From positions 682,001-746,000 of the forward strand of contig NZ_CP075188.1 in assembly GCF_020510525.1 (NCBI RefSeq): 64,000 nucleotides of DNA. Direction: 5' to 3'. The translations under genes were made by a program, and so were the position numbers. Shown here piece after piece: positions 1 to 64,000 of this stretch. The first letter of the stretch is position 1, and each line of letters starts with the position of its first letter. Origin of the DNA: Quatrionicoccus australiensis (lineage in GTDB: Bacteria > Pseudomonadota > Gammaproteobacteria > Burkholderiales > Rhodocyclaceae). The notes under the pieces are model-generated. The model was not told where the DNA came from and did not search any database. It saw only the letters and a program-made list of their open reading frames with translations.

Positions 1-36
1 GCGGAAACCCGGCCGGGCGATTAGCCGGCCGGCTGC

Positions 37-64
37 TTCACAGATCCTGTTCAGACCTTATAAT
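37..64 (+). promoter_or_regulatory. sigma70-type promoter of yggX
   Basis: TTCACA at 37-42 (5/6 to the -35 consensus) and TATAAT at 59-64 (6/6) are separated by 16 bp. The yggX ATG follows 29 bp after the -10, with GGAG just upstream of it. Upstream, a G+C-rich inverted repeat around 10-32 may end the preceding transcript. Confidence 0.6.
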
Positions 65-92
65 TCGCGCATCAACCCCCACGGAGTTTCAC

Positions 93-365
93 ATGGCACG
101 TACCGTCAATTGCATCAAACTTGGTCGCGAGGCCGAAGGCCTGGATTTCCCGCCGTATCCGGGCGCGCTCGGGCAGCGCATTTTCGAGAATGTTTCCAAG
201 GAAGCCTGGCAGCAGTGGATCAAGATGCAGACCATGCTGATCAACGAAAATCGCCTGAACCTGGTCGATGCAAAGCATCGCAAGTACCTGTCGGAACAGG
301 TTGAAAAGCATTTCTTCGGCGATGGCGCCGACCGTATTCAGGGTTACGTGCCGCCGGCTGCCTGA
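93..365 (+). CDS. yggX: Fe(2+)-trafficking protein YggX
   Basis: This 90-aa protein matches the YggX family over its whole length. The family is linked to iron trafficking and to protection of Fe-S proteins from oxidants in the cytoplasm. Visible hallmarks are the N-terminal RTVNCIKLG with its conserved Cys, the LDFPPYPG loop, the [18 protein letters not shown] helix and the C-terminal HFFG segment. The length is normal for the family. The start follows a GGAG ribosome site, and the gene has its own promoter and a strong terminator immediately after it, so it is probably monocistronic. No transfer signature is seen. Confidence 0.95.
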
Positions 366-385
366 GCCAGTTGCCTGACCGATGT

Positions 386-414
386 AAAAAATCCCGCTGC
401 GGCGGGATTTTTTT
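386..414. terminator. bidirectional intrinsic terminator
   Basis: An 8-bp perfect stem (AATCCCGC at 390-397 with GCGGGATT at 402-409) has an A-tract on the left and a T-tract on the right. It can end yggX on the plus strand and the 56-aa gene on the minus strand. Confidence 0.85.
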
Positions 415-425
415 CGGGCTGCTTT

Positions 426-596
426 TCAGGCGGCCTTGCTTAGCGCAAAAAGCAGCAGGGCACTGCCGGGAATGGCAATGGCTGCCAGGCGGACGCTGAT
501 GCGGCGGATGCCTTCGCCGAGTTCGTCAATGAATTGTTCCATGCCGTCGAAGAGTTCGGGAAAGGCGGCAACATCGCTGCGGCAGTTCTTGTCCAT
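426..596 (-). CDS. 56-aa hypothetical membrane peptide
   Basis: I do not recognise a family. The frame encodes 56 residues starting [16 protein letters not shown]. An acidic amphipathic stretch follows ([11 protein letters not shown]). The C-terminal third is hydrophobic ([16 protein letters not shown]) and reads as a single membrane helix ending just before a short tail. Support for a real gene: an excellent GGAGGA Shine-Dalgarno 5 nt before the ATG, and a bidirectional terminator right after the stop. It sits alone between yggX and the chemoreceptor, whose upstream PHO-box region lies about 80 bp away. It may be a small inner-membrane protein; the function is unknown. Confidence 0.6.
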
Positions 597-676
597 GCTG
601 TCCTCCAGAAGTTCGGTTGATGCTGCCTACTATCGCTAGCGAATGTTGCAAGCACATGAAGGTCAGGGGGCGCAGC

Positions 677-710
677 CTGTCACACAGGCTTAACACGCCT
701 GCCATAGCCT
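677..710 (+). promoter_or_regulatory. putative PHO box array and -10 of the chemoreceptor gene
   Basis: Three 7-bp half-sites lie at 11-bp steps: CTGTCAC (677), GCTTAAC (688) and CTGCCAT (699). The first pair is followed after 10 nt by TAGCCT (705-710). The same box-to-hexamer spacing is seen at the pstS promoter. This is a pattern match by eye; the -10 is weak (3/6). Confidence 0.5.
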
Positions 711-742
711 GCGGCCATCGATTTCAAGAATGCGGTGGCCCC

Positions 743-2767
743 TTGCTGAAAAAATGTTTTGCCCTGCTGTTTGGCGGACTGGGTTTTCGCGGTCTTTTCA
801 TCCTGATCGGCGCAGTCTCGATGCTGGCGTTTCTGGCTGTCGCCCTGCCGCATCTGCTGTTGCGTCTGGAGAGCATGCAGACGGCCGCAGCGCGGCTGGC
901 CGCGATCTCCCGCGTGGAACCCCTGCACGCGCTGATCGGCGAGCTGCGGCAGCAGCGCTTGCACCTGTTCCTGATCGGGGCGGGTGATACATCATTGAGC
1001 ATTTCGCCCCCGAAAACGCCGTTGACCGTTGCCGCCGGTTCGCCGGTCGGCGAACGTCTGCCGGCCTTGCTGGCCAGCACGCCGGAGCAAAGCAGCGGCC
1101 GCCAGCGTCTGGCGCTCTTTTCCGAGTACCGGGAAGTGCTCGACGGCTTGCAGCAATCCCTGGTCGAGCAGGTCGAGCAGCCGGGTGGTGCTTCCGGCGG
1201 ACGGGATGTGGCGGCATTGAATGCGGTCTGGCTGGAAGACCTGCCTTTGCTGAGCGAAATGCTGGCGCGGCTTGAGGTGCTGGCCGGTGTTGCCCAGCGC
1301 GAAGGATTGGTGGCGGAACGTCTGCGCCCGGAATTGTCGGCGGCAGTCGCGGTTGCCGGGCACGCCCTGGAGCAGCTGAAGAAGCATCTCGCTGCGCTCG
1401 ATGCCAGCGATCCGGCGTTCGCCGGATTGCTGGAGCAGGCTGCTGATCTGGATAACCGCTTCGCACTGGCCTTGACCGTGGCCAACGGCCTCGCCTTGAG
1501 CAATACCGTCTATTCGCTGCCGGAAATCGAGAATGCCCTGAGCCAGCCGCTGGCCGCAGCGAATGCGCTGGCCGGCTTGAGCCAGACGGCGCTGGTTGCT
1601 GCGCTCGACGATGAACTGGCGCGCGCCCGCCAGCATCTGCTGGTGACCGTTTTCCTGGTCGTCGGCAGTCTGCTGCTTTCCGGTCTGGGTCTGTACAGCG
1701 CCTATCTGCGGCTGGCCGGTAACATCGATCTTCTCGCCAGGGGAGCCAGCCAGCTGGCCACCGGCGATCTGTCGGTGGCGATCGAACTGGAAGGGCGCGA
1801 CGAACTGCAACGCATTGCCGGCTCCCTGTGTGAAGTGCGGGACGGCATGCGCCGTCTGGTGGGGGAGATTGTCAGCAGTGCGCAGGCGCTGACCAGCGGT
1901 TCGCTGACCGTGGCGCAGGCAACTGCCGCTTCGGCCGGGCGCGCCCGGCAGCAGGAGCAGGACACCCGCCAGGTCGTGCAGGCAGTGGCGTCGGTTGGCC
2001 AGCAGGTCGGCGAGATTGTCCTGGCCGCCGGCGAAACGGATGGCGTGGCGCGCAATTCCGACCAGCTGGCCAGTTCCGGCATGGCTTCGGTCAGTCTCGC
2101 CAAGCATGTGCTTGAGGGCATGAGCAGCGATATTCTCCAGGCGACGGCTTGTCTTGATCGCATGGAAGCCGAGACGAAGCAGGTGGCGACCGTGGTTGCG
2201 GTGATCAGTTCGATCGCTGAACAGACCAACCTGCTGGCGCTGAATGCGGCCATCGAGGCCGCGCGCGCCGGGGAGAGTGGTCGCGGCTTCGCCGTCGTCG
2301 CCGACGAAGTCAGGAAACTGGCCGAGCGCACGGCACTGAGCACGCGCGAGATTGGCCAGATGATTGATCGCATGCAGGGCATTGCTGGCGAGACGGCGGA
2401 GGCGGTACGCACCGCCGCCAGCCATGTCGCACAGAGCAATCAGCAGGCCGGCGAGGCCGAGGCGGCGATGGGCCGGATGCGCGACCAGGCGCGCCTGGTC
2501 GAGGCGGCGAGCGCCCGGATCACGCGGGCACTCGGCACGCACAGCGAAGAAACCGGGCGCATTGAACAACTGGTCAAGGGGATTGCGCAGTTGTCGGCAG
2601 AAAACGGCGAAGTGCTGGCGGCTGCGTCCGATTCGGCGCGTTTGCTGGAGGTGCTGGCGGGCGATCTGCGTCTGGCGACCGGCAAGTTCCGGCTGACAGA
2701 AAATGCCCTGCCGCAGCGGTCGACCGCTGGAAAAGGGCATTTTTCGCTGCAGGCAGCGCTGGCCTGA
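743..2767 (+). CDS. methyl-accepting chemotaxis protein
   Basis: A transmembrane chemoreceptor of 674 aa from a TTG start. Order: TM1 (about residues 12-38), a large Leu/Ala-rich helical periplasmic domain (about 40-297), TM2 (about 298-322), HAMP (about 323-375), then the cytoplasmic signalling domain with the hairpin tip [20 protein letters not shown]. It should control CheA/CheW. The frame is open further upstream (ATGs at 617 and 656), but TTG 743 puts TM1 at the N-terminus, as is usual, and leaves a PHO-box promoter at 677-710 outside the gene. The ligand is not readable. A phosphate-starvation receptor, analogous in role to Pseudomonas CtpL, is inferred only from the promoter. The last codons contain a GGTCGACC-centred hairpin repeat. 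Confidence 0.88.
2700..2743. repeat. GGTCGACC palindrome nested in an AAAATGCCC inverted repeat
   Basis: AAAATGCCC (2700-2708) pairs with GGGCATTTT (2735-2743). Inside it lies the perfect palindrome AGCGGTCGACCGCT (2715-2728). The element falls in the last codons of the chemoreceptor gene. Related copies occur elsewhere in the window. Confidence 0.55.
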
Positions 2768-2824
2768 ACGCTTCAGGCGTCTGGATCAGCCGGCAGCGAG
2801 TGCCGGCTCGTTCTTCTCAGTCGT

Positions 2825-3058
2825 TCAAACGCAGCGTTCGGGGCGCAGCAGGCTGAGGCGCTCGGCCGCGTGGCGGGCCGCTTCCCGGTTGATTTCAGTT
2901 TGCTGGCGGCCGAAGGCGTCGCGTTCCTTGGGCTTGCAGGCCGCCGCTTCGATGCTGCGGATGCAGCGCCAGCGGTCGCCAAGCTTGGTCGGGAAGAGAC
3001 GCATTTGATCCTTGGGGTGGTGTACCCGGCAACAGTAGCAGAACAGCATTTCCGTCAT
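2825..3058 (-). CDS. small Cys-rich protein of unknown function
   Basis: A 77-aa protein with an N-terminal Cys/His cluster (MLFCYCCRVHHPKDQ), then a Trp-Arg-Cys (GDRWRCIRSIE) and a charged Lys/Arg/Glu-rich C-terminal helix. The cysteine spacing suggests a small metal-binding knuckle, but I cannot name a family with certainty. GAGG sits about 7 nt before the ATG; a second in-frame ATG follows three codons later. It is transcribed toward the chemoreceptor's 3' end and away from the EAL/GGDEF gene, whose putative PHO box lies in the shared upstream region. Confidence 0.6.
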   Translation of the reverse strand: MTEMLFCYCCRVHHPKDQMRLFPTKLGDRWRCIRSIEAAACKPKERDAFGRQQTEINREAARHAAERLSLLRPERCV

Positions 3059-3161
3059 CGCAACCTCGTCGCATTGGGAATCATCATGGCTCTCAGCATG
3101 ATAGGCCTATATTGCAGGCGCATGACAAATAAAAAATGGCGTTTTCCGGCCTGAATCCGAT

Positions 3162-3206
3162 CTGTCGCGGCTTTGTCACAGAACTGAAATGGCGGCTTTT
3201 TAAACT
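3162..3206 (+). promoter_or_regulatory. putative PHO box array and -10 of the EAL/GGDEF gene
   Basis: Half-sites CTGTCGC (3162), TTGTCAC (3173) and CTGAAAT (3184) repeat every 11 bp. TAAACT (3201-3206) begins exactly 10 nt after the third. The ATG is at 3227. Confidence 0.55.
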
Positions 3207-3226
3207 GACCATCCTGTTCACTTGAG

Positions 3227-5074
3227 ATGATCCCGATGATAGTTCTGATGGATGACGAAGCTGTCGAACTCCGCCGTATCCTGGCCGAGCGGCTGCTCTA
3301 TCCAGTCTTCCAGCCGATCATCGATTTTCGTGTGCGGGCGATACTCGGTTACGAGGCGCTGATTCGCGGTCCGGAAGGCTGTGCCCTGCACCGGCCTGAC
3401 GAATTGTTTGCCGCCGCCCGCCGCGCCGGTTTCTCGCTTGAACTCGAGCATGCCTGCCGCGAGGTCAGCCTGCGTGCCTTTGCCGGTCAACGTCTGCCCG
3501 GGCGGCTTTTTCTCAATGTCACGCCGGGTTGCCTGCTCGATCCGCAGATGATGAACGGCCATACCCGCGAGTTGCTCAGTGAACTGGGCATTGCTCCCAA
3601 CCGCATCGTCATCGAACTGACCGAGAACCAGCAGATCACCGACATGCCGGGCATCCAGGAGGCGCTGCTACACTACCGCGGGCGCGGTTTCCAGATCGCC
3701 ATCGACGATCTCGGCGAAGGTTTTGCCAACCTGCGCATGTGGTCGGAGCTGCGTCCGGAGTTCGTCAAGATCGACAAGCATTTCGTGCATGGCATTGCCG
3801 ACGACCGGATCAAATACCACTTCGTGCGGGCGATGCAGGATCTTGCCGAGATCTGCAATGCTTCGCTGGTCGCCGAAGGCATCGAGCGGCCCGACGATTT
3901 TGCCTGCATCCGCGACATGGGCATCGCCTGCGGTCAGGGCTATTTCATCGCGCATCCCGATGTCTATCCGGCTCGCCAGCTGGCGTCCGGCGTGGTTGCC
4001 GCGCTTGCCCAGCAACGCCTGTCGCTGTCGCCGATGGCCGCCAGTGCCGGCAAGATGCCGACGGCGCGCAACCTGCTGCGGCCGATCGAGCCGGTGCCCT
4101 TCGCAGCCACCAATGCGATGGTGATCGAACGTTTCGAGGCCGATCCGGAGCTTGACGTGCTGCCAGTGGTGCAGGACGGGCAGCCGCTCGGCATGATCAA
4201 CCGGCACAGCATGATCGACCGCTTTGCGCGACCGTTCCGCAAGGAACTGTTCGGGCGCAAGAGCTGCGAGATGTTCATGGACCACGCGCCGCTCGTCGTC
4301 GACCAGAACGCCACCATCCAGGAGCTGGCGCTGATGCTGGCGCTGGCGCCCAAGCATTACCTGTTCGACGGCTTCATCGTCACCGGTGATGGCCGTTATC
4401 TTGGCGTCGGCAGCAGCCACGACCTGATGGCGACGATCACCGAGATGCAGATCAGCGCGGCGCGCTACGCCAATCCGCTGACCCAGTTGCCAGGCAATGT
4501 GCCGATCAACGAACACATCGACCGCATGCTCACCGCCGGCAGCGATTTTGTTGCCGCCTACATCGATATCGACAATTTCAAGCCCTACAACGACACCTTC
4601 GGCTATCGGCGCGGCGACGATGTGATCCAGTCGCTCGGCCGGCTGATCTGCGAGGCGACCGACGAGCGCCAGGACTTCGTCGGCCATATCGGTGGCGATG
4701 ACTTTTTTGTTGTCTTCCAGAGCAGCGACTGGGAATTGCGCTGCTGGCAGCTGGTGCGCAGCTTCGCCGAAACGATGGACGCCCAGCTCAGCCCGGAAGA
4801 GCGGGCGCGTGGCGGTTACATGGCGGAGAACCGGCGCGGCGAGATTGCCTTCCACCCGTTGCCGACGCTCTCGATCGGTGCCGTCAAGGCCGCGCGCGGC
4901 GAGTACGAGTCACACCGCGAAGTGGCCGCCGCCGCTTCCGCCGCCAAGAAACAAGCCAAGAAAAAGGCGAAAAGCGCCGACAGCGAAACCCTGCTCGGCG
5001 GCAGCCTGTTCATCGAACGGCGGCGTCCGGGCAGCGTCGAGGCGATGCGCCAGGCCTTGCGCACGATCAACTGA
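3227..5074 (+). CDS. bifunctional c-di-GMP enzyme, EAL-CBS-CBS-GGDEF
   Basis: A predicted cytoplasmic c-di-GMP enzyme of 615 aa. The EAL phosphodiesterase domain comes first (about residues 12-255) and looks intact: YEALIRG near residue 40, ELTEN, the AIDDLGEGFANLR loop, KIDKHF, VAEGIE and CGQGYF. A CBS-pair region (about 275-400) follows, likely to bind a nucleotide. A GGDEF cyclase domain (about 405-560) has YIDIDNFKPYND and a GGDDF active site near residue 490. Both catalytic sites appear functional, so net activity cannot be predicted. A Lys/Ala-rich low-complexity insertion lies near residues 560-590. No membrane segments are seen. A PHO-box-like promoter lies just upstream. Confidence 0.9.
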   Translation: MIPMIVLMDDEAVELRRILAERLLYPVFQPIIDFRVRAILGYEALIRGPEGCALHRPDELFAAARRAGFSLELEHACREVSLRAFAGQRLPGRLFLNVTPGCLLDPQMMNGHTRELLSELGIAPNRIVIELTENQQITDMPGIQEALLHYRGRGFQIAIDDLGEGFANLRMWSELRPEFVKIDKHFVHGIADDRIKYHFVRAMQDLAEICNASLVAEGIERPDDFACIRDMGIACGQGYFIAHPDVYPARQLASGVVAALAQQRLSLSPMAASAGKMPTARNLLRPIEPVPFAATNAMVIERFEADPELDVLPVVQDGQPLGMINRHSMIDRFARPFRKELFGRKSCEMFMDHAPLVVDQNATIQELALMLALAPKHYLFDGFIVTGDGRYLGVGSSHDLMATITEMQISAARYANPLTQLPGNVPINEHIDRMLTAGSDFVAAYIDIDNFKPYNDTFGYRRGDDVIQSLGRLICEATDERQDFVGHIGGDDFFVVFQSSDWELRCWQLVRSFAETMDAQLSPEERARGGYMAENRRGEIAFHPLPTLSIGAVKAARGEYESHREVAAAASAAKKQAKKKAKSADSETLLGGSLFIERRRPGSVEAMRQALRTIN

Positions 5075-5080
5075 GCGCCC

Positions 5081-5112
5081 GCCGGTCGACGCCGGAAAAA
5101 CGGCAAAAACCG
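5081..5112. repeat. GGTCGAC-type repeat in a convergent intergenic gap
   Basis: GCCGGTCGACGCCGG is followed by an A-tract, CGGC and another A-tract. It lies between two convergent stop codons (5074 and 5114), so it may act as a terminator hairpin. It is a divergent member of the GGTCGACCG repeat family. Confidence 0.45.
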
Positions 5113-5113
5113 T

Positions 5114-6136
5114 TCAGTAGAACAATTTTCCCAGGTCGAGCGTCGATTGCCGGCCAAGGCTGGGCCAGTAGCTGGCCAGCCAGGCGCGCGCGTGTTCGCG
5201 GCCGTCGTCGCGCAGGCTCTCGAAGAATTCGATATTGACCGTCAGCTTGCTCTCGGCGGGCAGCGCGCCGAGCAGGGCATCGGCGCTGATCGCATGGAAG
5301 CGCTGGCGTTTCAGGCGCTGCTCGAAGCGGTTGAGCGGCAGCCAGTCGGGCAGCCAGGACTCGCCGACCTGGTCGCGCAGGTGCGCGAACATCCGCATCT
5401 CGCGCAGGAAGGTCGCGTTGAAGGCCAGTTCGCGCAGGCGCACCCGGATGTCCTGCGCCGTTTCCGGCGTTTCGCTGTAGCGCAGCGGGGTCAGCAGCAC
5501 GAGCATGATGTCGGCAGCGGTACACTCGTAAAAAAGCGGGAAAACCGCCGGGTTGGCGCTGTAGCCGCCATCCCAGTAAGGCTCGCCGTCGATGATCACG
5601 CTGCGGTGGATGGTCGGCAGGCAGGCCGAGGCGAGCAGGGCGTCGACCGACAGTTCGTGGTTCTTGAAAATGCGCAGCTTGCCGGAGTTGGCATGCGTTG
5701 CCGCGATGAACAGCTTGACCGGGCTTTCCCGGCGCAGGCGGGCGAAGTCGATCTGCTGGCCGATGATGTCGCGCAGCGGGTTGAGATCGAGCGGATTGAG
5801 CTGTTCCGGCGACAGGTGCTCGGTCCATTGCAGCATCATTTTCATCGCCGGCGCCATGCCGGCGCTCTGCCGGCCCTGGTCGAAGGGCGAGCTTTTCGCC
5901 ACCGCTGTCCAGAAATCGGCCAGCGCCTGGCGGGCGCCGTCGCGGCCGCCGGCCATCAGGCCCTGCGCCAGGCAGGCCGCATTCATGGCGCCAGCGCTGG
6001 TGCCGCTGACCCCTTCAAAACTGACGCGGCCGTCGGCGAGCAAGCCGTCGAGGACGCCCCAGGTAAAGGCACCGTGCGCGCCGCCGCCCTGCAGGGCGAG
6101 GTTGAGCACGGCCGGGGTGGAGGATGTGATGGTCAT
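5114..6136 (-). CDS. patatin-like phospholipase family protein
   Basis: A predicted lipid acyl hydrolase of 340 aa. The N-terminal patatin domain has the oxyanion loop QGGGAHGAF (residues 16-24), the nucleophile elbow GTSAG (Ser47) and the dyad aspartate in WDGGYSANP near residue 200. No signal peptide is visible, so it is cytoplasmic or peripheral, or exported by another route. ATG 6136, with GGAAAG about 8 nt upstream, was chosen over the in-frame ATG at 6172. The frame stays open further upstream but only opposite the RlmN-like gene, so that part is spurious. The gene is divergent from the radical SAM gene and converges on the EAL/GGDEF gene. The substrate is unknown. Confidence 0.88.
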   Translation of the reverse strand: MTITSSTPAVLNLALQGGGAHGAFTWGVLDGLLADGRVSFEGVSGTSAGAMNAACLAQGLMAGGRDGARQALADFWTAVAKSSPFDQGRQSAGMAPAMKMMLQWTEHLSPEQLNPLDLNPLRDIIGQQIDFARLRRESPVKLFIAATHANSGKLRIFKNHELSVDALLASACLPTIHRSVIIDGEPYWDGGYSANPAVFPLFYECTAADIMLVLLTPLRYSETPETAQDIRVRLRELAFNATFLREMRMFAHLRDQVGESWLPDWLPLNRFEQRLKRQRFHAISADALLGALPAESKLTVNIEFFESLRDDGREHARAWLASYWPSLGRQSTLDLGKLFY

Positions 6137-6175
6137 GACTGACTTTCCGAAAGGCGGTGCAGAGAGGTGCATCTT

Positions 6176-6219
6176 GCGGTCGACCGGCAAAAAAGGCAAA
6201 AAATGCGCGTCGACCGCTG
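6176..6219. repeat. two GTCGACCG repeats in a divergent promoter region
   Basis: GCGGTCGACCGG, an A-tract, GGC and a second A-tract are followed about 30 bp later by GTCGACCGCTGG. They sit between the divergent patatin and RlmN-like genes, where the promoters of both should be. Confidence 0.5.
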
Positions 6220-6254
6220 GCGGTGGAGCGGCAGTGTTAACATTCGCCCCTCCT

Positions 6255-7292
6255 ATGCGTATCGAACATATCCGGGCCCGCCTGCAGGCATGCGGCGCCA
6301 AAACCTGCCACGAAGACCGCGTGCTGCGCGCCTGGACCCAGGTCGTCGGCCTCGACACCCGGCACCGCAAGGCCGAGAGCTTTTTGCCGCTCGCCGTGCG
6401 CAATGCCCTGTCTGAACTGTTTGCCGATCTCGACGGCCTCGCCCGGCTGCGCGCCGAGCATCCCGGCGAAGACGGCTCGGCGCGCCTGCTCGTCGAGCTG
6501 GGCGACGGCCAGACGGTGGAAAGCGTGCTCCTGCCGCGCGACGGCCTGTGCGTGTCGACCCAGGTCGGCTGCGCGGTCGGCTGCCTGTTCTGCATGACCG
6601 GCCAGGATGGTCTGCTGCGCCAGGTGGGCAGTGCCGAGATCGTCGCCCAGGTGGTGCTCGCCCGGCGCAAACGCCCGGTCAAGCGCGTCGTCTTCATGGG
6701 CATGGGCGAGCCGGCGCACAATCTCGACAACGTGCTGGAAGCCATCGACCTGCTCGGTACCATCGGCGGCATCGGTCACAAGAATCTCGTCTTCTCGACG
6801 GTCGGTGACCGCCGCGTCTTCGAGCGTCTGCCGCAGCAGACCGTCAAGCCGGCCCTGGCGCTGTCGCTGCACACGACGCAGGCCGAACTGCGCCGCCGCC
6901 TGCTGCCCAAGGCCCCGGACATCGCGCCGGACGAACTGGTCGAACTCGGCGAGCAATATGCACGCGCCACCGGCTACCCGATCCAGTACCAATGGACGCT
7001 GCTTGAAGGCATTAACGACAGCGATGCCGAAATCGACGGCATCATCCGCCTGCTCAGCGGCAAGTACGCGATGATGAATTTCATCCCCTACAACAGCAAC
7101 GAAGGCCTCGGCTTCAGTCGGCCGTCCTGGGAGCGCGCCGGCGAACTCGCCTGGCGTCTGAATCGGCAGGGCATCCTGACCCGGCTGCGCAATTCGGCCG
7201 GGCAGGATGTCGATGGCGGTTGCGGCCAGTTGCGGGCGCGGGCGCGCGGCGAACAGGTGGTCGCCGCACCGGTCCACCGGCCGGCGCAATAA
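6255..7292 (+). CDS. RlmN-family radical SAM RNA methyltransferase
   Basis: A radical SAM enzyme of the RlmN/Cfr family, 345 aa. The 4Fe-4S motif CAVGCLFC is at residues 106-113 (C106, C110, C113). It is followed by FMGMGEP and the SLHTTQ segment typical of RlmN. The C-terminal Cys in DVDGGCGQLR (about residue 323) matches the methyl-carrying cysteine of RlmN. Family members methylate C2 of 23S rRNA A2503 and sometimes tRNA A37. The protein is slightly shorter than E. coli RlmN, and its context (patatin, phasin) is not the usual ndk/pilus neighbourhood of rlmN. It may therefore be a second, divergent copy, so I give no symbol. The target is uncertain. Confidence 0.85.
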   Translation: MRIEHIRARLQACGAKTCHEDRVLRAWTQVVGLDTRHRKAESFLPLAVRNALSELFADLDGLARLRAEHPGEDGSARLLVELGDGQTVESVLLPRDGLCVSTQVGCAVGCLFCMTGQDGLLRQVGSAEIVAQVVLARRKRPVKRVVFMGMGEPAHNLDNVLEAIDLLGTIGGIGHKNLVFSTVGDRRVFERLPQQTVKPALALSLHTTQAELRRRLLPKAPDIAPDELVELGEQYARATGYPIQYQWTLLEGINDSDAEIDGIIRLLSGKYAMMNFIPYNSNEGLGFSRPSWERAGELAWRLNRQGILTRLRNSAGQDVDGGCGQLRARARGEQVVAAPVHRPAQ

Positions 7293-7318
7293 AAAAAGCC
7301 CGGTCGGACCGGGCAAAA
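7291..7318. terminator. intrinsic terminator between convergent genes
   Basis: GCCCGGTC (7298-7305) pairs with GACCGGGC (7307-7314). The run of seven A on the left is a T-tract on the minus strand, so it mainly ends the phasin transcript. It abuts the RlmN-like stop codon. Confidence 0.8.
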
Positions 7319-7354
7319 TGGAGAGAGCTGGGGCGGCTTCCAGACGACAGCCGG

Positions 7355-7921
7355 TCAATGTGCCCTGGAGCGGCTTCGAGCGGGCGCCTTGGGCTTTTGT
7401 ACGGGTTGTTCGGCCAGCGTCTCGCTGATCTGGTGCACTTCGTTTTCGGCGATGCTGACCGTTTCGACGGCGGCAATGCTCATGCCGCGCAGCGTGTTTT
7501 CGGCGGTTTGCAGCGTCGTGCGCAAGGCGTTCAGCGCAATTTCGCTTTCCCAGGGGCTGCTTTTGACGGCCCGGTTGAGACTGGCGAAGACGATTTCATC
7601 AAACGCGCGGACCTGGGCTTCGGCGCTCTGGATCAGGACCTTGTGGGTTTCGCCGAGGATCTCGCAAGCCTGGTCGAGCAGCTTGCTGCTGCGGATGCTG
7701 TGTTCCAGCCAGAAGCTGGTCGGAAACTGGCTCAGGGCATCGAGTTGGCCGTGGCCGAAGCGGTTCAGGTGCTGGCTGCCGGCATGCAGGGTGTCGCGTC
7801 CGGCGCCGGCAAAAAGCTCGCTGAAGCGCTGGCCGGCGATTATGCAGGCGGTGGAGAGACCGAGCAGGTTGTTCAGGGCGTGATCCCTGCTCTGGGCGAT
7901 TTCATGCGGCGTCACGTACAT
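7355..7921 (-). CDS. phasin family protein
   Basis: A 188-aa predicted phasin, a protein that coats polyhydroxyalkanoate granules. The sequence is largely amphipathic helix, with the family layout of a Leu/Ala-rich N-terminus, a central Ser/Gln-rich part and a basic Pro/Lys/Arg tail (KPKAPARSRSRAH). Single-copy landmarks include FSELFAGAGRD and WESEIALNALRTTLQTAENT. It lies 62 bp downstream of rpiA on the same strand and ends at a strong terminator. A two-tiered hairpin directly abuts the start codon and overlaps the GGGAG ribosome site, suggesting translational control. It implies PHA storage, although no synthase gene is in the window. Confidence 0.8.
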   Translation of the reverse strand: MYVTPHEIAQSRDHALNNLLGLSTACIIAGQRFSELFAGAGRDTLHAGSQHLNRFGHGQLDALSQFPTSFWLEHSIRSSKLLDQACEILGETHKVLIQSAEAQVRAFDEIVFASLNRAVKSSPWESEIALNALRTTLQTAENTLRGMSIAAVETVSIAENEVHQISETLAEQPVQKPKAPARSRSRAH

Positions 7922-7964
7922 GGGGCGCTCCCGGCGACTGGAAATGTCGCCAGACTAGCGCCCC
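7922..7964 (-). promoter_or_regulatory. hairpin abutting the phasin start codon
   Basis: On the phasin mRNA, GGGGCGCU pairs with AGCGCCCC, whose last base touches the AUG. An inner stem GGCGAC/GUCGCC lies inside it with a 7-nt loop. The only ribosome-site-like sequence, GGGAG, sits at the junction of the two stems. The fold was made by eye; its function is inferred. Confidence 0.5.
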
Positions 7965-7983
7965 GATGTGACAGCCAAATGAC

Positions 7984-8652
7984 TCAGATGATGGTTTTTA
8001 CACCCGCGGCGGTGCCGAGCAGCAAGACGTTGGCCGGGCGGACTGCGAACAGGCCGTTGGTGACGACGCCGGTGATCTGGTTGATCTGCGCTTCCAGCCC
8101 CTTGGGATCGGTGATGGCAAGATCATGCACGTCAAGGATCAGGTTGCCGTTGTCGGTGACAAAACCGGCCCTTTCCACCGGTCGACCGCCCAGTTTGGCC
8201 AATTCCCGCGCGACGTGGGCGCTCGCCATCGGGATGACTTCGACCGGCAGCGGGAACTTGCCCATCACCTCGACCAGCTTCGAGGCGTCGCAGATGCAGA
8301 CGAAGGTCTTGGCCACGGCGGCAACGATCTTCTCGCGCGTCAGCGCACCGCCGCCGCCCTTGATCATGTTGAGGCCGGCATCGATTTCGTCGGCACCATC
8401 GACGTAGACCGGGATGTCGCTGACGTCGTTGAGGTCGAGCACCTTGATGCCGTGCCCTTCGAGGCGTTTGCGGGTGGCTTCCGAACTGGCGACGGCGCCC
8501 TGGTATCTGTCCTTGAGCGGCGCCAGGGCGTCGATGAAGAAATTGGCCGTCGAGCCGGTGCCGACGCCGATAATGCTGCCGGCGGGGGCGTTGGCGGCAA
8601 CGTAGTCGGCGGCGGCCTGGGCAACGGCCTGTTTGAGTTCGTCCTGGGTCAT
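7984..8652 (-). CDS. rpiA: ribose-5-phosphate isomerase A
   Basis: RpiA interconverts ribose 5-phosphate and ribulose 5-phosphate in the pentose phosphate pathway (cytoplasm). The 222-aa length is typical. Family motifs are present: [13 protein letters not shown] near the N-terminus, the [10 protein letters not shown] segment, VDGADEID with the catalytic acids, [12 protein letters not shown], and the C-terminal [14 protein letters not shown] 8652 has AGGAAG upstream; a further in-frame ATG ten codons upstream lacks support. The phasin gene lies 62 bp downstream on the same strand and may be cotranscribed. Confidence 0.96.
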
Positions 8653-8688
8653 GGTGGGCTTCCTGAATGGGGTGGGGTGCATTTTAAC

Positions 8689-8723
8689 CTGTCAAAAAAG
8701 TTTAACTTTACGAACTGGATAAA
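8689..8723 (+). promoter_or_regulatory. weak PHO-box candidate before the RHH-like gene
   Basis: CTGTCAA (8689-8695) and GTTTAAC (8700-8706) lie 11 bp apart. GATAAA (8718-8723) could be the -10 at 11-nt spacing. This is weaker than the other boxes in the window. An alternative -10, TAAACT, lies at 8728-8733. Confidence 0.3.
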
Positions 8724-8760
8724 TCGCTAAACTGCATACATCGTTTTTAGGGAGAACAAG

Positions 8761-9363
8761 ATGAGCGATCAAAAGAAAACTGCGCCAGTGAAAACCGCCC
8801 CTGCAGCCAAGTCGACCGCTGCGCCGAAGCCGCCGAAAAAGCTGGTGCCGCGCACCGCGCCGAAGCCGGCTCCGGAGGTCGTGGTTGCCGCAGCGGCCGA
8901 GCCGGTCGTGGTGCCGGAAGTTGTTACCCCGGCCCCGGCTGAAGTGCCGGCGACTGCCGCCGCCGTCAAGGCCAAGCCGGCGCGCAAGCCGTCGCGGGTA
9001 GATGAAACGGTGAGCAAGCATCAGAAGGTGCTGGCCGATGCGCTGGTCAAGGCACAGGCTATCAAGTACGACAAGCCGGCCGTGGTCAAGGCCGAGCCGC
9101 CCAAGGCGGGCAAGGCCGCCAAGGCGGAAAAGCCGGTGCGCCAGAAAAAGCCGAAGCTGGTGCGCGACAGCTATGCCATGCCGGAAGATGAGTACGCCCA
9201 GATCGGTGCCCTCAAGAAGCGTCTGGCCGGACTGGGGCGCGAAACCAAGAAGAGCGAACTGCTGCGTGGTGGCATTGCCCTGCTGGCGGCTCTCAACGAT
9301 GCCGAACTGACGGCGGTCATGGGTCGTGTCGAGCGCATCAAGACGGGGCGTCCGGCCAAGTAA
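8761..9363 (+). CDS. H1-like Ala/Pro/Lys-rich protein with RHH-like C-terminal domain
   Basis: A 200-aa basic protein in two parts. Residues 1 to about 135 are low complexity (Ala, Pro, Lys, Val), resembling bacterial histone-H1-like tails. The last 65 residues are well structured: SYAMPEDEYAQIGALKKRL, then KKSELLRGGIALLAAL. This strand-helix-helix pattern resembles ribbon-helix-helix DNA-binding proteins. I infer a DNA-binding or nucleoid-associated role but do not recognise a named family. GGGAG precedes the ATG. It stands alone between rpiA (divergent) and pstS, with a weak PHO-box candidate upstream. Confidence 0.7.
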   Translation: MSDQKKTAPVKTAPAAKSTAAPKPPKKLVPRTAPKPAPEVVVAAAAEPVVVPEVVTPAPAEVPATAAAVKAKPARKPSRVDETVSKHQKVLADALVKAQAIKYDKPAVVKAEPPKAGKAAKAEKPVRQKKPKLVRDSYAMPEDEYAQIGALKKRLAGLGRETKKSELLRGGIALLAALNDAELTAVMGRVERIKTGRPAK

Positions 9364-9378
9364 GCGAATTATTACAGT

Positions 9379-9412
9379 TCGTCATCTGGCTGTAACAAAC
9401 CGGGACTAACCT
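9379..9412 (+). promoter_or_regulatory. PHO box and -10 of pstS
   Basis: TCGTCAT (9379-9385), a 4-nt spacer and CTGTAAC (9390-9396) form a standard 18-bp PHO box. TAACCT (9407-9412) starts 10 nt later. PhoB control of pstS is established in proteobacteria, so this site serves as the local reference for the other boxes. Confidence 0.7.
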
Positions 9413-9452
9413 GCACATCGTTGTCTAACTCAATCATGTGCAGGAGTTCCCC

Positions 9453-10454
<1,002 letters not shown>

Positions 10455-10489
10455 GCTTTGCCCTGGCGGTGCAATAATCGCCTGCTGTC

Positions 10490-10519
10490 GAAGCCCGGCC
10501 CTGCACGGGGTCGGGCTTC
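10490..10519 (+). terminator. intercistronic hairpin between pstS and pstC
   Basis: A 12-bp stem pairs GAAGCCCGGCCC (10490-10501) with the segment 10508-10519, with one G-T pair. Only a short T-tract follows (CCGTTT), so it is more likely a partial terminator or a 3'-end stabiliser of pstS mRNA than a full stop. Confidence 0.55.
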
Positions 10520-10539
10520 CCGTTTATGGAATTCTTGAT

Positions 10540-11490
10540 GTGAATTCACACGCTATGTCTGCAAACAACGCTTCTGACCTGCACACGGTCAGCGATCGCC
10601 TGGCAAAGAATGCCATGCGCAATGTCAGCGAGAGACTGATCGAGGGGCTGCTGTTCAGCGCCGCGGCAGTCTCCGTGCTGACCACGATCGGCATCATGTA
10701 TGTGCTCATTTCCGAGTCCATCCATTTCTTCGCCAATGTCAGCATCGTCGACTTCCTGACCGATACGCAATGGACGCCGCTCTTCGACGACGCCCACTTC
10801 GGCATCATGGTGCTGGTTTCCGGGACGCTCGTTTCCTCAGCCGTGGCGCTGCTGGTCGCCGTGCCGATGGGTACCATCATCGCCATCTATCTTTCCGAGT
10901 TCGCCAACGGCAAGGTGCGTGAAGTTGCCAAACCGATCCTCGAACTGCTCGGCGGTATTCCGACCATCGTCTTCGGCTATTTCGCCCTGCTCATGGTCAC
11001 CCCGCTGCTGCAGAAACTGTTTCCCGAATTGCCCGGCTTTTCGCTGCTCTCCGCCGGCCTGGTGATGGGCATCATGATCGTGCCCTACATCGCCTCGCTG
11101 TCCGAGGATGCGATGCGCTCGGTGCCGATGAGCCTGCGTGAAGGGGCTTATGCACTCGGCTCGACCAAGCTCTATACCGCGATTCACGTTGTTGTCCCGG
11201 CGGCCTTCTCGGGTATTGCCGCGGCTTACATCCTGGCCATCTCGCGTGCCGTTGGCGAAACGATGATTCTCGCCGTCGCCGCCGGCATGCAGCCGAACCT
11301 GACCTGGAATCCGATGGAGCCGGCTGCCACGATTACTTCCTACATCGTCCAGGTGGCGCTGGGTGACCTGCCGCATGGCTCGATCGGTTACCAGACCATT
11401 TTTGCTGCCGGCCTGACCCTGATCCTGATCACCCTGGTCTTCAACATCCTCGGCCAGTGGCTGCGCGCCAAATTCCGGGAGAACTACTGA
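10540..11490 (+). CDS. pstC: phosphate ABC transporter permease PstC
   Basis: An inner-membrane permease of the Pst importer, 316 aa, with about six hydrophobic helices. The ABC permease EAA-like loop is present (MSLREGAYALGSTKLYTAIH), as is the coupling region AISRAVGETMILAVAAG. The N-terminal cytoplasmic tail is longer than in some homologues. The start is uncertain: GTG 10540 is used here, and ATG 10555 is in frame; neither has a strong ribosome site. Its TGA shares one base with the pstA ATG, indicating translational coupling. Confidence 0.93.
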   Translation: MNSHAMSANNASDLHTVSDRLAKNAMRNVSERLIEGLLFSAAAVSVLTTIGIMYVLISESIHFFANVSIVDFLTDTQWTPLFDDAHFGIMVLVSGTLVSSAVALLVAVPMGTIIAIYLSEFANGKVREVAKPILELLGGIPTIVFGYFALLMVTPLLQKLFPELPGFSLLSAGLVMGIMIVPYIASLSEDAMRSVPMSLREGAYALGSTKLYTAIHVVVPAAFSGIAAAYILAISRAVGETMILAVAAGMQPNLTWNPMEPAATITSYIVQVALGDLPHGSIGYQTIFAAGLTLILITLVFNILGQWLRAKFRENY

Positions 11491-12413
11491 TGCAACCGCT
11501 GACTACCGAGCAAATCCGCTCCCTGATCGCCAAGGGAAAATTGCGCGATGCCATCTTCAAGGGCCTGGGTATTTTCTGCCTCGCTGTCGCCCTGCTGGTC
11601 ATCATCCTGCTGGTGTCCGACATGGTCGAGAAGGGCTCCGAGCGCTTCACGGTCGATTTCTTCATGAACTTCGCCTCGCGGCATGCCAATCAGGCCGGTA
11701 TTCTCTCGGCCTGGGTCGGTTCGCTGCTGGTGATGACAGTGACCGCCCTGGCTGCCGTGCCGCTTGGCGTCGCCGCCGGTGTCTATCTGGAAGAGTATGC
11801 CAAGCGTAACTGGATTACCGAGATCATCGAGATCAACATCACCAATCTGGCCGCCGTGCCGTCGATTGTGTATGGTCTTCTGGCTCTCGGCATCTTTGTG
11901 TACCAGTTCGGTTTCGGCCAGAGCATCCTGTCGGCCGGCCTGACCCTGGCGCTGCTGATCCTGCCGATCATCATCGTATCGACCCGCGAAGCGATCCGTG
12001 CCATTCCGGCAATGATCCGCGAAGGCTCGATGGCGGTTGGTGCGACGCGCTGGCAGACCTGCCGCTACCACATCATTCCGTATGCCATGCCCGGCATCCT
12101 GACTGGTGTGATCATCGGCCTGGCCCGTGCCATCGGCGAAACGGCCCCGATCATCACGATCGGCGCGCTGACTTTCATCGCCTTCCTGCCGCCCGCCCCG
12201 TTCATGGGCGAACCGGCGGCCGGCCTGTTCGACTGGGTGATGGCCCCCTTCACGGTGATGCCGATCCAGATCTTCAACTGGACCTCGCGTCCGGACCCGG
12301 CTTTTGAAGTCAATGCTGCCGCCGCCGGCTTCGTGCTGATGGCCATGGTGCTGTCGATGAACGGCATCGCTATCTACCTGCGCTACAAGATGCGCAAGAA
12401 CATCAAGTGGTAA
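11490..12413 (+). CDS. pstA: phosphate ABC transporter permease PstA
   Basis: The second permease subunit of the Pst importer, 307 aa. It has an N-terminal cytoplasmic segment, then a TM helix and the conserved permease core, with PSIVYGLLALGIF, the EAA-loop region AMIREGSMAVGATRWQTCRY and GLARAIGETAPII. ATG 11490 overlaps the pstC stop by one base and has GGGAG upstream. pstB follows after 11 nt. It partners with PstC to form the channel. Confidence 0.95.
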   Translation: MQPLTTEQIRSLIAKGKLRDAIFKGLGIFCLAVALLVIILLVSDMVEKGSERFTVDFFMNFASRHANQAGILSAWVGSLLVMTVTALAAVPLGVAAGVYLEEYAKRNWITEIIEINITNLAAVPSIVYGLLALGIFVYQFGFGQSILSAGLTLALLILPIIIVSTREAIRAIPAMIREGSMAVGATRWQTCRYHIIPYAMPGILTGVIIGLARAIGETAPIITIGALTFIAFLPPAPFMGEPAAGLFDWVMAPFTVMPIQIFNWTSRPDPAFEVNAAAAGFVLMAMVLSMNGIAIYLRYKMRKNIKW

Positions 12414-12424
12414 AAGGATAAATC

Positions 12425-13204
12425 ATGCAAATCCAGGACAATCCCCAACTCAAGGCCGAAGCCCGCAACCTCAACTTCTATTACGGTGAGGCCAAGGCGC
12501 TCAAGGGCATCAACATGCCGATCTACGACAAGAAGGTCACCGCACTGATCGGTCCGTCCGGTTGTGGCAAATCGACCTACCTGCGCAGCTTCAACCGCAT
12601 GCACGATCTCTACCCGGGCAACCGTTACGAGGGCGAAATCCGCTTCTTCCCGGACAACACCAACCTGCTGGCGCAGGAAGTGGATCCGATCGAAGTGCGC
12701 ATGCGCGTCGGCATGGTTTTCCAGAAGCCGAATCCGTTCCCGAAGTCGATCTACGAAAACGTTGCCTACGGCCTGCGCGTGCGCGGTGAAAACAACCGTC
12801 GTGTGCTCGACGACAAGGTCGAGCAGGCCCTGCGTGGCGCGGCGATCTGGGACGAAGTGAAGGACCGCCTCAACGAACTGGCTTCCAATCTGTCCGGCGG
12901 TCAGCAACAGCGTCTGTGCATTGCCCGTGCCCTGGCAACCGATCCCGAACTGCTGCTTTTCGATGAGCCGACTTCGGCGCTTGATCCGATTGCCACCGCC
13001 GCCATCGAGGAACTGGTGCATGAGCTGAAGAAGCGCGTCACCATCCTGATCGTGACGCATAACATGCAGCAGGCTGCCCGCGTTTCCGATTACACGGCCT
13101 ACATGTACCTGGGCGAACTGATCGAATTCGGCAAGACCGACGAGATCTTCATCAAGCCGCAGGACAAGCGTACTGAAGACTACATTACCGGCCGCATGGG
13201 TTAA
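12425..13204 (+). CDS. pstB: phosphate ABC transporter ATPase PstB
   Basis: The ATP-hydrolysing subunit of the phosphate importer, 259 aa. It shows Walker [10 protein letters not shown], the PstB-typical Q-loop region [19 protein letters not shown], the ABC signature [15 protein letters not shown], Walker [14 protein letters not shown] and the switch His in VTHNMQQA. It lies on the inner face of the membrane with PstC/PstA. It also takes part in phosphate sensing, because PstB with PhoU restrains PhoR when phosphate is plentiful (known for E. coli). The ATG follows an AAAGG site. Confidence 0.97.
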
Positions 13205-13217
13205 TCAGGGGAACGAC

Positions 13218-13907
13218 ATGAACGAAAGCCAACACCTTTCCAGCCAGTTCGACGAGGATCTCAGCCGTCTGCGCACGCATGTGCTGCAAATGGGCGGTCT
13301 GGTCGAAACCCAGGTTTCCGCTGCCATCGATGCCTACACCACGGGTGAAGTCGCCAGCGTGAAGAGCATTGTCGAGACCGACCGCAAGGTCAATGAGCTC
13401 GAGAAGGCCATCGACGACGATTGCGCCCACATCATCGCCAAGCGTCAGCCGACGGCATCCGATCTGCGCCTCGTGCTCGGCATCAGCAAGATCGTTACCG
13501 ATCTCGAGCGGGCTGGCGACGAAGCCAAGAAAATCGCCAAGGGCGTGCGCCGGATTTATGAAGGTGGTCACATGCCGTCGCAATACGGCGTCGGCATTCG
13601 CCATCTGGCCGAGGCCGCGCTGGTCATGGTGCGGCAGGCGCTTGATGCCTTTGCCCGTCTCGATACGGCGCAGGCCGCCAGCGTGATTCGTGCCGACACC
13701 GAGGTCGATACTGAATTCAAGTCGATCATCCGTCAGCTGATCACGCACATGATGGAAGATCCGCGTACGATCACGACGGCGATCGACATCATCTCGATCG
13801 CCCGTGCCATCGAACGGATCGGCGACCATGCGAAGAATGTTTCCGAGCAGGTGGTTTATGTCGTTGAGGGACGTGACATTCGTCATACCAAGGAGCTCAC
13901 CAAGTGA
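13218..13907 (+). CDS. phoU: phosphate signalling protein PhoU
   Basis: PhoU links the state of the Pst transporter to the PhoR kinase and lowers Pho signalling when phosphate is sufficient. This 229-aa protein is made of two homologous three-helix repeats. Metal-contact motifs are visible in the first (ETDRKVNELEKAID) and second (ADTEVDTEFKSI) repeats. ARAIERIGDHAKNVSEQVVY is the family's most conserved C-terminal segment. The start has GGGGAA upstream. Its TGA overlaps the phoB GTG (GTGA), so the sensor and regulator genes are translationally coupled to it. Confidence 0.96.
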   Translation: MNESQHLSSQFDEDLSRLRTHVLQMGGLVETQVSAAIDAYTTGEVASVKSIVETDRKVNELEKAIDDDCAHIIAKRQPTASDLRLVLGISKIVTDLERAGDEAKKIAKGVRRIYEGGHMPSQYGVGIRHLAEAALVMVRQALDAFARLDTAQAASVIRADTEVDTEFKSIIRQLITHMMEDPRTITTAIDIISIARAIERIGDHAKNVSEQVVYVVEGRDIRHTKELTK

Positions 13908-14590
13908 CACCGACGATTCTGGTCGTTGAAGACGAACCAGCCATCCAGGAACTTGTTGTCATCAATCTCAAGCACGCCGGCTTTCTGGTGGTGCGGGCGG
14001 GTAGCGCCGAGGAAGCCGAGTCGGCGATCCGCGCAGCGCTTCCCGACCTTGTGATCCTCGACTGGATGCTGCCCGGACAGTCCGGCGTGGCGCTGGCCAA
14101 GAAGATTCGTGCTGACGAGCGGACCCGTGAATTGCCGATCATCATGTTGACGGCGCGGGTGCATGAAGAAGACAAGGTGCAGGGTCTCGAGGCCGGGGCC
14201 GACGATTACGTCACCAAGCCGTTCTCGCCCAAGGAGCTGGTTGCCCGCGTCCGTGCCGTGCTGCGTCGCCGGGCCCCGCACCTGGCTGGTGAAGCGATCG
14301 AAGTGGGTGATCTGGCGCTCAATCCGGCAACTCACCGTGTGCTGGCGGGTGGTCAGCCGGTCGAGTTGGGGCCGACCGAATTCCGTCTGCTCTTTTTCTT
14401 CATGACGCACTCGGAGCGGGTATACACCCGTGCCCAGCTGCTTGATGAAGTCTGGGGTGACCACGTTTTCATCGAGGAGCGCACGGTCGATGTGCACATC
14501 CGCCGCTTGCGTGCCGCCCTTGAGCTTTCGGGTCATCACGAGCGCGTCGAGACGGTGCGCGGCACCGGTTATCGCTTCCGGGGAGCCTGA
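13904..14590 (+). CDS. phoB: phosphate regulon response regulator PhoB
   Basis: An OmpR/PhoB-type response regulator, 228 aa, which binds PHO boxes as tandem dimers when phosphorylated. The receiver has the acidic pocket (E9, D10), phospho-acceptor D53 in VILDWMLPG, the TAR switch (LTARVHEED) and the YVTKPF lysine. The C-terminal winged helix (about residues 130-228) includes FRLLFFFMTHSERVYTRAQL, ERTVDVHIRRLR and RGTGYRF. It starts with GTG overlapping the phoU stop. Its likely targets in this window are the PHO-box promoters before pstS, plcP, dgkA, the divergent outer membrane gene, the EAL/GGDEF gene and the chemoreceptor. Confidence 0.97.
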   Translation: MTPTILVVEDEPAIQELVVINLKHAGFLVVRAGSAEEAESAIRAALPDLVILDWMLPGQSGVALAKKIRADERTRELPIIMLTARVHEEDKVQGLEAGADDYVTKPFSPKELVARVRAVLRRRAPHLAGEAIEVGDLALNPATHRVLAGGQPVELGPTEFRLLFFFMTHSERVYTRAQLLDEVWGDHVFIEERTVDVHIRRLRAALELSGHHERVETVRGTGYRFRGA

Positions 14591-14595
14591 AGCGG

Positions 14596-15888
14596 GTGTC
14601 AGCGCAACTGATCAGGGCTTTGCTGCTCGCCTTGCTGGCTGCCGTCGTTGCTGTGCCAGTCGGATATTTCGTTGCGATCTGGGCCGGTTGGGCAGTCTTT
14701 TGTGCCGGTTTCGGCTTGCAGCTGGCTTTTCATTTTCGCAACTTTGCCCGGCTTGAGCGCTGGTCGCGGGCACCGGTCGTGGATAGCAGCCTGGAGGGCG
14801 AAGGTGCCTGGGATGGCGTTTTTGGCCGTCTCTATCGGCACGAAAAGGAGCTGCGGGCGCAGATTGCACGCCGCGATGACGAAATCGCCATGCTGATAGC
14901 TGCCGGCCAGGCGCTGACGGATGGCGTGGTGCTGCTCGACGAGAACAACCATATCCTGTTCTGCAATACCACGGCGGAGGCGCAGCTCGGTTTGGTGGTG
15001 CGGACCGACCGTGGGCAGCCGGTGGTCAATTTGGTCCGGCAGCCCGAGTTTGTCGGCTATCTGACCGAGGCGGACTTTTCCCGACCTTTGACCCTGCGTT
15101 CCGATCGTAGCGAAGATCGCGTGTTTTCGATCTATGTCCTGCCTTATGCCGGCAACCGGCGCCTGATGCAGGTCAAGGATGTCACCCAGACGGATCGTCT
15201 CGATCGCATGCGGCGTGATTTCGTCGCCAATGTCTCGCATGAGTTGCGTACGCCGCTGACGGTTCTGGCCGGTTTTCTTGAAACCCTGCAGGAAATCGAG
15301 GTCGACCGTGAGGAGCAGGCGCGCTATCTGGCATTGATGGCTGAGCAGTCTCAACGCATGCAGTCCATTGTCCAGGACTTGCTGACGCTGTCTTCGATCG
15401 AGTCGGCGCCACCGCCGGCCAACCAGCCCGTTGATATGCCCAGCCTGATCGACAAGTTGCGCCGGGATGCCGAAGCGCTTTCCAACGGGCGTCACCAGAT
15501 TGTTGTCGAAACCAATGCCCAGGCCGACCTGCGCGGTTCCGAGCCGGAGCTGGTCAGTGCCTTCGGTAACCTGGTAGCCAACGCTGTGCGCTATACGCCG
15601 GCTGGCGGCACGATACGTATCATCTGGCAGGCCAATGCCCAGGGGGCAGAGTTCGCAGTCGAGGACACTGGCATCGGTATCGAGGCCAAGCATATCCCGC
15701 GTCTGACCGAGCGCTTTTATCGTGTAGACCGGGGGCGTTCGCGCGATGCCGGCGGTACTGGCCTGGGCCTGGCGATTGTCAAACACTCGCTGAATCGTCA
15801 CCAGGCACAGCTGGAGATCAAGAGCATGCCAGGTGTGGGAAGCCGCTTTTCCGCCAAGTTTCCGGCCAATCGGGTGGTCGGCGTCTGA
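14596..15888 (+). CDS. phoR: phosphate regulon sensor kinase PhoR
   Basis: The membrane-bound histidine kinase partner of PhoB, 430 aa. Two N-terminal hydrophobic helices (about residues 6-28 and 30-48) have almost no periplasmic loop, as in E. coli PhoR. They are followed by a charged linker, a PAS domain (about 95-200), the H-box FVANVSHELRTPLTVL, the N-box NLVANAVRYTP and the G-boxes (EDTGIGI, GGTGLGLAIV). The lack of a periplasmic sensor fits sensing through PstSCAB-PhoU. It starts at GTG five nucleotides after phoB. Confidence 0.95.
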   Translation: MSAQLIRALLLALLAAVVAVPVGYFVAIWAGWAVFCAGFGLQLAFHFRNFARLERWSRAPVVDSSLEGEGAWDGVFGRLYRHEKELRAQIARRDDEIAMLIAAGQALTDGVVLLDENNHILFCNTTAEAQLGLVVRTDRGQPVVNLVRQPEFVGYLTEADFSRPLTLRSDRSEDRVFSIYVLPYAGNRRLMQVKDVTQTDRLDRMRRDFVANVSHELRTPLTVLAGFLETLQEIEVDREEQARYLALMAEQSQRMQSIVQDLLTLSSIESAPPPANQPVDMPSLIDKLRRDAEALSNGRHQIVVETNAQADLRGSEPELVSAFGNLVANAVRYTPAGGTIRIIWQANAQGAEFAVEDTGIGIEAKHIPRLTERFYRVDRGRSRDAGGTGLGLAIVKHSLNRHQAQLEIKSMPGVGSRFSAKFPANRVVGV

Positions 15889-15967
15889 ATTCGGTCTTTT
15901 TGCCGAGTCGACCGGTGCAGAAAACCGGCCCGGTCTTGCCCTGTGTTGCAGCCACTGGAAATAAACA

Positions 15968-15996
15968 TTGACCTGAGCGGGGCTTTGCTGGATAGT
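15968..15996 (+). promoter_or_regulatory. promoter of the initiator tRNA
   Basis: TTGACC (15968-15973) and GATAGT (15991-15996) are 17 bp apart. A G+C-rich discriminator follows, as expected of a stable-RNA promoter. The tRNA begins 17 bp downstream. Confidence 0.55.
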
Positions 15997-16012
15997 GCGC
16001 ACCTCTGACGGA

Positions 16013-16088
16013 CGCGGGGTGGAGCAGTTGGCAGCTCGTCGGGCTCATAACCCGAAGGTCGCAGGTTCAAGTCCTGCCCCCGCAACCA
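16013..16088 (+). tRNA. initiator tRNA-fMet (CAT)
   Basis: A full cloverleaf: acceptor CGCGGGG with CCCCGC and an encoded CCA end. The initiator hallmarks are a C1-A72-type mismatch and three G-C pairs (GGG/CCC) in the anticodon stem flanking CTCATAA. The T-loop is GTTCAAG. The D-loop is one base shorter than in E. coli tRNA-fMet. An intrinsic terminator follows at 16099-16137. Confidence 0.97.
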
Positions 16089-16098
16089 ATGAATGAAA

Positions 16099-16137
16099 TC
16101 AAGGATCAACAGCGCATGCTGCTTGGTCCTTTTTTTT
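16099..16137 (+). terminator. terminator after tRNA-fMet
   Basis: A bulged hairpin (AAGGATCA...CAGC with GCTG...TTGGTCCTT) is followed by eight T, 11 bp after the tRNA CCA end. Confidence 0.75.
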
Positions 16138-16301
16138 CGCTTGCTTCGTCTGTTCCGGCGTTAATTTCTACGATTCTTGCAGTGTGGCGGCGGGCGATGA
16201 TGCAAGTCTGATCCAGAAGCTGCTCGACAATGCCAAACTGAGGGTTGACTAGCCGGATGCGGTTGGCGGCAGTTCCCGGTCAGGGGCTGCCGCCAGTCGG
16301 C

Positions 16302-16354
16302 AATGGGCGCAACGTGAGCGAATTGCTTGCTCGCGTTGCGCCCATTCTTTTTTC
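16302..16354 (+). terminator. long intrinsic terminator of unknown transcript
   Basis: AATGGGCGCAACG plus GAGC pairs with GCTC plus the complementary arm ending at 16346, followed by CTTTTTTC. The polarity is plus strand, yet no plus-strand gene precedes it except the separately terminated tRNA. Confidence 0.65.
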
Positions 16355-16393
16355 AAGAGAAAGGAGCGATTCATGAAATCCGGCAATCCTGGC

Positions 16394-16423
16394 GGTCGAC
16401 CGCTAAAAATCGGCCAAAATGCC
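16394..16423. repeat. GGTCGACCG repeat copy just 3' of purT
   Basis: GGTCGACCG, a T plus A-tract, CGGCC, then AAAATGCC. It has the same 30-bp layout and about 22 of 30 identical bases as the copy at 61987 in the lytic transglycosylase gene. Confidence 0.5.
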
Positions 16424-16437
16424 CTGCTGCGCGGAAT

Positions 16438-17652
16438 TCAGTTCTTGACGGGCTTGACCCGGCTGGCAGCGAGCTTGGCACGGCCGCGCGCTTCGTCGGT
16501 ATCGTCGCCGTTGGCGACGGCAACGCCCATGCGGCGTTTGACGAAGGACTCCGGCTTGCCGAACAGGCGGATGTCGCTGCGTGGCACCGACAAGGCTTCG
16601 GCCACCCCTTCGAAGGCGATGCCTTTTTCTTCCATGCCGCCATAAATGACGGCCGAGGCGCCGGGTTCGCGCAGCGCGGTGTCGACCGGCAGGCCGAGGA
16701 TGGCGCGGGCATGCAGTTCGAATTCGGAGAAGCGTTGCGAGCACAGCGTGACCAGACCGGTGTCGTGCGGGCGCGGGCTGACTTCGGAGAACCAGACCAT
16801 GTCGCCCTTGACGAACAATTCGACGCCGAACAGGCCGCGCCCGCCGAGGTTGCCGGTGACGGCGGCGGCAATTTCCTGGGCGCGTTGCAGTGCGCCCGGC
16901 GTCATTGCCTGCGGCTGCCAGGATTCGACGTAATCGCCGGACACCTGAACATGGCCGATCGGCTCGCAGAAATGGGTTTCGACCTCGCCGGAGGCGCCGC
17001 GGGCACGTACCGTGAGCAGGGTGATTTCGTAATCGAAATCGATGAAGCCCTCGACGATGATGCGCCCGGAATTGACCCGGCCGCCGCTGGCGGCATAGTC
17101 CCAGGCTTTCTGCACGTCGTCCGGGCCGCGCAGCAGCGACTGGCCCTTGCCGGACGAAGACATCACCGGCTTGATGATGCACGGGTAGCCAATGCCTTGT
17201 TCACCATTGGCGCCATCAATGGCGGCCTGCAGTTCTGCAAGGGAGTCGGCAAACTGGTAGGGCGAGGTGGCCAGGCCGAGTTCTTCGGCGGCGAGGCGGC
17301 GGATGCCTTCGCGATTCATGGTCAGTTTGGTGGCGCGCGCGGTCGGGATGACCTCGGCGAGGCCGGCGGCCTCGATCTCGACCAGCATGTCGGTGGCGAT
17401 GGCTTCGATTTCCGGCACGATCAGGTGCGGCTTTTCCAGTTCGACCAGGCGGCGCAGCGCAGCGCCATCGGTCATCGAAATGACATGGGCGCGGTGCGCC
17501 ACCTGGTGGCCCGGTGCATCCGGGTAGCGGTCCACGGCGATCACCTCGACGCCCATACGCTGCAATGCTATGATCACCTCCTTGCCGAGCTCGCCTGAGC
17601 CGAGAAGCATGACGCGCAGGGCGCTGGGGGAAAGCGGGGTGCCGAGTTTCAT
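16438..17652 (-). CDS. purT: formate-dependent phosphoribosylglycinamide formyltransferase PurT
   Basis: PurT forms formyl-GAR from GAR, formate and ATP in purine synthesis, in place of folate-dependent PurN. The 404-aa length is typical. The ATP-grasp fold shows the N-terminal [18 protein letters not shown], the PEIEAIATD segment, the ATP-binding [14 protein letters not shown], and the metal/phosphate part [24 protein letters not shown] lies 8 nt before the ATG. An inverted repeat (17676-17696) precedes the ribosome site. It is divergent from the GT39 gene and has a GGTCGACCG repeat just past its stop. Confidence 0.96.
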
Positions 17653-17675
17653 TGGGTTCTCCTGGTAGGTGCCGG

Positions 17676-17696
17676 TTCAGCCGGTTTCCGGCTGAA
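17676..17696. repeat. inverted repeat in the purT leader
   Basis: TTCAGCCGG pairs with CCGGCTGAA around a 3-nt loop, about 24 bp upstream of the purT start. It could be an operator or an mRNA hairpin. No known purine regulator site is recognised. Confidence 0.4.
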
Positions 17697-17768
17697 AATC
17701 AGCCCCCGAATTTATGTGCAGCGCGGCAGCGAGTCAAGGCGGTTTGGGGATCTTTCTTGCAAACCCTA

Positions 17769-19415
17769 ATGTCTGTTCAACCAGCTCGTTCCATGTCCCT
17801 TACTCTTCCCCGCACCATCGAGCGCTTCCTGCTGTCACCCTGGTCATTGCTGCTGGCGGTGCTGCTTGCCTTCGTCCTGAACAGCTATTCGCTGCCGCTG
17901 ACCGATGTCGATGAAGGGGCTTTTTCCGAGGCGACGCGCGAGATGCTCGAGCGCGGCAACCTCGTTTCGCCGACCCTCAACGCGCAACCGCGCCACGACA
18001 AGCCTATCCTGATCTACTGGGCGCAGGCGGCCACGGTCAGCCTGCTCGGGCCGACCGAGTTCGGTTTCCGCCTGCCCTCCATTCTCGCCGCGATGCTCTG
18101 GATGTGGGCGCTCTACCGCTTCTGCCTGCGTCATGGCGACCGCACGACGGCGCTGGTCGCGACGCTGGCGATGGCCTTGTCCCTGCAGGTCGGGCTGATC
18201 GCCAAGGCGGCGATTGCCGATGCCTTGCTCAATCTGTTCATCTGCCTGGCGCTGTTTGGCGTTTACGACTATTTCGTTGCGGTGCGGGCCGGGCAGGGCG
18301 TGCGTGAAAGCCGCCGCCTGCTGGCGTGGACCTATGCCGTGCTCGGCCTCGGCTTCCTGACCAAGGGGCCGGTTGCGGTGATGTTCCCGCTGCTGATCGG
18401 CAGCCTGCTCTTCATTTCGGCCGGCCACTGGCGGGCCTGGCTGCGCGCCTTGTTCTGGCTGCCCGGCTGGGCGCTCTTCCTGGCCATCGTCGTGCCCTGG
18501 CATGTGATGGTTTACCTCGATCAGGGCGATGCCTTCTTCCGCGGTTTTTACCTGAAACACAATGTCGACCGCTACACCAGTACGCTCGAAGGCCACGGCG
18601 GCAATCCCTTCTATTACCTGATCGCGCTGCCTTTCGTACTGTTGCCGTTTACCGGCTGGCTGCTGGCGATCAGCGGCAAGCTGTGGATGGGTATGCGCAG
18701 CAAGTTGCCGGAAGGCGATTTCGAGCGTTTCCTGCTCATCTGGTTTGGCGTCGTTTTCGTGTTTTTCTCGTTCTCGCGCACGCAGTTGCCGCATTACCTG
18801 CTTTACGGCTGCACGCCGCTGTTCATCCTGCTGGCACGGCACCGCCTCGATAGCGAGCGGCGCCTGCTCGCTTTCCTGCCGCAGATCCTGTTCGGTCTGC
18901 TGCTCGCTTTCCTGCCGCAGATTCTCGATTTTGCCGCGAGCCGCACGACGCGACCGCTGGAAATGGCCTTGCTGAACGAGTTGACCGCTGGCTTTGCCGA
19001 TGCGTCGCGCTGGTTGCTCGCCGGCTTTGCCGTGCTGGTCGCGGCTCTGGCCTTCTGGCGTCGCCTGCCGGTCTGGCAAGGCTTGGTGCTGGCCGGTTTC
19101 CTGCAGGCGCTGGTGGTGTTCGGCGTCGTTTTCCCGGTCGTGCTCAATGCGACGCAGGGGCCGGTGCGCGAGGCTGGGCGAGTGGCCCGGCAGAGCGGCG
19201 AAAAAGTCGTGCTCTACAAGCTGTATCAGCCCAGTTTCAGCGTTTACCGTCAGGCGGTGACGCCGTCCGGCAAGCCGGAACTTGGCGAACTGGTTCTCGT
19301 GCGCAGCGATCGTTATGTCGAGTTGCAAAAGGATGTGGCGCCGCTGCGGATCGACGAAGTGTACAAGCGCGGTTTCCTTGTTCTTGGTCGCGTGGTTGCC
19401 GGTCCGGCCCAATGA
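17769..19415 (+). CDS. GT39/ArnT-like membrane glycosyltransferase
   Basis: A 548-aa polytopic inner-membrane protein of the ArnT/PMT (GT39/GT83) type. Such enzymes move a sugar from a polyprenyl-phosphate donor to lipid A or protein on the periplasmic side. The first loop carries the family's acidic motif (LPLTDVDEGAFSEATREML) and the HDKPILIYWAQA segment. About ten TM helices follow, with a periplasmic C-terminal part (about 460-548). The start is uncertain (ATG 17769 or 17793; neither has a clear ribosome site). The stop overlaps the PAP2 start by 4 nt, so the two likely act together on envelope lipid. The sugar and acceptor are unknown. Confidence 0.85.
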   Translation: MSVQPARSMSLTLPRTIERFLLSPWSLLLAVLLAFVLNSYSLPLTDVDEGAFSEATREMLERGNLVSPTLNAQPRHDKPILIYWAQAATVSLLGPTEFGFRLPSILAAMLWMWALYRFCLRHGDRTTALVATLAMALSLQVGLIAKAAIADALLNLFICLALFGVYDYFVAVRAGQGVRESRRLLAWTYAVLGLGFLTKGPVAVMFPLLIGSLLFISAGHWRAWLRALFWLPGWALFLAIVVPWHVMVYLDQGDAFFRGFYLKHNVDRYTSTLEGHGGNPFYYLIALPFVLLPFTGWLLAISGKLWMGMRSKLPEGDFERFLLIWFGVVFVFFSFSRTQLPHYLLYGCTPLFILLARHRLDSERRLLAFLPQILFGLLLAFLPQILDFAASRTTRPLEMALLNELTAGFADASRWLLAGFAVLVAALAFWRRLPVWQGLVLAGFLQALVVFGVVFPVVLNATQGPVREAGRVARQSGEKVVLYKLYQPSFSVYRQAVTPSGKPELGELVLVRSDRYVELQKDVAPLRIDEVYKRGFLVLGRVVAGPAQ

Positions 19416-20212
19416 GCGACTACGGCCGCACTGACAACGAACGACTGTTGCCCTGGCTGGCGCTTTGTCTGGCGCTGCTGACCGGCGTTTTCGTTCTGAC
19501 CCAGGGCTGGTTTGGCGGCTTTCGCGAAGCGCAGGCACTGAGCAATCATTTGCCGGGCTGGTTCTGGCAGTCGCTGACGGTGCTTGGCGACGAGCGCGTA
19601 CTGCTCGCGCTGATGCTGCCGTTTTGCCGGCGTTATCCGCGGGTCTTCTGGAGCATCATCGTGGCGGCGGTGATCGGCGGGCTGGTTTCGCGCGGCATCA
19701 AGATCTGGCTGGAAATGCCGCGACCGGCGGCGATGTTTGCGGCCGACCAGATCAACATTATTGGTATTCGCCTGACCAGCAAGAGTTTTCCGTCCGGGCA
19801 TACCGTGTCGGCGTTTTCCTTTGTTTCCGTCTGGCTCGCCATCGGTGGCTGGCGGCTGTGGCCATTGTTGCCGCTCGCCGTGCTGGCCGGTTTCTCGCGT
19901 GTGGCGGTTGGCGCCCACTGGCCGTTCGACGTGCTGGTTGCTGCCTGTATCGGCGTGCTCGGTGCCTGGTTCGGTGTCAAGCTGGCCCGCCGCTGGCGCT
20001 GGGGTCTGCGCGTTCGGCCGCATCGCGGCCTGGTTTGCATTGCAGCGCTGGCGGTGGCGACCCTGCCGTTCGAGAGCCAGGGCTATCCCGACTCTTTGGC
20101 GGTGCGCCTGCTGGTCTGTGTCTGGGGGCTGAGCGCTTTTGCGATCCACTACCTGCTGCCGCTGCTGCGTGGTGGCTGGCGTGGCGGCGTGCAGTCGGAC
20201 AGCGAAGCCTAG
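19412..20212 (+). CDS. PAP2-family membrane phosphatase
   Basis: A 266-aa integral-membrane lipid phosphatase of the PAP2/PgpB type. It has several TM helices and the active-site motifs GIKIWLEMPRP (K-x6-RP), KSFPSGHTVSAFSF (PSGH) and SRVAVGAHWPFDVLVAACIG (SR-x5-H-x3-D). Family members dephosphorylate undecaprenyl pyrophosphate, phosphatidic acid or lipid A outside the cytoplasmic membrane. It is coupled to the GT39 gene by an ATGA overlap. Only 65 bp separate it from plcP, and that gap holds the tandem PHO boxes, so plcP probably has its own promoter. Confidence 0.88.
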   Translation: MSDYGRTDNERLLPWLALCLALLTGVFVLTQGWFGGFREAQALSNHLPGWFWQSLTVLGDERVLLALMLPFCRRYPRVFWSIIVAAVIGGLVSRGIKIWLEMPRPAAMFAADQINIIGIRLTSKSFPSGHTVSAFSFVSVWLAIGGWRLWPLLPLAVLAGFSRVAVGAHWPFDVLVAACIGVLGAWFGVKLARRWRWGLRVRPHRGLVCIAALAVATLPFESQGYPDSLAVRLLVCVWGLSAFAIHYLLPLLRGGWRGGVQSDSEA

Positions 20213-20215
20213 TTC

Positions 20216-20271
20216 CTGTAACAAAAGCTTAATCGCCACGTCACCCGGCTTTCATCGCCGGGTTCTATCGT
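20216..20271 (+). promoter_or_regulatory. tandem PHO boxes and -10 of the plcP operon
   Basis: Four half-sites lie at exact 11-bp steps: CTGTAAC (20216), GCTTAAT (20227), ACGTCAC (20238) and CTTTCAT (20249). TATCGT (20266-20271) begins 10 nt after the last. The ATG is at 20278, so a transcript from this -10 would be nearly leaderless. Confidence 0.65.
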
Positions 20272-20277
20272 GGCGAC

Positions 20278-21063
20278 ATGCCACGGGTCAGATCAGTCTT
20301 TTTATCCGATATCCACCTGGGTACGCGAGCGTGCCAGGCGGATCGTCTCCTTGATTTCCTGCGCGAGTATTCCGCCGAGCAGACCTACCTGATCGGCGAT
20401 ATCGTCGATTTCTGGTCGATGAGCCGCGGCATTCACTGGACGCAGGCGCAGAACACCGTCGTCCAGAAGCTGCTGCGCCGGGCCCGTCACGGCGAGCGTG
20501 TCGTCTTCATCCCCGGCAATCACGACGAGGCGCTGCGCGACTACTGCGGCATCATCTTCGGCGAGATCGAAGTGGTCGATGAGCTGATCCACGAGACGGC
20601 CGACGGCCGCCGCTTCCTGCTCATCCACGGCGACGTCTTCGATCAGGTGACGCGGCATCATCGCTGGGTCGCCGTGCTCGGCGACAAGGCCTACGACCTG
20701 CTGGTCCGCCTCAATCACTGGCTGTCCTGGTGTCGGCGCAAGCTCGGTCTGGCCGGTTACTGGTCGCTCGCCGGCTACGCCAAGCGCAAGGTCAAGACGG
20801 CGCTCAATTTCATTTTCGATTTCGAGGAATCGGCCATCCATCACGCCAAGGAGCGGGGTCTGGACGGCGTCATCTGCGGCCATATCCATTGGGCGACGAT
20901 CCGCGAAATCGACGGACTCAGCTACGTCAATTGCGGCGACTGGGTCGATTCCTGTACCGGCATCGTCGAGCATTTCGACGGTCGCCTTGAACTGGTTGCC
21001 TGGGGCATGCAGGCGGCGCAGCCCGCGCTGGCGGCGCCGGTCGCTGAAACTGCGGAGGTCTGA
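20278..21063 (+). CDS. plcP: PlcP-type phospholipase C (metallophosphoesterase)
   Basis: A calcineurin-like metallophosphoesterase of 261 aa, of the kind often labelled UDP-2,3-diacylglucosamine hydrolase. All metal motifs are present: SDIHLG (9-14), GDIVDFW, GNHDE (80-84), IHGDVFD and GHIHWATIRE. The companion segments GDWVDSC, YWSLAGYAKRKVKTALNFI and EESAIHHAKERG match the PlcP clade of Sinorhizobium and marine bacteria, where PlcP removes the head group of phospholipids under phosphate starvation to give diacylglycerol. Tandem PHO boxes precede it and a lipid glycosyltransferase follows with no gap, the classic plcP-agt arrangement. No ribosome site is visible. LpxH-like activity is the alternative, but the context argues against it. 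Confidence 0.85.
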   Translation: MPRVRSVFLSDIHLGTRACQADRLLDFLREYSAEQTYLIGDIVDFWSMSRGIHWTQAQNTVVQKLLRRARHGERVVFIPGNHDEALRDYCGIIFGEIEVVDELIHETADGRRFLLIHGDVFDQVTRHHRWVAVLGDKAYDLLVRLNHWLSWCRRKLGLAGYWSLAGYAKRKVKTALNFIFDFEESAIHHAKERGLDGVICGHIHWATIREIDGLSYVNCGDWVDSCTGIVEHFDGRLELVAWGMQAAQPALAAPVAETAEV

Positions 21064-22248
21064 ATGCGTGTCCTGATGGTGTCCGATGTCTATTTTCCGC
21101 GGGTCAACGGGGTGTCGACCTCGATCGAGACCTTCCGCCAGTGCTTGCGCGAACTCGGGGTCGAGGTGCGCCTGGTCGTGCCGCGCTATGGCGACGAACC
21201 GGATGAGCCGGGCATCATTCGCGTCGCCGGCCGGCCGGTGCCGGGCGATCGCGAAGACCGCCTGGTCGGCTGGCGCGCCATGCACAAGGCGGTGCTGGCC
21301 GCCGCGGCGGATTGCGACCTGATCCACATCCAGACCCCCTTCATCGCCCATTACGCCGGCCTCAAGGCGGCACGTCGCCTCGGCCTGCCGGTACTGGCGA
21401 CTTATCACACGCTGTTCGAGGAATACCTGCAGCACTACGCGCCTTTCCTGCCCGGTGACTGGTTGAAGGGTCAGGCGCGCGCCTTCTCGCGGCGCCAGTG
21501 CAATGCGCTGGATGCGGTGGTCGTGCCGTCTACGGCGATGCAGCAGCGCCTGCTCGCTTATGGTGTCACCGCGCCGCTGCATGTGCTGCCGACCGGCATT
21601 CCGCTCGCCCGTTTCGGGCGCGGCAACGGGGCTGCCTTTCGCGCCGAGCATGGCATTCCTCTCGGCCAGCCGGTGGCGCTGTTTGTCGGGCGTGTCGCGC
21701 ACGAGAAGAATATCGGTTTCCTGCTCGAAGCCATGCTGCGTACCCGCGACATGCGTGCGGACGCGCTGCTGCTGATCGCCGGCGAAGGCCCCGCAATGAA
21801 CGATCTCAAGGAGCGGGTGCGACAGTTCGGCCTGCTTGATGCGGTGCGTTTCATTGGTTATCTCGATCGCCAGCAGGCCTTGCCGGACTGTTATGCGGCA
21901 GCCGATGTCTTCGTTTTTGCCTCGCGCACCGAAACCCAGGGCCTGGTCCTGCTCGAAGCGATGGCGGCCGGTTTGCCGGTCATCGCGCTTTCGGAAATGG
22001 GGACCACCGATATTCTCGCTCCGGGGCGCGGCGCTTACTCGCCGCCAGCCGACGCAGCGGCTTTCGGCGAAGTGCTGGGGTACTTCTTCAATCAGCCGCT
22101 TGCCTGGCGATACCTGGCAGAAGAAGCGCCGGCCTATGCTGCGGAGTGGTCCGATGCGGCGATGGCGGCGCGACTTGCGGCGCGTTATCGCGAACTCGCC
22201 GGGCGGGAAAATGCCCTTGCCGAGACGTTGACCGTTGCGGCGACCTGA
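21064..22248 (+). CDS. GT4 lipid glycosyltransferase (Agt-like)
   Basis: A 394-aa family 4 glycosyltransferase with the GT-B fold. The N-terminal SDVYFPRVNGVSTSIETF and the HIQTPF segment are typical of diacylglycerol glucosyl/mannosyl transferases. The donor half carries FVGRVAHEKNIGFLLEAM and the E-x7-E motif region (ETQGLVLLEAMAAGLPV). It starts directly at the plcP stop, so the two are cotranscribed. The expected role, from plcP-agt operons elsewhere, is to add a sugar to PlcP-released diacylglycerol, giving a phosphorus-free glycolipid. The sugar donor cannot be read. A 10-bp hairpin follows the gene. Confidence 0.85.
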   Translation: MRVLMVSDVYFPRVNGVSTSIETFRQCLRELGVEVRLVVPRYGDEPDEPGIIRVAGRPVPGDREDRLVGWRAMHKAVLAAAADCDLIHIQTPFIAHYAGLKAARRLGLPVLATYHTLFEEYLQHYAPFLPGDWLKGQARAFSRRQCNALDAVVVPSTAMQQRLLAYGVTAPLHVLPTGIPLARFGRGNGAAFRAEHGIPLGQPVALFVGRVAHEKNIGFLLEAMLRTRDMRADALLLIAGEGPAMNDLKERVRQFGLLDAVRFIGYLDRQQALPDCYAAADVFVFASRTETQGLVLLEAMAAGLPVIALSEMGTTDILAPGRGAYSPPADAAAFGEVLGYFFNQPLAWRYLAEEAPAYAAEWSDAAMAARLAARYRELAGRENALAETLTVAAT

Positions 22249-22261
22249 TCGCCGTGGCAAC

Positions 22262-22288
22262 TTTCCGGCAGTTGGCAGCTGCCGGAAA
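22262..22288 (+). terminator. hairpin after the plcP-glycosyltransferase operon
   Basis: A perfect 10-bp stem TTTCCGGCAG/CTGCCGGAAA with a 7-nt loop lies just after the glycosyltransferase stop. The T-tract is weak (AGCTTGTT), so termination may be partial. Confidence 0.5.
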
Positions 22289-22291
22289 AGC

Positions 22292-22321
22292 TTGTTATTA
22301 AGAACTGTTCGCATTTATAAT
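22292..22321 (+). promoter_or_regulatory. Fur-type operator within a sigma70 promoter
   Basis: TTGTTA (22292-22297) and TATAAT (22316-22321) are 18 bp apart. Between them TAAGAAC-T-GTTCGCA (22299-22313) fits the 7-1-7 Fur pattern with two mismatches. It controls the PepSY-DUF2271-DUF4198-reductase genes. Confidence 0.55.
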
Positions 22322-22414
22322 CGCTTCAGCCAGCCAGAACTCTGATCGCTGACGGAGAATTTCTCCGTCCTGCCGGTCCGGGATGCCAGCCAGACATCCC
22401 TTAGACGAGTTGCC

Positions 22415-23116
22415 ATGGCTGCCAAATTTTCCCTGCGTTTCCTTTGTCCGTCGCGCGCCTTTGCCGCGGTTGCCGGCTCACAGCCGTCCGATCCGGAACT
22501 GGCCGCAGCCCAGCGGCGCAGTGCCTGGCGAAAACTCCTGCTCAAGCTGCACTGGATCAGCTCGGCGCTGTGCCTGCTCGGCATGCTCCTGTTCAGCGTC
22601 ACCGGCATCACACTCAATCATGCCGCGCAGATCGAGGCCAAGCCGCAGATCACGCGCAGTACGCTGCCTTTGCCGGCCGACTTGCTGCCCGGCTTGCAAG
22701 GCCTGGCGGAAGCAGCGCCGGCGCGTCTGCCGCCAGCGGTCGACGCCTGGTTGGGCGCCAATTTCCACGTTGACCTGAGCGCAGCCAGTCCGGAATGGTC
22801 GGCCGAGGAAATCTACCTGCCGCTGCCGCGCCCGGGCGGCGATGCCTGGCTGCGCATCGGACTCGAAGACGGCGAGGTCGAATACGAACTGACCGAGCGC
22901 GGCTGGATTTCCTGGCTCAACGACCTGCACAAGGGGCGCCATACCGGCGGCGTGTGGAGCCTGTTCATCGATCTCTTTGCGCTGGCCTGCCTGTTCTTCT
23001 CGGTCACCGGCTTGCTGCTGCTCCAGATGCAGGCCGGACAACGGCCCTCGACCTGGCCGCTGGTCGCTTTCGGTTGCCTGCTGCCGGTCCTCATTGCCCT
23101 GCTTTTCATTCATTGA
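22415..23116 (+). CDS. PepSY-associated TM helix protein
   Basis: A 233-aa inner-membrane protein. A cytoplasmic N-terminus leads into TM1 (ISSALCLLGMLLFSVTGITL). A periplasmic PepSY-like part follows (about residues 85-175, with WISWLNDLHKGRHTG), then two C-terminal TM helices. The LHxGRHTG-type loop before a helix with paired His is typical of PepSY_TM proteins found with siderophore systems, where they serve in or with ferric reductases. It is first in a four-gene set driven by a Fur-type promoter. Direct reductase activity is inferred. Confidence 0.8.
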   Translation: MAAKFSLRFLCPSRAFAAVAGSQPSDPELAAAQRRSAWRKLLLKLHWISSALCLLGMLLFSVTGITLNHAAQIEAKPQITRSTLPLPADLLPGLQGLAEAAPARLPPAVDAWLGANFHVDLSAASPEWSAEEIYLPLPRPGGDAWLRIGLEDGEVEYELTERGWISWLNDLHKGRHTGGVWSLFIDLFALACLFFSVTGLLLLQMQAGQRPSTWPLVAFGCLLPVLIALLFIH

Positions 23117-23133
23117 TCCCCACGGAGAATTTC

Positions 23134-23649
23134 ATGCAAAAACGCAAACTCCTGCTCGCGGCCGTGCTGGCCAGCGCGCTGCCGGCGCTGGCGGCGGAGT
23201 TGTCGGTCAAGATCGACATTCCGCAACTGGCGGTTGCCGAATACCACCGGCCCTACATCGCCATGTGGCTGGAAAAGGCCGACGGCGGTCAGGTCACGCA
23301 ACTGGCCGTGTGGTACGACCAGAAAAAGAAGGACAACGGCGGCACCAAGTGGCTCAAGGACATGCGCCAGTGGTGGCGCAAGGGCGGCCGCGACCTCGAA
23401 GTGCCGCTCGATGCGGTGACCAGCGCGACGCGTGCGCCCGGCCTGCATAGCCTGACTTTCGTTGCCGGCAAGGCGCCGCTCGGCCAGTTGGCAGCCGGCG
23501 AATACACACTGTTTGTCGAAGCCTCGCGTGAAGCGGGCGGCCGCGAAGTCGTCCGCGTGCCGCTCACCTGGCCGCCCAAGGAAGCTCGCTCGACCGGCAG
23601 CAAGGGCCAGGAAGAGCTGGGCAATGTCACCGTGCAACTGAAACCCTGA
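23134..23649 (+). CDS. DUF2271 periplasmic protein
   Basis: A 171-aa protein with a Sec signal peptide (residues 1-20, ending LPALAA). The mature part matches DUF2271: YHRPYIAMWLEKADG, LAVWYDQKKKDNGGTKWLKD, the WWRK motif and the SATRAPGLHSL segment. These proteins are periplasmic, occur beside PepSY and flavodoxin-reductase genes in iron-regulated loci, and have no established biochemical role. GGAG precedes the ATG. It follows the PepSY gene by 17 bp and precedes the DUF4198 gene by 19 bp. Confidence 0.85.
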   Translation: MQKRKLLLAAVLASALPALAAELSVKIDIPQLAVAEYHRPYIAMWLEKADGGQVTQLAVWYDQKKKDNGGTKWLKDMRQWWRKGGRDLEVPLDAVTSATRAPGLHSLTFVAGKAPLGQLAAGEYTLFVEASREAGGREVVRVPLTWPPKEARSTGSKGQEELGNVTVQLKP

Positions 23650-23668
23650 TTTCTTCGGAGGAAACACC

Positions 23669-24493
23669 ATGCATTCCCTGACTCGCTCCTTTCTCGCCGT
23701 TGCCCTGCTCGCTTCGGTTTCGGCGGCGCACGCGCATCGCACCTGGCTGCTGCCCTCGGCTGCCCAGGTGGAAGGCAAGGATCCCTGGGTAACGGTAGAC
23801 GCTGCCGTTTCCGAGGATTTGTTCGAACTCGGCGCCAACGCTCTCAAGCTCGATGGCCTGAGCATCACCGATCCGGATGGCGGCGCCGTGCAGCCGAACC
23901 AGACCTTTGCCGGAAAATATCGCAGCAGCCTGGACCTCAAGCTGGCCAAAAGCGGTACCTACCGGATTTCCCTGGTCAGCGAGACGGCCATGGCCAGCTA
24001 CAAATTGAACGGCGAGATGAGGCGCTGGCGCGGCAATGTTGCCGATCTGAAAAAGGAAGTCCCGGCCGGGGCGGAAGAGCTGTCGGTGAGCACGACGCTT
24101 GGCCGCCTGGAAACCTTTGTCACCGCTGGCAAGCCGAACGCCACTGCGTTGAAACCCGTGGGTAGTGGCCTGGAACTGATTCCGCTTGATCACCCGAGCG
24201 AATTCCTCGCCGGCCAACCGGCCCGTTTCCGCCTGCTGCTCGACGGCCAGCCCTTGCCCGGTCTGACTGTTGCGGTGGTGCCGGGCGGCGTCAAGTATCG
24301 AGGCGTGCTCAAGGAAACGGCGCTGACCACCGATGCCAAGGGCGAATTCACCGTCAATTGGCCGATGCCGCAGATGTACTGGATCAACGCCGGCTACCCG
24401 GCGCGCGTCACTGTGCCGGAAGGCCAGCCGCGCCCGCCGATGCCGGCCAAACGCTACAACTACAGTGGCACTTTCGAGGTGCTGCCGCAATAA
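23669..24493 (+). CDS. DUF4198 periplasmic protein
   Basis: A 274-aa exported protein with a signal peptide cleaved near AHA-HRTW (about residue 22). It resembles DUF4198/NikM-like domains, which start right after the signal with His-Arg-Thr-Trp-Leu and contain Ig-like beta repeats. Landmarks are AHRTWLLPS, the SEDLFELGANALKLDGL block, IPLDHPSEFLAGQP and the C-terminal YNYSGTFEVLP. Proteins of this type occur in metal-uptake loci; the N-terminal His may be a metal ligand (inference). It has a strong GGAGGA ribosome site and the same operon context as the DUF2271 gene. Confidence 0.85.
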   Translation: MHSLTRSFLAVALLASVSAAHAHRTWLLPSAAQVEGKDPWVTVDAAVSEDLFELGANALKLDGLSITDPDGGAVQPNQTFAGKYRSSLDLKLAKSGTYRISLVSETAMASYKLNGEMRRWRGNVADLKKEVPAGAEELSVSTTLGRLETFVTAGKPNATALKPVGSGLELIPLDHPSEFLAGQPARFRLLLDGQPLPGLTVAVVPGGVKYRGVLKETALTTDAKGEFTVNWPMPQMYWINAGYPARVTVPEGQPRPPMPAKRYNYSGTFEVLPQ

Positions 24494-24504
24494 GTCTGCG
24501 TTAC

Positions 24505-24533
24505 GGGCGCGTCCGGCTGCGGTCGGCGCGCCC
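24505..24533 (+). terminator. hairpin after the DUF4198 gene
   Basis: GGGCGCG (24505-24511) pairs with CGCGCCC (24527-24533) around a G+C-rich loop. No real T-tract follows, so this is weak evidence for partial termination before the reductase gene. Confidence 0.3.
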
Positions 24534-24651
24534 ATTTGCATGCGTGCTTGCTTGATGCGGCCAAGCCCGGGCATGCGCGCGTGCTCCTCCCGTTTTTTCC
24601 GCTTCGGTCGGCCACTGTCTGCCGTTCTCGATAGCGTTTCCTGGATGTTCG

Positions 24652-25989
24652 ATGCTCTGGATGCTTGAACCGGCGCGCGGTGTCGCTGCCGCGCTGCTGA
24701 CCCTGGCCTATCTTGGCTTGTGCTGGTGGGCCTGGCGGCGCCGGGCGCCGTTCCCTTTGCCTGCAGCAAATGCCGACTGGACGGTGGTCTACGCCAGCCA
24801 GACCGGCACGGCGCAGGCCCTGGCGCAGCGTACAGCGCTGGCGCTCGAGCGCAGTGGCGCGACGGTGCGCTGCCTGCCGCTCGACCTGCTCGCGGCGGCC
24901 GAACTGCAGGCCGGCGGGCGTTTCCTGTTTGTCGTCAGCACGAGCGGCGAGGGCGATGCGCCGGATAACGCGCGGCGTTTTGTCCGCGACCTGTTTTCCG
25001 AAAACCTCGAATTGGCCGGCGTCGAATTCGCGCTGCTCGCGCTGGGCGACCGCAACTACCGGTATTTTTGCGGCTTTGCCGCACGCCTCGAAGACTGGCT
25101 GCTGGCGCAGGGCGCGCGGCAGCGTTTTGCCCGCATCGAGGTCGATCGCGGCGACGCGGCGGCGCTCGCTGCCTGGCGCGAACGTCTGGCCGAACTCGGT
25201 GCGGCCGATGAGTTTGCCGCAGCGGCCGATGATTTTTGCTCCTGGCGGCTGGTCGACCGGCAGCACCTTAATCCGGGCAGCGCCGGTGGCGAGGTTTATC
25301 AGCTCGATTTTGCCGCGAATGGTGCAACGCCGAATTGGGCGGCCGGCGATCTGGCACAGATCCGGCATGCCGCCGATGCCGCTTGCCGGCGCGACTACTC
25401 GCTGGCCTCGCTGCCCGAAGAAGGCGGTTTGGTGCGTCTGCTCGTCCGCCGTCACATCCGGGCCGACGGTGCCAGCGGCCAGATGTCCGGCTGGCTGACG
25501 CGGGATCTGCCGCTGGGCGGCGAGGTCGCCTTGCGCCTGCGCCCGCATCCGGCCTTCCATCTCAATGCCAACCGCTTCCGGCCATTGATCTGCATCGGCA
25601 ACGGCGTCGGCCTGGCCGGCCTGCGCGCCCTGCTCGCCAGCCGGATTGCGGCGGGCGTCGACGACAACTGGCTGCTCTTCGGTGAACGCCACGAAAAGCA
25701 CGATTTTCACTGGCGCAGCGAGTTGACCGGCTGGCAGAGCGCCGGCTTTCTCGCCCGGCTCGACACGGCATTTTCACGCGATGCCGGCGACGGGCGCTAC
25801 GTGCAGGATTGCCTGGCCGCCAACGGCGATTTGTTGCGGCAGTGGCTGGCACGCGGTGCGGCGGTCTATGTCTGCGGCAGCCGGCTGGGCATGGCGGAGG
25901 GCGTGGACGGGGTGCTGCGTGATTTATTGGGTAAAGAAGGCGTCGACCGTCTGGCGGACGAAGGGCGTTACTGCCGCGATGTTTTTTGA
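24652..25989 (+). CDS. membrane-anchored flavodoxin/FAD-NADPH reductase
   Basis: A 445-aa flavoprotein related to sulfite reductase alpha and cytochrome P450 reductase. An N-terminal TM anchor (about 8-28) precedes a flavodoxin domain (about 42-185) with the FMN loop YASQTGTAQALAQ, STSGEGDAPDNAR and LGDRNYRYFCGFA. An FAD/NADPH reductase domain follows, with the FAD motif RDYSLAS, the NADPH-binding ICIGNGVGLAGLRALL and the C-terminal VYVCGS. It probably passes NADPH electrons to the inner-membrane PepSY partner for ferric iron release. It lies 158 bp after the DUF4198 gene and before a Fur-controlled receptor gene. The ribosome site is poor. Confidence 0.85.
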   Translation: MLWMLEPARGVAAALLTLAYLGLCWWAWRRRAPFPLPAANADWTVVYASQTGTAQALAQRTALALERSGATVRCLPLDLLAAAELQAGGRFLFVVSTSGEGDAPDNARRFVRDLFSENLELAGVEFALLALGDRNYRYFCGFAARLEDWLLAQGARQRFARIEVDRGDAAALAAWRERLAELGAADEFAAAADDFCSWRLVDRQHLNPGSAGGEVYQLDFAANGATPNWAAGDLAQIRHAADAACRRDYSLASLPEEGGLVRLLVRRHIRADGASGQMSGWLTRDLPLGGEVALRLRPHPAFHLNANRFRPLICIGNGVGLAGLRALLASRIAAGVDDNWLLFGERHEKHDFHWRSELTGWQSAGFLARLDTAFSRDAGDGRYVQDCLAANGDLLRQWLARGAAVYVCGSRLGMAEGVDGVLRDLLGKEGVDRLADEGRYCRDVF

Positions 25990-26020
25990 CCAACAATTTT
26001 TAACGGCTCGTTACAAATCG

Positions 26021-26049
26021 TTGCATGTGCGGATGAGAATCGTTATCAT
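26021..26049 (+). promoter_or_regulatory. Fur box within the TonB receptor promoter
   Basis: TGAGAAT-C-GTTATCA (26034-26048) is a near-perfect 7-1-7 Fur site. It overlaps the -10 TATCAT (26044-26049), which is 17 bp from a weak -35, TTGCAT (26021-26026). Confidence 0.75.
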
Positions 26050-26153
26050 GTGGGCCGTTAAGTAAATCAGCCAGCCATCTGCCAAGGGCCGCCTCGCGCG
26101 GCAAGCGCGGAACGCCAGCCAAATCCGGTTAAATCATCAATAGGAAAAGGCTC

Positions 26154-28454
26154 ATGGCGCACATCCGCAGTCGCAAGCACCCCAACCCGTCCCATCTTCT
26201 CGCCCTGTTCGCGGCAACCTTGCCGGCAGCGGCCATGGCCCAGGAAAGCGAAACCTCGCTGCCGCCGCTGACAGTAACGGCCGAGGCCGAATCGCCGTAC
26301 AAGGTTGAAAGGGCTGCTTCGAGCAAATTTACCGCGCCATTGGTTGATACGCCGAAGACGGTGACGGTGATTCCGCAAGAAATCATCAAACAGACCAATG
26401 CGGCCAGTCTGCAGGAAGCCTTGCGCGCGACGCCCGGTATTACCTTCGGTATGGGTGAAGGCGGTACGCCGGAAGGCGACAACCCGATCATTCGTGGCTT
26501 CAGCGCCCAGGCCAATACGTTCATTGATGGTTTGCGTGATCCGAGTTCGCAATCCCGTAACATGTTTGCCGTTGAGCAGATCGACGTCGTCAAGGGAGCT
26601 GACTCCGCCTTCAGTGGCGGCGGTGCGGTCGGTGGCAGCATCAATCTGACCAGCAAGTCAGCCAAGCTGGGCAATTTCAACGAAGCCTCGCTGGGCGTCG
26701 GGACGGATAATTTTGTTCGCACGACGGCTGATTTCAATCGGCAGATTTCCGAGACCTCAGCCTTGCGCATCAACTTGCTCAAGGAGACTGGCGACGTGCC
26801 GGGGCGCGACCATGTTGATTTCGACCATATGGGCGTCAATCTGTCGGCGGCATTTGGTCTTGGTACGCCGACGCGCGCGACGGTCGGCTTCTATCATTAC
26901 GAAACCGATGACATGCCGGATTACGGCGTGCCTTACAGCAATCCTTATACGACGGCACCCAATACCCAATACAACGGCGACGGCAGTCCTCTCAAGGTCA
27001 AGCGCAGTAATTTCTATGGCCTGACCGGCCGCGATTTCCGCAAGACGGAAGTTGATAGCGGCACACTCAAGCTCGAACATGACATCAACGACAAATGGAC
27101 GATTCGTAACTCGACTCGCTTTACGAAGTCGCTGAATAACTACATTGCGACAAATCCTGGAGATTCGAGTGGGGTCAATATCACACCGGGCAATATCACG
27201 GTGTCAGGTACGACGATTCCTGCCGGTTACCTGAATCGTTCCAGCAAGAACAGGTATTCGGAAGGCGAGGGGTTTGTTAATGCAACCGAGCTGGCTGGTG
27301 AATTCATGACTGGTCCGGTCAAGCACAACGTTTCTACCGGTTTCGAGTTCAGTCATCAGGAAACCGATAGTCGTGGTTATCTGATTACCGGCGCCAATAT
27401 CAACGGCGTCCAGATTGCCGGTGCGCCGCTGGCAAGTATTGATGACCCCGACCCAACGCAGGCCTGGCTGGGCACCATCCGTCGTTCAAACGTCGGTACT
27501 TTGTACAAAACGACGAGTCATGGTGCCTATATATTCGACACGCTGACCCTGAGCAAACAGTGGCTGGTCAATCTGGGCGTGCGGCGCGATTCGTTCAGTA
27601 CGAATGTCGGGACTTATTCGACCAACGGCTATGCCGCAAACACTGCCGCCCTGCCGAATAACACCAACCCGTTTGTGCCGGTCAGCGTCAAGAGCGATGC
27701 TAGCTTTACCAGCTATCAGGCGGGCCTTATTTTCAAGCCCCTGGAAAACGGCAGCGTCTATCTCAATTACGCAACGGCCGCCAACCCGTCTGGGATGACG
27801 ACGGGCGATGGTACGGACAATCTGGGCACCAGTGGCGCTACCTTGTCCTACGCTGATCTGGAGCCGGAAAAGGTCCGCAACATCGAACTGGGGACCAAGT
27901 GGAACGTGCTCAACAACAAGTTGGCGCTCTCCGCGGCAATCTTCAAGCTCGACAAGACCAACGCCAAGGTTCAGGTTGATGCCAGCACGTATGCGACGGT
28001 TGGGCGTCAGGAAACCGAAGGTTTCGAACTCGGTTTCGCGGGGGCCTTGACCGACAAGTGGCAGGTGTTCGGCGGTTACACCCATCTCGACAGCAAGCTG
28101 GCAGAGGTCGGGCCGCTGGCGGCCAACCAAGCCAACAAGGGCAACCAGTTCCCGAATACGCCGAAGGACAGTTTCAGCCTCTGGTCGTCGTACAAAGTGT
28201 TGCCCAAGCTGACCGTGGGTGGCGGCGCAAACTACGTTTCCAAGGTCTATGGCAATGTCGCCAATACCAAATGGGTGCCTGAATACTGGTTGTTCAACGC
28301 AATGGCCAGTTATGAATTCGATCGCAGTTTCAGTCTGCGTCTGAACGTGACCAACTTGTTCGACAAGACTTATTACGATCGCGCCTACACCACCCATATG
28401 GCAACGGTGGGAGCGGGACGACAAGCCATCTTGACCGCCAACTACAAGTTCTGA
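26154..28454 (+). CDS. TonB-dependent catecholate siderophore receptor (Fiu-like)
   Basis: An outer-membrane siderophore receptor, 766 aa. A signal peptide ends near AMA-QE. A plug domain follows, with a TonB-box-like LPPLTVTAEAE, VDTPKTVTVIPQEII, LQEALRATPGITFGMGEGG and IIRGFSAQANTFIDGLRD. A 22-strand barrel ends in the canonical terminal Phe (ILTANYKF). The ETDDMPDYGVPY segment and overall length match the Fiu/PiuA class for catecholates. It has a Fur box upstream, a terminator just after the stop, and a PiuC-like gene next, as in Fur-regulated piuA-piuC loci. The ligand is not proven. Confidence 0.92.
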   Translation: MAHIRSRKHPNPSHLLALFAATLPAAAMAQESETSLPPLTVTAEAESPYKVERAASSKFTAPLVDTPKTVTVIPQEIIKQTNAASLQEALRATPGITFGMGEGGTPEGDNPIIRGFSAQANTFIDGLRDPSSQSRNMFAVEQIDVVKGADSAFSGGGAVGGSINLTSKSAKLGNFNEASLGVGTDNFVRTTADFNRQISETSALRINLLKETGDVPGRDHVDFDHMGVNLSAAFGLGTPTRATVGFYHYETDDMPDYGVPYSNPYTTAPNTQYNGDGSPLKVKRSNFYGLTGRDFRKTEVDSGTLKLEHDINDKWTIRNSTRFTKSLNNYIATNPGDSSGVNITPGNITVSGTTIPAGYLNRSSKNRYSEGEGFVNATELAGEFMTGPVKHNVSTGFEFSHQETDSRGYLITGANINGVQIAGAPLASIDDPDPTQAWLGTIRRSNVGTLYKTTSHGAYIFDTLTLSKQWLVNLGVRRDSFSTNVGTYSTNGYAANTAALPNNTNPFVPVSVKSDASFTSYQAGLIFKPLENGSVYLNYATAANPSGMTTGDGTDNLGTSGATLSYADLEPEKVRNIELGTKWNVLNNKLALSAAIFKLDKTNAKVQVDASTYATVGRQETEGFELGFAGALTDKWQVFGGYTHLDSKLAEVGPLAANQANKGNQFPNTPKDSFSLWSSYKVLPKLTVGGGANYVSKVYGNVANTKWVPEYWLFNAMASYEFDRSFSLRLNVTNLFDKTYYDRAYTTHMATVGAGRQAILTANYKF

Positions 28455-28466
28455 TCTACCCATGTT

Positions 28467-28498
28467 GCTGCCCGGCCTCCTGAGCCGGGCAGCTTTTT
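28467..28498 (+). terminator. intrinsic terminator after the TonB receptor gene
   Basis: A perfect 10-bp stem GCTGCCCGGC/GCCGGGCAGC with a 7-nt loop is followed by TTTTT. Confidence 0.85.
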
Positions 28499-28537
28499 CG
28501 CCTGAATCGGTCGTTGACCGTCTCAAGGAGTATTTCG

Positions 28538-29215
28538 ATGCTGCTACATGTCCCCAATGTCCTGACGCAAGAGCAGGTTGCCGAGTGCCGCAGGTTGATG
28601 GCCGAAGCCGAATGGGTGGATGGTGCGACGACAGCCGGGGTGCAGGCGGTGCAGAGCAAGCGCAACCGGCAACTGCCGGAAGGCACGCCCCTCATCGAGT
28701 ACTTGCGGGAAATGATGGTCACGGGCTTGATGAAAAATCCGCTTTTCTTCTCGGCGGCGCTACCCAAAACCATTCTGCCGCCCTATTTCAACAGCTATCA
28801 GGATGGCGGCTACTACGGCAATCACATTGACAATGCGATCCGCTATGCACACGGCAGCAAGCAGGCGATCCGCACCGACGTGTCGACTACGATTTTTCTC
28901 TCCGAGCCCGACGAATACGAAGGCGGCGAGCTGATCGCCGAGGACAGCTACGGTTGTCACGAGGTCAAGCTGGCGGCCGGCGATGCCATCGTCTATCCGT
29001 CGACCAGCCTGCACCGCGTCGAGCCGGTGACCAAGGGCGTGCGCGTCGCTTCCTTTCTGTGGACGCAGAGCCTGGTGCGCGATGCCTGGCGGCGTGCCAT
29101 GCTGTTTGATCTCGACATGAACATCCTCAAGCTGCGCGGCCAGCTCGGCGACACACCCGAAGTCGTCGCGCTGACCGGGCATTATCACAAGCTGTTGCAG
29201 CAATGGGCGGAATGA
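28538..29215 (+). CDS. piuC: Fe(II)/2-oxoglutarate dioxygenase, PiuC/YbiX type
   Basis: A PKHD-type Fe(II)/2-oxoglutarate-dependent hydroxylase of 225 aa, cytoplasmic. The prolyl-4-hydroxylase-like fold shows the iron ligands in GNHIDNAIRY (HxD) and the distal His in YPSTSLHRVEPVTKGVR, whose Arg binds the cosubstrate. Other landmarks are FNSYQDGGYYG and LSEPDEYEGGEL. Homologues sit next to catecholate receptors (ybiX with fiu, piuC with piuA); the substrate is unknown. AAGGAG lies 7 nt before the ATG. The stop overlaps the next gene's ATG, so the two are coupled. Confidence 0.93.
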   Translation: MLLHVPNVLTQEQVAECRRLMAEAEWVDGATTAGVQAVQSKRNRQLPEGTPLIEYLREMMVTGLMKNPLFFSAALPKTILPPYFNSYQDGGYYGNHIDNAIRYAHGSKQAIRTDVSTTIFLSEPDEYEGGELIAEDSYGCHEVKLAAGDAIVYPSTSLHRVEPVTKGVRVASFLWTQSLVRDAWRRAMLFDLDMNILKLRGQLGDTPEVVALTGHYHKLLQQWAE

Positions 29216-30321
29216 ACATGCCCTTGCCGCCGCTTGATCTCATTCCGCATGACCTGGTTGCCGCCTGCGACTACGAGGCACGTGCCCGCCAGCATCTCGA
29301 CGACAACGCCTGGGCCTACCTGCAGGGCGGGGCAGCCGACGAGCTGAGCCTGCGTGGCAACGGCGAAGCATTCCAGTCGATTTCGCTGCGTCCGCGCGTG
29401 CTGCGCGATCTGACGCAAGGTCACACCCGCTGTTGCCTGTTCGGGCAGGAGCTGGCGCATCCGCTGCTGCTGGCGCCGGTCGCCTATCAGCGTCTCTTCC
29501 ATCCGGACGGCGAGCTGGCAAGCGTCCTTGGCGCCAGCGTGATGGGCGCCGGCATGCTGGTCAGCACGCTGGCCTCGACCCGTCTTGAAGATATCGCCAG
29601 CCAGGCTGGTTCGCCGCTCTGGTTCCAGCTGTACTGGCAGGGCGGGCGCGACGCCTCGCTGGCCCTGGTCCGGCGTGCCGAGGCGGCCGGCTACCAGGCG
29701 CTGGTGCTGACTGTCGATGCGCCGCTCAGCGGCATCCGCAACCGCGAACAGCGCGCCGGCTTTGCGCTGCCGCCCAAGGTCGCAGCGGTCAACCTCGCTG
29801 AAACACCGAAAATGCCGCTGCTCACGCCCAATGACAGCCCGGTCTTCGCCGGCATGATGGCGCTGGCGCCGACCTGGGCCGATATCGAATGGCTGCGGGC
29901 GCAGACGCGCCTGCCGCTCCTGCTCAAGGGCGTGCTGCACCCGGAAGATGCCGCACAGGCAGTCAGTTGCGGCGTCCACGGCCTGGTCATTTCTAACCAC
30001 GGCGGGCGCGTGCTCGACACGACGCCGGCGCCGCTCGACTTGCTGCCGGAGATGCGCGCCCGGGTTGGTGCCAGCGTCACGCTGCTGCTCGACGGCGGCA
30101 TCCGGCGCGGCAGCGATGTCTTCAAGGCGCTGGCGCTGGGTGCCGACGCGGTGCTGCTCGGGCGGCCCTACGTGCATGCGCTGGCGGTTGCCGGTGCGCT
30201 TGGCGTCGCCCACCTGATCAAGCTGCTGCGCGAGGAACTCGAAGTCTGCATGGCGCTCTCCGGTTGCGCCACGCTGGCCGAAATCACGCCCGACCGCCTG
30301 TGGCTGGACGGTTTGAATTGA
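29212..30321 (+). CDS. FMN-dependent alpha-hydroxy-acid oxidase/dehydrogenase (LldD-like)
   Basis: A 369-aa TIM-barrel flavoenzyme of the lactate/glycolate oxidase family. It shows the N-terminal AWAYLQGGAADELSLR, FMN contacts in LLLAPVAYQRLF and LYWQGGRDASLAL, the catalytic His-Arg in ISNHGGRVLDTTPAPLDLLPE, and the phosphate-binding DGGIRRGSDVFKALALGADA with LLGRPYVHA. It should oxidise a 2-hydroxy acid; the substrate and electron acceptor are unclear. ATG 29212 overlaps the dioxygenase stop (ATGA). An alternative ATG lies two codons later. This enzyme is an unusual companion for a receptor/PiuC unit. Confidence 0.88.
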   Translation: MNMPLPPLDLIPHDLVAACDYEARARQHLDDNAWAYLQGGAADELSLRGNGEAFQSISLRPRVLRDLTQGHTRCCLFGQELAHPLLLAPVAYQRLFHPDGELASVLGASVMGAGMLVSTLASTRLEDIASQAGSPLWFQLYWQGGRDASLALVRRAEAAGYQALVLTVDAPLSGIRNREQRAGFALPPKVAAVNLAETPKMPLLTPNDSPVFAGMMALAPTWADIEWLRAQTRLPLLLKGVLHPEDAAQAVSCGVHGLVISNHGGRVLDTTPAPLDLLPEMRARVGASVTLLLDGGIRRGSDVFKALALGADAVLLGRPYVHALAVAGALGVAHLIKLLREELEVCMALSGCATLAEITPDRLWLDGLN

Positions 30322-30452
30322 GGTTTTTTGCAACTGCTTTGTAAAAGTTTTAAGCATTCGTAAGCACACGACTTTTCTGTCTTGTGCGTTGTTATGCTGC
30401 GTTTTCCGCAGCCAGCCATATAGCCAGCCAGCAACAACATCTGGAAAACAAA

Positions 30453-32609
30453 ATGACTGACTCCCCCTTCCGTTGCGGCCGCGCGCTGCTTCCCCTCGGT
30501 TTCCTGCTGACGCCCATGGCCGCAGCCATCGCCCAGACGGCGCCGCTTGAAGAGCGCGTGCTCTCGGAGGTCAGCGTCAGCGCCAAAAAGACGCAAAGCC
30601 AGGAGCTGCGCCGCAATGCGACCGCCGGCAAGATCGTTATCGACCGCGAGGAACTCGATACGATCGACGCCTCGTCGATGGCCGAACTGCTCTCCAAGCT
30701 GCCGGGCGGCGGCAATTTCACCGATATGGACGGTGGACCGCGCGGCAAGCAACGCGGCCCCGACCGCAACATGCCGCAGATCCTGGTGGACGGCCAGCCG
30801 CTGCCAGGCGGCGGGCGTAACCCGATGGCCGCCTTGCGCCTGCCGGTCGAGCTGATCGAGCGCGTCGAAATCATCCGCAACAGCACGGCCGAATTTCCGG
30901 TGCTCAGTCCGGGTGGCGTGATCAACCTGATCCTGCGCGACGTACCCAGCCAGCTGACGCGCAGCGCCAAGGTCGGCATCGGCTTCACCGACGGCGAGCC
31001 GTCGTATCGCCTGGAGGGCCAGTACGGCGAGCCGGATGCCGGCGATTTCGGCTACCTGCTGTCCGGCGCCTTCAACAGCCGGCCGGTGGTCGGTACGCAG
31101 GAGATGCAGGCGAAAACCTACACCGGCGGCGTGTTGACCGATACGATCCGCGAGAAGGCAACGCAGACCGGGCACGACAACAATCTGACGCTGAGCCCGC
31201 GCTTTTCCTGGAATCTCGGCAGCGGCAACCGCCTGACCCTGACTCCCTTCCTGACCTATACCGACAGCTTGCGCGACTCGACCATAGCGCGCGACACCTC
31301 CGGCGTCGCTTCGACCGATCGCCTGCGCCAGGAAACGACGCGCGCTACCGGTCGACTCGCCGCCGAGTGGCGAAACCAGGGCGCCGGCGGCAGCGAAACC
31401 ACGGCGCGCGTGATGCTGCAGGGCGAGCGCGACGACAGCGAGCGGACGACGCGCAAATACGATGCTGCCGGCAGTCTGACCGCCAACCAGCGTGACAAGA
31501 CCGTGCGCGAGGAAAGCGAAATCATGCTCGAACTGCGCCGCAAGCAACTTGTCTTCGACAGCCACTTGCTGACCGGTGCCGTCGAGTGGCGCGACAAATC
31601 GACCGACGACAACCAGCAACGCACCGGCGGTGGCAGCAGCAGTTCGGCGCATCTGACCGAAAGCCGCGTCGTCGGCTGGTTGCAGGACGAATGGCAGGTC
31701 GCCGAGCAGCATGTGCTGACGCCGGGCCTGCGTTTCCAGGTGCTGCAGACGAAGATCGACGACAGCAGCAACGGCCGCATCGAGCGCAATTACAACTCGG
31801 TCGATCCGTCGCTGCACTACCTGTGGCAGGTCACCGATGCATGGAATTTCCGCGCCAGTATTGCCGGCAATACCCGCCAGCCGCAGACGCGCGATTTGAG
31901 CCCCATCGTGCGCGAGGCGAATGGCGTCAATTCGTCCGCCAATCCGGATCGCGGCGGCAACAGCCAACTGGCGCCGGAACGCCTGCGCAGCATCGAACTG
32001 GGCATCGAGCACTATCTCGCCGGGCGGGGCGGCACCATCGGCTTTTCGGTCTTCGACCGGACCATCGACAACTACGTCCAGCGCCTGATCGAAAACGAAG
32101 CCGGGCGCTGGGTCGAGCGGCCGCGCAATGTCGGCAAGGCGCAACTGCGCGGCGGCCTGGTCGATTTCAAGGCAAAGATGGCCGCCATCGGCCTGCCGAG
32201 TCTGACCCTGCGCGGCAATCTTGCCTACACCGATACCAAAATGCTGGAGCAGGTGGCGGGCCTGGGCGCCGGCGAAGGGCCGCGCAAAAGCGCCAATCTC
32301 GGCATCGATTACGAGGTCCCGTCCTGGCGCCTGACGTTGGGCGGCAATTACAGCTATTCGTCGGCGCTCGACCGCGAAAGCAGCGCCACCGTCCGCCAGC
32401 AGCAGGGTGAGCGCAAGCAGCTCGACCTCTATGCGCTGTACAAGATCAGCAGCCAGACGGCCTTACGTTTTTCGGCGCAGAACGTGACGCGCGAAGAGCG
32501 CACCAACTGGTTGCAGGAAGTCGACATCAACGGTCTGGTCAGCCGGACCGAAACCGACCGGATGCCGGGGCTGGCCAGCTATTTCCTGACCCTTGAAACA
32601 AAGTGGTAA
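30453..32609 (+). CDS. TonB-dependent outer membrane receptor
   Basis: A second TonB-dependent receptor, 718 aa. A signal peptide (about residues 1-33, ending AIAQ) precedes the plug, with VLSEVSVSAKKTQSQELRR, MAELLSKLPGGGNFTDMDGG, RNMPQILVDGQPLPGGGRN and IERVEIIRNSTAEFPVLSPGG. The barrel ends in FLTLETKW. This plug type is often labelled a generic TonB receptor, and the ligand is unknown. ATG 30453 is chosen over an in-frame ATG 69 bp upstream because it sits directly before the signal peptide with GGAAA upstream. No Fur box is visible in the 131-bp upstream gap, unlike the first receptor. Confidence 0.88.
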   Translation: MTDSPFRCGRALLPLGFLLTPMAAAIAQTAPLEERVLSEVSVSAKKTQSQELRRNATAGKIVIDREELDTIDASSMAELLSKLPGGGNFTDMDGGPRGKQRGPDRNMPQILVDGQPLPGGGRNPMAALRLPVELIERVEIIRNSTAEFPVLSPGGVINLILRDVPSQLTRSAKVGIGFTDGEPSYRLEGQYGEPDAGDFGYLLSGAFNSRPVVGTQEMQAKTYTGGVLTDTIREKATQTGHDNNLTLSPRFSWNLGSGNRLTLTPFLTYTDSLRDSTIARDTSGVASTDRLRQETTRATGRLAAEWRNQGAGGSETTARVMLQGERDDSERTTRKYDAAGSLTANQRDKTVREESEIMLELRRKQLVFDSHLLTGAVEWRDKSTDDNQQRTGGGSSSSAHLTESRVVGWLQDEWQVAEQHVLTPGLRFQVLQTKIDDSSNGRIERNYNSVDPSLHYLWQVTDAWNFRASIAGNTRQPQTRDLSPIVREANGVNSSANPDRGGNSQLAPERLRSIELGIEHYLAGRGGTIGFSVFDRTIDNYVQRLIENEAGRWVERPRNVGKAQLRGGLVDFKAKMAAIGLPSLTLRGNLAYTDTKMLEQVAGLGAGEGPRKSANLGIDYEVPSWRLTLGGNYSYSSALDRESSATVRQQQGERKQLDLYALYKISSQTALRFSAQNVTREERTNWLQEVDINGLVSRTETDRMPGLASYFLTLETKW

Positions 32610-32669
32610 TGGCCTAAGCAGGAATTGCCGTGGATAATCGGTCAACCCTTGCCGATTGAAGAAAGCCCC

Positions 32670-32891
32670 ATGAGCGAAGCCTTTGAAGCCAGTTGCAGCC
32701 AGTGTCGATATTTCAAGGCAGCCGACGCGCTGAATGGCGCCTGTCACCGTTTTCCGCCGGTCTTTGCCGGTGAAAGCTCACCGCGGGAAACGCATCACTG
32801 GCGTTTCCCGGCGGTCAGCGTGCATGCCTGGTGCGGCGAGTTCCTGCCGCCGCACGTTGATCAGATATCCTCGACCGGCGTCACCATCTGA
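32670..32891 (+). CDS. small four-Cys protein, possible metal/Fe-S binder
   Basis: A 73-aa soluble protein with four cysteines: CSQC near residue 9, CHRFPPVF near residue 30 and WCGEFLPP near residue 58. The CxxC, single Cys and Trp-Cys-Gly spacing suggests a small zinc or iron-sulfur site. Similar small proteins are common in proteobacteria, but I know of no assigned function. GAAAG lies before the ATG. Its 3' end overlaps the convergent cyclic-nucleotide-binding gene by 31 bp. Confidence 0.7.
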   Translation: MSEAFEASCSQCRYFKAADALNGACHRFPPVFAGESSPRETHHWRFPAVSVHAWCGEFLPPHVDQISSTGVTI

Positions 32892-33235
32892 TTGACGGCG
32901 CGCAGGCGTTCGGCCATGACGCGCATGACTTGGGTGGCGAAGAAGGGTGTCTGCTGTACCAGGTAGTTGAAGCGCTTTTCGTCGATCGCGACGAATTCGC
33001 AGTCGCTGGTCGCTACGACCGTCGCCGAGCGCGGTCCGGGCGAGACGATGCCCATTTCGCCGACGATATTGCCATGCTGCAATTGCTCGACAACCCGGTT
33101 GTTGACGATGACTTCAGCCGTACCGGTGGTCAGTACGTACATCTTGTGACCATCGTCGCCCTCGGAAAACAGCGGCTGGCCGGTAGCAACGCGGACGATG
33201 TCGGGATTGTTGGCGAACAGTTCAAAGAAAACCAT
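32861..33235 (-). CDS. stand-alone cyclic-nucleotide-binding-domain protein
   Basis: A 124-aa protein made of a single cNMP-binding (Crp-like) beta-barrel. Landmarks are PLFSEGDDGHKMYVLTTG, the phosphate-binding-cassette region HGNIVGEMGIVSPGPRSATV and a C-terminal helix ending MAERLRAVN. There is no helix-turn-helix, kinase or channel domain, so it may be a regulatory subunit acting on a partner. Arg in the cassette (GPRSATV) is retained, so nucleotide binding is plausible. Its 3' end overlaps the convergent four-Cys gene. Confidence 0.85.
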   Translation of the reverse strand: MVFFELFANNPDIVRVATGQPLFSEGDDGHKMYVLTTGTAEVIVNNRVVEQLQHGNIVGEMGIVSPGPRSATVVATSDCEFVAIDEKRFNYLVQQTPFFATQVMRVMAERLRAVNQMVTPVEDI

Positions 33236-33327
33236 GGACGTGCTTCCGCTAATGAGGAGGTAGTACTTTTAGCATAGCGGAGCCGGTGCTTTCGTTACCG
33301 CCGGGTTACAAGTGCGCGCTTCTTGAC

Positions 33328-34011
33328 CTAAAACAAGGCCGGCGAGATCAGGCGCAGACCGATCGAGATCCAGCGCTCTTCTCGCAGGTGGCTGAACTGG
33401 CTGCCGTAGGTGGTGTCGATCTGCACGCGGTTGGGCACGATCCAGTAGCGCAGGCCGGTCTGGAAGTAGGCGTTGCCCTTGTCCTGGCCGTAGGTTTCGG
33501 CGATCACGTAGAGCCGCTCGGTTGCCTGTAACTCGGTGCCGATGCCCCAGGTCAGGCGGGTCTGGTGATTCTCGCGCTCGCGGGTGTAGCCGAGATTGGT
33601 ATGGATGACGACGCGGTCGTCGGCAAACGAGAAGCTGGTCGGCACGTAGAAATAGGGCGCGCCGGAATGGCCATTGCCGGGCTGGGTGGCATAGCCTGCA
33701 GCCAGGCCGATGCCCCAGCCATTGGTGTCGAGCTGCTTGAACAGGGTCTTGCCCTGGATGACCTGGGCGCCGCTCTGCATGGCGCCTTGCGAATAGGCCA
33801 GCGCACCACCCACGGTCAACTCGAAATTGCCGCCCGGATTGCAGGCGGGCAGCGCCCACCATTCCTTTTGCTGGCCGTGCAGGTGTAGCCAGGTCTCGAC
33901 CTGGCAGGCCTGGGCGTCGGTCAGGCGGGCGTCGTCGGTGGTCATCGGTCGCGCGGCGTGGGCCGGCAGACTGAAGGCGAGGGGAAGCAGAAAGGTCAGG
34001 AAGCGGCGCAT
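33328..34011 (-). CDS. outer membrane beta-barrel protein with PHO-box promoter
   Basis: A 227-aa exported protein. The signal peptide is residues 1-19 (PAHA before ARP). The mature chain opens with MTTDDARLTDAQACQVETW and then alternates polar and aromatic residues in beta-strand fashion (NFELTVGGALAYS, GWGIGLAAGYA, VVIHTNLGYTRE). It ends in IGLRLISPALF, whose terminal Phe is typical of outer-membrane barrels. I do not recognise a named family or ligand. A minus-oriented PHO box with a TACCAT hexamer lies 10-43 bp upstream, divergent from dgkA. It may therefore be a phosphate-starvation outer-membrane protein. The leader would be almost absent. Confidence 0.7.
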   Translation of the reverse strand: MRRFLTFLLPLAFSLPAHAARPMTTDDARLTDAQACQVETWLHLHGQQKEWWALPACNPGGNFELTVGGALAYSQGAMQSGAQVIQGKTLFKQLDTNGWGIGLAAGYATQPGNGHSGAPYFYVPTSFSFADDRVVIHTNLGYTRERENHQTRLTWGIGTELQATERLYVIAETYGQDKGNAYFQTGLRYWIVPNRVQIDTTYGSQFSHLREERWISIGLRLISPALF

Positions 34012-34020
34012 GGGGGCGCG

Positions 34021-34054
34021 ATGGTAGCGGAGATTTCTGACATTTTGGTGACAA
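34021..34054 (-). promoter_or_regulatory. minus-facing PHO box and -10 of the outer membrane gene
   Basis: Read on the minus strand: TTGTCAC, CAAA, ATGTCAG (34054 to 34037), then 10 nt, then TACCAT (34026 to 34021). The gene's ATG begins 10 bp further, at 34011. Confidence 0.6.
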
Positions 34055-34057
34055 CGG

Positions 34058-34091
34058 CTGTCATCAAAGCTTAGCGCAGTCTGATTACCGT
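34058..34091 (+). promoter_or_regulatory. plus-facing PHO box and -10 of dgkA
   Basis: CTGTCAT (34058-34064), CAAA and GCTTAGC (34069-34075) are followed after 10 nt by TACCGT (34086-34091). The ATG is at 34113, preceded by GGAGATG. It is arranged back to back with the minus-facing box. Confidence 0.6.
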
Positions 34092-34112
34092 GGGCGCTTT
34101 CATGGAGATGCC

Positions 34113-34529
34113 ATGCAGGAACCTACGCCGCACGAACTCGGGCTGGACCCGAAGCACGAGTCGCCCTTCAAGGGCAAGACCGGACTGCGCCGGGTCTGGA
34201 ATGCCTTCAACTACTCGGTCGCCGGTCTCAAGGCGGCCTACCTGTGCGAAGACGCTTTCCGCCAGGAAGTCTGGCTCGCCTTGTTGCTGATTCCTACGGC
34301 CTTCCTGCTACCCGTGCCCTGGTTGGGGCGCGGCCTGATGATCGCCAGCCTGCTGTTGGTGCTGATCGTCGAATTGCTCAATTCTGCCATCGAGGCGGTG
34401 GTCGACCGGGTGAGCTTGGAAAACCACCGTCTGGCCAAGCGCGCCAAGGATATCGGCAGCGCCGCGGTACTCGTCTCGCTGGTCAATGTGATGGTGGTCT
34501 GGGCTTGCGTCTGGCTGGCGGCATCATGA
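34113..34529 (+). CDS. dgkA: diacylglycerol kinase DgkA
   Basis: A small integral-membrane diacylglycerol kinase, 138 aa, which phosphorylates diacylglycerol to phosphatidic acid with ATP. The N-terminal extension (PHELGLDPKHESPFKGKTG) precedes the amphipathic helix and three TM helices. Active-site segments VELLNSAIEAVVDRVS and AKDIGSAAVLVSL are intact, as is ALLLIPTAF in TM1. GGAG precedes the ATG. The stop overlaps the next gene's ATG (ATGA). With a PHO box upstream and a glycolipid-type transferase downstream, it would recycle or balance the diacylglycerol pool during phosphate starvation (inference). Confidence 0.93.
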   Translation: MQEPTPHELGLDPKHESPFKGKTGLRRVWNAFNYSVAGLKAAYLCEDAFRQEVWLALLLIPTAFLLPVPWLGRGLMIASLLLVLIVELLNSAIEAVVDRVSLENHRLAKRAKDIGSAAVLVSLVNVMVVWACVWLAAS

Positions 34530-35653
34530 CCCGCCTCGATATCGCCTTTGTGACTGAAACCTTCCCGCCCGAGGTCAATGGCGTGGCGATGACGGTCGGA
34601 CGTCTGGTTGCCGGTCTGCGCGAGAGCGGGCACCGGGTCAGCGTCATCCGGCCGCGTCAGGGCGCAGCGGATTTTGGCAATGAACACGAGTTGACCGTCA
34701 GCGGCCTGCCGCTGCCCGGTTACCCCGGCCTGCGCCTCGGCCTGCCGGCCGGACGCCGGCTGACGCGCCAGTGGCGGCATCAGCGGCCGGATCTGGTGCA
34801 TGTCGTCACCGAAGGCCCGCTCGGCTGGTCGGCGGTCAATGCGGCTCGCCGGCTCGGCATCCCGGTGACTTCGGCCTTTCATACCAATTTCGACCGCTAC
34901 AGCGTGCATTACGGCGTCGGCTGGATGCGGCCGGCCGTGGCCGCCTACCTGCGTACGCTGCATCGGCGCACGCGTGCGACCATGGTGCCGACCGCTGCCC
35001 TGGCGGCCGATCTGGCCGGCGAAGGGATCAGCGGTGTGCGCGTCGTCGGGCGCGGCGTCGATACCAGGCTGTTCAACCCGGTGCGGCGCAGCGAAGCGAT
35101 GCGCGCCAGCTGGGGCGTCGGTGTTGCCGGTCCGGCCTGTCTCTATGTCGGCCGGCTGGCGGCGGAGAAAAACCTGGCGCTGGTGCAGAAAAGTTTTGCC
35201 GCAATCAAGGCCGAGCATCCGGCGGCGCGCATGATCTGGGTCGGCGATGGTCCGTCGGCGGCGCAACTGGCGCGCCAGCATGCCGACCACCATTTTGCCG
35301 GTGTGCGCCTTGGTGAGGATCTGGCGGCGCATTACGCCAGTGCCGATCTCTTCCTTTTCCCCAGCCTGACCGAAACCTACGGCAACGTCGTTGCCGAAGC
35401 CATGGCCAGCGGCCTGCCGGTCGTCGCCTATCGCAGCGCGGCCGCGGCCGAACTGGTGCAGCATGAAGAAAACGGCACGGTCGCCTCGCCGGGCGACGAA
35501 AGCGGCTATCTCGCCGCGGCGCTGTGGATGCTCGGTGACGGCAAGCGCCTCAGCCGGCTGGCTGAAGCGGCGCGGCAGACCATGTTGCCGCATAGCTGGG
35601 CCGGCGTCGTCGCCAGTTTTGAAAGCGTCGCCCGCGAGGCGATCGCCGGCTGA
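34526..35653 (+). CDS. GT4 glycosyltransferase, likely diacylglycerol-type
   Basis: A 375-aa family 4 glycosyltransferase (GT-B fold). It starts with IAFVTETFPPEVNGVAMTVG and contains HVVTEGPLGWSAVNAARRLG and SAFHTNFDRYSVHYG. These segments resemble the mannosyl/glucosyl transferases that build glycolipids (SqdX/MgtA-like). The donor half has YVGRLAAEKNLALVQKSF, FLFPSLTETYGNVVAEAMAS and the E-x7-E pair. It is coupled to dgkA by an ATGA overlap and lies 14 kb from the Agt-like gene next to plcP, so the organism may make two glycolipids. The acceptor and sugar are unproven. Confidence 0.85.
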   Translation: MTRLDIAFVTETFPPEVNGVAMTVGRLVAGLRESGHRVSVIRPRQGAADFGNEHELTVSGLPLPGYPGLRLGLPAGRRLTRQWRHQRPDLVHVVTEGPLGWSAVNAARRLGIPVTSAFHTNFDRYSVHYGVGWMRPAVAAYLRTLHRRTRATMVPTAALAADLAGEGISGVRVVGRGVDTRLFNPVRRSEAMRASWGVGVAGPACLYVGRLAAEKNLALVQKSFAAIKAEHPAARMIWVGDGPSAAQLARQHADHHFAGVRLGEDLAAHYASADLFLFPSLTETYGNVVAEAMASGLPVVAYRSAAAAELVQHEENGTVASPGDESGYLAAALWMLGDGKRLSRLAEAARQTMLPHSWAGVVASFESVAREAIAG

Positions 35654-35679
35654 GAACCGCCGGCTAAACCCTGCCGGCT

Positions 35680-35730
35680 GAAAATGCCCGTAAAAATCCG
35701 GTCGACCGCCTGGGCGACCGGAAAATGCCT
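35680..35730. repeat. GGTCGACCG repeat and hairpin between convergent genes
   Basis: AAAATGCCC, an A-tract, CCGGTCG, a 10-nt loop, CGACCGG and GAAAATGCC. It lies between the convergent glycosyltransferase and gloA and could serve as a terminator for both. Confidence 0.5.
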
Positions 35731-36113
35731 CAGGCGTGCTGGATCAGTTCGATCTTGTAGCCGTCCGGATCATCAACGAAGGCGATGATCGTCGTGCCGT
35801 GCTTCATCGGGCCGGCTTCGCGTACCACCTTGCCGCCGCGTGCCTTGATCGCGGCGCAGGCCGCTGCTGCATCCGGCACGGCGAGCGCGATATGGCCGTA
35901 GCCGTTGCCCAGTTCGTAGCTCTTGGTATCCCAGTTGTGGGTCAGTTCGAGCACGGCGCCGTTCTCTTCCGGACCGTAGCCGACGAAGGCCAGCGTGAAG
36001 CGGCCTTCCGGGTAATCGTTGCGGCGCAGCAGCTGCATGCCGAGGACTTCGGTGTAGAAGGCAATGGATTTGTCGAGATCGCCGACGCGGATCATGGTGT
36101 GCAGAATGCGCAT
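35730..36113 (-). CDS. gloA: lactoylglutathione lyase (glyoxalase I)
   Basis: GloA converts the methylglyoxal-glutathione hemithioacetal to S-lactoylglutathione in the cytoplasm. The 127-aa length is standard. All four metal ligands are visible: His5 in ILHTMIRV, Glu in [10 protein letters not shown], His in GYGHIALAV and Glu in DGYKIELIQ. The [15 protein letters not shown] and FVDDPDGYK motifs are also present. ATG 36113 with an AGGAAA site is chosen; the frame extends upstream without support. It is the last gene of a minus-strand run from glyQ. Confidence 0.96.
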
Positions 36114-36129
36114 GCTGTTTTCCTGATGC

Positions 36130-36849
36130 TTATAGTTGGGGGATCTGCCGGCCAAGCTGGCGCAGTTCAATGCGCAGCGCCCGCCAGTCCGGACAGAGTT
36201 GCTCCACCACAGACCAGAAGCGCGGGCTGTGGTTCATTTCCTTGAGATGCGCCAGTTCGTGGCAGACGACGTAATCGACGACCGGCAGCGGCATGAAGAT
36301 CAGCCGCCAGTTGAGCGAAATGCCGCCGTGGTGGCTGCAACTGCCCCAGCGCGTGCGTGCCGACGACAGGCGCAGGGCCGGCGAGGCGACGCCGAGGCGC
36401 GGTGCATGCAGCGCCAGGCGGTCGACGAACAGGGAACGGGCTTTTTCGCGCAGCGCCTTTTCCAGCAATTGATTGGCGTTGACCGTGGCCGATGGCCACA
36501 GATGCAGCTTGGCATCGACGAATTGCCAGCGCGCCCGGCCGAGCGGTGTGACGGTGACGGTCAACGTCTCGCCAAGGACGGAAATGATGCTGCCGTCGAC
36601 GATTTGTGTTTTTTCCGGGGGCGGCCGCTCGCGCCAGTTGGCGAGCTTGTCGAGCACCCACTGGCCGTGCTCGCGGATCAGTTTTTCGATATCGCCGAGG
36701 CGGGCACGCAACGGCGCGGCGACGCGCAAGCCGCGCTGGTCGATGGCCAGGCCGATGGTGCGGCGTTTGCTGCGCCGCAACTGGTAGCCGACTTCTTCGC
36801 CGGCCAGTGCAATACGGTGGCTGGTCTCAGCTGGCGTCGTGGTGGACAT
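36130..36849 (-). CDS. YgjP-like (DUF45) zinc metalloprotease
   Basis: A 239-aa protein of the YgjP/DUF45 family of SprT-like zinc metallopeptidases. The active site is [19 protein letters not shown] (HExxH plus a third His), preceded by the family segments [20 protein letters not shown] and [12 protein letters not shown]. The N-terminal half is a beta-rich domain. It is cytoplasmic, with no signal peptide. The substrate is unknown. The start at ATG 36849 overlaps the plsC 3' end by 23 nt. The cluster order glyQ-glyS-gmhB-plsC-ygjP-gloA is familiar in betaproteobacteria. Confidence 0.88.
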
Positions 36850-37579
36850 CCGAATAGCGATGCGGCGAGATGCGCTGCATTTCGCCTTCAATCCATTCCT
36901 CGGTGCGCTGATTGACCTCGGCCTCGGTCATGCCGGTCGCGTCGAACGCCGGGCCGATGCTGATCGTCACGGTGCCCGGTTTTTTCAGGAAAGCCTGGCG
37001 CGGCCAGAGTTCGCCGGCATTGTGCGCAATCGGCACGACCTTGCAGCCGACGTGGGTGGCGAGATAGGCGCCGCCCGGCTTGTAGCGCTTTTTCTGGCCC
37101 GGCGCGACGCGCGTGCCTTCCGGGAAAATGATTACGTAGTAGCCCTGCTGCAGGCGCTCGCGCCCCTGGACGACGACCTGGTCCAGGGCGTTCTTGCCGG
37201 CGCCGCGGTCGATCGAGATCATCTTCATCGCGGCCAGGCCCCAGCCCATCAGCGGAATGCGCAGCAATTCCTTCTTCAGCACGAAGACGCAGTAAGCGCC
37301 TTTCGGCACGTAATCCTGGATGGTCATCGTTTCCCAGGCCGACTGGTGCTTGGAAAGAATGACGCAGGGCTCTTTCGGCATGTTTTCCAGACCGATGACC
37401 TTGGGCCGGATGCCGAGCATGTTCTCGACGCCGAACTGGATGCCGAGGCGCCACAGCTTGCCGGCGTGGTAGCCCCAGCGCCCGCGCAGGAGCAGCGCCG
37501 CGCCGACGACGAGCGGCGCGGTAAGAACCGACCAGAGCAATGCCCAGGCCATGAAGACGGTGGAACGAATGGCGATCAT
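36827..37579 (-). CDS. plsC: 1-acyl-sn-glycerol-3-phosphate acyltransferase
   Basis: An inner-membrane acyltransferase of the PlsC family, 250 aa, making phosphatidic acid. An N-terminal hydrophobic helix (about residues 8-30) precedes the catalytic block KHQSAWETM. Here the usual HX4D appears as HX4E, a variant I believe is common in betaproteobacterial homologues. Other motifs are IDRGAGKNALDQ, IIFPEGTRVAPG and VGCKVVPIAHNAG. ATG 37579 overlaps the gmhB stop (ATGA); the frame extends upstream only opposite gmhB. It may belong to a heptose/LPS-linked operon or to general phospholipid synthesis. Confidence 0.9.
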   Translation of the reverse strand: MIAIRSTVFMAWALLWSVLTAPLVVGAALLLRGRWGYHAGKLWRLGIQFGVENMLGIRPKVIGLENMPKEPCVILSKHQSAWETMTIQDYVPKGAYCVFVLKKELLRIPLMGWGLAAMKMISIDRGAGKNALDQVVVQGRERLQQGYYVIIFPEGTRVAPGQKKRYKPGGAYLATHVGCKVVPIAHNAGELWPRQAFLKKPGTVTISIGPAFDATGMTEAEVNQRTEEWIEGEMQRISPHRYSDVHHDAS

Positions 37580-38127
37580 GCCTTTTTGCCTGCCAGAATG
37601 AAGTCGACCGCTGCCGACAGGTTGGCGAACTCCAGCGTGCCTGCCGGCAGATTGCCTTCGGCACTGGTCTTGTCGCCCTTGCCGGTGTGCACCAGAATCG
37701 GCTGGCAACCGAGCACGGCGCTGGCCTGCAGGTCGCGCAGCGAATCGCCGATCGCCGGCACGCCCTTCAGGTCGGCGTTGAGCGTTTCCGCGATGCGCTT
37801 GAACATGCCCGGCTTGGGCTTGCGGCAATCGCAGTCGGAGTCGGCCGGATGCGGGCAGTAGAACACGGCATCAATGCGGCCACCGACACCAAACAGCGTC
37901 TTGTGCATCTTTTCGTGGATGCTGTTCAGGGTATCCATGTCAAACAAGCCGCGCCCGACGCCGGACTGGTTGGTGGCGACCACCACCTTGTAGCCGCTCT
38001 GGTTGAGGCGGGCGATGGCTTCCAGACTGCCGGGAATCGGCTTCCACTCGGCCGGGTTCTTGATGAACTGGGCCGAGTCGAAGTTGATCACGCCGTCGCG
38101 ATCAAGAATGACGAGCTTGGTTGGCAT
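37576..38127 (-). CDS. gmhB: D-glycero-D-manno-heptose 1,7-bisphosphate 7-phosphatase
   Basis: A HAD-family phosphatase, 183 aa, for the ADP-heptose pathway of LPS core synthesis. It has catalytic DRDGVIN (Asp nucleophile and acid at residues 9 and 11), KVVVATNQSGVGRG, the Zn-binding CPHPADSDCDCRKPKPGM with its Cys/His cluster typical of GmhB, and IGDSLRDLQAS. The stop overlaps the plsC start by 4 nt. It lies 14 bp downstream of glyS on the same strand, so it may ride on the glyQS transcript. Confidence 0.95.
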   Translation of the reverse strand: MPTKLVILDRDGVINFDSAQFIKNPAEWKPIPGSLEAIARLNQSGYKVVVATNQSGVGRGLFDMDTLNSIHEKMHKTLFGVGGRIDAVFYCPHPADSDCDCRKPKPGMFKRIAETLNADLKGVPAIGDSLRDLQASAVLGCQPILVHTGKGDKTSAEGNLPAGTLEFANLSAAVDFILAGKKA

Positions 38128-38141
38128 GGCGGCTCTCCGGA

Positions 38142-40250
38142 TCAGGCAGAAAGCTTGGAAAGGTCGGCAACGCGGTTCATCGCTGCGTGCAGATGGGCGA
38201 GCAGGCCGAGCCGGTTGGCGCGCAGGGCCGGGTCCTCGGCATTGACCATGACGCCGTCGAAGAAGGCATCAACCGGCGCACGCAGCGCGGCCAGGGCCTG
38301 CAGCGACTCGGTGTAGTCGCCGGTCTCGAAGGCGGCATCGGCTTGCGGCACGACATCGACCAGCGCGGCATGCAGGGCGATTTCGGCCGGCTCGACGAGC
38401 AGGGCGGCAACCGCGGTCGGTTCGACCGGGTTTTCGACCTTCTTCAGGATATTGCCGACCCGCTTGTTGGCGGCGGCCAGCGCGGCAGCTTCCGGCAGGG
38501 CGGCAAAGGCGCGCACGGCAGCCAGGCGCTTCGGGATGTCACCCAGGCGCTGCGGCCGCTGCGAGACCACGGCATCGACTTCCTGCGCCGTGTAACCCTG
38601 CTCGCGCAGGTTGCCGGCGAGGCGGTCGTAGATGAAGTCGGCGAGCGCGCTTTCTGCTGCCTTGAAACCGTCGACCGCGGCAAAAGCCTGGGCCGCAACG
38701 GTCAACAGGCTGTCGAGGGGCAAATCCAGATTGCCTTCGGCGAGCATGCGGATGGTGCCCAGTGCATGCCGGCGCAGCGCGAACGGGTCGCGGTCGCCGG
38801 TCGGGATCTGGCCGATGCCGAACATGCCGACCAGGGTTTCCAGCTTGTCGGCCAGCGCGACGATGGTGCCGACGCGACCGCGCGGCAGGCTGTCGCCGGC
38901 AAAGCGCGGCTTGTAGTGGTCTTCAATGGCATCGGCGACGTCGGCGTTCAGCCCGTCGTGCTGGGCGTAGTAGCGGCCCATGATGCCCTGCAGTTCGGGG
39001 AATTCACCGACCATGTCGGTCAGCAGGTCGGCCTTGGCCAGCACGGCAGCCTGTTCGGCATGCTGCACCAGCTCGCCGCCGCCGAGATGCTCGGCGATGG
39101 CGCGGGCAATCGCCGCGACGCGCTGCATGCGCTCGCCCTGGGTGCCCAGCTTGTTGTGATAGACGACCTTGGACAGGCCGATGACACGGCTTTCCAGAGA
39201 CTTCTTGCGATCCTGGTCGAAGAAGAACTTGGCATCAGCGAGGCGTGGGCGCACGACGCGCTCGTTGCCGCCGATCACCGCGCTCGGGTCGGCCGGGCTG
39301 ATGTTGCTGACGACGAGGAACTTGTTGGTCAGCTTGCCGGCCGCGTCGAGCAGCGGGAAGTATTTCTGGTTGGCCTTCATGGTCAGAATCAGGCATTCCT
39401 GCGGTACGGCGAGGAATTCTTCTTCGAACTGGCCGACCAGCACGTTCGGGCGTTCGACCAGCGCAGTGACTTCGTCAAGCAGGGCATCGTCCTCAATCGG
39501 CTTGCCACCAGCGGAGGCGGCGGCAGCGGCGAGCTGGCGCGCGATTTCGGCGCGGCGTTCGGCGAAGGAGGCGATCACGGCCCCGTCGGTCGCCAGCTTG
39601 GCAGCGTATTCGTCGGCGTTGGCAAAAACGACCGGATCGACGGCGGCTTCAAAGCGGTGGCCATGCGTTGCGCGACCGGAAGTCAGGCCGAGGATGGCGA
39701 GCGGCACGACGTCGGCGCCGTGCAGGGCGACCAGACCATGCGCCGGGCGCACGAAATTGACGCTGCTCCAGCCGTCGGCCAACTGGTAGCTCATGACCTT
39801 GGGAATCGGCAGTGCGGCGAGCGCGGCTTCGAGGGCCTTCTGCAGGCCTTCGGCCAGCGTTGCGCCCTTGGCCAGGCTTTCGTAGAACAGCACCTCGGCC
39901 TTGCCGTCATTTTCGCGGCGCAGGTTGGGCACGCAGGAGGCATCGGCACCGAGCGCGCCGAGCTTCTTGAGCAGGGCGGGCGTGGCATTGCCAGCAGCGT
40001 CGAGACCGACGGCGACCGGCATCAGCTTCTGCACGACCGGCTTGTCGGCGGCAACCGCAGCAACATCGGTGACGTGCGCGGCGAGGCGGCGCGGCGAGGC
40101 ATAGGCAGTGACCGTAGCGGTCGACGCGGCCAGACCGGCGTTTTTCAGCGAGGCGGCCAGGGTCTGGGCAAAGACTTCACCCAGTTTCTTGAGTGCCTTG
40201 GGCGGCAGTTCTTCAACGAACAGTTCGACGAGGAGATTCTTGGTCGACAT
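38142..40250 (-). CDS. glyS: glycyl-tRNA synthetase beta subunit
   Basis: The beta subunit of the heterotetrameric glycyl-tRNA synthetase, 702 aa, of normal length. It starts LLVELFVEELPPKALKKLGE, the family hallmark, and contains RPAHGLVALHG, ECLILTMKANQKYFPLLD, VSNISPADP, KADLLTDMVGEFPELQGIMGRYYA and an anticodon-binding C-terminal domain. ATG 40250 lies one base beyond the glyQ stop, so translation is coupled. A long open frame on the opposite strand is a G+C-driven shadow. Confidence 0.97.
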   Translation of the reverse strand: MSTKNLLVELFVEELPPKALKKLGEVFAQTLAASLKNAGLAASTATVTAYASPRRLAAHVTDVAAVAADKPVVQKLMPVAVGLDAAGNATPALLKKLGALGADASCVPNLRRENDGKAEVLFYESLAKGATLAEGLQKALEAALAALPIPKVMSYQLADGWSSVNFVRPAHGLVALHGADVVPLAILGLTSGRATHGHRFEAAVDPVVFANADEYAAKLATDGAVIASFAERRAEIARQLAAAAASAGGKPIEDDALLDEVTALVERPNVLVGQFEEEFLAVPQECLILTMKANQKYFPLLDAAGKLTNKFLVVSNISPADPSAVIGGNERVVRPRLADAKFFFDQDRKKSLESRVIGLSKVVYHNKLGTQGERMQRVAAIARAIAEHLGGGELVQHAEQAAVLAKADLLTDMVGEFPELQGIMGRYYAQHDGLNADVADAIEDHYKPRFAGDSLPRGRVGTIVALADKLETLVGMFGIGQIPTGDRDPFALRRHALGTIRMLAEGNLDLPLDSLLTVAAQAFAAVDGFKAAESALADFIYDRLAGNLREQGYTAQEVDAVVSQRPQRLGDIPKRLAAVRAFAALPEAAALAAANKRVGNILKKVENPVEPTAVAALLVEPAEIALHAALVDVVPQADAAFETGDYTESLQALAALRAPVDAFFDGVMVNAEDPALRANRLGLLAHLHAAMNRVADLSKLSA

Positions 40251-40251
40251 A

Positions 40252-41184
40252 TCAGGCAACTTTCTTTTCAATCTGGGCGAGAACTTCGGCGGCCCATTCC
40301 TTCGGGGCCATCGGGAAGCCGAGGCGGGCGCGCGAGTCGAGGTAGGCTTGCGCCACGGCGCGGGCCAGGTTGCGGATGCGGCCGATGTAGGCAGCACGTT
40401 CGGTGACCGAGATGGCGCCGCGCGCGTCGAGCAGGTTGAAGGTGTGGGCGGCTTTCAGGACCTGTTCGTAGGCCGGCAGCGCGAGCTGGGCGCCCATCAG
40501 GTGTTGCGCCTGCTTCTCGTGTGCGCCGAAGGCGTGGAACAGGAAGTCGACGTCGGAATGCTCGAAGTTGTAGGTCGATTGCTCGACTTCGTTCTGGTGA
40601 TAGACGTCGCCGTAGGTCAGGCCGTCGGTCCAGGTCAGGTCATAGACGTTCTCGACGCCCTGCAGGTACATGGCGAGGCGTTCGATGCCGTAAGTGATTT
40701 CGCCGGTGATCGGCTTGCAGTCGATGCCACCGACCTGCTGGAAGTAGGTGAATTGCGTCACTTCCATGCCGTTCATCCAGACTTCCCAACCGAGACCCCA
40801 GGCGCCCAGCGTCGGGTTTTCCCAGTCGTCCTCGACGAAACGCACGTCGTTCTTCTTGAGATCGAAGCCGAGGGCTTCGAGCGAGCCGAGATAGAGTTCG
40901 AGAATGTTGTCCGGCGCCGGCTTCAAGACCACCTGGAACTGGTAGTAGTGCTGCATGCGGTTCGGGTTTTCGCCGTAGCGGCCATCTTTCGGGCGGCGTG
41001 ACGGCTGCACGTAGGCGGCCTTCCACGGCTCCGGGCCGATGGCGCGCAGGAAGGTGGCGGTGTGGCTGGTGCCGGCGCCGACTTCCATGTCGTAGGGCTG
41101 GAGCAGGGCACAGCCCTTGTCGCTCCAGTATTGCTGCAGGCGCAGGATGATTTCTTGGAAACTGGGTTTCTTGCTGGTGGTCAT
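40252..41184 (-). CDS. glyQ: glycyl-tRNA synthetase alpha subunit
   Basis: The catalytic alpha subunit of bacterial-type glycyl-tRNA synthetase, 310 aa. Class II motifs are clear: [19 protein letters not shown] at the N-terminus, [54 protein letters not shown] and [20 protein letters not shown]. An in-frame GTG three codons upstream is possible. It is the first gene of glyQ-glyS-gmhB-plsC. The 361-bp gap upstream separates it from the divergent lytic transglycosylase and holds that gene's promoter. Confidence 0.97.
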
Positions 41185-41312
41185 GGGACGCACTTGGAAA
41201 GACGGAAAGCCGTGATTTTACTGCCTTTTGCGGTGATCCGGCAGGGTGGCCGGCCGGCAAGGGGCGGAGCCGGATTGCACGTCTTGTCGGCCCGGCTTTG
41301 GGGGTGGTTTGT

Positions 41313-41327
41313 TGTTGCGACGCAACA
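41313..41327. promoter_or_regulatory. upstream TGTTGC-N3-GCAACA operator
   Basis: A palindrome with 6-bp arms and centre GAC. It fits the TGnTGC-N3-GCAA motif described for PhbF, the PHB regulator of Herbaspirillum. It lies exactly 80 bp before a second copy. Confidence 0.55.
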
Positions 41328-41355
41328 CTTTTGCTTGCCCATGTTTTGGCTCGAT

Positions 41356-41384
41356 TTGACAAAGTTCAATCAAATCAATAAACT
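41356..41384 (+). promoter_or_regulatory. promoter of the lytic transglycosylase gene
   Basis: TTGACA (41356-41361, 6/6), a 17-bp spacer and TAAACT (41379-41384, 4/6). It is flanked by the two operator palindromes. Confidence 0.65.
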
Positions 41385-41392
41385 GCGATTTA

Positions 41393-41407
41393 TGTTGCGG
41401 TGCAACA
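41393..41407. promoter_or_regulatory. downstream TGTTGC-N3-GCAACA operator
   Basis: The same palindrome as at 41313, with centre GGT. It sits at the expected transcription start, a position suited to repression. Confidence 0.55.
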
Positions 41408-41545
41408 CCGGGTTTTTTGGCGGCTGGACCAGCTGCCCTGCGGGTTTCGGGACGTTCCTCGTCCGCCCTTTTCGGTGTCGTATCCCCCTGTAACCGTTCG
41501 CTGTCGAAGATGTTTTTTCGCAGTGGCAACAGTGAAGGAGGTCAC

Positions 41546-42244
41546 ATGATCGCTTCTGCTACCCTTTCCCCCGCACTTCAGCGGGCTTGTTCTGTCCTCT
41601 ATCTGGCGCTCAGGAAATTCCTGATGCTGGCCGGACTGATTTTCATCATCGCCCTGATTGGCCAGCAAAGTGGCCGCTATGACCTGCTGGCAGGTTTCCG
41701 GGCCGTCGTTCCTTCGTCCGAAGCTGCTACCCTGCTCGGTGAAGAGGAAGCTGTCGATATTTCTGCCGAGCCGTCGCTGGTTTCCCTCAGCCCGCGCATG
41801 CGTGGTGCGCTGGATTACGTATCCAAGCGTTACCGGGTGGCCGACGAGGCCCTGCTGCCGATTTTTTCGACAGCGCAGGCCACGGCGCGCGAGTTGCATC
41901 TTGATCCGCTGCTGATCATCGCGGTCATCGGTGTCGAGTCCGGCTTCAATCCGTTCTCGCAAAGCGTCGTCGGCGCCCAGGGCTTGATGCAGGTCATTCC
42001 CCGCTTTCATCTCGACAAGCTGCCGGAAGAGATCCCCAGTGCATCCTTTCTCGACCCGGTGACCAATGTCCAGGTCGGTGCCCGCGTGCTCAAGGAGTCG
42101 ATCCGTCGCAACGGTGGTCTGGAAGAAGGCCTGCAGCAGTTCGGCGGGGCGGTCAGCGATCCCGAGCGGCGTTACGCCGGCAAGGTGCTGGCCGAGAAGC
42201 AGCGTCTGGAGCAGGCCGCGCTGCGCCTGCGCACGACGACCTGA
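41546..42244 (+). CDS. lytic transglycosylase, SLT domain
   Basis: A membrane-anchored murein transglycosylase of 232 aa. One TM helix (about 22-42) precedes a linker and an SLT/goose-lysozyme-type domain with the catalytic Glu in AVIGVESGFNPFSQS, then VVGAQGLMQVIPRFH and the DPVTNVQVGARVLKE segment. It should cleave peptidoglycan with formation of 1,6-anhydro-muramyl ends, on the periplasmic side. GAAGGAG lies 6 nt before ATG 41546. The promoter is unusual: two PhbF/PhaR-like operators flank a near-consensus -35/-10. It converges with lnt, 3 bp away. Confidence 0.88.
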   Translation: MIASATLSPALQRACSVLYLALRKFLMLAGLIFIIALIGQQSGRYDLLAGFRAVVPSSEAATLLGEEEAVDISAEPSLVSLSPRMRGALDYVSKRYRVADEALLPIFSTAQATARELHLDPLLIIAVIGVESGFNPFSQSVVGAQGLMQVIPRFHLDKLPEEIPSASFLDPVTNVQVGARVLKESIRRNGGLEEGLQQFGGAVSDPERRYAGKVLAEKQRLEQAALRLRTTT

Positions 42245-42247
42245 GTT

Positions 42248-43714
42248 CTAACGCCGGCGCGGCCAGCGGCTGGCGAGCACAAACAAGCCGGCGAGCAGCA
42301 GGAAACCGTAATTGCCGTAACGGATGAACGGCGTCGTGCCGCTGCGGGCGACGACCTCGCCCTGCAGCACGCCGGTCGTGAAGGCCGGCAGCACGGCCTG
42401 GATGTCGCCGCCGGCGGCAACGATGGCGGTCATGCCGGTATTGGTGGCGCGCAGCATCGGGCGGCCGGTTTCGGCGGCGCGCAGCTGCGCGATCTGCAAA
42501 TGCTGCGGCTGGGCCAGCGAATGGCCGAACCAGGCGGTATTCGACAGGTTGGCAAGAATGCCGGCCTGGGGCAGGGCGCGGATGATTTCCTCGCCGAAAA
42601 CGTCCTCGTAGCAGATGTTGACCGCTACGTGCTGGCCGGCCACGGCCAGTGGCGGCTGGCTTTCCGGGCCGCGCGAGAAGGCGGACAGCGGAATGTTGGC
42701 CTGCGCCATGATCCAGGCAAAACCGGCCGGGATGAATTCGCCGAACGGCACCAGGTGCTGCTTGCTGTAAACCTGGCTCGCTGAGGAACCGAGACTGACC
42801 GCGCTGTTCCAGTAATGGTCGAGGTCGCCGGTCAGTGTGCCGGTGATCAGGTCGCCGCCATGCGCGCGCACGCTGCGCTGCAGCTCCTGCACATATTCCG
42901 GTGGCAGCTGGTCGATGAAGACCGGTAAAGCAGTTTCCGGGAGTATGGTCAGTTGCGCCGGGTGCTGTTCGATCAGTTGCTGATACAGATCGAGTGTCCG
43001 GAAGAAGGCTTCCGGACGGAATTTCATTTCCTGCGGCACATTGCCCTGCACCAGCGCGACGCTGACCGGAGTGCCGACCGGCTGGGTCCATTCGATCTGG
43101 CGCAGGCCAAAGCCGCCAGCGGCAAGAATGCAAAGTACCGGAACGCCGATGCGCCAGCGCAGCAGCAGGGCGCCGGCCAGTGCGACAAGCAGGCTCAGGC
43201 CGTGCACGCCGAGCAGTGGTGCAAAACCGGCGAGCGGGCTGGGCGGCGCTTGCGAATAACCGAGGGCGAGCCAGGGGAAGCCGGTGAAAAGCCAGGTTCT
43301 GACCCAGTCGACCGTTGCGATCAGCGCGGCGAAGTAAAGCGCCTGTTGCCAGAAGGCCTCAGGTTGCCAGCGCTTGAACAGCCCGCCGGCCAGGGCGGGA
43401 AAGAGCGCCAGTACGGCACAGAACAGGAACGCGGCGGTGCCGGCCAGCCACCAGGGCATGCCGCCGAAGACCGAGAGACTGACATAGACCCAGGAAACCC
43501 CGGTCAGGAAGAAGCCGAGGCCGAAGGCGAGGCCGTTCAGCGCGGCCTGGCGGGTGTTGTCGGCGGCGACGAAAAGCGCAAACAGCACCAGCCAGACGAC
43601 AGGCGCCAGCCAGAACAGCCCGAAGGGTGCGAAGCAGAGTACGCCGGCCGCACCGGTCAGGGCGGCCAGGGCCAGGCGGCGCGCGGCTCGCTCAGGCAGC
43701 CGGCTGATCAGCAC
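42248..43714 (-). CDS. lnt: apolipoprotein N-acyltransferase
   Basis: Lnt adds the third acyl chain to lipoproteins at the inner membrane. This 488-aa protein has about six N-terminal TM helices (GAAGVLCFAPFGLFWLAPV and onward) and a nitrilase-type periplasmic domain. The triad is visible: Glu in LTILPETALPVF, Lys in YSKQHLVPFGEFIP, and Cys in VNICYEDVFGEE. A last TM helix ends the protein. The start is taken as GTG 43714, inside the 3' end of corC (23-bp overlap); the frame continues upstream without support. Confidence 0.93.
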   Translation of the reverse strand: MLISRLPERAARRLALAALTGAAGVLCFAPFGLFWLAPVVWLVLFALFVAADNTRQAALNGLAFGLGFFLTGVSWVYVSLSVFGGMPWWLAGTAAFLFCAVLALFPALAGGLFKRWQPEAFWQQALYFAALIATVDWVRTWLFTGFPWLALGYSQAPPSPLAGFAPLLGVHGLSLLVALAGALLLRWRIGVPVLCILAAGGFGLRQIEWTQPVGTPVSVALVQGNVPQEMKFRPEAFFRTLDLYQQLIEQHPAQLTILPETALPVFIDQLPPEYVQELQRSVRAHGGDLITGTLTGDLDHYWNSAVSLGSSASQVYSKQHLVPFGEFIPAGFAWIMAQANIPLSAFSRGPESQPPLAVAGQHVAVNICYEDVFGEEIIRALPQAGILANLSNTAWFGHSLAQPQHLQIAQLRAAETGRPMLRATNTGMTAIVAAGGDIQAVLPAFTTGVLQGEVVARSGTTPFIRYGNYGFLLLAGLFVLASRWPRRR

Positions 43715-44543
43715 CGGTCTGGGGCTTGATGACGTCGACGAGCAGCGTGTACAGCCGGCGGCTGTCGGCACGCAGAACCTGGAAGCGGATGCCGTCGATG
43801 TCGATGATTTCGTTGCGCTTCGGCACACGACCCAGGTGGCGCAGGATCAGGCCGCCGACGGTGTCGAACTCCTCGTCGGAGAAGCTGGTCGTGAAGGCGG
43901 CGTTGAAGTCCTCGATCTCGGTACGCGCCTTGACGCGGTAGCGGCCGGTGGAGTCGAGGCGGATGTTGTCGTGCGCCTCGTCGAAGTCGTATTCGTCCTC
44001 GATGTCGCCGACGATCTGTTCGAGCACGTCTTCGATGGTGACCAGGCCGGCGACGCCGCCGTATTCATTGACGACGATGGCCATGTGGTTGCGCGAGACG
44101 CGGAATTCACGGAGCAGCACGTTGAGGCGCTTCGATTCCGGAATGAACACGGCCGGGCGCAGCCAGTCGCGCAGGTCGAAGCTTTCTTCGGTCTGGATGC
44201 GCAGCAGGTCCTTGGCGAGCAGGACGCCGAGCACGTTGTCGCGGTCGCCGTCGACCACCGGAAAGCGCGAGTGCGCTGCTTCGATGACGACCGGGACGAT
44301 TTCGCTGAGGGGATCTTCGACGTCGATGACGTCCATCTGGGCCCGCGGGATCATCACGTCGGTGACGCGGGTGTCGGAAGCGGCAAGCGCCCCTTCGATG
44401 ATGGTCAGCGCATCGGCGTCCATCAGGTTGCGCTCGTAAGCGCCATGCAGGATTTCCAGCAACTGCTCGCGGTCATCAGGCTCGCGCAGCAGCAGGGAAG
44501 TCAGTCGTTCGATAAAGCCGGGTTTATTACTGTCACTGTCCAT
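43692..44543 (-). CDS. corC: CorC/YbeX CBS-domain protein
   Basis: A cytoplasmic CorC-type protein of 283 aa with no TM region. It has an N-terminal helical part, a CBS pair (about residues 60-190, with RVTDVMIPRAQMDVID and NEYGGVAGLVTIEDVLEQIVGDIEDE) and a CorC_HlyC domain (about 200-280). The family is tied to Mg2+/Co2+ homeostasis and, through ybeX in E. coli, to ribosome and RNA metabolism. The order ybeZ-ybeY-corC-lnt is conserved. It lies 5 bp after ybeY. Confidence 0.95.
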   Translation of the reverse strand: MDSDSNKPGFIERLTSLLLREPDDREQLLEILHGAYERNLMDADALTIIEGALAASDTRVTDVMIPRAQMDVIDVEDPLSEIVPVVIEAAHSRFPVVDGDRDNVLGVLLAKDLLRIQTEESFDLRDWLRPAVFIPESKRLNVLLREFRVSRNHMAIVVNEYGGVAGLVTIEDVLEQIVGDIEDEYDFDEAHDNIRLDSTGRYRVKARTEIEDFNAAFTTSFSDEEFDTVGGLILRHLGRVPKRNEIIDIDGIRFQVLRADSRRLYTLLVDVIKPQTGADQPAA

Positions 44544-44548
44544 AATGT

Positions 44549-44998
44549 TTAAACCGCATACGGGTCTGGATAACCCATCGCGGCGAGAATCTCCTTTTCT
44601 TCATCTTCCATGGCTTCGGCATCAGCGTCGTTTTCGTGATCCCAGCCCTGCAAATGCAGCATACCATGCACCACCAGATGGGCGTAATGCGCCGCCAGCG
44701 GCTTGTTCTGCTCGCTGGCCTCGCGCGCCACCACCGTCGGACAGATGACCAGGTCGCCCATCACCAGTGGTTCGGTGTCGTACGGAAAGGACAGCACGTT
44801 GGTCGCGTAGTCCTTGCCGCGATACTCGTTGTTCAACGACTGACCTTCGTCAGCATCGACCAGGCGGATGGTCACTTCGCCGCCGCCGACTAGCGCGGCG
44901 CGCGCCCAGCGGACAAAATCCGCCCGCAAGGGTAAGCCCTCGCGGTTACAGGCATATTGCACGGAGAGGTTAAGACGTTTGCTTGCTGTGGGATTCAT
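44549..44998 (-). CDS. ybeY: endoribonuclease YbeY
   Basis: A zinc-dependent single-strand endoribonuclease for 16S rRNA 3'-end maturation and quality control, 149 aa. The H-x3-H-x5-H zinc motif appears in [20 protein letters not shown], and the conserved upstream segment in [20 protein letters not shown]. The start ATG 44998 overlaps the phoH-like gene's end by 29 nt, in keeping with coupled translation. Its length matches the family. Confidence 0.95.
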
Positions 44999-45971
44999 AG
45001 GCGGCAACGATGCGGGCAACCAGCGGGTGGCGCACGACATCTTCCTTCTGGAATTCGGTAAAGGCCAGGCCGCGGACATTCTGCAGGATGTCGCGCGCTT
45101 CGCGCAGGCCGCTCTTGTGACCCTTGGGCAGGTCGATCTGGGTGATGTCGCCGGTGACGACGGCCTTGGCGCCGATGCCGATGCGGGTCAGGAACATCTT
45201 CATCTGTTCCGGCGTCGTGTTCTGCGCCTCGTCGAGGATGATGAAGGCGTGGTTCAGCGTGCGGCCGCGCATGAAGGCGAGCGGCGCAATCTCGATCGCA
45301 TGCTTTTCGTAGAGTTTGCTGACCCGGTCGTGACCCATCAGGTCGTACAGCGCGTCGTAGAGCGGGCGCAGGTAGGGGTCGATCTTCTGGGTCAGGTCGC
45401 CGGGCAAAAAGCCGAGGCGTTCGCCGGCTTCAACCGCCGGCCGGGTCAGGATGATGCGCTCGACGAGGTCGCGCTCGAAGGCGTCGACGGCGGAAGCGAC
45501 GGCGAGGTAGGTCTTGCCGGTGCCGGCCGGGCCGATGCCGAAGGTGATGTCGTGCTCCTGGATCGCCTTCAAGTAGGCGACCTGGCGCGGCGTGCGGCCG
45601 TGCAGGTCGGTCTTGCGCGTGATCAGCTGCGGGCCGTCGGTGATGCTGCCCGGCGTGATGCGGCGGACCGGGCCGTTGGTGAATTGCACCAGACCGAGCT
45701 GGATTTCATCGACCGACAGCGGTTGGCGCGCCATGCCGTAGAAGTGGCGCAGCGCGTCAGCGGTCAACTGGGCTTTTTCGCCCGAAATGCTGAAGCGCTC
45801 GTTGCGCCGGCGAATGACGACATCGAAACCGGTTTCAATCTGGCGGATATTTTCGTCGAGCGGGCCACACAAATTGGCCAGCAAAACGTTGTCGACCGGT
45901 GCGAGCGCAAACGTCACCGGTTTCTGCTTCGGGGCGCTCGCCCTGGTGGCGCTACTCTTCGCGGATGACAA
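44970..45971 (-). CDS. ybeZ: PhoH-like ATPase (YbeZ)
   Basis: A PhoH-family P-loop ATPase of 333 aa, often acting with YbeY. Walker A is [14 protein letters not shown] and Walker B is [34 protein letters not shown] and [12 protein letters not shown] are also typical. An N-terminal KH-like or PIN-independent region precedes the ATPase core. The start is a TTG at 45971 overlapping the miaB stop; GTG 45917 is an alternative. Despite the name, no PHO box is seen near it, and it sits inside the miaB operon. Confidence 0.93.
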
Positions 45972-47289
45972 TTTCGCCCCTCAGGGTATGCGACAGCACG
46001 CCGGTGATGCGGACATCGACGAAGGTGTTGATTAGACGGGGATTGCCGCCGAAATTGACGATGCGATTGTTGTCGGTGCGTCCGGCCAGTTCGTGTACGT
46101 CCTTCTTCGACGTGCCTTCGACCAGCACGCGCTGGACGCTGCCGACCATGGCCTGGCTGATCACCTGCGACTGCTCGTCGATGCGCTTCTGCAGGCGCAG
46201 CAGACGCGCCGACTTGACCTCGGTTGGCGTCGTGTCTTCCATCTCGATCGCCGGCGTGCCGGGGCGCGGACTGTAGAGGAAGGAGAAGGAACTGTCGAAG
46301 CCGACGTCGTCGATCAGCTTCATCGTCTTCTCGAAGTCGTCGTCCGTCTCGCCGGGGAAGCCGACGATGAAGTCCGAGGAGATCGAAATGTCCGGGCGCG
46401 CCGCGCGCAGCTTGCGGATGATCGACTTGTACTCGAGGGTCATGTAGCCGCGTTTCATCGCCGCCAGCACGCGATCGGAGCCGGCCTGCACGGGCAGATG
46501 CAGGTGCGAGACCAGTTTCGGTACGGTGCGGTAGGTGTCGATCAGGCGGTCGGACATCTCGCGCGGATGCGAGGTGGTGTAGCGGATGCGCTCGATGCCG
46601 GGGATTTCGGCGATGTACTCGATGAGCAGCGCGAGGTCGGCCTTCTCTTCGCTGCCTTCCATGTCGCCGCGATAGGCATTGACGTTCTGGCCGAGCAGCG
46701 TCACTTCGCCGACGCCGTTCGCAGCCAGGTCGGCCACTTCGGTCAGGACGTCGTTGAACGGCCGGGAAACCTCGCCGCCGCGCGTGTAGGGCACGATGCA
46801 GAAGGTGCAGAACTTGGAGCAGCCTTCCATGATCGAGACGAAAGCCGAGGCGCCCTTGATTTCGGACGGCGGCATCGCATCGAATTTCTCGATTTCCGGG
46901 AAGGAGACATCGACCGCCGCCTTGCCGCTGCTCTTGCGGTCGGCAATCAACTGCGGCAGGCGGTGCAGCGTCTGCGGCCCGAACACGATGTCGACGTAGG
47001 GCGCGCGCGCCACGATGGCGTCGCCTTCCTGGCTGGCAACGCAGCCGCCGACGCCGATCACCAGATTCGGGTTGAGCTTTTTTAGGTGGCGCACCCGGCC
47101 CAGATCGTGGAAAACCTTCTCCTGCGCCTTCTCGCGCACCGAGCAGGTGTTGAACAGGATGATGTCGGCTTCTTCCGGGTTGTCGGTCTTGACGATTTCC
47201 TCGGAGGCGTTGAGCACGTCGGCCATCTTGTCCGAATCGTACTCATTCATCTGGCACCCGAAAGTGCGGATGAACAATTTTTTTACCAT
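45952..47289 (-). CDS. miaB: tRNA-2-methylthio-N6-dimethylallyladenosine synthase MiaB
   Basis: A radical SAM methylthiotransferase that modifies i6A37 of tRNA, 445 aa. The N-terminal MTTase domain has the auxiliary cluster cysteines ([36 protein letters not shown]). The radical SAM motif is [15 protein letters not shown], and a C-terminal TRAM domain follows. ATG 47289 is used. A TATAAT -10 lies on the minus strand at 47352-47357, so miaB is likely the head of miaB-ybeZ-ybeY-corC-lnt, divergent from tRNA-Met. Confidence 0.97.
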
Positions 47290-47372
47290 GGATAAACTAC
47301 TTTGCAATCAGGGGTTACCGGCGCAGCGGATGGCAACCGGGAAAGGTCGCCATTATAACCGAGCAAAACTCG

Positions 47373-47402
47373 TTGACCGGACAACGCCTGCCAAACTATA
47401 AT
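47373..47402 (+). promoter_or_regulatory. promoter of tRNA-Met
   Basis: TTGACC (47373-47378), 18 bp, TATAAT (47397-47402), then a G+C-rich discriminator. The tRNA begins 18 bp later. Confidence 0.75.
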
Positions 47403-47419
47403 CCGCGCCCTTGAAGCGT

Positions 47420-47496
47420 GGTGATGTAGCTCAGACGGTTAGAGCGATGGATTCATAACCCATAGGTCGGCAGTTCGATTCTGCCCATCACCACCA
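47420..47496 (+). tRNA. tRNA-Met (CAT), elongator type
   Basis: A 77-nt cloverleaf with acceptor GGTGATG/CATCACC, an encoded CCA, D-arm TAGCTCAGACGGTTAGAGC, anticodon loop ATTCATAAC and T-arm GGCAGTTCGATTCTGCC. It lacks the initiator GGG/CCC anticodon stem. A lysidine-modified Ile2 tRNA also has CAT, but the acceptor and anticodon stems resemble betaproteobacterial elongator Met. Confidence 0.94.
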
Positions 47497-47503
47497 GAAA
47501 TAC

Positions 47504-47535
47504 AAAAAGCCCGCTGATCCGTCAGCGGGCTTTTT
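47504..47535. terminator. terminator after tRNA-Met and slmA
   Basis: A 10-bp stem AGCCCGCTGA/TCAGCGGGCT with flanking A- and T-tracts works in both directions between the tRNA and the convergent slmA. Confidence 0.85.
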
Positions 47536-47548
47536 CGTTAACTTGCGA

Positions 47549-48160
47549 TCAATCGCTGCCCGGTGTTCCCGATTGCGACAGGCAGGCGAAGTAGAGCATG
47601 GTCCATTGTTGTTGCCACTGGGCCAGCGGTTCGCGGGAAAAGCCGCTGCGTGCGTATTGTTCCCAGCGGCCGACGACGTAGCAGCGCAGCAGGTTGGCGA
47701 GGGCGCCGAAATCGGCGTCGGCCTTCAGGTTTTCCTGGGTGGCGGCGATGCGCAGGGCCTGCTTGAGGGCGGCTTCGACCTTGTCGAGCAGGGCGTTGAT
47801 GCGCTGCTGCAGGCGCTCGTTTTCATTGACCAGCGCGTCGCCGATCAGGACGCGCGTCATGCCGCGGTTTTTCTGGGCGAAGCGCAGCAGCAGGGCGATG
47901 ATCTGCTCGACCTGCTTGAGGCCTTCGCTTTCGTCCGTGGTGATCTGGTTGATGACGCCGAACAGGCTTTGTTCGATGAATTCGATGAGGCCTTCGAACA
48001 TCTGTGCCTTGCTGGCGAAGTGGCGGTAGAGCGCGGCTTCGGAGCAATCCAGCTTGGCGGCGAGGGCGGCGGTGGTGATCTTTTCCCCTTTCGGGGTTTC
48101 GAGCATGCCGGCCAGGGTTTGCAGGATGTGCAGGCGGCGTTCGCCGGGTTGGATTGCCAT
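47549..48160 (-). CDS. slmA: nucleoid occlusion factor SlmA (TetR family)
   Basis: A TetR-type DNA-binding protein, 203 aa, matching SlmA, which binds chromosomal sites and blocks FtsZ assembly over the nucleoid. The N-terminal helix-turn-helix is clear (KITTAALAAKLDCSEAALYR, HFASKAQMFEGLIEFIE). The C-terminal part carries the SlmA-typical RINALLDKVEAALKQALR and WEQYARSGF segments. It lies downstream of the HAD and argB genes on the same strand, with a GTCGACCG repeat in its upstream region. The symbol rests on overall resemblance. Confidence 0.85.
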   Translation of the reverse strand: MAIQPGERRLHILQTLAGMLETPKGEKITTAALAAKLDCSEAALYRHFASKAQMFEGLIEFIEQSLFGVINQITTDESEGLKQVEQIIALLLRFAQKNRGMTRVLIGDALVNENERLQQRINALLDKVEAALKQALRIAATQENLKADADFGALANLLRCYVVGRWEQYARSGFSREPLAQWQQQWTMLYFACLSQSGTPGSD

Positions 48161-48197
48161 GTTTGCCCCCAGATCTGTTTTGGTTTTGGTCTGAAAA

Positions 48198-48836
48198 TTA
48201 TAGTCGACCGCTGCGCGAAGGTAACTCCAATACGGACCTGATTTTGACGTCTACAAAGGGCGATTGGCGTAAGCCAGCGCTCACCCACACAGTCTTCATG
48301 CCGAGTTTCTTGGCAGTGACCAGGTTGGCCAGACTGTCTTCGACCATGATGCATTGCCGGGCCTGCAGGTGTTCGGCGCGGAGCAGGGCATGAAAGCCGC
48401 TGCGCATCGGCTTGGGCCGGAAGCCCAGGCTTTCGACCGAATAGGCGGCGTCGAAATGGCGCCACAGGCCGGTGATCCTGAGTACGGCGTCCATGTAGTG
48501 GCGCGGCGCATTGGAGTAGATGATCTTGCGCCCGGGCAGGCGGCGGAGGGCGTGCAGCGTTGCCGGCTGGAAGACCAGCTTGGCGGCGAGGTCGGGGAAC
48601 TGGTGCGTCTCGCGCAGGAAGTGGTGCGGATCGATCGGGTGGTGGCGGATCAGGCCGAGCAGCGTGGCGCCGTAGCGTTCCCAGTAATGCTGGCGGATCT
48701 GGTTGGCAGCTTGCCGGTCGAGGCCAAGGTGGCGCTCAATGTAATCGCGCATCGCCCGGTTGATCTGCGGAAAGATATGCGGGCTGGCATCATGCAGCGT
48801 GTTGTCGAGGTCGAACAGCCAGGTCGGGTTGTCCAT
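48198..48836 (-). CDS. HAD-family pyrimidine 5'-nucleotidase
   Basis: A 212-aa haloacid-dehalogenase phosphatase of the SDT1-like pyrimidine 5'-nucleotidase group. Motif I is WLFDLDNTLHDASPHIFPQI with the nucleophile Asp. Motif II is KIIYSNAPRHYMD, and the last motif is CIMVEDSLANLVTAKKLG. A helical cap (about residues 18-85) includes YIERHLGLDRQAANQIRQHYW. The gene is conserved next to argB/slmA in betaproteobacteria. It should act on UMP/CMP or related nucleotides in the cytoplasm. A strong terminator separates it from argB. Confidence 0.9.
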   Translation of the reverse strand: MDNPTWLFDLDNTLHDASPHIFPQINRAMRDYIERHLGLDRQAANQIRQHYWERYGATLLGLIRHHPIDPHHFLRETHQFPDLAAKLVFQPATLHALRRLPGRKIIYSNAPRHYMDAVLRITGLWRHFDAAYSVESLGFRPKPMRSGFHALLRAEHLQARQCIMVEDSLANLVTAKKLGMKTVWVSAGLRQSPFVDVKIRSVLELPSRSGRL

Positions 48837-48850
48837 CGTGCGGCTTATGG

Positions 48851-48877
48851 AAAAAAAGCCCGCAGGGCGGGCTTTTT
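48851..48877. terminator. terminator after argB
   Basis: A 7-bp stem AGCCCGC/GCGGGCT with a 3-nt loop is flanked by seven A and five T. On the minus strand it ends argB transcription before the HAD gene. Confidence 0.8.
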
Positions 48878-48895
48878 GAAGATAACGGTCGACAC

Positions 48896-49867
<972 letters not shown>

Positions 49868-50284
49868 TTATTCGATGTTGAGGCGCTTGTTCGGGCTGGC
49901 CTGGCGTTTGGGCAGGGTCAGTTCGAGCACGCCGTCGTTGAATTTCGCGATCGCCTTGCTGTCGTCGATTTCCTGGCCGAGCTGGAAGGAGCGCGATACC
50001 TTGCCGAAATAGCGCTCCGAGCGAAGCAGTCGGTCGCCTTCGCGGCTTTCTTTCTCCTGCTTCACTTCGGCGCTGAGCGACACCTGGTTGCCGTCCACGA
50101 CGACATGGATGTCTTCCTTCCTGACGCCGGGCAATTCGGCATGAACCAGATAGTTGTCGCCTTCCTCGCGCACGTCCATTTTTATGCTCGGGGTTTGTTG
50201 CGGGCTGCCATTGAAATCAACGGGGCGAACGAAAAAGCCGCGGAACAGATCTTCCAGCGGATCGATGCGGGTGATGTTTGCCAT
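49868..50284 (-). CDS. Hsp20/alpha-crystallin small heat shock protein
   Basis: A 138-aa small heat-shock chaperone that holds unfolding proteins in the cytoplasm. The N-terminal arm (LEDLFRGFFVRPVDF) precedes the alpha-crystallin domain (about residues 35-130), with MDVREEGDNYLVHAELPGVR, SERYFGKVSRSFQLG and FNDGVLELTLPKR. The C-terminal tail is short. ATG 50284 has AAGGAG upstream. A sigma32-type promoter lies 37-64 bp upstream of the start, and a terminator follows the gene. Confidence 0.95.
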   Translation of the reverse strand: MANITRIDPLEDLFRGFFVRPVDFNGSPQQTPSIKMDVREEGDNYLVHAELPGVRKEDIHVVVDGNQVSLSAEVKQEKESREGDRLLRSERYFGKVSRSFQLGQEIDDSKAIAKFNDGVLELTLPKRQASPNKRLNIE

Positions 50285-50320
50285 GATGGTCTCCTTGCTG
50301 GTTACAACTTCCTGTGACCA

Positions 50321-50348
50321 ATATGGATGACGAGTGGCAATTTTCAAG
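50321..50348 (-). promoter_or_regulatory. sigma32-type heat-shock promoter of hsp20
   Basis: On the minus strand CTTGAAA (50348 to 50342), 13 bp, then ATCCATAT (50328 to 50321). This agrees with the sigma32 elements CTTGAAA and CCCCATnT at 7/7 and about 6/8. Confidence 0.7.
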
Positions 50349-50379
50349 CCCCTTTTTTGGCGAGGCTTGCCTGTGCTTT

Positions 50380-50826
50380 TTAATTTGCTCCGCGCGTCGG
50401 CAGGGCCAGGATGGCGTCGCGATTACTCGTTGAAAAACAACGTGCTGCGGCTTCCTGCCAGGGGAGCCAGAGCTGGGCAATATGCTCGCCGGGTGCGAGC
50501 TTGACTGGCTGGATGGCCGGGATTTCGAGCGAGAAGACGTGCTCGGTGTTGTGTGTGACGCCGGGGGCGTAGCGGTGCCGCCATTCGGCAAAGATCTCAT
50601 AGACGTTTTTCTGCTGCCAGTCGCTGAGCTTGCCGGCGGCGGCATCGAGTCCGGTTTCTTCCATGACCTCGCGGCAGGCGGTGGCGAGCAGGCTTTCATC
50701 GCCCTCCTGGCTGCCGGTGACCGATTGCCAGTAGCCGGGATGAGCGGCGCGTTCGATAAGCAGGACGTCGAGGGCCGGGGTGTGGATGACGACCAGCACG
50801 GAAACCGGTCGCTTGTAGTGGCTCAT
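50380..50826 (-). CDS. nudB: dihydroneopterin triphosphate diphosphatase (Nudix)
   Basis: A Nudix hydrolase of 148 aa that removes pyrophosphate from dihydroneopterin triphosphate in folate synthesis. The Nudix box is complete: G-x5-E-x7-REVMEETGL within residues 39-61. The NudB-type start YKRPVSVLVVIHT and SVTGSQEGDESL are clear. It lies downstream of aspS in many betaproteobacteria; here two extra genes intervene. Its ATG overlaps the barstar stop (ATGA), placing it in the same transcript. Confidence 0.92.
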   Translation of the reverse strand: MSHYKRPVSVLVVIHTPALDVLLIERAAHPGYWQSVTGSQEGDESLLATACREVMEETGLDAAAGKLSDWQQKNVYEIFAEWRHRYAPGVTHNTEHVFSLEIPAIQPVKLAPGEHIAQLWLPWQEAAARCFSTSNRDAILALPTRGAN

Positions 50827-51248
50827 GCGACGGGCAGGGGCGCTATGCCGGGTGCGGGTGCGTCGAGCAGCAGGCACAAGGGATGTCTGCTGCCCGCGGC
50901 CTGGGTGGCGCTGCCCAGTACTTCGAGCAATGTTGCAAAGGTCTCCGGGTCGGCCTGGCGCAGCGTTGTCAGGCCGCTTATCAGAACGATGCTGCCGTGC
51001 GGGCTGCGCCATTCATCATCGGCCAGGCAGTCGTACAAGGCATCGAGATTGGCGCCGTACCAGTCGGGGAAGGCAAGCGCCTGGCCTAGCGTGTGCAGAA
51101 CCAATTCGCGAGAGCAGGCGTGGCTGAGATCAACCGGGAGCAAGCGGCTACCTTGACGGCGGGCGATTTTTTCGATTTCGGGACGGTCGACCGGTAAAAA
51201 ATGGAATAAACCGGAGGCGAGCGATTTTTTCGGTGCGTGCTGCGGCAT
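50823..51248 (-). CDS. barstar-family RNase inhibitor
   Basis: A 141-aa cytoplasmic protein with a barstar domain (about residues 38-125). The inhibitor helix is well kept: FPDWYGANLDALYDCLAD corresponds to the barstar segment whose Asp residues plug the barnase active site. An extra N-terminal extension (about 35 residues) includes codons derived from a GGTCGACCG repeat. It starts 3 bp after the barnase-type RNase gene, so the pair forms an RNase-inhibitor unit protecting the producing cell. It overlaps nudB by 4 nt. Confidence 0.88.
   Translation of the reverse strand: MPQHAPKKSLASGLFHFLPVDRPEIEKIARRQGSRLLPVDLSHACSRELVLHTLGQALAFPDWYGANLDALYDCLADDEWRSPHGSIVLISGLTTLRQADPETFATLLEVLGSATQAAGSRHPLCLLLDAPAPGIAPLPVA
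51185..51205. repeat. GGTCGACCG repeat inside the barstar gene
   Basis: GGTCGACCGGT followed by an A-tract and TGG. It lies in the N-terminal coding part of the barstar gene and is read as part of the protein. Confidence 0.4.
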
Positions 51249-51251
51249 CGG

Positions 51252-51614
51252 CTACTCCCGTATCCGGCGGAAAGTCCGGTAATGGTCGTCGGTGTAGTAG
51301 TACTCGCGCTGTTCGCCGGCAATGATGCGGCGTGGGCCACGGTCGCGGCGGCCGGGCGTCTTCACGGTGTATTCGGCGTAGTAGCCGCGCTGGCGTTGCG
51401 GCAGGCGCTTCTCGTAATTGCCGAAGACGATGCCGTCGCGGGCGTAGGGAAAAGGACCGCCGGTCTTGATCAGGGTCAGCGTGCGCTGCGCTTCGTACGG
51501 CAATTCTGCCGCTGGAATCGTGTCGACCGCCTGGCTTTCACGGTTGATGGTGAAAGCGGCTGCGCTGCCGATCGTCAGCCAGAAGACGACAAGGAGGCGC
51601 AGCCAGACTTGCAT
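51252..51614 (-). CDS. secreted barnase/RNase T1-family ribonuclease
   Basis: A 120-aa guanyl-specific ribonuclease with a signal peptide (about residues 1-20, GSAAA before FTINRE). The mature domain of about 100 aa keeps the barnase-family catalytic residues: Glu in YYAEYTVKTPG, Arg in RGPRRIIAG and His in YTDDHYRTFRRI. It is exported at least to the periplasm, as a toxin or scavenging enzyme. It starts 6 bp after aspS and 3 bp before the barstar gene. The signal peptide argues against an intracellular toxin-antitoxin role. Confidence 0.88.
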   Translation of the reverse strand: MQVWLRLLVVFWLTIGSAAAFTINRESQAVDTIPAAELPYEAQRTLTLIKTGGPFPYARDGIVFGNYEKRLPQRQRGYYAEYTVKTPGRRDRGPRRIIAGEQREYYYTDDHYRTFRRIRE

Positions 51615-51620
51615 GCTGCT

Positions 51621-53420
51621 TTAGGCCTTGTCGATGTCGACCTGGGTTTCGACCTTCTGACGCAGACGGATGTGCAGTTCGCGCAGTTGCTTCTCGTCGA
51701 CGCCGGACGGCGCGTCGGTCAGCAGGCACTGGGCGCGCTGGGTCTTCGGGAAGGCGATCACGTCGCGGATCGACTCGGCGCCGGTCATCATGGTGACGAT
51801 GCGGTCGAGGCCGAAGGCCAGGCCGCCGTGCGGCGGAGCACCATACTTCAGCGCGTCGAGCAGGAAGCCGAACTTGGCCTGCTGTTCTTCCGGGCCGATG
51901 TTGAGGGCCGAGAAGACCTTTTCCTGCACATCGGAACGATGGATACGCACCGAGCCGCCGCCCAGTTCCCAGCCGTTCAGCGCCAGGTCGTAGGCCTTGG
52001 CCAGGCACTTGCCCGGATCGGTCACCAGCAGGTCGAGATGTTCGTCCTTCGGGCTGGTGAACGGATGGTGGCAGGCGCTCCAGCGCTTGTTTTCGTCGTC
52101 GTACTCGAACATCGGGAAGTCGACGACCCACAGCGGTGCCCACTTGGCGCCGGTGACGAAGCCTTTTTCGTGGCCGATCTTGATGCGCAGCGCGCCGAGG
52201 GCGTCGTTGACGATCTTGGCCTTGTCGGCGCCGAAGAAGATCAGGTCGCCGGATTGCGCGCCGGTGCGCTCGATGACGGCCTTGAGCGAGGCTTCGGACA
52301 GGTTCTTGACGATCGGCGACTGCAGGCCGGTTTCGTTGATCTGGGTGACGTCATTGACCTTGATGTAGGCCAGGCCCTTGGCGCCGTAGATGCCGACGAA
52401 CTGGGTGTAGGCGTCGATTTCGCCGCGGGTCAGCGTGGCGCCGCCGGGGATGCGCATGGCGGCGATGCGGCCGCCTTCGCTGTTGGCAACACCGGCGAAG
52501 ACCTTGAAGGCGACATCCTTGAAGGCGTCGGTGACTTCGGTCAGTTCAAGCGTGACGCGCAGGTCCGGCTTGTCCGAGCCGAAGCGGTGCATGGCTTCGG
52601 CGTAGGTCATGCGCGGAAATTCCGGCAGGTCGACGTCGATCGCTTCCTTGAATACCGTGCGGATCAGCTTTTCCATCAGGGCGGTGATCTCGTCCTCGCT
52701 CATGAACGAGGTTTCGATATCGACCTGGGTGAATTCCGGCTGACGGTCGGCGCGCAGGTCTTCGTCGCGGAAGCACTTGACGATCTGGTAGTAGCGGTCG
52801 AAGCCGGCGACCATCAGCAGTTGCTTGAAGAGTTGCGGCGATTGCGGCAAGGCGAAGAACTGGCCGGAATGGACGCGCGACGGCACGAGATAGTCGCGGG
52901 CGCCTTCCGGCGTGGACTTGGTCAGCATCGGCGTTTCGATGTCGATGAAGCCGGCGTCGTCGAGGAAGCGGCGGAAGGCACGCGCCGTCTTGTAGCGCAG
53001 CATCAGGTTGTTCTGCATCTGCGGGCGGCGCAGGTCGATGACGCGATGCGTCAGGCGGACGTTCTCGGAGAGGTTTTCCTCGTCGAGCTGGAACGGCGGC
53101 GTGACCGACGGATTCAGGACTTCGATTTCATGGCAGAGGATTTCGATCTCGCCGGAAGCCAGGTTGGCGTTGGTCGTGCCGGCCGGGCGCGGGCGCACCT
53201 TGCCGGTGATTTTCAGGCAGAACTCGTTGCGGACGGATTCGGCAATGGCGAAGGTGTCGGCGCGATCCGGATCGCAGACGATCTGGGCCAGGCCTTCGCG
53301 GTCGCGCAGGTCGATGAAGATGACGCCGCCGTGATCGCGCCGGCGATGTGCCCAGCCGCAAAGGGTGACGATTTGCCCGTCGAGGGCGGCGTTGAGTTGT
53401 CCGCAATAATGGCTACGCAT
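51621..53420 (-). CDS. aspS: aspartyl-tRNA synthetase
   Basis: A class IIb synthetase of 599 aa, the standard bacterial length. It has an N-terminal OB fold ([21 protein letters not shown]), the class II core with [55 protein letters not shown], a GAD insertion domain, and C-terminal motif 3 [11 protein letters not shown]. It may be the relaxed Asp/Asn type, as in many betaproteobacteria; this cannot be read directly. It lies within the DUF502-aspS-RNase-barstar-nudB run. Confidence 0.97.
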
Positions 53421-53441
53421 GAAACTTTCCGTAAGTTCTAA

Positions 53442-54071
53442 TCAGGTGTTGGTGGTGATGCGAGCGTGTGGCGGTGGCGCCACGACACCCATCGAAATAA
53501 TGTATTTGAGCGCCTCGTCGACCGTCATTTCCAGTTCGACCACGTCTTTCGCCGGCATCATCAGGAAGAAGCCGGAGGTCGGGTTGGGGGTGGTCGGGAC
53601 GTATACACTGACGTAATCGCCATCGAGGTGATTTATGACATCGCCGCCCGGTTGACCGGTCAGGAAGGCGATGGTCCAGCTGTTCTGGTGCGGATAGCGA
53701 ACCAGGACGGCCTTGCGGAAGGCGTTGCCATTCGGCGAGAAAAGCGTGTCCGAAACCTGCTTGACGCTGTTGTAAACCGAATTGACGACCGGAATGCGAG
53801 CGAGCAGCATTTCCCACCAGACGACCAGTTTCTGGCCGATGAAATTGGCGGCGAGCAGGCCGGTGAGCAGGATCATGGCCAGGGTCAGCACGGCGCCGGC
53901 GCCGGGGATCGGGAAACCGACCAGGTTTTCCGGGTGAACCGATGCGGGCATCAGGCGCAGCGATTGGTCGAGCGTGCTGACGATCATCGACAGCACCCAG
54001 CCGGTGATGACCAGGGGCACCCAGATCAGGAGCCCGGTGATGAAGTAACGCTTGATCAGTTGGCCACGCAC
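53442..54071 (-). CDS. DUF502 membrane protein
   Basis: A 209-aa inner-membrane protein of the DUF502 family. Two TM helices (about residues 7-32 and 55-80) flank a loop with LDQSLRLMPASVHPENLVG. A C-terminal soluble beta-rich domain includes IPVVNSVYNSVKQVSDTLF and VSVYVPTTPNPTSGFFLMMP, both characteristic of the family. Its function is unknown, although it is nearly always beside aspS and fmdB in betaproteobacteria. It overlaps the FmdB gene by 16 nt and lies 21 bp before aspS. Confidence 0.92.
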   Translation of the reverse strand: MRGQLIKRYFITGLLIWVPLVITGWVLSMIVSTLDQSLRLMPASVHPENLVGFPIPGAGAVLTLAMILLTGLLAANFIGQKLVVWWEMLLARIPVVNSVYNSVKQVSDTLFSPNGNAFRKAVLVRYPHQNSWTIAFLTGQPGGDVINHLDGDYVSVYVPTTPNPTSGFFLMMPAKDVVELEMTVDEALKYIISMGVVAPPPHARITTNT

Positions 54072-54310
54072 GACGAGCAGCTTCCTTCCCCGGTCTGGCA
54101 GGGAGGTGCGGCGTCAGCTTTTTTGCTGCCGCCCTTGAAATCGGTGGCGTACCAGCCGCTTCCCTTGAGCTGGAAGCCGGCGGCCGACAGTTGCTTGGTA
54201 TAGCTTTCCTTGCCGCATTCCGGGCAGGTCGTGAGCTGCGGGTCGCTCATTTTCTGCAGATGTTCTTTCTGGAATCCGCAGGAGTCGCAGCGATATTCGT
54301 AAATCGGCAT
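54056..54310 (-). CDS. FmdB-family zinc-ribbon protein
   Basis: An 84-aa putative regulatory zinc-ribbon protein. The N-terminal MPIYEYRCDSCGFQKEHLQK and TTCPECGKESYTKQLSAAGF give the two CxxC knuckles. GSGWYATDFK is the family's third block, and the C-terminal tail adds more Cys (CQTGEGSCSSC). An excellent GGAGGA site precedes the ATG, and a TATAAT -10 lies on the minus strand at 54332-54337. It therefore probably heads the fmdB-DUF502-aspS-RNase-barstar-nudB operon. Confidence 0.93.
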   Translation of the reverse strand: MPIYEYRCDSCGFQKEHLQKMSDPQLTTCPECGKESYTKQLSAAGFQLKGSGWYATDFKGGSKKADAAPPCQTGEGSCSSCVAN

Positions 54311-54380
54311 GGGAATCCTCCAAAACCTTGAATTATAACCGAGAGCAGGGAATGCTTATATCAGGCTTGCCGCCGATATT

Positions 54381-55232
54381 TCAAGAGAGCAGTCCGAGAT
54401 AGCGTTCGGTAAGTGCCGGTCCCCAGAACAGCGCGATGCCACCGGCGGCCGCCAGGTAGGGGCCGAAGGGGATGGGGATGTTGCGGCCATGACGCCCGAA
54501 GACGATCAGTGCGATACCGACGCTTGCGCCAACGACGGAGGAGAGCAGGATGATGGTTGGCAGCATCTGCCAGCCGAGCCAGGCGCCGAGTGCTGCCAGC
54601 AGTTTGAAATCGCCGTAACCCATGCCTTCTTTTCCAGTCGCCAGCTTGAACAGCCAGAATACCGACCACAGCGCGAGGTAGCCTGCCATGGCACCAATCA
54701 CCGAAGTTGCGAGATCGGTATAGGTTGTCCCCAGGTTGAAGGCCAGGCCTAGCCATAGCAGTGGCAGGGTGATGGCGTCGGGGAGCAGTTGGGTGTCGAA
54801 GTCGATCATCGCCAGGGAAATCAATGCCCAGACCAGCAACAAGGCACCTGCGGCCTGGATGGTCGGGCCGAAATGCCAGACGGTGTAGGCGGAGAGCAGT
54901 GCGGTCAGGGCTTCGATGACCGGATAACGCGCCGAGATCGGAGCGCTGCAGCCGGCGCATTTGCCCTTGAGAATCAGCAGGTAGCTGATGATCGGGATGT
55001 TTTCCAGGGCCGATATCCGATGGCCGCAGGCCGGGCAGCGCGAACCAGGTTTGGCCAGGGTCAGGGGCTCTTCATCCGGCAGTGTTTCTCCCCTGAGTTC
55101 GGCGCACTGAACCTGCCATTCGCGCTCCATCATCTTCGGCAGGCGGTAAATCACCACGTTGAGGAAGCTGCCGATGCACAAGCCGAGCAGCCCGGCCATA
55201 ACAGCCAGGCCTGTCAGTGACTCGGGAAGCAT
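54381..55232 (-). CDS. pilD: prepilin peptidase/N-methyltransferase PilD
   Basis: A polytopic aspartic protease, 283 aa, that cleaves and N-methylates type IV prepilins and pseudopilins. The N-terminal cytoplasmic domain has the two Zn CxxC pairs (SRCPACGHR, GKCAGCSAP). The catalytic aspartates lie in LAMIDFDTQLLPD and GMGYGDFKLLAALGAWLG. About eight TM helices are present. The start shares one base with the pilC stop. Order on the minus strand: pilB, pilC, pilD. Confidence 0.96.
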   Translation of the reverse strand: MLPESLTGLAVMAGLLGLCIGSFLNVVIYRLPKMMEREWQVQCAELRGETLPDEEPLTLAKPGSRCPACGHRISALENIPIISYLLILKGKCAGCSAPISARYPVIEALTALLSAYTVWHFGPTIQAAGALLLVWALISLAMIDFDTQLLPDAITLPLLWLGLAFNLGTTYTDLATSVIGAMAGYLALWSVFWLFKLATGKEGMGYGDFKLLAALGAWLGWQMLPTIILLSSVVGASVGIALIVFGRHGRNIPIPFGPYLAAAGGIALFWGPALTERYLGLLS

Positions 55233-56458
55233 CAGACGACGGCGCCCAGCTTGAAGATCGGCAGATACATGGCAATGATCATGCCGCCGATCAATACGCC
55301 GAGGACAACCATGATCATCGGTTCGATCAGGCTGGACATGGCGTCTACCGCATCATCGACTTCCTGTTCAAAAAAGTCGGCAACCTTTGCCAGCATGGAG
55401 TCCAGAGCTCCGGATTCTTCACCGATGGAAACCATCTGGGTCACCATGTTGGGGAAAATATTGACGTTCTGCATGGCGTTGGTCAGGCTGGTGCCGGTCG
55501 AAACCTCGCTCTGGATCTGCCGGGTGGCGAGTTTGTAGACATAATTTCCGGACGCGCCGCCAACCGACTCCAGCGATTCGACCAGCGGCACGCCTGCCGC
55601 AAACATGGTGGCCAAGGTGCGTGTCCAGCGGGCAATAACCGATTTGCGGATGATGTCGCCAAAGACCGGCATGCGGAGCAGAAGGCGGTCCATGACGATT
55701 TGCATCTTTTCCGAACGCTTCCAGCTTTCGAAGAAGGCATAGAAGCCGCCGCCGAGGATGCCGAAAATGGCCCACCAATAGGCAACAAAAGCATCCGAGA
55801 CGGCAATGACCACCAGGGTGGGCGCCGGCAAATCTGCACCGAAGTTCTTGAAAACTTCCTTGAAGGCCGGAATGACGAACAGCATGATGACCGCAGTGAT
55901 AATGAAGGCAACCACCAGAACCGCGATCGGGTAGAACATCGCCGCCTTGATCTTGCTCTTGATGGCGAGGATCTTTTCCTTGTAGGTGGCGAGACGCTCC
56001 AGCAGGGAGTCAAGAATACCTGCCTGCTCGCCGGCTGAAACAAGGTTGCAATAGAGAACGTCAAATTGCAGCGGGTATTTGCGGAAGGCCTGGGACAGCG
56101 AACTGCCGGTTTCGACATCGGACTTGATATCGAGCAGGAGTTTACCGACCGCCGGGTTGGCATGGCCGCGACCGACGATGTCGAAGGCCTGCAGGAGCGG
56201 GACACCCGAGCGCATCATGGTGGCCAGCTGGCGCGTGAAAAGGGCGATGTCCTTTTCGGTGATCTTGCCACCGCTCTTGAAGCGGACCTTCTTGATCTTG
56301 GCATTGGAAATGCCCTGGCGGCGCAAGGTGGTCTGGACCACAGTCTCGCTGGCGGCACGAATTTCGCCGCGCACGTTTTTGCCATCCTTGTTCCTGCCCT
56401 CCCAGAGGAAAGCGCTTTCCTTTACGGTCCTGGCCTTGGGCCTTGCGGCAGTCGCCAT
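55232..56458 (-). CDS. pilC: type IV pilus assembly platform protein PilC
   Basis: The inner-membrane platform of the type IV pilus machine, 408 aa. Two T2SS-F domains (about residues 75-200 and 275-400) carry TRQLATMMRSGVPLLQAFDI and TRTLATMFAAGVPLVESLES, each followed by TM helices. A third TM segment lies near the C-terminus (PMIMVVLGVLIGGMIIAMYLP). It works with the PilB and PilT ATPases. It is 15 bp downstream of pilB and overlaps pilD by one base. Confidence 0.97.
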   Translation of the reverse strand: MATAARPKARTVKESAFLWEGRNKDGKNVRGEIRAASETVVQTTLRRQGISNAKIKKVRFKSGGKITEKDIALFTRQLATMMRSGVPLLQAFDIVGRGHANPAVGKLLLDIKSDVETGSSLSQAFRKYPLQFDVLYCNLVSAGEQAGILDSLLERLATYKEKILAIKSKIKAAMFYPIAVLVVAFIITAVIMLFVIPAFKEVFKNFGADLPAPTLVVIAVSDAFVAYWWAIFGILGGGFYAFFESWKRSEKMQIVMDRLLLRMPVFGDIIRKSVIARWTRTLATMFAAGVPLVESLESVGGASGNYVYKLATRQIQSEVSTGTSLTNAMQNVNIFPNMVTQMVSIGEESGALDSMLAKVADFFEQEVDDAVDAMSSLIEPMIMVVLGVLIGGMIIAMYLPIFKLGAVV

Positions 56459-56473
56459 TCCACTTCCTTTGCT

Positions 56474-58189
56474 TTATATGTTGGTGGTGCTCAGCACTTC
56501 ATCAAGCGAAGTCATGCCTTGCTTGACCTTGAGCAAACCGGATTCGCGCAGATTCTTGACGCCTTCGGCCGCTGCCTGTTTCCCCAGGTCGAGGGAGTTG
56601 GCGCCGCTCATGATCAGGCGTTGCATGGCCTCAGAGACCGGCATGACCTGATAGATGCCGACCCGCCCCTTGTAGCCACTGCCTTTGCAGCGTTCGCAAC
56701 CGACCGGGCCGTAAAGCGTCCACGAGCCATCGAGATCGGACTCGGCAAAGCCGGCATCAAGCAGGGCCTGATTGGGGACCGTCATCGGTTTTTTGCAGGT
56801 GCATAGCCGGCGAGCGAGTCGTTGTGCCGTGATCAGCTGGATACTCGATGCGATATTGAAGGTGGGGACCCCCATGTTCATCAGTCGCGTCAGGGTTTGT
56901 GGTGCGTCATTCGTGTGTAGCGTGGAAAGTACCATGTGGCCGGTCTGGGCTGCCTTGATGGCGATTTCGGCCGTTTCGAGGTCGCGGATTTCACCGACCA
57001 TGATGATGTCCGGATCCTGCCGCAGGAAGGCCTTGAGTGCTACCGGGAAGGTCAGGCCGGCGCGGTCGTCGACGTTGACCTGATTGACGCCGGGCAGGTT
57101 GATTTCCGCAGGGTCTTCTGCGGTCGAGATATTGACGCCATCCTTGTTCAGGATGTTGAGGCAGGTATAGAGCGATACCGTTTTGCCGGAGCCGGTCGGG
57201 CCAGTGACGAGAACCATGCCGTAGGGACGATTGACCGCATCAAGCAGGGCTTCCTTCTGTTCCGGCTCGTAACCCAGGGCCTCGATGCCGAGCGTCGCCG
57301 AGGTCGGGTCGAGAATACGCAGAACGATCTTTTCGCCTTGCAGTGTCGGCAGGGTGCTGACCCGGAAGTCGATGGCGCGGGTCTTGGAAAGCACCAGTTT
57401 CATCCGGCCATCCTGCGGTACGCGCTTTTCGGCGATATTCAGCCGGGAAATGACCTTGATGCGGGAGGCGATCTTTTCCTTGATGGCGAGCGGCGGCGTT
57501 GCAACTTCGCGCAGGATGCCGTCGACCCGGAAGCGGATGCGGTAATATTTTTCATACGGCTCGAAGTGGATGTCGGATGCGCCATCGTTGATGGCGTCGA
57601 GCAGCATCTTCTGGATGAACTTGACGACCGGGGCATCGTCGATTTCCTGTCCTGCCGCTTCGTCTGCCTTGGAAGTGGATTCTTCGTCGAGGAAGTCGAG
57701 GTTGATATCATCGCCGCCAAGATTCTTCAGGCTGTCTTCGGCGGATTCGGAGAACTTGCTGACCAGCGGGATCAGCTTGGGATGTTCGACAACAATCGGG
57801 TCGACCGCGAGACCTGTCTGGAAGCGGATTTCATCCAGTGCCCGCAGATTGGTCGGGTCGGAGATGGCAACCGACAGCCGGTTGCCGCGCTTGTTGAGCG
57901 GAATGACCTTGTGGGTGGCCATGAGCTTGCGGTCGATGGCCGTTGCCGGGATGTGGGCTTCATCGAAGGCATTGAGATCCAGAAGCGGATAACCAAAGGT
58001 ATCGGCGACAAAGCGTGCGATATCAAGGGCCGAAGCCTTCTGGCTGGCGATGATCTGTTCGATCAGTGGGATCTTGGCTGAACTCGCTTGCGAGATCAGT
58101 TGTTCGGCCTCTGCCTCCTTGAGTTGCCCGGCTTGTACCAGTGCTCGTGCCAGGCCGCTAAGAGGAGTAGTTTGAGGTGTCGCTGCCAT
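56474..58189 (-). CDS. pilB: type IV pilus extension ATPase PilB
   Basis: The GspE/PilB-type ATPase that powers pilus extension, 571 aa. The N-terminal N1/MshEN-like domain (about 1-150; such domains bind c-di-GMP in some PilB/MshE proteins) is followed by Walker A VTGPTGSGKTVSLYT, the Asp box, Walker B DIIMVGEIRDLETAE, the His box HTNDAPQTLTRLMNMG, and a tetracysteine Zn site (CTCKKP and CERCKGSGYKGR). It is the first gene of pilBCD on the minus strand. The EAL/GGDEF protein elsewhere in the window offers a possible, unproven c-di-GMP link. Confidence 0.97.
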   Translation of the reverse strand: MAATPQTTPLSGLARALVQAGQLKEAEAEQLISQASSAKIPLIEQIIASQKASALDIARFVADTFGYPLLDLNAFDEAHIPATAIDRKLMATHKVIPLNKRGNRLSVAISDPTNLRALDEIRFQTGLAVDPIVVEHPKLIPLVSKFSESAEDSLKNLGGDDINLDFLDEESTSKADEAAGQEIDDAPVVKFIQKMLLDAINDGASDIHFEPYEKYYRIRFRVDGILREVATPPLAIKEKIASRIKVISRLNIAEKRVPQDGRMKLVLSKTRAIDFRVSTLPTLQGEKIVLRILDPTSATLGIEALGYEPEQKEALLDAVNRPYGMVLVTGPTGSGKTVSLYTCLNILNKDGVNISTAEDPAEINLPGVNQVNVDDRAGLTFPVALKAFLRQDPDIIMVGEIRDLETAEIAIKAAQTGHMVLSTLHTNDAPQTLTRLMNMGVPTFNIASSIQLITAQRLARRLCTCKKPMTVPNQALLDAGFAESDLDGSWTLYGPVGCERCKGSGYKGRVGIYQVMPVSEAMQRLIMSGANSLDLGKQAAAEGVKNLRESGLLKVKQGMTSLDEVLSTTNI

Positions 58190-58276
58190 TAATTACAGTC
58201 AAATGCCGTCTAGATCGGCTGATGATGCTACGTAGGCGCATGTTTGTAAAGGCTGTTCGCCCGATGGGCTGGTTGT

Positions 58277-59539
58277 TCAGGGGCGATAGATCCTGACCGT
58301 TACGACACTGCGGTCCTTGGTTTGCAGAATCTCGACCGGGATGCCGGCCAGTTTGATGCTGACATCCGACTCGGGAATGTCCTGAAAGTGTTCCAGGATC
58401 AGTCCGTTCAGTGTTTTCGGGCCGTCCAGCGGGAAGTTCAGGCCGAGCATGCGATTGATCTCGCGCAATGGGCGGGAGCCTTCGACAATGACCTGGCCTT
58501 CCTGGGTCCAGTTGAGAGAGTTTCCCAAGCCGGGCAGCGAGGTGGTGAAATCGCCGACAAATTCCTCGATGATGTCTTCCAGCGTCAAAAGGCCGAGGAT
58601 TTCACCGTATTCGTCGACGACGAAACCGATTCTCTGGCGGTTTTCCTGGAAGAAGGCCAGTTGTGAAAAGACCGGCGTGCCAGCTGGAATGTAGTAAGGC
58701 GCTTGCAACTGCTGCAGAAGTGCCGCTTCGTCGAACTCGGGGTCGCCGAGGCTGGCGAGCAGGCGCCTGACCGGCAAGATGCCGATCAACTGGTCGAGCG
58801 ACTCGCGGCAAACCGGCAGGCGGCTATGGTGACTGGTGGCCAATTGGGTTCGGACTTCTGTCCAGTCCAGATCCAGGTCGAGAATCTCGATCTGGCCGCG
58901 CGGGGTCATCACATCCTCGACGGTGATGTTGGTCAGTTCAAACAGGCTGGATAGAATGGTCTGGTGCTTTTTCGGCATCAGGTGTGATGACTCCAGCACC
59001 AGACTACGCAATTCTTCCTGTGAGAGTTTGCTTTCGCCGTGCATGCTGCCGGGTGAAAGGCGAATTGTTTTCAGCAATGCCGTCACGAAAAGATTGACGA
59101 ACCAGATGATCGGGTAGGCCAGACGCAGCAGGGGGGTGAGGACGTAGCTCAGTAGCGGGGCGAGTCGATCGGCGTGGGTGGCGCAAATCACTTTGGGTGA
59201 TATTTCGGCAATGACGAGCAGGGCGAAGGTGATGCTGAGCGTGCCGATTTCCAGGGCCCATTTCGATTCGCCGAACAGGGCCAAGGCAATGTAGCCGGTC
59301 AGCGTGGCTGCTGCTGCATTGAACAGGGTGTTGCCGAGCAGGATCAGGCCAAGCAGTTTGTCGGTCTGGCTGAGCAGGGCAAGCGCCAGTTTGGCCCCCC
59401 TGTGTCCGTTCTGGGCGGCATGGCGTAGCCGGAAACGGTTGGCCGCCATCATGGCGGTTTCGGAGCCGGAGAAAATGCCGGACAGGATCAGCAGCACGAA
59501 CAGTGCGCCGAACATGGCCGGCAGCGGTAACTCATCCAT
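58277..59539 (-). CDS. HlyC/CorC-family membrane protein (DUF21-CBS)
   Basis: A 420-aa YfjD/CorB-type protein. The N-terminal DUF21/CNNM membrane domain has about four helices (LFVLLILSGIFSGSETAMMAANR, LGLILLGNTLFNAAAATLTG). A CBS pair (about 205-330) contains ITVEDVMTPRGQIEILDLD and DEYGEILGLLTLEDIIEEFVG. A CorC_HlyC domain is at the end. A role in Mg2+ or divalent cation transport is inferred from the family. It is followed 5 bp away by... the order ccsA-like then this gene on the minus strand, matching the conserved yfjD-ypjD-ffh cluster. Confidence 0.92.
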   Translation of the reverse strand: MDELPLPAMFGALFVLLILSGIFSGSETAMMAANRFRLRHAAQNGHRGAKLALALLSQTDKLLGLILLGNTLFNAAAATLTGYIALALFGESKWALEIGTLSITFALLVIAEISPKVICATHADRLAPLLSYVLTPLLRLAYPIIWFVNLFVTALLKTIRLSPGSMHGESKLSQEELRSLVLESSHLMPKKHQTILSSLFELTNITVEDVMTPRGQIEILDLDLDWTEVRTQLATSHHSRLPVCRESLDQLIGILPVRRLLASLGDPEFDEAALLQQLQAPYYIPAGTPVFSQLAFFQENRQRIGFVVDEYGEILGLLTLEDIIEEFVGDFTTSLPGLGNSLNWTQEGQVIVEGSRPLREINRMLGLNFPLDGPKTLNGLILEHFQDIPESDVSIKLAGIPVEILQTKDRSVVTVRIYRP

Positions 59540-59544
59540 GGGGT

Positions 59545-60384
59545 TCAGATCCTGCCGAGTATCACTTCAGCAACGAAGCGGCTGCCCACATAGGCGAGAA
59601 TGAGCAGGGCGAAGCCGGTCAGGGTCCAGCGCAGGGCGCGTTTGCCACGCCAGCCCCAAGCGTGGCGCCCGAACAGCAGGGTGGCGAAGATGCCCCAGGA
59701 GGCGAAGGCGAACAAGGTCTTGTGGTCGATGCTGAACGGCTTGCCAAACAGGGCTTCGGAGAAGAACAGGCCGCTGCCCACGGTCAGAGTGAGCAGGATG
59801 AAGCCCAGGGTCAGCATGCGAAAGAGCAGCGTTTCCATCGCCATCAGCGGCGGCAGGCTGGCCAGGCTGCGCTTGAGTGTGCGCTTGTGCAGGGCGTTCT
59901 CGGTGAAACCCATGAAAATGGCGTGCAGGGCCGATAGGGTCAGCAGGCTGTAGGCGAGCATGGCGGCCAGGAAATGCAGCTTGAAACCGGTTGCCGAGGC
60001 GTTGGCGACCAGATGTACGTTCGGGAAAATCACCGGCAGGAAGGTGCAGGCGGCGGCCAGTGGCAGGACCATGGGCTGCATGCCCTCCATGCGCGCCATG
60101 AAGCTTTCCAGCCAGTAGATGAGGACGGCCAGCCACATCATCAGCGACAGCGCGAAGCCGAACGAGAAATGCATGCCGGTTTCGCCAAACAGTCCCTGGT
60201 AGAGCCCGATTGCCTGGATCAGCAGGGCGGCAGCAATGGCCGCGCGCTCCCAGGTTTGCATGGGGCAGGCCACGGACTGGTGCTCGCCTTCGCGCCAGCG
60301 GGTGTTCCAGAAATGGAAAGCGAGCCCGGCATATAGCAGGGCAGCGAGGATGTGGGGCAGAAGCTGAATTACAATGTCGGCCAT
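59545..60384 (-). CDS. CcsA/YpjD-like cytochrome c assembly family protein
   Basis: A 279-aa inner-membrane protein with about eight TM helices. It resembles YpjD (CcsA-like/HemX-like, cytochrome c assembly domain). The conserved core includes FKLHFLAAMLAYSLLTLSAL with His, LTVGSGLFFSEALFGKPFSIDHKTLFAFASWG and a HAWGWRGKRALRWTL segment. Paired His residues could bind haem, but its actual role in E. coli is not settled. It is divergent from ffh with a 29-bp gap and adjacent to the CorC-like gene, as in gammaproteobacteria. Confidence 0.9.
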   Translation of the reverse strand: MADIVIQLLPHILAALLYAGLAFHFWNTRWREGEHQSVACPMQTWERAAIAAALLIQAIGLYQGLFGETGMHFSFGFALSLMMWLAVLIYWLESFMARMEGMQPMVLPLAAACTFLPVIFPNVHLVANASATGFKLHFLAAMLAYSLLTLSALHAIFMGFTENALHKRTLKRSLASLPPLMAMETLLFRMLTLGFILLTLTVGSGLFFSEALFGKPFSIDHKTLFAFASWGIFATLLFGRHAWGWRGKRALRWTLTGFALLILAYVGSRFVAEVILGRI

Positions 60385-60413
60385 CCGCAGATTCTACTAG
60401 AAGCCAATCACCC

Positions 60414-61772
60414 ATGCTCGATAACCTGACCAATCGCCTTGCCCGCGTCATGAAGACGCTCAAAGGCGAAGCTCGCCTGACTGAATCCAATATTGCCGAT
60501 GCCCTGCGCGAAGTCCGCATGGCGCTGCTCGAGGCCGACGTCGCTTTGCCAGTGATCAAGGACTTCATTGCTGCCGTCAAGGAAAAGGCGGTCGGCGAGG
60601 AAGTCATCGGTTCGCTGAGTCCCGGTCAGGCACTGGTCGGGGTCGTGCATGCCGAATTGACCCGTTTGATGGGTGATGCGCACGAGGGCATCAACTTCAA
60701 CACCCAGCCGCCGGCGATCGTCCTGATGGCCGGTCTGCAGGGGGCGGGCAAGACGACCACGGTCGGCAAGCTCGGCAAGTTCCTCAAGGAAAACCACAAG
60801 AAGAAAGTGTTGGTTGTCTCCTGCGACGTCTATCGTCCGGCGGCTATCGAGCAGTTGAAGTCGGTGGCCGGGCAGGCGGGGGTCGATTTCTTCCCGTCGA
60901 CCATCGGCGAAAAACCGGAGGCGATTGCGCTCGCTGCTGTTGATTGGGCGAAGCGGCATTACCACGACGTGCTGCTCGTCGACACGGCTGGCCGTCTGGC
61001 GGTCGACGAAGAAATGATGGCCGAAATCAAGCGGCTGCACGCGGCAATCAATCCGATCGAAACCTTGTTCGTGGTCGACTCCATGCTCGGTCAGGATGCG
61101 GTCAATACGGCCAAGGCCTTCAATGAAGCCCTGCCGCTGACCGGCGTCGTGCTGACCAAGCTCGACGGCGATGCGCGTGGCGGTGCGGCACTTTCCGTGC
61201 GCCACATCACCGGCAAGCCGATCAAGTTCTCCGGCGTCGGCGAAAAGCTCTCCGGGCTCGAAGCTTTCCATCCGGAACGGATGGCGTCACGGATTCTCGG
61301 CATGGGCGACGTGCTGTCGCTGATCGAGGATGCGCGCAAGGGGCTGGACGAAGAAAAGGCCGTCGCCTTTGCCAAGAAGCTCAAGTCCGGCAAGGGCTTC
61401 GATCTCAACGACTTCAAGGAACAGATCGGCCAGATGCGCAGCATGGGCGGCCTGTCGGCGCTGATGGACAAGATGCCGGCGCAGATCGCCCAGGCCGCCG
61501 GTCAGTTGCCGGCCGGGGCCGAGAACAAGATGATCGGGCGCGTTGAAGGCATCATCAATTCGATGACGCCGCTGGAGCGTTCGAAGCCGGAGCTGATCAA
61601 GGCCAGCCGCAAGCGCCGCATTGCGATGGGTGCCGGCGTGCAGGTGCAGGACGTCAACCGCCTGCTCAATCAGTTCGAGCAGTCGCAGAAGATGATGAAA
61701 ATGATGACCAAGGGCGGCATCGGCAAGCTGATGCGCGGCATGAAGGGCATGCTGCCCGGTATGGGCCGCTGA
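60414..61772 (+). CDS. ffh: signal recognition particle protein Ffh
   Basis: The SRP54 GTPase that, with 4.5S RNA, delivers nascent membrane proteins to FtsY, 452 aa. The N domain (about 1-90, LTNRLARVMKTLKGEARLTE) precedes the G domain with GLQGAGKTTTVGKLGKF, DVYRPAAIEQL, DTAGRLAVDEEMM, TKLDGDARGGAALS and GVGEKLSGLEAFHPERMA. The Met-rich M domain (about 320-452) ends GGIGKLMRGMKGMLPGMGR. ATG 60414 is the first codon of the N domain; the frame is open upstream opposite the CcsA-like gene only. Confidence 0.97.
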   Translation: MLDNLTNRLARVMKTLKGEARLTESNIADALREVRMALLEADVALPVIKDFIAAVKEKAVGEEVIGSLSPGQALVGVVHAELTRLMGDAHEGINFNTQPPAIVLMAGLQGAGKTTTVGKLGKFLKENHKKKVLVVSCDVYRPAAIEQLKSVAGQAGVDFFPSTIGEKPEAIALAAVDWAKRHYHDVLLVDTAGRLAVDEEMMAEIKRLHAAINPIETLFVVDSMLGQDAVNTAKAFNEALPLTGVVLTKLDGDARGGAALSVRHITGKPIKFSGVGEKLSGLEAFHPERMASRILGMGDVLSLIEDARKGLDEEKAVAFAKKLKSGKGFDLNDFKEQIGQMRSMGGLSALMDKMPAQIAQAAGQLPAGAENKMIGRVEGIINSMTPLERSKPELIKASRKRRIAMGAGVQVQDVNRLLNQFEQSQKMMKMMTKGGIGKLMRGMKGMLPGMGR

Positions 61773-62384
61773 TCAGCGGCCGGTTTGCGCCAGCCTGGGG
61801 GCGGCTTCGTAGCCCCAGTTGTTTTGCCAGGCGGCGCGCACCATGTTCGGGTATTCCGGCTTGCCCAGGCTGCCGTTGTAGCGGCCGAGGGCGCGGTAAA
61901 GGTCGCCCTTCTCGATATCCAGGTAGTGGCGCAGGATGGTGCAGCCGTAGCGCAGGCTGGTGCGCAGGTCGAACAGGTTGTCATCCGGTCGACCGATCAA
62001 TTTGACCCAAAATGGCATGACCTGCATGTAGCCGCGGGCGCCGACCGACGACACGGCGTATTTGCGAAAGCCCGACTCGACCTGCATCAGGCCGAGGATC
62101 AGCTGCGGGTCGAGTCCGGCGCGGGTGGCTTCGTAATGCACGCTGCGCAGCAGGTCCAGGCGATATTCGCGATCCGGGATACGCTTGCTTAGCCGGCGCG
62201 ACATTTCGCCTAGCCAGTCGGCAGCTTCCAGCGGATTCTTGAACGAACTGACCGTTGGCCGCGAGTCCGATACGGCCTTGTGCAGGGCGCCCTGCACGCT
62301 GGCCGCGAGCGGCTCGTATTTCTGCGCGCCGGCAAAGGCTGCCGACGCGCTGCACAGCATCAGCGCGGCAATCAGCCGGCGCAC
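61773..62384 (-). CDS. periplasmic lytic transglycosylase (SLT)
   Basis: A 203-aa exported murein lytic transglycosylase. A signal peptide (residues 1-18, AAFA before GAQK) is followed by an SLT domain with the catalytic Glu in [19 protein letters not shown], then [16 protein letters not shown] and [20 protein letters not shown] with [11 protein letters not shown]. It resembles MltC/EmtA-like small enzymes. A GGTCGACCG repeat forms part of its coding sequence (encoding IGRPDD). It is convergent with ffh (directly adjoining stops) and overlaps proS by 13 nt, so it is probably cotranscribed with proS. Confidence 0.9.
61987..62016. repeat. GGTCGACCG repeat inside the lytic transglycosylase gene
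   Basis: GGTCGACCG, a 13-bp A/T-rich spacer and AAAATGGC. It has the same 30-bp layout as the copy at 16394. It is in frame and translated. Confidence 0.45.
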
Positions 62385-64000
62385 AGCTTTCCCTTGATGA
62401 TGCCGACGATGTCGGCCTGCGGCAGCAGCGTCGCTTCGGCGTCGCGGCGGCCCTTGTACTCGACCTGGCTGTCCTTGAGGCCGCGCTCGCCGATGACGAC
62501 GCGATGCGGGATGCCGATCAGTTCCATGTCGGCGAACATCGAGCCGGGGCGCTCGTTGCGGTCGTCGAGCAGGACGTCGATGCCGAGCGCCTTGAGTTCG
62601 CCGTAAAGCTGGTCGGCGGCGGCCTTGACGGCTTCGCTCTTGTGATAGCCCATGGGCACGATGCAGACCTCGAACGGCGCGATGCTGGTCGGCAGGATGA
62701 TGCCCTTGTCGTCATTGCCCTGTTCGATGGCCGAGCCGACGATGCGCGAAACGCCAATGCCGTAGCAGCCCATTTCCATGACCTGGCTCTTGCCGGTTTC
62801 ATCGAGGAAGGCGCAGTTGAGGGCTTCGGCGTATTTGGTGCGGAGCTGGAATATGTGGCCGACTTCGATGCCGCGGCAGATTTCCAGTGTGCCCTTGCCA
62901 TCCGGCGACGGGTCGCCGGCGACGACGTTGCGGATGTCGAAGACTTCCGGTTCCGGCAGGTCGCGGCCGAAATTGACGCCGGTCATGTGATAGCCGGCTT
63001 CGTTGGCGCCGCAGATGAAGTCGCTCATGACGGCGACGGCGCGGTCGGCGAAAACGGCCACTTTTTCACGGTCGACCGCTACCGGGCCGATAAAACCGGG
63101 CTTGCAGCCGAGGCGGGCGATGACCTCTTCCTCAGTAGCAAAGCGGAAGGGATTGAGGCCGGCGATCTTGCTCGCCTTGATTTCGTTGAGTTCATGGTCG
63201 CCGCGCACCAGGAGCAGGGCAAAGGTCGAGCTGCCATCTTCCTTTTCGCTGACGACGGCGATGGATTTGACGATTTTGTCGAGGTCGACCGCCAGGAACT
63301 TGGCGACATCGGCACAGGCCATCTTGCCCGGGGTGTGGGTCTTCTCCATTGCCCTGCCGGCGGCCGCGCGCGGCGTCGTCGGGGCCAGCGCTTCGGCCAG
63401 TTCGACATTGGCGGCGAAATCGGAAGTCGGGCAGAAGGCGATGTCGTCTTCGCCGGAGTCGGCCAGAACGTGGAATTCATGCGAGCCGGTGCCGCCGATC
63501 GAGCCGGTGTCGGCTGCTACGGCGCGGAACTTCAGGCCGAGGCGGGTGAAGATCTGGCTGTAGGTGGCGTACATCTTGGCGTATTCGCGCTTCAGATCCT
63601 CGAAGGAGGCATGGAAGGAATAACCGTCCTTCATCAGGAACTCGCGGCCGCGCATGACGCCGAAGCGCGGGCGGATCTCGTCGCGGAACTTGGTCTGGAT
63701 CTGGTACAGGTGCAGCGGCAACTGGCGGTAGCTCTTGACGTCGCGACGCACGACGTCGGTGATCACTTCCTCGTGCGTCGGGCCGATCACGAAATCGCGC
63801 TGGTGGCGATCCTTGAAGCGCAGCAGTTCCGGGCCGTACTGCTCGCCGCGGCCGGATTCCTGCCACAGTTCGAAAGGCTGGACGGCGGGCATCAGCAACT
63901 CAAGGGCGCCGGCCTTGTTCATCTCGTCGCGGACGATGTTTTCGACCTTGCGCAACACGCGCAGGCCGAGCGGCATCCAGGTGTAAATACCGGCGGCAGA
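62372..64000 (-). CDS. proS: prolyl-tRNA synthetase, 5' end cut by the window
   Basis: A bacterial-type prolyl-tRNA synthetase with about 542 residues visible. The first 35-45 residues lie beyond the window edge, since the visible part begins [16 protein letters not shown], internal in the family. Class II motif 2 region is [20 protein letters not shown]. The INS/YbaK editing insertion (about 180-370) carries [14 protein letters not shown]. Motif 3 is [16 protein letters not shown]. An anticodon-binding domain ends the protein. A GGTCGACCG repeat falls within the insertion domain (63070). The 3' end overlaps the lytic transglycosylase gene. Confidence 0.96.
63070..63099. repeat. GGTCGACCG repeat inside proS
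   Basis: GGTCGACCGCT, a G+C-rich spacer and ATAAAACCGG. It lies in the editing-domain part of proS and encodes VAVDREK. It is a weaker match in its right half than the copies at 16394 and 61987. Confidence 0.3.

Follow-up and report, generated by a model that had tools for sequence, protein, structure and literature searches.

A predicted phosphate-starvation membrane-remodelling module with a putatively leaderless plcP message in Quatrionicoccus australiensis

The published work consulted here on phospholipid replacement concerns marine bacteria, methanotrophs, Pseudomonas and members of the Rhizobiales. The PlcP-Agt pathway is backed by mutants in P. aeruginosa (PMC8528852) and in M. trichosporium (PMC9239053), where a PlcP homologue stands beside a GT4 glycosyltransferase (PA3219-PA3218 and plcP-agt, respectively), as it does in the locus described here. 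A Pho box has been described for the P. aeruginosa operon (PMC8528852) and one is likewise seen at plcP in this locus; the marine arrangements, types 1-6 of Sebastian et al., also place plcP beside glycosyltransferases and Pho boxes (PMC4796936). Characterised GTcp/Agt carries the motifs GRVAxEKN and FPSxTDTFG and a His-Asp dyad, according to the section of the source concerned (PMC8231724). In Pseudomonas BIRD-1, DagK is listed with PlcP among the proteins enriched under Pi depletion (PMC5082522).

The window, meaning the whole stretch of DNA analysed, comprises 64,000 nt of the 4.17-Mb genome of Quatrionicoccus australiensis (NZ_CP075188.1:682001-746000). Close homologues carry the names Azonexus and Dechloromonas, and the host of the plcP module is a freshwater-type, Azonexus/Dechloromonas-like betaproteobacterium. 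The locus is probably a phosphate-starvation membrane-remodelling module, made up of a plcP-GT4 pair with a predicted Pho-controlled, leaderless message and a dgkA-GT4 pair predicted to be transcribed separately. The genes pstS-pstC-pstA-pstB-phoU-phoB-phoR sit 5' of it, the pst and phoU names being given by eye and phoB and phoR scored by family. The features are the following.

9379..9396, forward strand: PHO box of pstS, a control with the same box to -10 spacing as plcP but with an AGGAG leader
13904..15888, forward strand: phoB and phoR, predicted regulators (TIGR02154, 351 bits; TIGR02966, 442 bits; both above cut-off)
20216..20255, forward strand: four PHO half-sites at 11-bp steps, CTGTAAC at 20216, GCTTAAT at 20227, ACGTCAC at 20238 and CTTTCAT at 20249 (four-site scan)
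20266..20271, forward strand: -10 element TATCGT, 10 bp past the last half-site (genus comparison)
20278..20278, forward strand: predicted transcription start, the A of the plcP ATG (22-nt box distance, S. meliloti calibration, C at -1)
20278..21063, forward strand: plcP, PlcP-type metallophosphoesterase (predicted phospholipase C), 261 aa (families, alignment, tree)
21064..22248, forward strand: GT4 glycosyltransferase of the TETQG clade, 394 aa (family profiles, motif, tree)
34058..34075, forward strand: PHO box of dgkA, CTGTCAT-CAAA-GCTTAGC, second half-site weak (genus loci)
34086..34091, forward strand: -10 element of dgkA, TACCGT, 10 bp past the box (genus loci)
34113..34529, forward strand: dgkA, prokaryotic diacylglycerol kinase (PF01219, 114.6 bits)
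34526..35653, forward strand: second GT4 glycosyltransferase, motif TETYG, sharing the bases ATGA with dgkA (profile and genome search)

The plcP stop codon TGA occupies 21061-21063 and the GT4 ATG begins at 21064, so no gap separates the two genes, as the preliminary description had reported. Upstream, an ArnT/PMT-like glycosyltransferase and a PAP2 phosphatase (17652-20212) end 65 bp 5' of plcP. These were considered as operon members and rejected: PAP2 lies outside the conserved unit because it is within reach at just 21 of 65 genus and 3 of 127 family loci. The pair is perhaps an optional lipid-A or undecaprenyl module.

Comparison of gene content ties the TETQG glycosyltransferase to plcP. 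Both occur together in 67 of 76 genus genomes and the same nine are without either, a count that leaves out the weak plcP matches of two genomes (G211 and G263) and includes some incomplete genomes and a few partial matches. The GT4 begins 0 or 1 nt past plcP in 61 of 65 genus loci, as extrapolated from alignments, and a GT4 follows plcP directly in 43 of the 125 family loci with enough sequence. The GT4 of the window had been taken for the known agt, an assignment that does not hold. The window protein has GRVAHEKN (209) and FASRTETQG, with a glutamate at 290, in place of the FPSxTDTFG donor-binding motif with its aspartate; it is about 28-35% identical to the plcP-adjacent GT4s of alphaproteobacterial and Pseudomonas loci, and it falls in a separate clade. 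Among the GT4s 3' of plcP in loci L159-L216, mostly from alphaproteobacteria and Pseudomonas, 34 of 36 carry TDTxG. A tree of 39 rows, drawn at random except for the window protein (15 of 134 TETQG, 14 of 39 TDTFG/TDTLG and 10 of 55 TETFG/TETYG sequences), puts the 15 TETQG rows in one clade at 100/100 and 13 of the 14 TDTxG rows in another at 100/99, the latter being recognised as the Agt clade by motif and neighbourhood rather than by a characterised Agt sequence. Motif alone is insufficient to classify these enzymes, since the remaining protein (L135) bears the Agt motif yet groups with the third clade. By sequence comparison, then, the GT4 beside plcP is not an Agt orthologue. An Agt orthologue elsewhere in the genome was also sought and discarded, as a Bradyrhizobium Agt-type query gives good scores for the two GT4s of the cluster alone (142.6 and 90.6 bits), the following match reaching 27.4. 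In one genus member the TETQG gene (G217:C63:10367-11506) has an in-frame TGA.

On the same kind of evidence the plcP module is larger than the preliminary description had it, in that the PHO-box dgkA and a second GT4 belong to it. The second GT4, located by searching the genome with Agt-type and TETFG-type queries, is also not an Agt orthologue; a search at E 1e-80 recovers it from 63 of the 76 genus genomes, and dgkA adjoins it in 29 of the 30 loci read. The dgkA box and -10 recur in the genus: of 29 loci, 28 have a first half-site that fits.TGTCAT in the fixed register, which was read directly because a generic upstream scan chose other, spurious boxes in most loci. Both GT4s share a contig in 55 genomes and a strand in 53, and the second lies no more than 5 kb downstream of the first on the same strand in 49 of the 55; these distances use 61 of 67 first-GT4 and 57 of 63 second-GT4 places, and one omitted genome (G268) would make the figure 50 of 56. 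The separation is 11-12 kb in G226, G221 and the window genome, and 754 kb in G147. In the window the two halves stand ~12 kb apart (22249-34012), with PepSY, flavoprotein-like, TonB-receptor-like and FMN-enzyme-like genes between them, named mostly by eye, the PepSY protein alone being family-scored. Most of the genus genomes compared are without this split, which G221 shares and which is thus apparently a derived insertion. Near plcP in 134 family loci, dgkA is found in at least 45, the second GT4 in at least 63 and the first GT4 in at least 71, these being lower bounds because the flanks span ~1-2.6 kb. The order plcP-GT-dgkA-GT occurs in at least five of these loci and GT-dgkA-GT-plcP in at least 13, plus one with a further GT.

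It is unlikely that both GT4s glycosylate phosphatidylglycerol or another lipid instead of diacylglycerol, with PlcP mainly recovering phosphate and the glycosyltransferases altering surface charge. Both have the N-acetylglucosaminyl phosphatidylglycerol synthase model as their best NCBIfam match, at 138 bits for the GT4 beside plcP and 151 for the second, and that neither is an Agt orthologue agrees with such a role; however, these scores are far under the cut-off of 480, and a Bradyrhizobium Agt-type protein also matches that model first (66 bits). The alpha-monoglucosyldiacylglycerol synthase model, for its part, scores the TETQG GT4 at 128 bits versus 52 for the Agt-type protein, and the presence and absence of the GT4 follows that of plcP, which fits use of the PlcP product. 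Diacylglycerol would be the likelier acceptor.

Pho control of plcP was part of the preliminary description, as were four half-sites at exact 11-bp steps and a -10 element twelve bases before the ATG; both elements lie where they had been placed, and control by Pho agrees with them as far as sequence reaches. All half-site bit scores depend on a matrix hand-written from the consensus CTGTCAT. With it, the array outscores every other four-site position of the window, out of 127,922 on the two strands (26.1 bits; runner-up 17.2), and as half-site pairs it takes ranks 8 and 10 of 127,966; the middle two half-sites are weak alone (3.0 and 4.1 bits in the window). The layout is that of a PhoB promoter, with 7-4-7 direct repeats replacing the -35 about 10 bp before the -10. 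Of 67 genus plcP starts, 65 were read, the window's included, and two (G244 and G265) were left out as cut by contig ends; the 65 loci are kin and do not amount to 65 independent events. When every box-to-ATG distance from 12 to 40 nt is tried, the best four-site register stops 22 nt before the ATG in 63 of 65 loci and 23 nt before it in 2, and it leads the next register by 6.7 bits or more. The scores of all four half-sites are positive in 57 loci and those of three in the other 8, and the -10 reads TATCGT in 51 of 65 and TATCTT in 7. Mean information, calculated from the 63 gap-free sequences, reaches 1.1-1.3 bits for the half-sites and 1.8 for the -10, as against 0.2-0.5 for the spacers. 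As the same register scores best genus-wide while the spacers vary, the array is beyond chance.

This geometry is stronger than had been claimed for it. Of the 65 genus loci, 62 have a C immediately before the plcP ATG, and just 2 have a Shine-Dalgarno-like motif. In S. meliloti, 16 of 33 genes have their PhoB box 22-25 nt 5' of the mapped start, and each of the 171 leaderless starts begins with AUG (PMC3616915). Because the 22-nt distance of the genus matches this calibration, transcription is expected to start at the A of the ATG, and the comparative geometry points strongly to a leaderless plcP message, in line with the near-leaderless message foreseen earlier. Two other Pho promoters serve as controls. 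At pstS (30 loci read; 61 genomes matching) the box to -10 spacing is 10 bp as at plcP, the box-to-ATG distance is 54-59 nt in five lengths, and AGGAG precedes the gene in 30 of 30 loci; at dgkA (29 of 30 loci read, the remaining locus having no dgkA match) a 37-nt register comes with GGAG in 29 of 29. It is improbable that plcP has a leader after all, from a start further upstream or read-through from the PAP2 gene, and that the fixed distance has another cause. Between the PAP2 gene and plcP a terminator scan lists nothing, which would allow read-through; against this, the -10 to ATG distance is fixed in 63 of 65 genus loci while the spacers are variable, plcP is without a conserved Shine-Dalgarno, PAP2 stands upstream in only 21 of 65, and both controls, pstS and dgkA, combine a longer distance with a Shine-Dalgarno-like motif.

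A gene divergent from dgkA (33328-34054, reverse strand), whose product has no Pfam match and is outer-membrane-like by eye, is preceded by a PHO-like pair (TTGTCACCAAAATGTCAG), 10 bp, TACCAT and then an ATG 9 nt later. It is possibly another near-leaderless Pho gene, judging from this spacing.

A hairpin at 20233-20276 overlaps half-sites 3-4 and the -10 (-27.6 kcal/mol, z = -6, with 0 of 200 shuffles equally stable). Its stability would suit a role as a regulatory RNA or in blocking the translation of read-through messages, but such a role is very unlikely: a hairpin of about -28 is found in only 3 of 65 genus loci (L001, L238, which is 98% identical to L001, and L287), two further loci reach -26, the others range from -6 to -24, and a leaderless message would exclude it. 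The hairpin was dropped as a functional part, being strong in the window yet not conserved in the genus, which suggests a chance or young element.

Outside the genus, the short plcP box-to-ATG geometry is frequent but not general, whereas within it the distance is fixed, so far as box scans tell. A significant box by a 50-shuffle test is present in 64 of the 119 family loci scored (of 128; nine lack a start codon or enough upstream sequence). Among the 114 non-genus loci 59 have a box and 55 have no significant one; at face value, the distance to the ATG in the 59 is 22-25 nt in 21, 33-34 nt in 7, 44-49 nt in 19 and otherwise in 12. Several loci at 33-49 nt seem, by eye, to hide an additional weaker half-site. 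A mechanical flag, set without a null, was applied to a further 87 loci (six from the family, 80 from genome contigs and one from a plasmid record, some duplicating genus organisms): the start codon lies 20-26 nt past the best box in 26, and 17 of these have a box score of at least 9, including five Bradyrhizobium, Mesorhizobium denitrificans and Pseudaminobacter. In a deep plcP clade, L131-L134 (50-53% identity), a GTG start seemingly stands 23-25 nt past a half-site, by eye; leaderless GTG starts there would be unusual.

The plcP product matches PF00149 and PF12850, and the segments YWSLAGYAKRK, GDWVDSC and GHIHWATIRE, earlier cited as PlcP-type, are all in its translation. A tree of 39 rows, one of them a 63-residue fragment (L150), splits 32 PlcP rows, named by homology (the S. 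meliloti row L217 included), from 7 LpxH rows at 100/100, which supports the earlier choice of PlcP over LpxH. Row L217 stems from an S. meliloti Ak57 record called pSymB, of 3.7 Mb, and the replicon name looks doubtful. Two LpxH equivalogs score the protein at 41-43 bits versus cut-offs of 134 and 190 (TIGR01854, 41 versus 190), and a separate LpxH elsewhere in the genome scores 234 bits, above cut-off. Residues D11, H13, D41, N81, H117, H202 and H204, presumably the metal ligands, are invariant in 16 aligned sequences. Sources name close homologues UDP-2,3-diacylglucosamine hydrolases, the mislabelling that had been anticipated. An enzyme of that LpxH type, which those names and the distant profile matches would suggest, is extremely improbable given the tree, the sub-cut-off score, the genome's own LpxH and the motif GNHDE, which corresponds to GNRD both in the LpxH of H. 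influenzae and in that of the genome itself. The product is a PlcP-type metallophosphoesterase and, from its sequence, a predicted phospholipase C.

The simplest scheme would combine PhoB control, PlcP, two GT4s and DgkA recycling, in which PhoB binding, the transcription start, the enzyme activities, the lipid products and the role of DgkA are predictions. At low phosphate, PhoR-activated PhoB would occupy the four half-sites and bring RNA polymerase to the -10, and the first base transcribed would be the A of the plcP ATG, so that the plcP-GT4 message would lack a leader. PlcP would strip phosphate-bearing head groups off phospholipids to leave diacylglycerol, which the neighbouring TETQG-type GT4 would glycosylate. 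The separately transcribed PHO-box dgkA-GT4 pair, ~12 kb downstream, would add the second glycosyltransferase, and the DgkA kinase could turn surplus diacylglycerol back into phosphatidic acid.

Neither PlcP nor Pho control is out of the ordinary in this field; the novelty lies in the exact, putatively leaderless geometry, in a pair of GT4s that are not Agt and in a module that contains dgkA. More tentatively, the whole may amount to a betaproteobacterial four-gene form of lipid remodelling (PlcP, two non-Agt GT4s and DgkA) in which a deliberately leaderless mRNA driven by PhoB encodes PlcP, pstS and dgkA are Shine-Dalgarno-dependent, and the plcP geometry also occurs in Bradyrhizobium and Mesorhizobium. 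If so, translation of PlcP, the committing enzyme, would be independent of Shine-Dalgarno initiation, and recurrence in those two genera would imply an old or convergent control device. Azonexus/Dechloromonas-type bacteria are tied to wastewater phosphorus cycling, and a conserved compact module in them predicts new glycolipids. For the regulated translation of leaderless messages in Proteobacteria, the fixed PHO-box-to-ATG geometry would be a sharp test case that brings its own controls, pstS and dgkA of the same genome.

A literature search covering few subscription papers gave, for leaderless mRNA with the PHO box and PhoB, two papers on unrelated topics (titles and abstract starts), and within the same coverage no paper was found on glycolipids under phosphate starvation in Dechloromonas, on Rhodocyclaceae glycolipids under phosphorus limitation, on leaderless mRNA and transcription start sites in betaproteobacteria, or on the four-gene version. 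Among the matches listed, the sole on-subject paper for plcP, leaderless and diacylglycerol kinase combined is the Pseudomonas proteome, and no title on monoglucosyldiacylglycerol treats PlcP in betaproteobacteria.

In comparing the locus with the known systems, the differences lie in the partner enzyme, the gene content and the promoter. The P. aeruginosa and M. trichosporium partners are of the FPSxTDTFG type, whereas the window partner is TETQG and of another clade; unlike those plcP-agt pairs, the window cluster includes dgkA and a second GT4. The marine types 1-6 list agt, btaAB and glycosyltransferases for di- and triglycosyl-DAG, and dgkA goes unmentioned in that section of the source (PMC4796936). 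GTcp/Agt of Candidatus Pelagibacter HTCC7211 has the GT4 family and the GRVAxEKN motif in common with the window GT4 (PMC8231724, in the section concerned); TETQG as against TDTFG means that the usual GT4 glutamate replaces the aspartate, and identity to Agt-type proteins is ~30%. LpxH shares with the window PlcP the metallophosphoesterase superfamily and the public name, but forms a separate clade; PlcP is sub-cut-off on the LpxH model and the genome has its own LpxH elsewhere. Finally, the plcP message of the window is predicted to lack a leader; of ten plcP loci from Pseudomonadaceae, by contrast, not one is flagged for a start at 20-26 nt, and five have the ATG 42-43 nt past the box.
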